Assembly: GCF_025602895.1 (NCBI RefSeq)
Contig: NW_026516505.1
Coordinates: 1-28,946, forward strand
DNA length: 28,946 nucleotides
Source of the DNA: Polychytrium aggregatum
Lineage: Eukaryota > Chytridiomycota > Chytridiomycetes > Polychytriales
Direction: 5' to 3'
The notes under the pieces are model-generated. The model did no database searches. It was not told the origin of the DNA and saw only the letters and a program-made list of their open reading frames with translations. Within the stretch, counting starts at the first letter, position 1; every line of letters begins with the position of its first letter. Shown piece after piece: positions 1 to 28,946 of this stretch. A program made the translations under genes and the position numbers.

Positions 1-2748
1 AACGCCCTCGCACGTGGTTGGATCTCCAAATCCTCTTCTCCCGTTGGTGCTCCCTGCTTCTTCGTGAAGAAGCCCAATGGTGGTCTTCGCCTTTGCGTCG
101 ACTACCGGGGCCTCAATGCCATCACGAAGAAGAACCGCTACCCTCTTCCCCTCTTCCAGGATCTTCTGGATAAACTTTCTTCTGCCCGCGTCTTCTCACA
201 CCTTGACCTTCCTGATGCTTACCACTTGGTTCGTGTCAAGAAGGGCGATGAGTGGAAGACTGCTTTTGTTTGCAAATCTGGCTCTTACGAGTACAATGTT
301 ATCCCCTTTGGTCTTTCGAATGCCCCCGCTGCTTTTCAGTTTTTTATGAACGACATCTTCTCGGACCTCCTTGGTGTCTGTGTTGTCATTTATCTTGACG
401 ACATCCTGATCTTCTCAAAAGATCCCCTGGAGCATGAGGAGCATGTTAAGCTTGTTCTTTCTCGCCTTCGTGAACACTCTCTTAAGGTCAATCCGGCCAA
501 GTGTTCTTTTGACCTTTCTGAAGTTGACTTTCTCGGCATGATCATTTCTGCCGATGGCATTAAAATGGACCCTGCCAAGGTCGAGGCCGTTTCCCTTTGG
601 CCTGTTCCCTCTTCTGCTCGCGACATCCAAGTTTTTATTGGTTTCGCAAACTTTTACCGCCGCTTCGTCAAGGACTTTTCCGCACTTGCTCGTCCTTTGA
701 CTTCACTCACCACCAAATCCTCCACCTTCTCTTGGTCTCCCGAGGCCCAAGAGGCTTTTGATTCTCTTAAACGTTCATTCACTTCCGCACCTATTCTTCG
801 TTACTTTGATTTCTCCAAACCCGCTGTCATCGAGCCCGATGCTTCTGACTTTGCTCTGGGTGCCGTCCTTTCCCAGTTTGACCCTGACGGCGCTCTTCAC
901 CCCGTTGCTTTTCACTCTCGGCAATTCCGTCCCGCCGAGGTGAATTATGACACCCACGACAAAGAGCTCCTTGCTATTGTCGATTCCTTTACTGCCTGGC
1001 GTCATTACTTGATGGCTGCCGACCCCGATCATCCCACTCTTGTTTTCTCTGATCACCAGAACCTCACCCGGTTCACTTCCGCTTCCCAACTTTCTCGCCG
1101 CCAGTTCCGGTGGGCCCAATTCCTTTCTGATTTTGCTTTTCGCATTTACCACCGCCCTGGTCGCCTCAACACCAAAGCCGATGCTCTCAGTCGCCGTTCT
1201 GACTTTGAGATAAAGCCTGGTGACTCCCTCCACTCCACCAACTTCCTTCAGCTGTTCGAGTCTATTTCTCTCGACAGCATCACCGTTATCGGCTCGAACC
1301 CCGATTTTCTTTCCGAGATTCGAGCTGCCACCCTTTCTTGTTCCCTTCTTTCTGACTTCAACGCCAAACGTCTTGATGGCGATTACTCCTTCCGTGACGG
1401 TCTCCTTTACTTTAAAGACCTGATCGTTGTCCCTTCCCCCGAGCTCCAGCTCAAAGTGTTTGAGCAACGTCACTGCTCCGCTGCCGCTGGTCACTTTGGT
1501 CTTGCCAAGACCGTTGAGCTCATCTCCCGGGACTTTCACTGGCCCCGGCTTCGTAAGTCTGTGCGTCGCTTCATTGCTAATTGTGAAGCGTGCCAGCGAG
1601 CCAAGCCGTCCCGTCACTCCCCTTATGGTTTACTTCACCCTCTCCCCGTTCCTTCCGAACGTTGGTGGGACCTGTCGATGGACTTCATCACGGATCTCCC
1701 ACCTTCGAACGGCTTTGACTCCATCTTCGTGGTTAAGGACCGCCTGTCCAAACAAGCACACTTTGTGCCCACCACGAAGACGGTTACAGGCGAGCAAACC
1801 GCCGAACTCTTCCTCTCCCACATCTTCCGCTTGCATGGTTGTCCCCGGTCTATTGTTTCGGACCGAGGAACTCAGTTTACTTCGGCCTTCTGGAGGCGCT
1901 TCAATGAGCTTCTGAAGACGAAGATTTCCCTTTCTTCTGCCTTCCACCCCGAGACCGACGGTTCGACCGAGGTTCTCAACCAGGTCATCGAGCAGTATTT
2001 GCGTATCCATTGCAATTACCTGCAAGACGACTGGACCCTTCACCTTCCCCTTGCCGAGTTCACTTACAACAACTCGGAAAACACCTCCACTGGCATGACT
2101 CCCTTCTTTGCAGTCCATGGCCATCACCCCATTTTTGATCCCTCCATCATCCGTGTTCCTTCTGTTGTGCCCTCTGCCGAAGAACGTGTCGACCGACTTC
2201 AGACCGTTCTCGAGGATCTCAAGGCCAACCTCCGGGTTGCCCAAGAGTCCTACACTTTGCAGGCCAACAAATCCCGTCTCCCCACTCCCGACATCTCCGT
2301 TGGCGACCTCGTTTTTCTTGATCGTCGCCACATCCGCACCCTTCGTCCCTCCAACAAGCTTGATCAGAAAAAGCTTGGCCCCTTTAAAGTTCTTCGCCGC
2401 ATCAACCCCGTTGCCTTTGAACTTAAACTCCCTTCCACACTCAAAGTCCACCCCGTCTTTCATGTATCCCTCCTTGAACCCCGAACGAAGGACATTGTTC
2501 CCGAGTTCACCCAACCCGAACCTCCACCCATTCTTGTTGACTCCCAGGAAGAGTTTGAGGTCGAGACTGTTCTCGATTCTCGGCTCTTCCGTGGTCGCTT
2601 ACAGTACTTGGTTCAGTGGAAGGGCTATTCCGAGACTGACCGGTCTTGGGAGCCCGCTGCCAATGTTTCCCACGCCACTGATCTTGTTGCTGACTTCCAC
2701 CTTCGCTATCCCTCAAAGCCGAAGGCGACGCCCGGAGTTCGTCGCTAA
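1..2748 (+). CDS. pol: Pol polyprotein (RT-RNase H-integrase-chromodomain), 5' partial
   Basis: The reading frame is open from base 1, inside the RT fingers; the in-frame GTG at 64 is not a real start. RT copies element RNA, with the YLDD active site near 391-402. RNase H follows, with the EPDASD motif near 832 and DKEL near 958. The integrase has an HHCC zinc domain (HC...GH then CEAC, about 1470-1600) and D, D, E residues near 1681, 1861 and 1969. A C-terminal chromodomain (about 2550-2720, YLVQWKGY and SWEP motifs) probably directs integration to marked chromatin. No frameshift or stop interrupts the visible 915 codons, so this part looks functional. It is clearly a different family from the second chromovirus at 6009-12271: only the conserved motifs match. 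Codons favour C and T at third positions. Confidence 0.96.
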   Translation, partial: NALARGWISKSSSPVGAPCFFVKKPNGGLRLCVDYRGLNAITKKNRYPLPLFQDLLDKLSSARVFSHLDLPDAYHLVRVKKGDEWKTAFVCKSGSYEYNVIPFGLSNAPAAFQFFMNDIFSDLLGVCVVIYLDDILIFSKDPLEHEEHVKLVLSRLREHSLKVNPAKCSFDLSEVDFLGMIISADGIKMDPAKVEAVSLWPVPSSARDIQVFIGFANFYRRFVKDFSALARPLTSLTTKSSTFSWSPEAQEAFDSLKRSFTSAPILRYFDFSKPAVIEPDASDFALGAVLSQFDPDGALHPVAFHSRQFRPAEVNYDTHDKELLAIVDSFTAWRHYLMAADPDHPTLVFSDHQNLTRFTSASQLSRRQFRWAQFLSDFAFRIYHRPGRLNTKADALSRRSDFEIKPGDSLHSTNFLQLFESISLDSITVIGSNPDFLSEIRAATLSCSLLSDFNAKRLDGDYSFRDGLLYFKDLIVVPSPELQLKVFEQRHCSAAAGHFGLAKTVELISRDFHWPRLRKSVRRFIANCEACQRAKPSRHSPYGLLHPLPVPSERWWDLSMDFITDLPPSNGFDSIFVVKDRLSKQAHFVPTTKTVTGEQTAELFLSHIFRLHGCPRSIVSDRGTQFTSAFWRRFNELLKTKISLSSAFHPETDGSTEVLNQVIEQYLRIHCNYLQDDWTLHLPLAEFTYNNSENTSTGMTPFFAVHGHHPIFDPSIIRVPSVVPSAEERVDRLQTVLEDLKANLRVAQESYTLQANKSRLPTPDISVGDLVFLDRRHIRTLRPSNKLDQKKLGPFKVLRRINPVAFELKLPSTLKVHPVFHVSLLEPRTKDIVPEFTQPEPPPILVDSQEEFEVETVLDSRLFRGRLQYLVQWKGYSETDRSWEPAANVSHATDLVADFHLRYPSKPKATPGVRR

Positions 2749-2760
2749 GGAAGGGGATGA
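2747..2760 (+). other. Polypurine tract of chromovirus 1
   Basis: A purine-rich stretch (aaggaaggggatga, from the last base of the stop region) sits directly before the LTR start TGTTAG. This is the expected primer site for plus-strand DNA synthesis. Confidence 0.65.
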
Positions 2761-3551
2761 TGTTAGGGATAGCTTCTGCTTGTTCTCCACTTTGACTGCA
2801 CACTTGGCTGTTCTTTTGCCTTTCTGTTTGTTTGTGTGTAGCTTTGCAGTTCCCCTCCAATTTTCCGCCTTTTGCCTGCCATTTCCGCTCCTTCCGCACT
2901 TCCGTTTCCCCGCGCTGCTCCGCTTCCTTTGTCTTCTTCGCACGCGCCGGTTTGTTTGTGCACGCGCCTTGCTGCGATTGGTTGCAATTCGGCTGCCGGT
3001 CATGTGTCCCACCACCGGTGACTCATGACCTGCCTGACCGCCCCGATCTCTTGTTCATCTCGCATGCATTTGCCCCAACCTTATACTTGACCAATCCGCT
3101 TCTTGGACGTTGAGTCACATTGCTTCGCCTTTGCACGTTTCTCCTGCCAGGTGCTTCGCTTTTGCTTGCGCCTCCCTCGCTTTGGTTCTCTGCCTGTCTC
3201 GGTGGTCCTTCTCGGCCCTCGTTCGTGCATCGCCCCCTTCGCCCTGCTCGATCGCCCACTTTTCCCTCCCTTGGCCGCCCTTCGCTGCCAAGTCCGGACT
3301 TGTCTATAAATAGCCTGACCCCCGCGATGTGTAGTCGAACCTCAGCGTTCAAAATAGGACTAAATAAAGTGCCTTCTACTTTATTCTCTGAGTGTTCCTC
3401 ACGTCTCATTTCGAGACTAGTCTTATCTTGAACGGATCTTTGCTTCCCTCGCTCCCTCTCCGAGTCCACTTCGGACTTTACCCTTGCCTTCCCTGAGCTC
3501 ACTTCGAGCTCACTTCTTCTTTTGCCGTTGAGTCCCCTTCGGACTCTAACA
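2761..3551 (+). repeat. 3' LTR of chromovirus 1 (791 bp)
   Basis: Begins TGTTAG and ends CTAACA, a perfect 6-bp terminal inverted repeat with the canonical TG...CA ends, right after the polypurine tract. The right boundary is fixed because LINE sequence resumes at 3552. It holds a TATA-like box (3305-3312), an AATAAA signal (3363-3368), two bZIP-type 7-mers (3019-3025 and 3111-3117) and four small hairpins near the end (3403-3546). Confidence 0.9.
3305..3312 (+). promoter_or_regulatory. TATA box and downstream poly(A) signal in LTR 1
   Basis: TATAAATA lies at 3305-3312, with AATAAA 51 bases downstream at 3363. This order fits an LTR whose U3 promoter and polyadenylation signal flank the R region. 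Assigned from sequence only. Confidence 0.6.
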
Positions 3552-3718
3552 GTTCACCCGCTTGGTCTCAGACCTTGTGGGCAGCTGAGGCAGCACTAGG
3601 CTGCAACAGGAGTAAATAGGCTTGCCTGTGTACTCAACGTGCCGGGGTACCAACCTGTTGGACCTGATGGCTTGTCTTCTTGAATAAAGTTGACTATAGT
3701 AACAAAAAAAAAAAAAAA
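3552..3718 (+). mobile_element. LINE copy A, 3' tail only in window
   Basis: These 152 bases plus a 15-A tail match the 3' ends of LINE copies B (from 16232) and C (from 18909). They carry the last 12 codons of ORF2, the stop, a short 3' UTR with AATAAA, and the terminal motif GTTGACTATAGTAAC followed by poly(A). The rest of this copy was displaced to the left, beyond the window, by chromovirus 1. The poly(A) is followed with no spacer by CCTAA repeats. The last lines match copy C (TTGAATAAAG) rather than copy B (TTAAATAAAG). Confidence 0.93.
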
Positions 3719-3786
3719 CCTAACCTAACCTAACCTAACCTAACCCTGACCCTGACCTAACCTAACCTAACCTAACCTAACCCTGA
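3719..3786. repeat. Telomere-like tract (CCTAA with CCCTGA variants)
   Basis: Parsed directly: five CCTAA units, two CCCTGA, five CCTAA, one CCCTGA, 68 bp in all. On the other strand this reads TTAGG/TCAGGG. The C-rich strand running left to right is the orientation of a left chromosome end. The tract lies exactly between the poly(A) of LINE A and the 5' end of LINE B, so it is now interstitial. The pentamer is the arthropod-type unit; most fungi use TTAGGG, so whether this equals the host telomere repeat is unknown. Confidence 0.85.
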
Positions 3787-3800
3787 CACATCGAGTTCTC

Positions 3801-3935
3801 TGCTCCTGCCGCACCTATCCTGCTCCTGCTGCACCTGTCCTGCTCTTGCTGCACCTGTCCTGCTCTTGCTGCACCTGTCCTGCTCTTGCTGCACCTGTCC
3901 TGCTCCTGCTGCACCTGTATTGCTCTTGCTGCACC
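3801..3935 (+). repeat. 20-bp tandem repeats in LINE 5' leader
   Basis: Six full units and one partial unit of a 20-mer close to tgctcttgctgcacctgtcc; units at 3841, 3861 and 3881 are identical and the outer ones vary at one to three bases. They lie between the telomere-like tract and ORF1. Tandem leader repeats in other LINEs can carry promoter activity; that role is inference here. Confidence 0.9.
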
Positions 3936-4043
3936 GTGTGGCCTGCACCACACTGCTTTCACCTCTGTGTTTGTTCCAGCTCTGCCCCTCCAGTTCCCCG
4001 CCCTCGCTCCCACACTCCCTGTCCCCTTCCCCACTGCTGAGCG

Positions 4044-6008
4044 ATGTCCAAGGACAGACCCCAGCAGTCCCTTCTCCCGGCCTCGACCATCGCTGTCGGC
4101 AGCTTGATCTTCAAGCGCAAGGAGCGACCCGTGGCCACCCCTTCCTCCCCCGCCAAGCGTCGCCTGTCCTTGCCCGACGCAATGACCATGCTCCCCAGGC
4201 CGGAGCATGACGAGCGTCTCCCCGAGTCCGAGTTCCCGTCCGTGTCCGTGCCCGAGTCCAGGCTCCCGGCCCCGCCCGAGTTCAGGTTCCCGGCCGAACC
4301 CGACTTTTCGTTCCCGCCCTTGGACCGCGCTGCCGCCCGTGCCGCCGTCGACATTGATGAACTGGAGGACATCAATGTCGAAGAAGACCTCAGCCCGGAC
4401 CAAGAGCCTGACGCTGAGCCCTCGTCCTCCTGTGCCGACCAAGACCACCCTGCCGAGTCCCTGGCTCCCGTGTCCTCCTCCGCCGCTCCCCACCAAGACC
4501 ACTGTGCCATGGACATTGTTGTCCAGCCCAGTGCCGACGTCGTCTCGGTTCCTTGGCGCGACGAGTTCTGGCGCAAGTGGCACGCCTCGTCCGACGTCGA
4601 TGATCAGAAGGCTGCAACCCAGATCATCGACGTCACCAAGATGAACAACCAGCTGTGGATGGCCGTGACCGCCAAGCTGCAGTGCACTGTCCTGTGCCGC
4701 AAGTGCAAGCTCGCCTCGGCCGATCCCTGGATCGTCGTCAAGCACGGCAAGGACGAGCTCCAGCTCAAGTGTCCCCAGGCCCTCGAGGACGGACCCTGCC
4801 CCGGCCAGATGTCGGCCTTCCAGTTCTGGGCCCACATGAGCCGCACCACCAAGGAGTCCCGCAAGCTGTTTGTGGATGCGTTCTCGGACAAGTTCAAGGA
4901 GAACTTCCACACCAAGTGCGGCCTCAAGACCATGGACAAGCAGCGCGCCGTCCCCCGTGGTGCCTCTGAAGGCGCCCCTCGAGCAGCCCCTGCTTCCACT
5001 GCTGACCCCGTCGATCCAGCTCGTCGAGCTGTTGATGCTGTTGGCACTGCGTCCCCTGTCCCCAAGGCCAGGCCCGTCCTTCCGCCCCGACCCGTCGTCA
5101 AGGCCAAGACCCCTCCTCCGTCCCAGGCTCCCGTCCCTGCGATGAAACCCGAGGAGGCCCTCGCTATCCTCAAGCGAGAGGCTGACCGGGTGCAGTCCAT
5201 CCTGTTCGAGGCACTCGTGGCCGACAACATGGATGCTGCCACCAAGGCCATGGTCCAGAAGATCGCCAAGTCCAATGTGGCAATCAGCCGTGCCACGGAG
5301 CAGCTCCGCAAGTCTGTTGCCAACAAGACTGCCACCCCCAAGACCCAGTCCCCCGGTTCCAAGACCCAGTCCTCCGGCTCCCTCCCTGGCTCTGCCCCTG
5401 TTTCCGCCCCGTCTCCCTCGTACAAGGCCGCTCTCTTGAAGAACGTTCGGGAGGCCGAGAGCCGTGTCGGCCGCATGTCCGAGGCCAGCCAGCTCGACGA
5501 ATGGAAGAGGATGCTGACCACCGGCCGAATGCCAGGCTCCTCCAAGCCGATCCAGCCCAACCAGCACCGCCAGCCAGTCCTTGTCCCCGGGACGGTCGCC
5601 AACTCTGAGCTCCGGAACGACAAGTTCAGGGAGGCCGTCACCAACATGGACTGGCTGTACGTCGAGGGCATCCGCTGTGGCGACCTCGGCAGTGTCCGCC
5701 GCAACCTCAAGCGATGCGGCATCGACACCAGGGAGTTGGCCGAGATCAACTTCCCTGAGGCCACGGTCATGGAGGTCCTTGTCCGCGACAAATCCAACAA
5801 GGCCGACCTTGGTGCCCGTCTGGAGTCGCTGTCGTCCACACATGGCAGGGTCAGGGTCGTACCGGCCTACGACGTCATCCATGGTCTCAAGCACCATGGA
5901 CTGGCCCTGTCCCGATCCGATGCCATCAAGAACTTTATGGCAAAGTCCCTCCGCCAGGCAGCCAAGGCCAAGACCGCCCCTGTCCGCCGCTGCATCCAGA
6001 TGCGCATC
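4044..6008 (+). pseudogene. LINE ORF1, 5' part (interrupted by chromovirus 2)
   Basis: The first 655 codons of ORF1, the nucleic-acid-binding partner expected to coat LINE RNA. The start ATG at 4044 follows the repeat leader and heads a long frame. Residues 1-170 are Pro/Ser/acidic and probably disordered. Residues 205-295 hold a Cys-rich block (C214, C218, C221, C243, C252, C292) that could bind zinc but is not a standard CCHC knuckle. Residues 310-480 are a Pro/Ala/Ser linker with a helical stretch. A conserved-looking globular part from about residue 510 (WLYVEGIRCGDLGSVRRNLK) could be RRM-like. The frame then runs into the LTR at 6009 and would end with foreign residues. The remainder resumes at 12277 in phase, so the break is a single recent insertion. 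Confidence 0.88.
6004..6008. repeat. Target site duplication, left copy (GCATC)
   Basis: GCATC directly precedes the LTR start TGTCA at 6009 and recurs at 12272-12276 directly after the other LTR. Five bases is the usual Ty3/gypsy duplication length. Confidence 0.93.
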
Positions 6009-6589
6009 TGTCAAGACTGGACAACGGGGCAAGCAGGGAAGTGCGCAAGAGTCCTAATGCAAGACTCGAACGTAGGGAGAGGAGCGGGGACTGGACTGGG
6101 ACACAGAGTGTCAAGTGTGAAGCCAAAGTTTTATTCTAGATCCAAGGCTTAGGATACTAAAAATACAAAGTGGCAAGACGAAGGCAAAAGACAGAGGCTG
6201 GTCGGAGGGCTATTTATGCGAGCGCCAAGGATCGACGCTGCAGAGCGAGGGGGCAGGAGCGAAGCAGCGGCGGGGAGGGCGAAGCAGCGAGCGAAGCAGG
6301 TGGCGGCCGTGACTCGGGATCCGTGAGTCAGCGGGCGTCAGTGGCGGCGGCTTGGCGGCGCCAAGGCGTCAGGCGGCGTCGAGGCGGCGTCGTGGGCGTA
6401 ACCCATGACCAACAGCAAGGGAGCGGGAACGGAACACAGGCAGCGCGCGTGCTTGCGGTAAGACAACAAGGCAGCACAGCGCGGGAAACAAACAAACAGA
6501 AGGAAGGGAAAGCACTAAGACAGGCAAACAGAAAGGAAAGGGCAAGGGTAAAGGAAGGGAGTGGGCAAAGGCAGAGGGTGTTCATGACA
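6009..6589 (-). repeat. 3' LTR of chromovirus 2
   Basis: On the minus strand it starts TGTCATGAACACC and ends GTCTTGACA. It matches 11691-12271 with a constant offset of 5,682. A TATA-like CATAAATA (minus, 6219-6212) and an AATAAA (minus, 6135-6130) are present. A GC-rich stretch around 6240-6400 holds many GGCG/GGCGTC motifs and an inverted TGACTC...GAGTCA pair (6310-6330). Confidence 0.95.
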
Positions 6590-6602
6590 CTACCCCCCTC
6601 TC
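6590..6602 (-). other. Polypurine tract of chromovirus 2, overlapping pol stop
   Basis: On the minus strand GAGAGGGGGG is followed by TAG (the pol stop, 6592-6590) and then at once by the LTR. The plus-strand primer and the end of pol therefore overlap and leave no spacer. Confidence 0.7.
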
Positions 6603-9600
6603 AAGGCCCGAGCTCCGAGAGGGCCAGGCTTCGAGGGATGAGAGGAGTGGTAGGCAGCGACAGGCTCCGGACAATGTGCAAGATTGCTGGCGGGCTCCCA
6701 GGTGCAATCCATCACCGTGTAGCCACGCCAGTGCACAAGATACTGGAGCTTACCTCGGAACAGCCTGGAGTCCAGGATCTGTTCGACTTCCCATTCGTCG
6801 TGGCCGTCGACTTGGATGGGTGGAGGGGGCGGGATCGTTCGACCTGGGATCTTGTCGTCGGCGGCAGGCTCGAGCAGGGAGACGTGGAAGACAGGATGAA
6901 TGCGCATGGACGAGGACAAGTCCAACTTGAAAGCGCGGGAACCGACTTGAGCGACGATCTTGAACGGCCCAAGCTTGGTGTGGTCGAGCTTGGCCGTGGG
7001 TCGCTGGGTCTTGATGTTCTTGGCGGAGAGCCAGACTCGGTCTCCAACCTTGAACGGAGGGGAAGGGGAGTGGCCGGGGTCGTAGAACTTGGCTTGGGAG
7101 TCCTGGGCGAGGGCGATGTTGAACTTGAGTTCATCGTGGAGGGAGTGAATGGCTCGGGCTTGATCGTCGGCGACGGAGGCATTCTTGGTGGTGCGGGGAA
7201 GGGCGACGGAAAAACGAGGGTGGTAGCCGGTGTAGGCGAAGAAGGGGGAGCAGCCGAGGGTTGCTTGAGAGGTGTTGTTGTAGGTGAACTCGGCGTGAGG
7301 GAGGAGCTGGGCCCAGTCGTCTTGCTGGAAGTTGATGAAGCAGCGGAGGTACTGCTCGAGGATGGCGTTGACCCGCTCGGTCTGGCCGTCGGTCTGCGGA
7401 TGGAAGGCAGTCGACATCTTGTGCTTGATCTTGAGGCGGGTCAGGACGGCTTGGAAGAACTTGGAGGCAAAGGTAGATCCTCGGTCTGAGACGATATCGT
7501 CTGGAAGACCGTGCTTGGTGAAGACATGCTCGACAAACATCCGAGCAGTGTCTTCGGCGTTGGCCTCGTTGCTTGACGGGACGAAGTGGGCCATCTTGGT
7601 GAAGCGGTCGACAAACACACAGATGGCTGTGTGTCCAGAGGACTCGGGAAGCTGGGTGATGAAGTCGACCGAAACAGAAGACCAAGGGCGATCGGGAACA
7701 GGGAGCGAGGCAAGGAGTCCGTAGGGCTTGTGACGGGAGTGCTTGTTCCGCTGGCAGGTGTCGCATCCGGAGACATACTCCTTGATGTAACGACGCATGG
7801 TCGGCCAGTGGAAGGTCCGGGAGACGAGCTCGAAGGTCTTGGCGACGCCGAAGTGGCCGGCGGTCGGCGAGTCGTGGCACTCGACGAGGATCTTGCGCTT
7901 GAGCTCGGGGACATCGGGGACGCAGACGAGACCTTCAAAGAGCAGAAGGTCGTTGTCGACGGAGTAGCCGGGACAGGAGGCAGGGTTCTTGAGGACTTGG
8001 GACAGGATCGGACCAAAGGTAGAGTCCTTCTTGAGGCTTGACTTGATGAGGACGGCGATATCCTCAGACTCGGGGGCAACGGGAACGGCTCGGAGGGCGG
8101 AAACGAAGAGTTTTGGTGGCAGCAGGGTCTGGGTGTTCGGGGAGCTACGGGAGTCACCCCCCTCCTTAGGGAACTTGTCCTTGCGGGAGAGGGCGTCGGC
8201 GGCATTGTTGAGGGTTCCGGGTCGATACCTGATGACGAAGTTGTAGTCGCCAAGGATCTCGGACCAACGGACTTGGCGACGGCTGAGGTTGCGGGAGGTC
8301 TGGAAGTATTCAAGGTTCTTGTGGTCGGTGACGACCTCGGTGGCTTGGGAGGAGAACTCGAGGTAGTGTCTCCATTGCTTGAAGGCTGCGACGATGGCGA
8401 GAAGTTCCTTATCATAGATTTGATAATTCATTTCTGCATCGAGCAGCTTCCGGGAGTAGAAGGCCACGGGGTGGAGGAGGCCTTCGTCGTCGCGCTGACT
8501 GAGAACAGCGCCAAGAGCATAGTCAGATGCGTCGGCTTCGATGACGCACTGACGCTCGGGGTCGAAGTGGCGGAGGACAGGACCGGTGCTCAGGCATTCC
8601 TTGAGCTTCAGGAATGACGTTTGAGCCGAGGGAGACCAGGAGAACTTGATGTCCTTCTTCAGGAGGTCCGTCAGCGGGGTGGCGATCTTGGAATAATCCT
8701 TGACGAACCGACGGTAGAAGTTCGCCAGGCCGAGGAAGACTTGGATGTCGTGGGCAGATCGGGGGATCTCCCACTCCTGGATGGCCTTGACCTTGTCGGG
8801 ATCCATGGAGATTCCATCGGGCGAGATGATGAACCCGAGGAAGGCGACGGAGGACTGGTCGAACTCACACTTTTCAAGCTTGAGTGAGAGTCCGGCGTCT
8901 TGGAGCTTGGTCAGGACTTTCTTGACATGAGCCTCGTGCTCGGCAGGATCGGAGGAGTAGATGAGGATGTCGTCCAGGTAGACGACCACGAACTGGTCAA
9001 GGTATTCTCGGAGGACATCGTTGACGAAGGCTTGGAACGAGGCAGGAGCGTTGGTCAAGCCGAACGGCATGACGTTGTACTCGAAGTGGCCGTAGCGACA
9101 GCGGAAGGCCGTCTTCCACTCTTCACCTTCAGCGATGCGCAAGAGGTTGTATGCGCCTCGCATGTCGAGCTTGGTGAAGATCTTGGCCTTGCCGAGGTTG
9201 TCGAACGTCTCGGCAATCAGGGGCAAGGGACAACGGTTCGGCACGGTGATCTTGTTCAGGGCCCGGTAGTCGACGCAGAGACGGAGGGAGCCATCCTTCT
9301 TCTTGACGAACAGGACTGGGGCACCGGCAGGGGACTCGGAACGGCGGATGAAACCCTTGGACAAGTTCTCTTGGATGTAGGTGTGGAGGGCGTCCATCTC
9401 CGGCTTGGAGAGGTTGTAGACGGGCCCAAACGACGGGGACGCACCTTCGACCAACGGGATCGTGTGGTCGTAAGGGCGGTGCTGGGGGAGCTTGTCGGCC
9501 TCGGACTTGGAAAACACCTTGGCAAAGGACGAGTACTTGGAGGGGACAGAGGGCTCGGCCTTGGGCTTGGCTCCAGCGTCGACGGAGCAGAGGGACAGGA

Positions 9601-10405
9601 CTCGGGCAGCATCCAAGAGGAACACTTCCAGGCCTTCCTTCTGGACGGCGTGCTGGAAGGGGATGCTGCCGATCAGGCTGACGCTGGGCAGGGACTGGGT
9701 CTTGGTCTTGGTCTTTGGGACGGCAGGAGGCAAGGCAGGACTGGGCTTGGGCACGGCAGGCTCGGCGGGGACCTCAGCAGGGGACTCGGCAGGCGGCTCG
9801 GCAGGGCTGGACCTAGAGGACTGTGGCTCGGGAGAGAACGGGGAGGCCAAACTGTGGATAGAGGTGCAAGGCAAGAAAATAGAGTCATGGTGCCAGTCAA
9901 AGTAGGGCTTGTGTTTCTTGATCCAATCCATACCCAAGATGATCGGGTATGAAGCCAAGGGAATCAGCGCGAACGAGATTTGTTCATAGTGGCTGATGCC
10001 TGTGATCATAGAAACACAAACTCCAAGACTAGACTCCATCGAAGAACCATCGGCAAGAGTGATGACGAAAGAAGTTGCAAAGGTGGGGAGAGCGTGGGTT
10101 GCGGCGAATCCAGTGTCCATAAACGAAGTAACCGCGCCGGTATCGATCATGGCGGTTGCCCGTATGGACTCTGGACCGCACAGCAGAGTCACAGCGAGGG
10201 AGGGCTGACGTTGGATGTCAGGCTCGGGAGGCGAAGACGAAGAAGCAAGAGCAGTGGAAACGGTGGCAATGGTGACGGGGGCAAGATGGCAAAAGGCAGA
10301 AGAGTGATTTACCGTGGAGACATTTACAGGAGGAAGATTTATGACATGATTGACGCCTAGGAAAGCTCCTCCGACCTTTTCTAGGCAGAGAAGTTTTCCT
10401 GGTCG
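6590..10405 (-). CDS. pol: Pol polyprotein of chromovirus 2 (protease-RT-RNase H-integrase-chromodomain)
   Basis: The frame is open from 10405 down to the TAG at 6592-6590. It overlaps the end of gag by 25 bases in the -1 frame and has no credible own start; the GTG at 10192 is just an in-frame valine. Numbering from that GTG: aspartic protease DTGA at 17-20; RT with YLDD at 405-408; RNase H with D554, E596 and D623; integrase zinc residues H773, H780, C810, C813; integrase catalytic D843, D903, E939; GPF-like LGPF at 1074; chromodomain about 1134-1185 (YLVHWRGY, TWEP). All catalytic residues are present. A Pro/Ala/Glu-rich linker (about 115-160) separates protease from RT. It is probably made as a Gag-Pol fusion and cleaved by its own protease. 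Confidence 0.96.
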   Translation of the reverse strand, partial: RPGKLLCLEKVGGAFLGVNHVINLPPVNVSTVNHSSAFCHLAPVTIATVSTALASSSSPPEPDIQRQPSLAVTLLCGPESIRATAMIDTGAVTSFMDTGFAATHALPTFATSFVITLADGSSMESSLGVCVSMITGISHYEQISFALIPLASYPIILGMDWIKKHKPYFDWHHDSIFLPCTSIHSLASPFSPEPQSSRSSPAEPPAESPAEVPAEPAVPKPSPALPPAVPKTKTKTQSLPSVSLIGSIPFQHAVQKEGLEVFLLDAARVLSLCSVDAGAKPKAEPSVPSKYSSFAKVFSKSEADKLPQHRPYDHTIPLVEGASPSFGPVYNLSKPEMDALHTYIQENLSKGFIRRSESPAGAPVLFVKKKDGSLRLCVDYRALNKITVPNRCPLPLIAETFDNLGKAKIFTKLDMRGAYNLLRIAEGEEWKTAFRCRYGHFEYNVMPFGLTNAPASFQAFVNDVLREYLDQFVVVYLDDILIYSSDPAEHEAHVKKVLTKLQDAGLSLKLEKCEFDQSSVAFLGFIISPDGISMDPDKVKAIQEWEIPRSAHDIQVFLGLANFYRRFVKDYSKIATPLTDLLKKDIKFSWSPSAQTSFLKLKECLSTGPVLRHFDPERQCVIEADASDYALGAVLSQRDDEGLLHPVAFYSRKLLDAEMNYQIYDKELLAIVAAFKQWRHYLEFSSQATEVVTDHKNLEYFQTSRNLSRRQVRWSEILGDYNFVIRYRPGTLNNAADALSRKDKFPKEGGDSRSSPNTQTLLPPKLFVSALRAVPVAPESEDIAVLIKSSLKKDSTFGPILSQVLKNPASCPGYSVDNDLLLFEGLVCVPDVPELKRKILVECHDSPTAGHFGVAKTFELVSRTFHWPTMRRYIKEYVSGCDTCQRNKHSRHKPYGLLASLPVPDRPWSSVSVDFITQLPESSGHTAICVFVDRFTKMAHFVPSSNEANAEDTARMFVEHVFTKHGLPDDIVSDRGSTFASKFFQAVLTRLKIKHKMSTAFHPQTDGQTERVNAILEQYLRCFINFQQDDWAQLLPHAEFTYNNTSQATLGCSPFFAYTGYHPRFSVALPRTTKNASVADDQARAIHSLHDELKFNIALAQDSQAKFYDPGHSPSPPFKVGDRVWLSAKNIKTQRPTAKLDHTKLGPFKIVAQVGSRAFKLDLSSSMRIHPVFHVSLLEPAADDKIPGRTIPPPPPIQVDGHDEWEVEQILDSRLFRGKLQYLVHWRGYTVMDCTWEPASNLAHCPEPVAAYHSSHPSKPGPLGARALRGG
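10381..10405 (-). promoter_or_regulatory. Gag-pol overlap, likely -1 frameshift region
   Basis: The gag stop (TAG, minus 10383-10381) and the pol-frame upstream stop (TGA, minus 10408-10406) bracket a 25-nt window where the -1 shift must occur if pol is made as a fusion. It contains GGAAAAC, an imperfect slippery heptamer, so the exact site is not proven. Confidence 0.5.
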
Positions 10406-11619
10406 TCAAGTTTATTCACATCAACGACAGCCAAAGAAGCATCGATGGCAGCCAAGCGGGAGGATGCCTTATTGGGGCAGCGAAGGGCAATGTGCCCTTC
10501 CTGCTTGCAATAAAAGCAGCGGTTGGCAGCACGGAGGGCGGCCTTGTCCTCGGCGGTCAGCCTGCGAGCGGAGGCCTGGCTGAGGTCCATGGGCTGCGGA
10601 ACGTTGAAGGCTTGAGCGGGGCGAGGAGGAGGAGCAGGAGCGAAGGGGCGAGGAGCCGGACGGAAAGGGAGAGGAGCCGGACGAGCAGGAGCAGGAGCAG
10701 GAGCGGAGCGGTGGTTGGGACGGCGGGAACGTTGGTCCTCCTGGCGGTTGTCGATGGCGATCGCCGCTTGCATGAGATCTTCGAGGTTGTCGAAGGAGCG
10801 GCGGGAGAGTTCGTCTTGAACCGAGGGCTTGAGTCCACTCTCGAAGTGGAACATGAGAGGGTCTTGGGACCAAGTGAGGAGGTGGACGGCTTGGCGGCGG
10901 TACTCGGCGGCATAGGCGGCGGCGGAGGTGACTTGGTAAAGCCTGACCATCTCGCGAGCAGCGGCGATGGTGGGCTGGACCTGGCCAAAGGCAGCACGGA
11001 GCCACTCGGAGAAACCGGCAAAGTCACGGATGGCAGGGGGAGAGCACTCGGGGTCTCTCTCCAACTGATCGATGTACGGCTGCATGTAGTCTGCAGCAGT
11101 ACCATCGAGATAGGATAAGGCGTAGAACACCTTATCCCTTTCAGTCTGGAAGAGGGGAGGGTTGGACACGAAGGCCAGTCTGCAATGCGAGAGGAAGGCA
11201 TTGCAGCGGCTCGGGTCCTTACCAGAGAAGCGATCAGGGGGACCTATCTGCCTGGTGGCAGAGTTGCGACCAGCAGGGTTGTCCTCGGGGTCTTGGGCAG
11301 GATCATCGACGTCGTCAGGAACGCCGAAGTAGGGGCGACCTGCACGACGGATCGGGGCGGGAGCGGGAGCAGGAGGAGGTAGCTGGGCCTGGTAGCTGCG
11401 GAGGGCCTCCTGGACACTGGCGGCGACCACTTGGCGGACATCCTCTTCACGGCGAGCCAGGACCTGGTCCATACGATCGGTGATGCGGTTGAGCGCATCA
11501 TCCTGATCGTGGAGGAACTTGGAAAAGTCCTGGAGAGAACGGGCGTTCTCGGCGGACTGGATAATGACCGCACGGATGGCCTGGAGCTCGGGCTCGGAAA
11601 GGCCAGAAGGGGAAGCCAT
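10381..11619 (-). CDS. gag: Gag of chromovirus 2
   Basis: 412 codons. The ATG at 11619 was chosen because it is the first after the 5' LTR and leader; the longer frame reaching 11808 would start inside the LTR. Residues 1-80 form a helical, heptad-like region (SLQDFSKFLHDQDDALNRI). A Pro/Ala linker follows, then a retrotransposon Gag capsid-like domain (about 110-280: DRFSGKDPSRCNAFL through FHFESGLKPSVQDEL). A Pro/Arg-rich stretch (about 295-345) leads to one zinc knuckle CFYCKQEGHIALRC (C-x2-C-x4-H-x4-C), which binds element RNA. It ends in the overlap with pol. It would form the virus-like particle. Confidence 0.93.
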   Translation of the reverse strand: MASPSGLSEPELQAIRAVIIQSAENARSLQDFSKFLHDQDDALNRITDRMDQVLARREEDVRQVVAASVQEALRSYQAQLPPPAPAPAPIRRAGRPYFGVPDDVDDPAQDPEDNPAGRNSATRQIGPPDRFSGKDPSRCNAFLSHCRLAFVSNPPLFQTERDKVFYALSYLDGTAADYMQPYIDQLERDPECSPPAIRDFAGFSEWLRAAFGQVQPTIAAAREMVRLYQVTSAAAYAAEYRRQAVHLLTWSQDPLMFHFESGLKPSVQDELSRRSFDNLEDLMQAAIAIDNRQEDQRSRRPNHRSAPAPAPARPAPLPFRPAPRPFAPAPPPRPAQAFNVPQPMDLSQASARRLTAEDKAALRAANRCFYCKQEGHIALRCPNKASSRLAAIDASLAVVDVNKLDDQENFSA

Positions 11620-11690
11620 TGGTAAAAGAGATAGAGAAGGGGACGGGGCAAAGGCAGGGCAAGTGGGGGGTTGTTGAAGGTCTTGCCAAG

Positions 11691-12271
11691 TGTCAAGACT
11701 GGACAACGGGGCAAGCAGGGAAGTGCGCAAGAGTCCTAATGCAAGACTCGAACGTAGGGAGAGGAGCGGGGACTGGACTGGGACACAGAGTGTCAAGTGT
11801 GAAGCCAAAGTTTTATTCTAGATCCAAGGCTTAGGATACTAAAAATACAAAGTGGCAAGACGAAGGCAAAAGACAGAGGCTGGTCGGAGGGCTATTTATG
11901 CGAGCGCCAAGGATCGACGCTGCAGAGCGAGGGGGCAGGAGCGAAGCAGCGGCGGGGAGGGCGAAGCAGCGAGCGAAGCAGGTGGCGGCCGTGACTCGGG
12001 ATCCGTGAGTCAGCGGGCGTCAGTGGCGGCGGCTTGGCGGCGCCAAGGCGTCAGGCGGCGTCGAGGCGGCGTCGTGGGCGTAACCCATGACCAACAGCAA
12101 GGGAGCGGGAACGGAACACAGGCAGCGCGCGTGCTTGCGGTAAGACAACAAGGCAGCACAGCGCGGGAAACAAACAAACAGAAGGAAGGGAAAGCACTAA
12201 GACAGGCAAACAGAAAGGAAAGGGCAAGGGTAAAGGAAGGGAGTGGGCAAAGGCAGAGGGTGTTCATGACA
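11691..12271 (-). repeat. 5' LTR of chromovirus 2
   Basis: Same 581 bases as the 3' LTR at 6009-6589. It serves as promoter for the minus-strand element: TATA-like CATAAATA at minus 11901-11894 and AATAAA at minus 11817-11812. On the minus strand the leader after it reads CTTGGCAAGACC; the TGG two bases from the LTR could begin a tRNA primer site, but I cannot name the tRNA. Confidence 0.94.
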
Positions 12272-12276
12272 GCATC
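12272..12276. repeat. Target site duplication, right copy (GCATC)
   Basis: Second copy of the 5-bp duplication, directly after the LTR end TGACA. Removing 6009-12276 restores the ORF1 reading frame. Confidence 0.93.
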
Positions 12277-12597
12277 CCCGAGGAGTACCGCGACGAGTAC
12301 GACTCGCTCCTCAAGAAGGCCCTATCCGGCAAGGAGGTCAAGCGGGCGGACATCACCGCCGTCCCCAAGGTCCCTGGTTCTGCCGCTGCCGCTGCCTCGT
12401 CGTCTGCCTCTGCCGCTGCCGCTACCGCTGCCCCTGCCGTTGTCGTTGCTGTCGCTGCTGCTGCTGCCCCCGCCGCTGGTGCCTCGTCAAAGCCCAGCAA
12501 GCCTCACCCCGCCTACAGAGTCCCGCTGTCCGTCATGGACACTGACTCTGAAGGAGAGGGCCCCCGGGCCAGCAGCAGCGCTGCACGACTCCAATGA
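12277..12597 (+). pseudogene. LINE ORF1, 3' part
   Basis: The last 106 codons of ORF1, in phase with 4044-6008 when the LTR element and one GCATC are removed, giving a 761-residue protein. It continues the globular part (PEEYRDEYDSLLKKALSG) and then becomes a long Ala/Ser/Val low-complexity stretch and a short acidic tail. It stops at TGA 12595-12597, which overlaps the ORF2 start ATG at 12594-12596. It is now cut off from its own start by the insertion. Confidence 0.85.
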
Positions 12598-15500
12598 ATC
12601 CACACCCCTCGCAGGGAGGCGGCAGGGCCCAGACATCCCTGACCGTCGCTTCCTTCAATGTCTGTGGCATCAACGTCAACGACGTTGAACTCAAGAACCT
12701 CATCGACACCAACGACATCGACTTTGTCGGTGTCCAAGAAACCCTCGCCGACCTCGAACCCCGCAGCCCTCTCTGTGGCTATGCCGTCAAGGTCCCTGGT
12801 CCCCGTTGCCGCGCCGGTAGAGGCATCGCCATCCTCTACAACCCGGCCAGGATCGACCCGCACGACTTCACCAACATTGAAGTCAGCGACAAGGGCGACG
12901 CCATGTGGGTGACATACAAACACGTCATCCACATCGGCAACTTCTACCTGTCCCCGAGCCTCAAGCTGGACGACTACCGCGAGGCCCTCCAGTCGATCCA
13001 CACCAAGGCCGCCCTCCCCGACGCCCAGGTCATTGTGGTGGGTGACTTCAATGCCCACCTCAGTGCCCTGAGCGGACTGCCCACGCCGCTCCGTGGCAGG
13101 GAGAAGATCCTCGAGGACACTGTCTCCCGCGCCGGTCTCCGCGTTGTGCCTCCAGCTGTGATCCCGACCCACACCCGGCAGCGGGGTCCCAGCTGGACAA
13201 CGATCGACTACATCTTTGTGTCGCATCGCCAGGCCAACAACGACCCGCTGCTGCAGGTCGACACTGCCGGTGCCTTCCGTGGCCAGTCCGACCACTTCCC
13301 CATCTGGGCGACTCTGCGGGTACAGCCAAAGTACTACCCAAAGGTCGACCAATGGCAGTGGAAGATCGCCCAGCTCGAGGATCCCGCCGTCCGCGCCCAG
13401 TACCTCTTGGCGCTGCTGGACGAGCGCGAACGCGGTCTGCAGCGCATACAGGCTGCACTCCGGCCAATCTCAAGGGGATCGGTCATTCCGATCTCGGAGA
13501 GTGCGGCCCAGGACTGCATCGACCGCGCCTGGTCCATCATGATCGCCCTGATCACCACCGCTGCCGACTCCACCATCGGCAAGGCTTCCATCAAGACCGT
13601 CTGGAAGGACCCGGCCCTGATCCCCGAGATGCGGCAGCTTCGCGAGAGGCGCCGCGATCTCATCTACCAGCTCAAGTTGCCCGGGCTCTCCCTCCGCGTC
13701 GCCGAGGACAAGCGCGCCGAACTCCGCGCTGTCCGCAAACAAGAAAAGAACCTCATCGTCCAGTCCCGCCGAGCAGCCGAGACCCTGGCCATGAACAAGC
13801 TGCACTCACTCAACGCTTCCGAGGTCGCCAAGTCCCTGGCCGCCATGAAGAAGCGCAAGGAGCTCGACGACGCCTTCCACTTTGACAACTCGGACGAGGC
13901 CCTCGAGCGACTTGTGGTCCACTACGGCAAGGTCTCCTCGCACTCCCAGGACACCCCCGGTGCCGCCTTTGACCGGACCGTCGGCCCAAGACCCCTGGAC
14001 ACTGTTCCGCGCCTGCTCCCCGAGGATCGATCCATTCCCCGCTTGTCGTCGGACGAGGTGGCCGATGCCATCGTCAAGTCCCCCAAGCGCAAGTCCTCCG
14101 GCCCGGACAAGATCAAGGCCGAGATGCTGCACCCTGTCGCTCCCGTGGTCGCTCCCTGGCTCCGGGCCATCCTGCTGGCCGCCCTCAAGGCCTCCGTCGT
14201 CCCGACCGAGTGGAACACTGTCCTGATCCACCCGGTCTACAAGAACAAGGGTTCGATCCTCGATCCGGCCATGTACCGGCCCATCGGGTTGACCCAGGTC
14301 CTCCGCAAGATCGCCGAGCGAGTCCTGCTGCCGTTCCTCACCCGCGAGATCGGCATCATGGACATTGCCCAGGGAGGCTTCCGCCCGGACCGAGGCACCC
14401 TCGACCAGGTGTACTCGCTCGACGCTCTTGTCCGCATGAACAAGATCTGCGACGACGAGTACAGCCTGGTCTTCCTCGACATCAAGGCCGCCTACGACAC
14501 TGTCTGGCGGGAGCGCCTCTGGGACAAGATCGCCGCCCGAGGTGCTGGTCCGGTCGCCGTCGGGGTCCTCAGGGCCATGTTCGACCGCACTCTTGTCCGC
14601 GTCGCCAGCAAGGGCCGCACGTCACAGCCTGTGTGGCTGCAGAAGGGTCTCATCCAAGGCTCGGTCCTGAGTCCCCTTCTGTTCAGTGCCCACATTGACG
14701 ACCTGCCTGGACTGCTCCGAGCCGAGGACGGACTTGTGCTTGCCTCCAGTCGCCACCACCGTCTCCGGGTCAACTCGCTCTGGTTTGCCGACGATGGTGT
14801 CCTCATCTGTCCGGCTGGCCGCACCCAGGCCATGCTGGACATCTGTGAGCGTCACAGTGTCGACAATCGCTACCGCTTCTCGCCTCCCAAGTGCGAGGTG
14901 CTGTACTCGGCCTGCAACGTCGACCAGCTCCATCCCGCCAAGCTGTACGGCACCGAGCTGCCCAAGGTCCTCCAGTTCCGCTACCTCGGTGTCATGGTCG
15001 ACATTGACGGATTCCGCCCGGACCTCCAGTTCGACAAGCTCCTCCGCAAGGTCCACATGGTCACCGACACCGTGGTTGGACTTGGCATCACCCTCGGCAA
15101 GGTCTCGGCCAAGACCATCACCCAGGTCTACAAGACCTTTGTGCGGCCGACCCTCGAATACGGGATGGCCATGGACATCCCGGACCCGGCTCTGCGCGAC
15201 CGCCTCGACGACGCCCAGATGACGGCCCTCCGCACCATGTTCCGCGTCGGCCCCGGCACTCCCGTCGGTGCCATGCACCTCAACTGCGGCCTCCCCAAGA
15301 TGTCCGTCCGTGTCAAGATGCTGGCCCTGCAGAACTGGGCCCGCTGGGACGACCAAGTCTCTGACGGCGACAAGATGCTGTCGATGATCCTGCGCAACAA
15401 GATCATTGCGCCCTACCACCCCGACCAGTTCCTCGGCCAAGGAGTCCGAGCCGATCCGCACTGGGCCATGGTGGTCCGCCGACAAGAGGCCGACCACTCC

Positions 15501-16268
15501 CTCACGGCCACGGAGATCTACCGAGGCAAGACCCGACACCAGCCGCCGCCGCCCGGACCGCCCCGACCCCAGCCCGTCCCGATCAAGACCCTCATCTTCG
15601 AGGACCACATGAAGAACGGCTTCGACCGCTCCAAGCAGCTCACCGCCGCCTGCACCCCGTCGACCAAGATGTCGGGACTCTGGGAGGCTCGCGGGTACCA
15701 AGGATCCATGGTCATGCTCATGTTCATGGTCCGATGGCGACTCGGTGCTCTCCCAGGCCACTTCAGGTTCGGATACCGCAAGTGCAAGAACCTGGCTCGA
15801 CACGGATCCGGGATCGACTTGACCAGGACCCACGCACAGCAATGTGTGGATCCGCATCAAGTCCTGGTCCGCAAGGTCGCAGCCCTCAAGACGGCCCACC
15901 CGACTTGGGTGGAAAGTGGTATAGCCGGAGTGGGACCAGTGGACAAGCTGCTGGACCTGCTCTCTTTCGATCGCACTCCCCCTCGCACTCGCACCCCTCC
16001 CGCACTTGGATCGCTTGCTGCTCATGTACCCGCTCCCCGCACTGCCTTCCGAGCATTCGCACTTGGTGCACACCCAGTACCAGCACCCACTCCCACAACC
16101 AGTGTAGTCCCACCCTTGCAGTCTCTCCCTGCACCCTCATCACAGCGTAGTATAGTGCCAGCACTTGTCACTCCACCACCCCGACCTCCCGTCGATCCTG
16201 CTATTCCCTTGTGGGAACTGCTTGAAAATGTGTTCACCCGCTTGGTCTCAGACCTTGTGGGCAGCTGA
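12594..16268 (+). CDS. LINE ORF2: APE endonuclease-reverse transcriptase
   Basis: 1,224 residues, intact. It nicks target DNA and reverse-transcribes element RNA from the nick or end. The endonuclease (about 15-245) has N22, E49 (VQET), GDFNAH at 150-155, T203/D205 and the terminal SDHFPI at 232-237, so catalytic residues are present. RT (about 490-780) shows the KSSGPDKIKAE block, the AAYDTVW segment, QGSVLSPLLF and the FADD active site at 731-734. A C-terminal region (about 1020-1100) carries RWRLGALP then a Cys/His set (C, H, H, C in RKCKNLARHG...RTHAQQC) like LINE terminal zinc domains. The last 100 residues are Pro/Ala-rich. No RNase H domain is seen. The ATG at 12594 overlaps the ORF1 stop, so translation probably depends on termination and reinitiation. 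Confidence 0.95.
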   Translation: MNPHPSQGGGRAQTSLTVASFNVCGINVNDVELKNLIDTNDIDFVGVQETLADLEPRSPLCGYAVKVPGPRCRAGRGIAILYNPARIDPHDFTNIEVSDKGDAMWVTYKHVIHIGNFYLSPSLKLDDYREALQSIHTKAALPDAQVIVVGDFNAHLSALSGLPTPLRGREKILEDTVSRAGLRVVPPAVIPTHTRQRGPSWTTIDYIFVSHRQANNDPLLQVDTAGAFRGQSDHFPIWATLRVQPKYYPKVDQWQWKIAQLEDPAVRAQYLLALLDERERGLQRIQAALRPISRGSVIPISESAAQDCIDRAWSIMIALITTAADSTIGKASIKTVWKDPALIPEMRQLRERRRDLIYQLKLPGLSLRVAEDKRAELRAVRKQEKNLIVQSRRAAETLAMNKLHSLNASEVAKSLAAMKKRKELDDAFHFDNSDEALERLVVHYGKVSSHSQDTPGAAFDRTVGPRPLDTVPRLLPEDRSIPRLSSDEVADAIVKSPKRKSSGPDKIKAEMLHPVAPVVAPWLRAILLAALKASVVPTEWNTVLIHPVYKNKGSILDPAMYRPIGLTQVLRKIAERVLLPFLTREIGIMDIAQGGFRPDRGTLDQVYSLDALVRMNKICDDEYSLVFLDIKAAYDTVWRERLWDKIAARGAGPVAVGVLRAMFDRTLVRVASKGRTSQPVWLQKGLIQGSVLSPLLFSAHIDDLPGLLRAEDGLVLASSRHHRLRVNSLWFADDGVLICPAGRTQAMLDICERHSVDNRYRFSPPKCEVLYSACNVDQLHPAKLYGTELPKVLQFRYLGVMVDIDGFRPDLQFDKLLRKVHMVTDTVVGLGITLGKVSAKTITQVYKTFVRPTLEYGMAMDIPDPALRDRLDDAQMTALRTMFRVGPGTPVGAMHLNCGLPKMSVRVKMLALQNWARWDDQVSDGDKMLSMILRNKIIAPYHPDQFLGQGVRADPHWAMVVRRQEADHSLTATEIYRGKTRHQPPPPGPPRPQPVPIKTLIFEDHMKNGFDRSKQLTAACTPSTKMSGLWEARGYQGSMVMLMFMVRWRLGALPGHFRFGYRKCKNLARHGSGIDLTRTHAQQCVDPHQVLVRKVAALKTAHPTWVESGIAGVGPVDKLLDLLSFDRTPPRTRTPPALGSLAAHVPAPRTAFRAFALGAHPVPAPTPTTSVVPPLQSLPAPSSQRSIVPALVTPPPRPPVDPAIPLWELLENVFTRLVSDLVGS

Positions 16269-16399
16269 GGCAGCACTAGGCTGCAACAGGAGTAAATAGG
16301 CTTGCCTGTGTACTCAACGTGCCGGGGTACCAACCTGTTGGACCTGATGGCTTGTCTTCTTAAATAAAGTTGACTATAGTAACAAAAAAAAAAAAAAAA
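16269..16399 (+). other. 3' UTR and poly(A) tail of LINE B
   Basis: A short 3' UTR shared by copies A, B and C. It holds a small hairpin (CCAACCTGTTGG), an AATAAA, and the near-palindrome GTTGACTATAGTAAC right before the As. The constant sequence at this end suggests the RT recognises it. Confidence 0.85.
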
Positions 16400-16432
16400 T
16401 AAAGTTGACTATAGTAACAAAAAAAAAAAAAA
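16400..16432 (+). mobile_element. LINE tail micro-copy (33 bp)
   Basis: Consists only of the final 19-21 bases of the LINE (taaagttgactatagtaac) plus 14 As, wedged between the poly(A) of copy B and the truncated 5' end of copy C. It is either an extremely 5'-truncated insertion or a template slip during synthesis of copy B. Confidence 0.85.
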
Positions 16433-18945
16433 TCGTCCAGTCCCGCCGAGCAGCCGAGACCCTGGCCATGAACAAGCTGCACTCCCTCAACGCTTCCGAG
16501 GTCGCCAAGTCCCTGGCCGCCATGAAGAAGCGCAAGGAGCTCGACGACGCCTTCCACTTCGACAACTCGGACGAGGCCCTCGAGCGACTTGTGGTCCACT
16601 ACGGCAAGGTCTCGTCGCACTCCCAGGACACCCCCGGTGCCGCCTTTGACCGGACCGTCGGCCCAAGACCCCTGGACACTGTTCCGCGCCTGCTCCCCGA
16701 AGACCGCTCCATTCCCCGCTTGTCGTCGGACGAGGTGGCCGATGCCATCGTCAAGTCCCCAAAGCGCAAGTCTTCCGGCCCGGACAAGATCAAGGCCGAG
16801 ATGCTGCACCCTGTCGCTCCCGTGGTCGCTCCCTGGCTCCGGGCCATCCTGCTGGCCGCCCTCAAGGCCTCCGTCGTCCCGACCGAGTGGAACACTGTCC
16901 TGATCCATCCGGTCTACAAGAACAAGGGTTCGATCCTCGATCCGGCCATGTACCGGCCCATCGGGTTGACCCAGGTCCTCCGCAAGATCGCCGAGCGAGT
17001 CCTGCTGCCGTTCCTCACCCGCGAGATCGGCATCATGGACATTGCCCAGGGAGGCTTCCGCCCGGACCGAGGCACCCTCGACCAGGTGTACTCGCTCGAC
17101 GCTCTTGTCCGCATGAACAAGATCCGCGACGACGAGTACAGCCTGGTCTTCCTCGACATCAAGGCCGCCTACGACACTGTCTGGCGGGAGCGCCTCTGGG
17201 ACAAGATCGCCACCCGAGGTGCTGGTCCGGTCGCCGTCGGGGTCCTCAGGGCCATGTTCGACCGCACTCTTGTCCGCGTCGCCAGCAAGGGCCGCACGTC
17301 GCAGCCTGTGTGGCTGCAGAAGGGTCTCATCCAAGGCTCGGTCCTGAGTCCCCTTCTGTTCAGTGCCCACATTGACGACCTGCCTGGACTGCTCCGAGCC
17401 GAGGACGGACTTGTGCTTGCCTCGAGTCGCCACCACCGTCTCCGGGTCAACTCGCTCTGGTTTGCCGATGACGGTGTCCTCATCTGTCCGGCTGGCCGCA
17501 CCCAGGCCATGCTGGATATCTGCGAACGCCACAGCATCGACAACCGGTACCGCTTCTCGCCTCCCAAGTGCGAGGTGCTGTACTCGGCCTGCAACGTCGA
17601 CCAGCTCCATCCCGCCAAGCTGTACGGCACCGAGCTGCCCAAGGTCCTCCAGTTCCGCTACCTCGGTGTCATGGTCGACATTGACGGATTCCGCCCGGAC
17701 CTCCAGTTCGACAAGCTCCTCCGCAAGGTCCACATGGTCACCGACACCGTGGTTGGACTCGGCATCACCCTCGGCAAGGTCTCGGCCAAGACCATCACCC
17801 AGGTCTACAAGACCTTTGTGCGGCCGACCCTCGAATACGGGATGGCCATGGACATCCCCGACCCAGCTCTGCGCGACCGCCTCGACGACGCCCAGATGAC
17901 GGCCCTCCGCACCATGTTCCGCGTCGGCCCCGGCACTCCCGTCGGTGCCATGCACCTCAACTGCGGCCTTCCCAAGATGTCGGTCCGTGTCAAGATGCTG
18001 GCCCTCCAGAACTGGGCCCGCTGGGACGACCAAGTCTCTGACGGCGACAAGATGCTGTCGATGATCCTGCGCAACAAGATCATTGCGCCGTACCACCCCG
18101 ACCAGTTCCTCGGCCAAGGAGTCCGAGCCGATCCGCACTGGGCCATGGTGGTCCGCCGACAAGAGGCCGACCACTCCCTCACGGCCACGGAGATCTACCG
18201 AGGCAAGACCCGACACCAGCCGCCGCCGCCCGGACCGCCCCGACCCCAGCCCGTCCCGATCAAGACCCTCATCTTCGAGGACCACATGAAGAACGGCTTC
18301 GACCGCTCCAAGCAGCTCACCGCCGCCTGCACCCCGTCGACCAAGATGTCGGGACTCTGGGAGGCTCGCGGGTACCAAGGATCCATGGTCATGCTCATGT
18401 TCATGGTCCGATGGCGACTCGGTGCTCTCCCAGGTCACTTCAGGTTTGGATACCGCAAGTGCAAGAACCTGGCTCGACACGGATCCGGGATCGACTTGAC
18501 CAGGACCCACGCACAGCAATGTGTGGATCCGCATCAAGTCCTGGTCCGCAAGGTCGCAGCCCTCAAGACGGCCCACCCGACTTGGGTGGAAAGTGGTATA
18601 GCCGGAGTGGGACCAGTGGACAAGCTGCTGGACCTGCTCTCTTTCGATCGCACTCCCCCTCGCACTCGCACCCCTCCCGCACTTGGATCGCTTGCTGCTC
18701 ATGTACCCGCTCCCCGCACTGCCTTCCGAGCATTCGCACTTGGTGCACACCCAGTACCAGCACCCACTCCCACAACCAGTGTAGTCCCACCCTTGCAGTC
18801 TCTCCCTGCACCCTCATCACAGCGTAGTATAGTGCCAGCACTTGTCACTCCACCACCCCGACCTCCCCTCGATCCTGCTGTTCCCTTGTGGGAACTGCTC
18901 GAAAATGTGTTCACCCGCTTGGTCTCAGACCTTGTGGGCAGCTGA
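16433..18945 (+). pseudogene. LINE ORF2 fragment (RT and C-terminal domain)
   Basis: About 836 residues matching ORF2 residues 389-1224. It lacks the endonuclease and ORF1, so it cannot move by itself. The frame is fully open, and compared with copy B only five amino-acid changes are seen (C to R, A to T, V to I, V to L, I to V) against about 30 silent ones. RT motifs QGSVLSPLLF and FADD are kept. The in-frame ATG upstream at 16405 lies in tail sequence and is not a real start. Confidence 0.93.
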
Positions 18946-19072
18946 GGCAGCACTAGGCTGCAACAGGAGTAAATAGGCTTGCCTGTGTACTCAACGTGCC
19001 GGGGTACCAACCTGTTGGACCTGATGGCTTGTCTTCTTGAATAAAGTTGACTATAGTAACAAAAAAAAAAAA
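16433..19072 (+). mobile_element. LINE copy C, 5'-truncated
   Basis: A 2.64-kb copy starting at the equivalent of base 13756 of copy B and ending with 12 As at 19061-19072. The coding part is the same length as in copy B (2,513 bp, no indels), with about 35 substitutions counted by eye. It is not followed by telomere-like repeats but by CC and the ATG of the 19075 ORF. Confidence 0.95.
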
Positions 19073-19074
19073 CC

Positions 19075-19836
19075 ATGTACAGCTGGATTCAGATGGTCAC
19101 TCGCAAAGATCATGGGATCTCCATCTTCAAAGATGGCAATCGCCGCTTCGCCGAGAACCTCGATTTCGCTCGAGAGCAGACTCATCTCCTCCTCTCCGAC
19201 ATTCGCACTCACTTCTCCGCCACCACAGCGCTTCCTTTCGTTTCCGAGGCCGTCGATACTCTTCGCTCTCTCCTCGACCATACCTCTGGTGAGCTTGCCG
19301 ATGGAGACTTGCTCTTGAACGAGCAGCAGGTCATCGCCCTGCACAGTGCTGTCATCACGCTCCATCGTGACGAGCTCCCCGACGAGGAACAAGACATCTC
19401 TTGCTTCCTGCAGTACACCAAGCACTGCATCGTCAATGGTGTTTCGGCCAGCAAGTCTCAAGCACCAGCAGAGACGCCCGTAGGCTCCACCCCTCGCTTC
19501 TTTGCGCGACACTCGACTCCCCTTCGTCTGAAGAGAAAGTCCCCTCCACGTCAGAGTCCCGAGCCCGCTGCCGAGGGTGCCAGAGCTTCGCCCAGCTTCC
19601 CTCCTCGATCTCGCCGCCGACTTTCGAGCCCCGATGTCTCTATAGAGGTCGTCATTGAAACCACAGAGCAGCCGAGCACCACGGTCAAGATCGAAGATCG
19701 AATGATAATGCTCAGACTCAAGAACCTTTGGCTGCAAAACGAGCTCCTTCGCGAACGCATCAAGACCGAGCGAGTCCTCCGTGAGGAAAAGGTCGCTGCC
19801 ATCAGACGCGGCGACCCCACAACTTCCTCCTATTAG
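19075..19836 (+). CDS. Hypothetical protein starting at the LINE junction
   Basis: 253 codons, function not recognised. The ATG lies two bases after the poly(A) of LINE C, and an in-frame stop sits at 19054 in LINE sequence. The original 5' part of this gene may therefore have been lost when the LINE attached. Residues 1-130 look globular (MYSWIQMVTRKDHGISIFKD). Residues 135-195 are basic and Pro/Ser-rich (TPLRLKRKSPPRQSPEP). The C-terminus is a strong helix, possibly a coiled coil (LRLKNLWLQNELLRERIKTE). Codon use is even and GC-rich, as in a real gene. It ends 62 bases before the Fanzor frame on the same strand, so the two could be remnants of one mobile unit; that is inference. Confidence 0.55.
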   Translation: MYSWIQMVTRKDHGISIFKDGNRRFAENLDFAREQTHLLLSDIRTHFSATTALPFVSEAVDTLRSLLDHTSGELADGDLLLNEQQVIALHSAVITLHRDELPDEEQDISCFLQYTKHCIVNGVSASKSQAPAETPVGSTPRFFARHSTPLRLKRKSPPRQSPEPAAEGARASPSFPPRSRRRLSSPDVSIEVVIETTEQPSTTVKIEDRMIMLRLKNLWLQNELLRERIKTERVLREEKVAAIRRGDPTTSSY

Positions 19837-19898
19837 CTCAATATGATCAATATATCGCACCATTTGGTCCCTTGACTTGATATCTGTCCCTGAGTCGG

Positions 19899-21041
19899 AT
19901 GATGTGTCCCTGTTGTGACATGCGCTGGATGGGGGTTTGGATTTTCACTCAAAAGCATAAGCATCCGCCATCGGCCTGCATCCCAACCGGCCCGCCTCAC
20001 GATATCCAGAAACTTTTGCGAAGACATCCCATACCTCATCTGATACAACTAGACCTTCGACCACAATCCGTGCATCTCCTCGGTGATCACACTCTTCAAC
20101 AGCATGGTGCGGGCCGTTTATGTCTCGATCTGTCGTCAGCTCACATATACCACATGGATGCTCTCAAGCTGGCCCATCCCAGCGCACAAGCCACTCCTGT
20201 GCAGCTTCTGCGTCCGCCTCTTCCACAGCCTGTGGATGATGATGGCGACCCCATGCTGTCCAGAAGCATGAAGAGTGTCAAGAAGCCACCCAAGCACAGC
20301 CGGATGGAGAGGAGCTTCCTTCCCCGCCTCCGTGCCGACGGGACCATTGAGGATCGCCGACTGCAGCTCCCCTTCCTCTGCGACACTCGCATCATGCGGA
20401 CCAAGACCGGTAAATTCTACATCGTGGTCCCGGAGCCACTTGTCCGTCCGGGCGAAAGCCAAGCCCAGGACACGGCCAAGAAAGTCGTCTCTATCGATCC
20501 TGGCGTCCGTGACTTCATCACCACATACGATCCTTCCGGCCTTGTCACCGCCTGGGGTGCCTCCAAATCTCACTCGACCAATGGTGGCAGGGACACCAAG
20601 AACAGGATGCGTCGAGCAGCCCTCCGCATCCTCGAGCGCATCCGATGCCTTGTCAACGATCTCCACCGCAAGGCAGCCAAGTGGCTCTGCTCGACGTACA
20701 ACGTCATCTACATCCCCAAGCTCAACCTCCACCAGCTGGCAGCACACTGCTCTGGACGAGTGGTCAATGAGAAGATGGCCATGCTGGCCCACTGTCGCTT
20801 TGTCGACACCCTCGTCCACAAGTCCAGGGAGTATGCTGACTGCAGGGTGTGCATTGTTGGGGAGGAGTACACGAGCAAGACATGCACTCGGTGCGGGCAC
20901 ATCAAGCGGGACCTGGGAGCGGCCAAGGTGTACCACTGCAGGGAGTGTGGGTTGATGATAGATCGAGACATCAATGGGGCTCGTAACATTCTGTTGAAGA
21001 ATGCGAGTACGGATGACGTTCTTGGCGAGGGCATGGTGTAG
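19899..21041 (+). CDS. Fanzor-like (eukaryotic TnpB) RNA-guided nuclease, N-terminal lobe not recognised
   Basis: 380 codons; the recognisable part starts near residue 124. Known Fanzor/TnpB proteins are RNA-guided DNA nucleases. Seen here: a strand-rich block TKTGKFYIVVPEP (168-180), RuvC-I VVSIDPGVRDF (D200), an arginine-rich bridge-like helix (about 230-262), RuvC-II VIYIPKLNL where the usual Glu is Pro273, two Glu at 322-323 in GEEYTSKTC, a zinc ribbon C329, C332, C347, C350, and RuvC-III DRDINGARNI (D355/D357). Pro at RuvC-II with a compensating Glu about 50 residues later matches the rearranged site reported for Fanzors. The first 120 residues do not look like the WED/REC lobe, so the gene may be truncated, spliced or decayed. 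Start chosen as the first ATG of the open frame; the true start is uncertain. Confidence 0.8.
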   Translation: MMCPCCDMRWMGVWIFTQKHKHPPSACIPTGPPHDIQKLLRRHPIPHLIQLDLRPQSVHLLGDHTLQQHGAGRLCLDLSSAHIYHMDALKLAHPSAQATPVQLLRPPLPQPVDDDGDPMLSRSMKSVKKPPKHSRMERSFLPRLRADGTIEDRRLQLPFLCDTRIMRTKTGKFYIVVPEPLVRPGESQAQDTAKKVVSIDPGVRDFITTYDPSGLVTAWGASKSHSTNGGRDTKNRMRRAALRILERIRCLVNDLHRKAAKWLCSTYNVIYIPKLNLHQLAAHCSGRVVNEKMAMLAHCRFVDTLVHKSREYADCRVCIVGEEYTSKTCTRCGHIKRDLGAAKVYHCRECGLMIDRDINGARNILLKNASTDDVLGEGMV

Positions 21042-21399
21042 CCTCACAAACACCCCTTGGACCCGAACTGGCGGTGCTTGGTGCAGCAGGTTGGATCCAT
21101 AGTGTTGGTATCGATGGAAAACTCAATGGAACGGCAGTTGTATCTGAACTTGGATGACGGGAATGTGGGTTCAATTCCATATTCGATTCCATGTTCGATG
21201 AAGGTGGCTATGCATGTGGCAGTGCTTGTACAACATCGATTCCAGCCAGCAAGCCATCGGATCGAGCCAGGCTTGTATGTGTGTGTGTGATGTCAATGGC
21301 CAGAGTATGGCTTGCCATTGTTTGGCTTGCTTCGCCACTTCCCTCACTTTCATCTGTCCATCGCCATCACCCACTTGCTTCCATCCTGTCTCCGTCAAC
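21042..21399. other. Fanzor 3' flank / SEL1 upstream region
   Basis: No gene seen. A stem GGTGT/ACACC (21035-21039 with 21050-21054) spans the Fanzor stop, and TGCT/AGCA forms a small stem nearby. Guide RNAs of TnpB-type nucleases usually come from the 3' end and flank of the gene, so this is the place to look for one, but nothing proves it. A 12-bp unit, ATTCCATATTCG then ATTCCATGTTCG, is repeated in tandem at 21174-21197. Confidence 0.4.
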
Positions 21400-22980
21400 A
21401 TGGCCAGCATGGACGAGCCTGCTTCACCCACGGCATCATCCGCCACCCACCAAATTCAAGCTGAAGCCAGAACAACCTCGTCGATGCCCGACACCATCCA
21501 CTCCTCACTCGAACACATCCAAGACATCTTCACCATCATCTGTTGCAACGACAGCTTCCAGTTTGCCCTCGATTTGAACACCATCAAGACCCTCCTCCGA
21601 GTGTGCAGACGTGTCCGCCCTCTCCTGAGCTACAAGCTGACTCACTTCCAGAGCTGGTGCCAGAAGGCAGGACTGTGTCGTCCCGATGGGTCCCTTAGGT
21701 TTGGGCTTACCCCCAGCGACCAGATTGCCCTCTCGCTGCACTTCGAATGTCAAGGCACAGCCGACCGATCCTGGCTCAAAGATCAAGCCATCCGGGGCAA
21801 TGCAGCCGCATCGTACTTCATGGCATGGAAGCTTAGTATTGAACTCCGTGGTCAGCAGTCGCTGGACCCTTCCGAGTGCGTAGCTCAACAGCAACAAATC
21901 TTCCACCTTATGGAAACAGCGGCCAAAGCAAAGCATTCGATGGCTCAATTCCAGCTAGCGTTATGCTATCGTGATGCCTTTGGAGTCAAGCGAGACCAAC
22001 CTATGGCCATCGAGCTCTATCGAGAGCTTGCGGAACTTGGAATGCCTCAGGCTCAAGTCGCCCTCGGACTATACTACGAATATGGAGAGAGTGTCGATCA
22101 AGACTTTGACACAGCCATCGAGTGGTATTCCAAGGCGGCTGCCCAAGGCTATGACTTTGGTCGTCTCCGAATCGGTTTCCTTCGAGGCTGGTTCTCGCTC
22201 ATCGGCCACGGAGTCAAACAGAGCGACGTCGCTGCCTTCAACCACTGGCAGGAAGTCAGCACCAAGTCTACCGATCCGTTCCTCAAGCCCATCGCCACCC
22301 ACATGCTTGGTTGGATGCACTACCTCGGCCGAGGAACAGTGCGAGACGATCAGAAGGGCGTCAAGATTATCCGAGAGAACCAATCGGAAATATTCAAGCT
22401 CGGAGAGGCCGAGGGCCTTGCATCGCAATGGAATAACATCAAGTCCGAAATACCTGCACATCGCGAGTTCTTCGAGCTGTGCAAGCTGGGATCGAATCGT
22501 GACTGGCTGTGCAGACATCTCATGGCTGTGTGTCTGTTTTATGGATTCGGAACCACGCAAAACAGAACAAAGGCAGCAGGAATCCTCGAGCAGCTCGCCA
22601 ACGAAGGCCACAGCGACAGCCAGTTGTGGATTGGAGATTGCTACTTTGGTGGCAGAGGAGTATCGAGGAACTACGAGAAGGCATTCGAGTGGTACAGCAA
22701 GTCGGCCGACCAAGGCAACTCGTATGGGCAGAATATGGTTGGTGTGTGCATTCTCTATGGATACGGAGTCACCAAAGCCTACACCGAGGCGTTCGAGTGG
22801 TTCCGCAAGTCGGCCGAACAGGGCAATCGATACGGACAGTCCAATCTCGGCATTTGCTACAAGAACGGTTGGGGTGTCCCCGAGGACATCGACACCGCTG
22901 TTTCCTGGTACCGCAAGTCCGCAGACCAAGATCTCGATTGGTCTGTCGATTGCCTTAGAGAACTCGCCAAGTGGCCCTGA
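21400..22980 (+). CDS. SEL1-like repeat protein
   Basis: 526 residues. The start ATG at 21400 (caacATGG) has a better context than the ATG at 21214, whose extra residues look like translated leader. An N-terminal region of about 170 residues with no clear family (AHIQDIFTII-like helices, CRRVRPLLSYKLTHFQSW) is followed by at least seven SEL1/TPR-like repeats. Repeat cores are easy to see: AQVALGLYYEYGESVDQDF, SQLWIGDCYFGGRGVSRNY, GQNMVGVCILYGYGVTKAY and GQSNLGICYKNGWGVPEDI, each followed by A-x-E/S-W-[YF]-x-K-[SA]-A. Such alpha-solenoids are scaffolds for protein complexes; the partner is unknown. A less regular stretch lies between the first and second repeat groups (residues about 295-400). 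Single exon, intact. Confidence 0.9.
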   Translation: MASMDEPASPTASSATHQIQAEARTTSSMPDTIHSSLEHIQDIFTIICCNDSFQFALDLNTIKTLLRVCRRVRPLLSYKLTHFQSWCQKAGLCRPDGSLRFGLTPSDQIALSLHFECQGTADRSWLKDQAIRGNAAASYFMAWKLSIELRGQQSLDPSECVAQQQQIFHLMETAAKAKHSMAQFQLALCYRDAFGVKRDQPMAIELYRELAELGMPQAQVALGLYYEYGESVDQDFDTAIEWYSKAAAQGYDFGRLRIGFLRGWFSLIGHGVKQSDVAAFNHWQEVSTKSTDPFLKPIATHMLGWMHYLGRGTVRDDQKGVKIIRENQSEIFKLGEAEGLASQWNNIKSEIPAHREFFELCKLGSNRDWLCRHLMAVCLFYGFGTTQNRTKAAGILEQLANEGHSDSQLWIGDCYFGGRGVSRNYEKAFEWYSKSADQGNSYGQNMVGVCILYGYGVTKAYTEAFEWFRKSAEQGNRYGQSNLGICYKNGWGVPEDIDTAVSWYRKSADQDLDWSVDCLRELAKWP

Positions 22981-23610
22981 TCCCAAAGTCCTCTCCTAAA
23001 CAGTCCAGTGGCGACCCTGAACATTGAAGCAGAACAGCCAAGCAAACCGCACTGCCATCATCCGTTCCAGCCACCAGAGTCCCACAGTATATTTGACAGT
23101 AAATACATCTATTATATCGACTAAACAAAGCAGTGCTGTCCCATATCCATCACTGATGTTGATCGACTGAGAACAATATCGAATGACTCGACAACAGCAA
23201 CTCGACCACCACACTCGATCCTCCCTTTGGAACTGCAACTATTGGAAAGAACGAGAACAATCCGGATCACCCTGTCGCCACATAATACCAGATAAAGCAA
23301 GAAGCAAACCACCAGCCTTACTCGTCTCTGAGAGCTTCCATTTCTGACCCCTGGTATTGCTGGCTGGCTCTGGCATTAGGTGTTGGCTTTGCCAACCAGG
23401 ACATTTTACAATCATCATTGCAGCTCTCTATCCCTTGGGGACCTGTTTGTGGAGGGACGGCGATGTCAAGTTTTGCCGAACTCATCTATTCAGTGACAGT
23501 TTGGAATCTGCAGCTCCGACTTCCATGTCCAGACTTGTGCTGGCGTATGCCTGTGGCATTACTTCCTCAGGCTCCTACTGTCGTGCGTGGCGTATCCGAG
23601 GGATTGGCGT
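22981..23610. other. Intergenic, nothing recognised
   Basis: AT-richer than the flanks. No convincing coding frame, repeat or RNA gene was seen on either strand. Confidence 0.5.
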
Positions 23611-24090
23611 CTACGACAGACATTCAGTTGCGATGTCATCCAACACCGCCACAACATTCAGCCAGATCGCTGGTCTGTTGTTGAGGATTCGTTCGCGTTT
23701 GGCTCGCCATTTGCTCAGTTTTTCCTGGTCGATGGTGGCTGGTCTTGCGGGCACTCGAGCCAGTTTGGGGAGTGCGTCGATTGCAAGGTCGATGTATGTG
23801 ACGCCTTCGGAGATCCTCGCAGGGTGTACATACTGCTCGAGACGGTTCTTGGCTCGGACACATTCCGACGCATGTTTCCTGTTGACATACACCTTGGGAC
23901 TATTGGGTCCAGGCTTTATGCACGCTCCGTCAGGTTTGGGAGGGAAGCCTCCGACCCGCCAGAGGAACATTCTTCGGGCTTGAGCGACTGATATCGCTGG
24001 TATCCTTGCGGTCAGTCCCGCAGCGTGCGTGGGAGCGTGGGATGCATGGAATCCTGGGTCATTATGAGGTTGGGCCCACTGATGAAACAT
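23611..24090 (-). pseudogene. Relic of a diverged LINE ORF2 C-terminus
   Basis: 159 codons with no stop. The middle reads FLWRVGGFPPKP ... NRKHASECVRA, which lines up with RWRLGALPGHFR ... TRTHAQQCVDP near the ORF2 C-terminus of the LINEs here: same W-R-x-G-x-x-P spacing, same K/T-H-A-x-x-C-V zinc motif, and a later hydrophobic helix (YIDLAIDALPKL against GPVDKLLDLLSF). The rest of an ORF2 is not found upstream, where tRNA genes begin at 24152. Most likely an old fragment of a related family on the opposite strand. The alignment is by eye and short; a host gene with a similar zinc motif is possible. Confidence 0.45.
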
Positions 24091-24151
24091 TCGATGATCG
24101 AAACAGGGTGCACCGTTTCATAGAGTGAGCCGGTGTAATTGGAAGTCACAG

Positions 24152-24225
24152 GGTTTCGTGGTGTAGTTGGTTATCACGTGAGTCTAACACACTCAAGGTC
24201 TCCGGTTCGATCCCGGACGAAACCA
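24152..24225 (+). tRNA. tRNA-Val (AAC)
   Basis: Full cloverleaf by eye: acceptor GGTTTCG/CGAAACC with discriminator A, D arm GTG...CAC, anticodon stem TGAGT/ACTCA with loop CTAACAC (anticodon AAC), T arm TCCGG/CCGGA around TTCGATC. No intron. It ends 7 bases before tRNA-Ile, with no T-run between. Confidence 0.96.
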
Positions 24226-24232
24226 TTCTCTC

Positions 24233-24306
24233 GCTCCGCTAGCTCAGTTGGTTAGAGCGTGGTGCTAATAACGCCAAGGTCACAGGTTCGATCCCTGTGC
24301 GGAGCA
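24233..24306 (+). tRNA. tRNA-Ile (AAT)
   Basis: Acceptor GCTCCGC/GCGGAGC with discriminator A, D arm GCTC...GAGC, anticodon stem TGGTG/CGCCA with loop CTAATAA (anticodon AAT), T arm CACAG/CTGTG around GTTCGATCC. No intron. Followed at once by six Ts. Confidence 0.96.
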
Positions 24307-24312
24307 TTTTTT
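24307..24312 (+). terminator. Pol III terminator of the Val-Ile pair
   Basis: Six consecutive Ts directly after the discriminator base of tRNA-Ile; no such run follows tRNA-Val. Confidence 0.85.
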
Positions 24313-25100
24313 GCTACCCTTCTCGGTTTACACTCCACTTTTGGTTCTCTCTCATCCCCTCTTTACCCTCATCGCTGTCTTGATGTTCTCCAACACCGTT
24401 GCAATATCCAGTTGCATGTGCTTTGCGTCCGTGGATGAGGGCATCGTGCACTTTTGCTTTGTCATTTTCCGTGAACACCTACTGGTGAGCTTTGGCGAAT
24501 GCCGTCGAGAATAGGGAAGCGAAGGATGCAGGTGGTCGTCATGGGCCATTACAGTTCTGGAGTCTGGGCGAAAGCATCTGATGATCAGTCGAGTCATGGG
24601 CTGTCCATCCGGGAAGGCGATACAAGGTGTATTGTCGTTTTCCAACATTCCAGTATGATGCTCAGTCCCGTGTCTGGTCCATGTTCCCTCTGTTGTGGAG
24701 GTCTCCTTGAGAATTGGCGATGGGACTCATCTCCATAAACGGTCATTTGTGTAGCGCTGAAAGAGGCGGTGCTGTTGGTCTGTGATCAGTTGTATGGCTT
24801 GGTGGTGAAGCTTCGAGGCACATCCCGTTGGAGCTGGGATGGCTTGCGCACTTTCTCAGTCCCTCTCATGCTTTCAGTCACCCCGGGGTGCTCGGCGTCT
24901 GACTTGGGATGGAAACCGAACTCTTATTGGTGCAATGCGAACACTTTTGTTACCGATAATCGTTTTCGCTATGCTTTCTTGATGATGCTTACGAGTCGCA
25001 GATGTGAACGATGATCGCATCACAATGTTACATCGTGAAGAGTACAATCCGCGGAAGAATCATCATAGCGGCAAAGAAAATAATTTGATTTAACAAGTGA
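24313..25100. other. Spacer between tRNA pairs
   Basis: Only short overlapping frames on both strands, none with recognisable motifs. Nothing else supported. Confidence 0.5.
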
Positions 25101-25172
25101 TCCGCATTGGTCCAGTGGCTAGGATTTCTCGCTCTCACCGAGACGGCCGGGGTTCGATTCCCCGATGCGGAA
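25101..25172 (+). tRNA. tRNA-Glu (CTC)
   Basis: Acceptor TCCGCAT/ATGCGGA with discriminator A, D arm GGTCCAGTGGCTAGGAT, anticodon stem TCTCG/CGAGA with loop CTCTCAC (anticodon CTC), T arm CGGGG/CCCCG around TTCGATT. No intron. Only four bases separate it from tRNA-Gln. Confidence 0.95.
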
Positions 25173-25176
25173 TATC

Positions 25177-25248
25177 GGTTCCATAGTGTAGCGGTTAGCA
25201 CTCAGGATTCTGACTCCTGCAACCCGAGTTCAAATCTCGGTGGGACCT
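25177..25248 (+). tRNA. tRNA-Gln (CTG)
   Basis: Acceptor GGTTCCA/TGGGACC (one T-G pair) with discriminator T, D arm GTG...CAC, anticodon stem CAGGA/TCCTG with loop TTCTGAC (anticodon CTG), T arm CCGAG/CTCGG around TTCAAAT. No intron. Confidence 0.95.
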
Positions 25249-25251
25249 CTA

Positions 25252-25261
25252 TTTTCGTTTT
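25252..25261 (+). terminator. Pol III terminator of the Glu-Gln pair
   Basis: Two four-T runs (25252-25255 and 25258-25261) follow tRNA-Gln, while the 4-base gap after tRNA-Glu has none. Confidence 0.75.
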
Positions 25262-26415
25262 GCCCGTTTCCAATGGCTGTCAAACCGAACTTCCATCGTG
25301 CAAATATCCGGCCCCGTGATGCCTTTTCCACCAATACGTAATCCATTCTTCGTTCGCAAGACATTTGCCGTCTGCGTGGTGCTCTCCGTTCTCTTCGTTT
25401 TGTGGATCCATGATTCGCTTGATGCTCTTATACTATCGCTCCCTTCATTCCAGTGATTGGAATCAACTCCAGACTTTGATAACGGCGTCGGCTTTGATCC
25501 ATTGGTATCCAATGAATAGGGGGGTTTGATTCTCCTGCTGATGCTCTGGACAGATCGGCGGCAGCTGCTGTTTCATTCACGAACCAGGCACCGCATCGAT
25601 CGAGTCGCAGGGTGTTTCTTGGGGTCTACCAAGTGACAACCATTTTGACTCTTTCGTTCTTCTCGGCTTCATCATTTCGCCCCTCACTGTTCCTCCAAGA
25701 AGCTTCTCGTTGTCCGTGAGCTCCTCAAGTCTGCTCCTGACACAACGAGGATATCGTACTGTTTCTGTTGATGAAATCAGTAGCCAGTCTCTCAGTCCAG
25801 CCATCGTATGGTAAGAGTTCAGGCCATCGGCACACCACGCACTGACGCCAATACTAAAACTACACAGCACACTGCCCACATCAAAGAGCCATCAAATCAA
25901 GGGGCAGCGAAGCTCCGGGTGGTCGATAGGTGATGTTTCATTATCATGTTGGATCGGTGAGATACTTGCGACTCTCTGAGCTCTGATGGCGCATCCATCA
26001 TCATGGGCCTGCGTGGCCTCTGTTCTCACAAGCCAGGAACAGCTCCACGGGCCAGTAAGTGCTCACCCATTCGCCCCCTCACCCTTCAACAAATGTTTTG
26101 TCCTTCGCTCTGTTCGCCATCACACTTCTGGATGCTATCGCCTGCATCTCGATATCGATATTGCAGACTCAAGAGCCTTGATCCTTGCATCCCTCTGTAG
26201 ACCGCTCGTCCAGACTGTGTTTGAGCCGGTGTGGCCGTGGTCTCGAAGAACAGTCTCTATGAATACTCTCAATGAATACTCTCGATGAATAGTCTCGACT
26301 CGTAGACTGCCGTGATCAGTGAGCTGCCGTGGTGGCTCGGCTCTGGCTATCATCGGATGCATCCGGACCATGGCCATATATTGCCCTTCCAGCCAAGAGT
26401 CAGCGAACCTGATTG
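25262..26415. other. Intergenic region with a 13-bp repeat
   Basis: No gene supported. A 13-bp unit (atgaatactctca/g) occurs three times in a row at 26259-26297, the third copy with one change. Short open frames are present on both strands but show no motif or consistent codon bias. Confidence 0.5.
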
Positions 26416-27378
26416 CTAAGCAGTCTCAATGCTGTCGCCAGTGCCACCAGATCGGCACACGCTCGCCCGGGCAGTCGACAGGATGGGCCGGCCGCCGACA
26501 CCTCCCATCGTGAGTGTTGGAGTTTGGCTTTGAGCCGACACGGAGCTTCGGCCCGACACACCCCCTGACGATTCGATCAGATTGGTGACGTAGCTGTCGA
26601 TGGCACAGAAGAGGTACATGTCCACGGCCCAGATGAAAATGCAGATCACCGTCCCAATGAGGCCCGTGGGATCGTGCTCTGAGTAGACAATGCAGACGAT
26701 GGCAACCACGATTTCAGCCGCAATCGCAGCAACCAGCGTCAAGCCTTCGCGCTCCAGAGCTTTGATTTTCTCTGCGGACATGTTGGTGGCACCCGAGGGC
26801 TGTCCCTTGCTGGTTGTCTGTCTTCCAATCGTGCGGATGGAGAATCTGAGAGAGTAGAGTCGATAAATCATCAAGAGGTGCAGGCACACCAGATTGGCCT
26901 CCAGAGCCAGACCGAAGCCGACGCTGTTGGTCCAGAGCTGGGCGAGCGATATGACACCAAAGGTACTCAGGATGAAGCACACATCGTTGGCAATGTAGGC
27001 GATCGGCATGATGCCAAGCAGGAAGAGCCAGTTGCTTGTCGGTTCGTTGGTGGTGTTCATGGCCCTCAGGCGCAAGAGGAAAGCCCATCCTGTGGCAGCG
27101 GAGCCGACGCCATCGCCAAGTGCATAGAGGAAGTTGACGAGTTGATAGCACACAGGGTTGGAGTAGCAGGGGTCGTAGAGCATCAAGAGATAGCCTGTGC
27201 AGCACAGGGCGACGCAGATTATCGCCAGAGCCATCATGGTGTGGATCTGTGGGCCCCGTCGCACGTTGAAGGCCTCCTTCCATTTGACCGACTTGAGTGT
27301 GCGAGTGGAGAAACAGATAGTCACGATGCAGACAAAGAAGGTAAAGATCTGAGCGTCTTGAAGGGTCTGGGAATCCAT
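26416..27378 (-). CDS. Seven-transmembrane protein, GPCR-like topology
   Basis: 320 residues from the ATG at 27378. The open frame extends upstream to 27645, but the extra 89 residues are Cys/Ser-rich with no pattern, so the ATG just before the first membrane helix was preferred. Seven hydrophobic segments at about 10-26, 46-68, 77-103, 116-137, 147-175, 213-233 and 239-262. The loop between helices 5 and 6 (about 176-212) is basic and polar, and the C-terminal 55 residues are Ser/Gly/Thr-rich. Two Cys (C71, C77) lie in the loop between helices 2 and 3. Topology fits a receptor with the tail in the cytosol, but no family-defining motif such as DRY or NPxxY, nor a retinal lysine, is seen; a fungal orphan receptor or channel-like protein are both possible. 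Confidence 0.75.
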   Translation of the reverse strand: MDSQTLQDAQIFTFFVCIVTICFSTRTLKSVKWKEAFNVRRGPQIHTMMALAIICVALCCTGYLLMLYDPCYSNPVCYQLVNFLYALGDGVGSAATGWAFLLRLRAMNTTNEPTSNWLFLLGIMPIAYIANDVCFILSTFGVISLAQLWTNSVGFGLALEANLVCLHLLMIYRLYSLRFSIRTIGRQTTSKGQPSGATNMSAEKIKALEREGLTLVAAIAAEIVVAIVCIVYSEHDPTGLIGTVICIFIWAVDMYLFCAIDSYVTNLIESSGGVSGRSSVSAQSQTPTLTMGGVGGRPILSTARASVCRSGGTGDSIETA

Positions 27379-27731
27379 AGCTGGCCGGTTGGTGTCTTGA
27401 AACCACTGAGCAAGTTCGAGGCACAGATTGCTCCAGATGCGAGACTCAGTGCAGGATAGGATGGAAATCGCAGTGCGACTGAAGCAAGATATCGTGCGAA
27501 CGGCATCGGCAGATGGGTAGAATGACCGATGTTGCGTACGAGTTCCCTCGTTCCGGAGCGAGTCTGCGGATGCACATCCACAGTCCACAAGACCTGAGCA
27601 ACAACATATGAAATCACGGCGCACCGTCAGACAACAGTTGTCCAATCATTTCGTTGTGGGATCACTCTGCGGACTGTCCATCGAATTGCGGTTCGCCGTC
27701 CACTACTCGGCGTGATGCTTCCGTTTCCGAT

Positions 27732-28477
27732 TCAGTTTGGAGCCAGGATATTCGATCTCTGCACCAACTCGAATGCATCGGACCCACGGCTGCAAAGATG
27801 CTCAGCCCTCGCAGCGAGTGCAGAAGTGAATCGGCGGATCGATCGGATTATATTCAGAATCGATGCTACGAAGGTCCACCACAGGCCAGCCGATTGGTAC
27901 ACTTCCATCAGTGAGCCAGCGGTAAGCCTGGACATCGCAAGAGCTGAATCTGACATGACGTTCACACCAATGAATCATTTGTTTTTAAGCTCACGAGAGT
28001 GCACTATCTCGACATATAGGCCATTCTGGGAGTCTGTGATTTTGAAGAGTTCGTCGGGGTGCTCTGCCCTGGGAAGTGTTGGCGGTGTCCTCGCCTTGGG
28101 ATCTGCTGCTCAGAAGCCCATCTGCCGAGACAGTCACATACGGAATCTCAAAGATATGGGTAGCCGCCTTTGACTGGTCGACGGAAACCTGGTCACGCCG
28201 AGCGATCGACATGATCGATGATTTAGTGAGCATGTATTCCCTGGTTGTAGATAGTGGCGCCAAAGATGACACTTACCACTTTGCTTGGGGAGAAGATGAA
28301 TATGCGTTTGTCCACCACATGGAGGTCAAATATGCCAACGTCGCTCTTGCCACGTTCAAGGTCTCGGCTGTGTCGCGACAGTCTCACTGTCGAGAAAAGC
28401 ATCGTTGAAATCGCCGAGTCGGTTCGCGATTTTACACTTGATCTGATTTCCATCTGTTCCAGCTTGCTCATGCCCAT
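27732..28477 (-). CDS. Probable three-exon gene, unknown function
   Basis: On the minus strand three open blocks join in frame through two good introns. Exon 1 28477-28277 ends before GTAAGT; intron 1 is 88 bp (28276-28189) and ends ACCAG, with a branch-like CTCACTAA inside. Exon 2 28188-27995; intron 2 is 67 bp (27994-27928), starting GTGAGC and ending CCAG. Exon 3 27927-27732 ends in TGA. Without splicing, exon 2 would stop at the TGA formed by the intron-2 donor. The product is 196 residues: a basic start, DVGIFDLHVVDKRIFIFSP, then THIFEIPYVTVSADG, and a hydrophobic GLWWTFVASILNII near the end. No family recognised. More exons may lie upstream. Confidence 0.45.
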
Positions 28478-28946
28478 TATCGCCGAGGGGCCGCTGCTCG
28501 AAGTATTGCGAAATGTTCCACCTGATCGAGCGACACAGACTCAATGCTGCAGTCATGCTAGACGGGCACCACCAGGGGAACGAGCGCTATACCAAGCAGA
28601 AAGTGGAAGGCCAAGTCGCATCCCGGTTGACACAAAGACGTTCGTGAACACCGCAAAGAGCAGTAGATCATCGTGACGAGGCTGGAAGGATCGACGGAGC
28701 ACATGGTTAGTCCCGAGCCAAGCCAAATTCTGTGCCGGTCGTGCTGTGGCATAGTGGTCCAGCGACGATCTTCTGTCTCTGCCAACGGCCTACCTCGAGC
28801 TTGCCATGATCCACTTGACCTCATAGCTGTCAACAGGATGTGATGTGAGTCTGTGGTCAATCTACTGTCCCAGACTGGTACATTCAATGCAGTTCAACAC
28901 CAATTGTCATATCTTGTGCATCGTCTTCCTTCAGAAATCGATATGT
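28478..28946 (-). other. Possible upstream exons or membrane-protein fragment
   Basis: Minus-strand frames here contain hydrophobic stretches (LLLFAVFTNVFVSTG and FHFLLGIALVPLVVPV) in different phases. A segment VDPSSLVTMIY recalls HDPTGLIGTVI before helix 7 of the 26416-27378 protein. Either an unresolved intron-bearing gene or a decayed relative; not enough to call. Confidence 0.2.

What the first reader, a model, noticed from the sequence alone, without database searches (positions are those of the whole stretch)
3552..3800. LINE poly(A) joined directly to telomere-like repeats, next LINE starting on the other side
The 15-A tail of LINE A is followed without spacer by CCTAA units, and LINE B begins right after the last unit. 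On the complementary strand this is a G-rich 3' end (TTAGG) extended into poly(T), exactly what would form if a telomere 3' end primed reverse transcription of LINE RNA. Known parallels are the end-attaching HeT-A/TART of Drosophila, Zepp of Chlorella, and telomere-repeat-targeting SART/TRAS. An APE-type LINE doing this in a fungus-like genome would be noteworthy.
Basis: partly seen in the sequence, partly recalled or inferred. Interest (0 to 1): 0.9.

Follow-up and report, generated by a model that had tools for sequence, protein, structure and literature searches.

The report
LINE that attaches to chromosome ends
In this eukaryote's genome a jumping gene of the LINE type appears to add itself, tail first, to chromosome ends and to alternate there with ordinary telomere repeats, so that two different reverse transcriptases seem to share the building of chromosome ends.

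Summary
The junction is real: window 3704-3718 is 15 A, 3719-3786 is (CCTAA)5(CCCTGA)2(CCTAA)5CCCTGA, and LINE B starts at 3787. In the 64.7 Mb assembly the LINE 3' end occurs 200 times; 38 tails join CCTAACC directly. CCTAA arrays of 60 nt or more, as far as listed, lie within 350 bases of contig ends. On contigs of 75 kb or more, 75 of 77 listed copies lie within 60 kb of an end, and 73 of those have the 5' end outward. Copies form head-to-tail chains, poly(A) inward, telomere outermost (C323, C40, C39). Of 66 5' boundaries none abuts the other half of a LINE target. At 24 of 26 joins to LINE sequence the resident DNA has an A at the join (18% expected, p=3e-16), so the extended chromosomal 3' end finished in T. 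A telomerase domain is encoded. End attachment is supported; free-end priming versus an endonuclease nick stays open. It works like HeT-A/TART, Gil and Zepp elements, but is an APE-type LINE alternating with telomere repeats.

The parts
3552..3703 (+). LINE A: 3' remnant of the LINE, cut on the left by a Ty3/gypsy LTR end
3704..3718 (+). poly(A) tail of LINE A, 15 A
3719..3786 (+). telomere-type array (CCTAA)5(CCCTGA)2(CCTAA)5CCCTGA; reads TTAGG on the other strand
   Evidence: the same repeat forms the ends of contigs C39, C40, C112, C204, C239, C323
3787..6013 (+). LINE B, 5' part: 20-nt tandem repeats (3800-3935) and ORF1 from 4044 (no Pfam family; the listed 702-aa frame runs on into the Ty3 insert)
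6014..12271 (-). Ty3/gypsy element with chromodomain inserted in LINE B (581-bp terminal repeat 6009-6589 / 11691-12271, identical; exact LTR edges not settled)
12272..16383 (+). LINE B, 3' part: ORF2 12594-16268 (APE-type endonuclease and reverse transcriptase, no RNase H family found) and 3' UTR
16384..16399 (+). poly(A) tail of LINE B, joined to a LINE stub
16400..16432 (+). 19-nt LINE stub (LINE from about 6321) plus its 14-A tail
16433..19072 (+). LINE C, 5'-truncated (from LINE position 3712), with 12-A tail 19061-19072 joined to non-LINE sequence at 19073

Best explanation
This is an APE-type LINE that retrotransposes onto chromosome ends and alternates there with telomere repeats. Proposed cycle: (1) a chromosome end is exposed or eroded so that its 3'-ending strand finishes in T, often GGT or GGTT; the end may be a telomere stub, an older truncated LINE, a Ty3 element or host DNA. 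(2) The poly(A) tail of the LINE RNA pairs with that T and the LINE reverse transcriptase extends the chromosomal 3' end. (3) The cDNA, often incomplete on its 5' side, becomes the new chromosome end. (4) Telomerase caps it with TTAGG repeats, or the next LINE RNA is added. (5) Subtelomeric recombination copies such blocks between arms. Shown: terminal location, polarity, head-to-tail chains, direct poly(A) joins, the terminal-T signature, telomere arrays on truncated LINEs at contig ends, a telomerase RNA-binding domain in the genome. Inferred: that the primer is a free 3' end, that telomerase does the capping, that the element is still active.
For: Location and polarity: 75 of 77 listed copies on 28 contigs of 75 kb or more lie within 60 kb of a contig end (19.4% of that sequence does), 73 of 75 with the 5' end outward (listings, 151 of 197 places). 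Chains: C323 ends ...pA LINE(5556-) pA LINE(3711-) pA LINE(3711-) pA LINE(4145-) telomere; C40 ends with LINE(2634-), two full-length copies carrying 68-nt and 31-nt arrays, LINE(6100-) and a terminal telomere; C39 starts with a telomere on a 36-nt LINE stub whose tail joins a 30-nt array on a LINE from 3572. 5' boundaries: 30 of 66 abut the next copy's poly(A), 17 telomere repeats, 6 an upstream segment, 13 other DNA, none the left part of a LINE target. Priming signature: 24 of 26 distinct joins inside the LINE have an A just before the join (background 18%, p=3e-16); A|CC in 12 of 24 against 17% (p=3e-4); 7 of 10 joins to other DNA with a known counterpart also have the A (my count). All 38 telomere joins read poly(A)|CCTAACC. 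Telomerase RNA-binding domain at C408:433538-434141.
Against: Two of 77 copies are interior (C375:462325, C112:710323) and two point the other way (C28:132331, and the degenerate C68:854257). 2 of 26 LINE joins, 3 of 10 other joins and 1 of 2 upstream-segment joins lack the A. Most loci were cut around 3' ends, which favours seeing poly(A) at boundaries. Several contig ends bearing copies show no telomere in the assembly (for example C2, C79, C135, C358). The ORF2 endonuclease domain looks intact, which a purely end-attaching element would not need. Internal arrays have few discrete lengths (31 and 68 nt recur), which points to copying by recombination. No reads, RNA or activity data.
Confidence: 0.82

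Rival explanations
1. Endonuclease-targeted insertion (TRAS-like): the LINE endonuclease nicks after GGT or GGTT in telomere repeats and similar sequence, reverse transcription starts at the nick, and the piece of chromosome beyond the nick is lost or recombined away.
For: APE-type endonuclease domain present. All 38 telomere joins have one phase, poly(A)|CCTAACC. A|CC is enriched at LINE joins. A review passage says TRAS/SART endonuclease cuts TTAGG between T and A (PMC4700185).
Against: 162 of 200 tails do not fit the telomere pattern. Apart from the A (and C after it) I saw no further fixed base around 26 joins. No distal target half at 66 boundaries, so loss of the outer piece would have to be the rule.
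Confidence: 0.12
2. Subtelomeric recombination alone: a few ancestral LINE/telomere blocks were spread between chromosome ends by unequal exchange or break-induced replication; attachment is ancient and rare.
For: The same arrays (31 and 68 nt) and joins recur on many contigs; regular tandem spacing on C207 and C374.
Against: At least 26 distinct truncation points inside the LINE carry a poly(A) join, nearly all with the A signature; recombination would not choose such points.
Confidence: 0.04
3. Ordinary nested LINE insertions in repeat-rich subtelomeres, or assembly chimeras at collapsed ends.
For: LINEs do insert into older LINEs (general knowledge); repetitive contig ends are where assemblies fail.
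Against: Polarity 73 of 75; no left target halves at 66 boundaries; telomere arrays lie distal to the chains in the right orientation at five contig ends.
Confidence: 0.02

Closest known systems
HeT-A / TART / TAHRE (Drosophila; Jockey clade)
   Same: Head-to-tail one-way arrays at chromosome ends, 3' oligo(A) inward, TART and TAHRE with an APE endonuclease; thought to prime on the chromosome end without a nick (PMC5537684, passages).
   Different: Drosophila has no telomerase and no short repeats; here TTAGG arrays and a telomerase domain are present, and the LINE also sits on Ty3 and other DNA.
Zepp (Coccomyxa/'Chlorella'; LINE/L1)
   Same: L1-like LINE found as clusters at chromosome termini in the original report, in a genome with short telomere repeats (title and citing passages only: PMC3446292, PMC10088271; the 1997 and 2003 papers were not held). 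Its poly(A)-telomere joins and truncated tandem copies are recalled, not checked.
   Different: Later genomes place most Zepp clusters inside chromosomes, probably at centromeres (PMC3446292, PMC11005252, passages). No Zepp sequence was available to compare.
TRAS / SART (silkworm, Tribolium; R1 clade)
   Same: APE-type LINEs joined to TTAGG/CCTAA repeats in a genome with telomerase.
   Different: Reported as inserting inside telomere repeats, with only full-length copies there (PMC4700185, passage); here most read copies are truncated and most tails join other DNA.
MoTeR / FoTeR (Magnaporthe, Fusarium)
   Same: 5' end toward the chromosome terminus, short telomere runs (3-7 or so repeats) after the 3' end, tandem repeats near the 5' end (PMC12857005, abstract, passages and section 19).
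   Different: They carry a restriction-enzyme-like endonuclease; this LINE carries an APE-type one.
GilM / GilT (Giardia); Athena and terminons (rotifers)
   Same: One-way head-to-tail arrays with 5' truncations; Athena with short telomere stretches at its 3' end; terminons carry extra ORFs (PMC5537684, passages), compare the helicase segment here.
   Different: Other element classes (Athena is Penelope-like in that passage; the CRE assignment of Gil is recalled).

Membership tests
End-attaching telomeric LINEs (way of working: HeT-A-like) | Copies at chromosome ends, one-way, 3' end inward | tested here: met
   73 of 75 outward within 60 kb of a contig end; 77 listed copies on contigs of 75 kb or more
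End-attaching telomeric LINEs (way of working: HeT-A-like) | Head-to-tail chains without target halves or target duplications | tested here: met
   0 of 66 boundaries abut a LINE target half; duplications at interior copies not tested
HeT-A/TART/TAHRE as a family | Host without telomerase and without short telomere repeats | tested here: not met
   TTAGG contig ends and a telomerase RNA-binding domain
HeT-A/TART/TAHRE as a family | Jockey-clade reverse transcriptase | not tested
   No reference set was at hand; nearest solved relatives by sequence are LINE-1 ORF2p (6.9e-16) and R2 (7.4e-12)
TRAS/SART | Insertion inside telomere repeats, full-length copies | tested here: not met
   38 of 200 tails join telomere repeats; many truncated copies
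MoTeR/FoTeR | Restriction-enzyme-like endonuclease | tested here: not met
   Pfam Exo_endo_phos 1.6e-13 and Exo_endo_phos_2 4e-11 in ORF2; a REL domain was not searched for by its own model
Zepp | L1-clade LINE at termini joined to telomere repeats by poly(A) | tested here: inconclusive
   Behaviour fits; clade not placed, no Zepp sequence compared
APE-type non-LTR retrotransposon | Endonuclease and reverse transcriptase in one ORF, poly(A) 3' end, variable 5' truncation | tested here: met

The most novel reading that the evidence does not exclude
A two-polymerase chromosome end: telomerase and an APE-type LINE take turns, and the LINE acts as a general healer of any chromosome end whose 3' strand finishes in T, be it a telomere stub, an older LINE, a Ty3 element or host DNA. 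Its long form also carries a D5-like (C962R/D5 type) helicase gene on its 5' side as part of the mobile unit.
Probability: 0.3. Interest if true: 0.88.

Novelty: new variant of a known kind. Interest (0 to 1): 0.74.

Why it matters
LINEs that attach to chromosome ends are known from scattered lineages, best from Drosophila, which lost telomerase. Here outward LINE copies are listed on 29 contig arms of a genome that also has TTAGG ends and a telomerase domain. The joins carry a measurable primer signature, one terminal T, on telomere, LINE and other DNA alike. That makes two questions testable: how telomerase and a LINE share chromosome ends, and what a LINE needs from a primer. It also shows that short telomere arrays inside contigs can record former chromosome ends.

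Tried and rejected
Nested ordinary insertion: no LINE target half at 66 boundaries. LINE RNA carrying the telomere array at its own 5' end (suggested by recurring 31-nt and 68-nt arrays): not adopted, since C239 has a 455-nt terminal array on the same LINE base and truncated LINEs carry arrays too; not excluded. PDB search with the endonuclease part alone: no match. Protein relatives of ORF2: 12, at 21-27% identity, without names, so neither clade nor organism was placed. Papers on Zepp, Giardia elements, MoTeR, Athena and Zepp minichromosomes: not held. An earlier report of such a LINE in chytrids or other fungi: none recognised in the listings; of longer result lists only the first 12-20 titles were shown.

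Full report
What is in the window. The reported junction is there: a 15-A tail (3704-3718), 68 nt of CCTAA/CCCTGA repeats (3719-3786), then LINE B from 3787. LINE B is interrupted by a Ty3/gypsy element (terminal repeat 6009-6589 / 11691-12271). Its ORF2 has an APE-type endonuclease (Exo_endo_phos 1.6e-13) and a reverse transcriptase (3e-24), with no RNase H family at the threshold used. The nearest solved relatives by sequence are LINE-1 ORF2p (6.9e-16) and R2 (7.4e-12). Motifs that I recall as catalytic for both domains (such as GDFNAH, SDH, FADD) can be read in the translation. The chain goes on: LINE B's tail joins a 19-nt LINE stub with its own tail, which joins LINE C from LINE position 3712, whose tail joins non-LINE sequence at 19073.

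The genome. The window is the whole of contig C228 in a 64.7 Mb, 418-contig assembly. Perfect CCTAA arrays of 60 nt gave 167 overlapping matches; the 100 listed lie on C39, C40, C112, C204 and C239, all within 350 bases of a contig end, C-rich strand at starts and G-rich strand at the C40 end; 67 were not listed. C323 ends in the same repeat. I take TTAGG as the telomere repeat. A telomerase RNA-binding domain is encoded in three pieces at C408:433538-434141.

Where the LINE sits. The LINE 3' end (one mismatch allowed) occurs 200 times, the reversed control 0. Two exact variants have 51 and 146 places; the listings show 51 and 100. Of these 151, 77 lie on 28 contigs of 75 kb or more: 75 within 60 kb of a contig end, against 19.4% of that sequence, and 73 of the 75 with the 5' end outward. 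Exceptions: C375:462325 and C112:710323 (interior), C28:132331 and C68:854257 (other orientation; the C68 copy is degenerate). The interior C112 copy is followed by CCTAACC and then Ty3-like sequence (the reading as Ty3 is mine). Of 19 short contigs with more than one copy, 18 have one orientation; three contigs of unknown length were counted as short. 46 of 197 places were not listed and not examined.

What the tails join. 38 places read poly(A)|CCTAACC (46 rows, eight places matched twice). The fetched loci and the window give 55 distinct 40-nt flanks: 26 inside the LINE (positions 860-6321), 2 in a segment upstream of the LINE start, 5 telomere classes, 22 other. Of the 22, one is a further join to this LINE, nine match ORF2 at 37-58% identity (related LINEs), three match Ty3 proteins, two the helicase segment, and seven gave no match (two of these first touch a Ty3 LTR). 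At 24 of 26 LINE joins the resident sequence has an A just before the join (background 18%, p=3e-16), and A|CC is found in 12 of 24 against 17% (p=3e-4). On the other strand this is a 3' end finishing in T, often GGT, as in the telomere strand TTAGGT(T). Of the two joins in the upstream segment one has the A. Among joins to other DNA with a counterpart in the fetched set, 7 of 10 have it; I left out self-hits, two hits that start at base 3, and the extra LINE join, which also has it (my count). The joins may not all be independent events, so the p-values are a guide. One counterpart pair is telling: C40 has a LINE tail on a sequence that the window carries at 19365 (97.6% identical), 292 bases further in than the window's own join at 19073.

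What lies beyond the 5' ends. Of 66 LINE 5' boundaries in 42 fragments (268 kb), 30 abut the next copy's poly(A), 17 telomere repeats, 6 an upstream segment, 13 other DNA. None abuts the left part of a LINE. By my reading the 13 are mostly LTR-element ends, two pieces of a diverged LINE, and on C2 a Ty3-bearing insert in a LINE that lacks about 880 bases. Most loci were fetched around 3' ends, which favours seeing poly(A). The clearest arms are C323 (four truncated copies in a row, then telomere) and C40 (LINE from 2634, two full copies with 68-nt and 31-nt arrays, LINE from 6100, then telomere). Other contig ends with copies show no telomere in the assembly (C2, C79, C135, C358).

Telomere on LINE ends. 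Arrays sit on LINE base 1 (C239 and others), 3572 (C38, C39), 3420 (C38), 4145 (C323), 5136 (C204), 6100 (C40) and 6304 (C39). In C40, C112, C323 and C239 the unit nearest the LINE or segment begins CCCTG instead of CCTAA; this could be telomerase starting at one template position, which is inference. Inside chains a few array lengths recur (31 and 68 nt), so blocks were probably copied between arms.

Mechanism. The simplest account is end attachment: poly(A) of LINE RNA pairs with a terminal T on an exposed chromosome end and the LINE reverse transcriptase extends it; telomerase or another LINE follows. Nicking at GGT by the LINE endonuclease, with loss of the outer piece, would leave the same marks.

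Compared with what is known. The behaviour resembles HeT-A/TART, Zepp, Gil, MoTeR/FoTeR and Athena as described in PMC5537684, PMC10088271, PMC12857005, PMC4700185 and PMC3446292 (passages; of PMC12857005 also the abstract and section 19). It fails the TRAS/SART criterion of full-length copies inside telomere repeats and the MoTeR/FoTeR criterion of endonuclease type. I recognised no report of an APE-type LINE behaving so in a fungus in the listings.

A further oddity. Of 40 scored copies of the LINE start, 15 match from base 1 and 25 from base 2. Seven of the latter were read (C135 twice, C79, C1, C13 twice; C112): in all seven the LINE start is preceded by a shared segment, which in the longer ones encodes part of a D5-like helicase (PDB C962R primase, E 3e-5; Pfam DUF5906, 26.5 bits, below its cut-off of 27.6). 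At ten places on nine contigs (C135 twice, C35, C291, C46, C112, C245, C217, C285, C79) the helicase match ends 1507 bases before the LINE start (positions). The segment is truncated at different points and bears the same poly(A) or telomere caps, so it may be the 5' part of a longer element, or a captured gene spread by recombination.

Noticed in passing
window 19899-21041: 380-aa ORF with a Cas12f1-like TNB domain (PF07282, 3.4e-15), i.e. a TnpB/Fanzor-like protein in a eukaryote assembly (the Fanzor label is recalled).
   Followed up: no
upstream of LINE starts at C135:684519 and 693473, C79:885623, C112:276-2750, C1:351-1151, C13:1011097 and 1027704: Segment with a D5-like helicase fragment at a fixed 1507-base distance from the LINE start at ten places; possibly the 5' part of a longer element.
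   Followed up: partly
G000 C101, C182, C193, C374: A second helicase family, 57% identical to the first, in a 1036-aa open frame at four places with equal scores; C182 and C374 also carry telomere-joined LINE tails, on C374 at a regular spacing of about 5178 bases.
   Followed up: no
G000 C207: Eight telomere-joined LINE tails alternating at about 2808 and 2957 bases: a tandem array of LINE/telomere units.
   Followed up: no
window 3719-3786 and contigs C2, C20, C40, C59, C239, C358: Internal telomere arrays on the LINE start have two recurring forms, 31 nt and 68 nt; why so few lengths is unexplained.
   Followed up: partly
C40, C112, C239, C323 ends: The telomere unit nearest the capped DNA begins CCCTG rather than CCTAA, which may reveal how this telomerase starts on non-telomeric ends.
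   Followed up: partly
window 21214-22980 and 26416-27645: A Sel1-repeat protein (1.2e-59) and a 409-aa ORF without Pfam match lie in the non-repeat part of the window.
   Followed up: no
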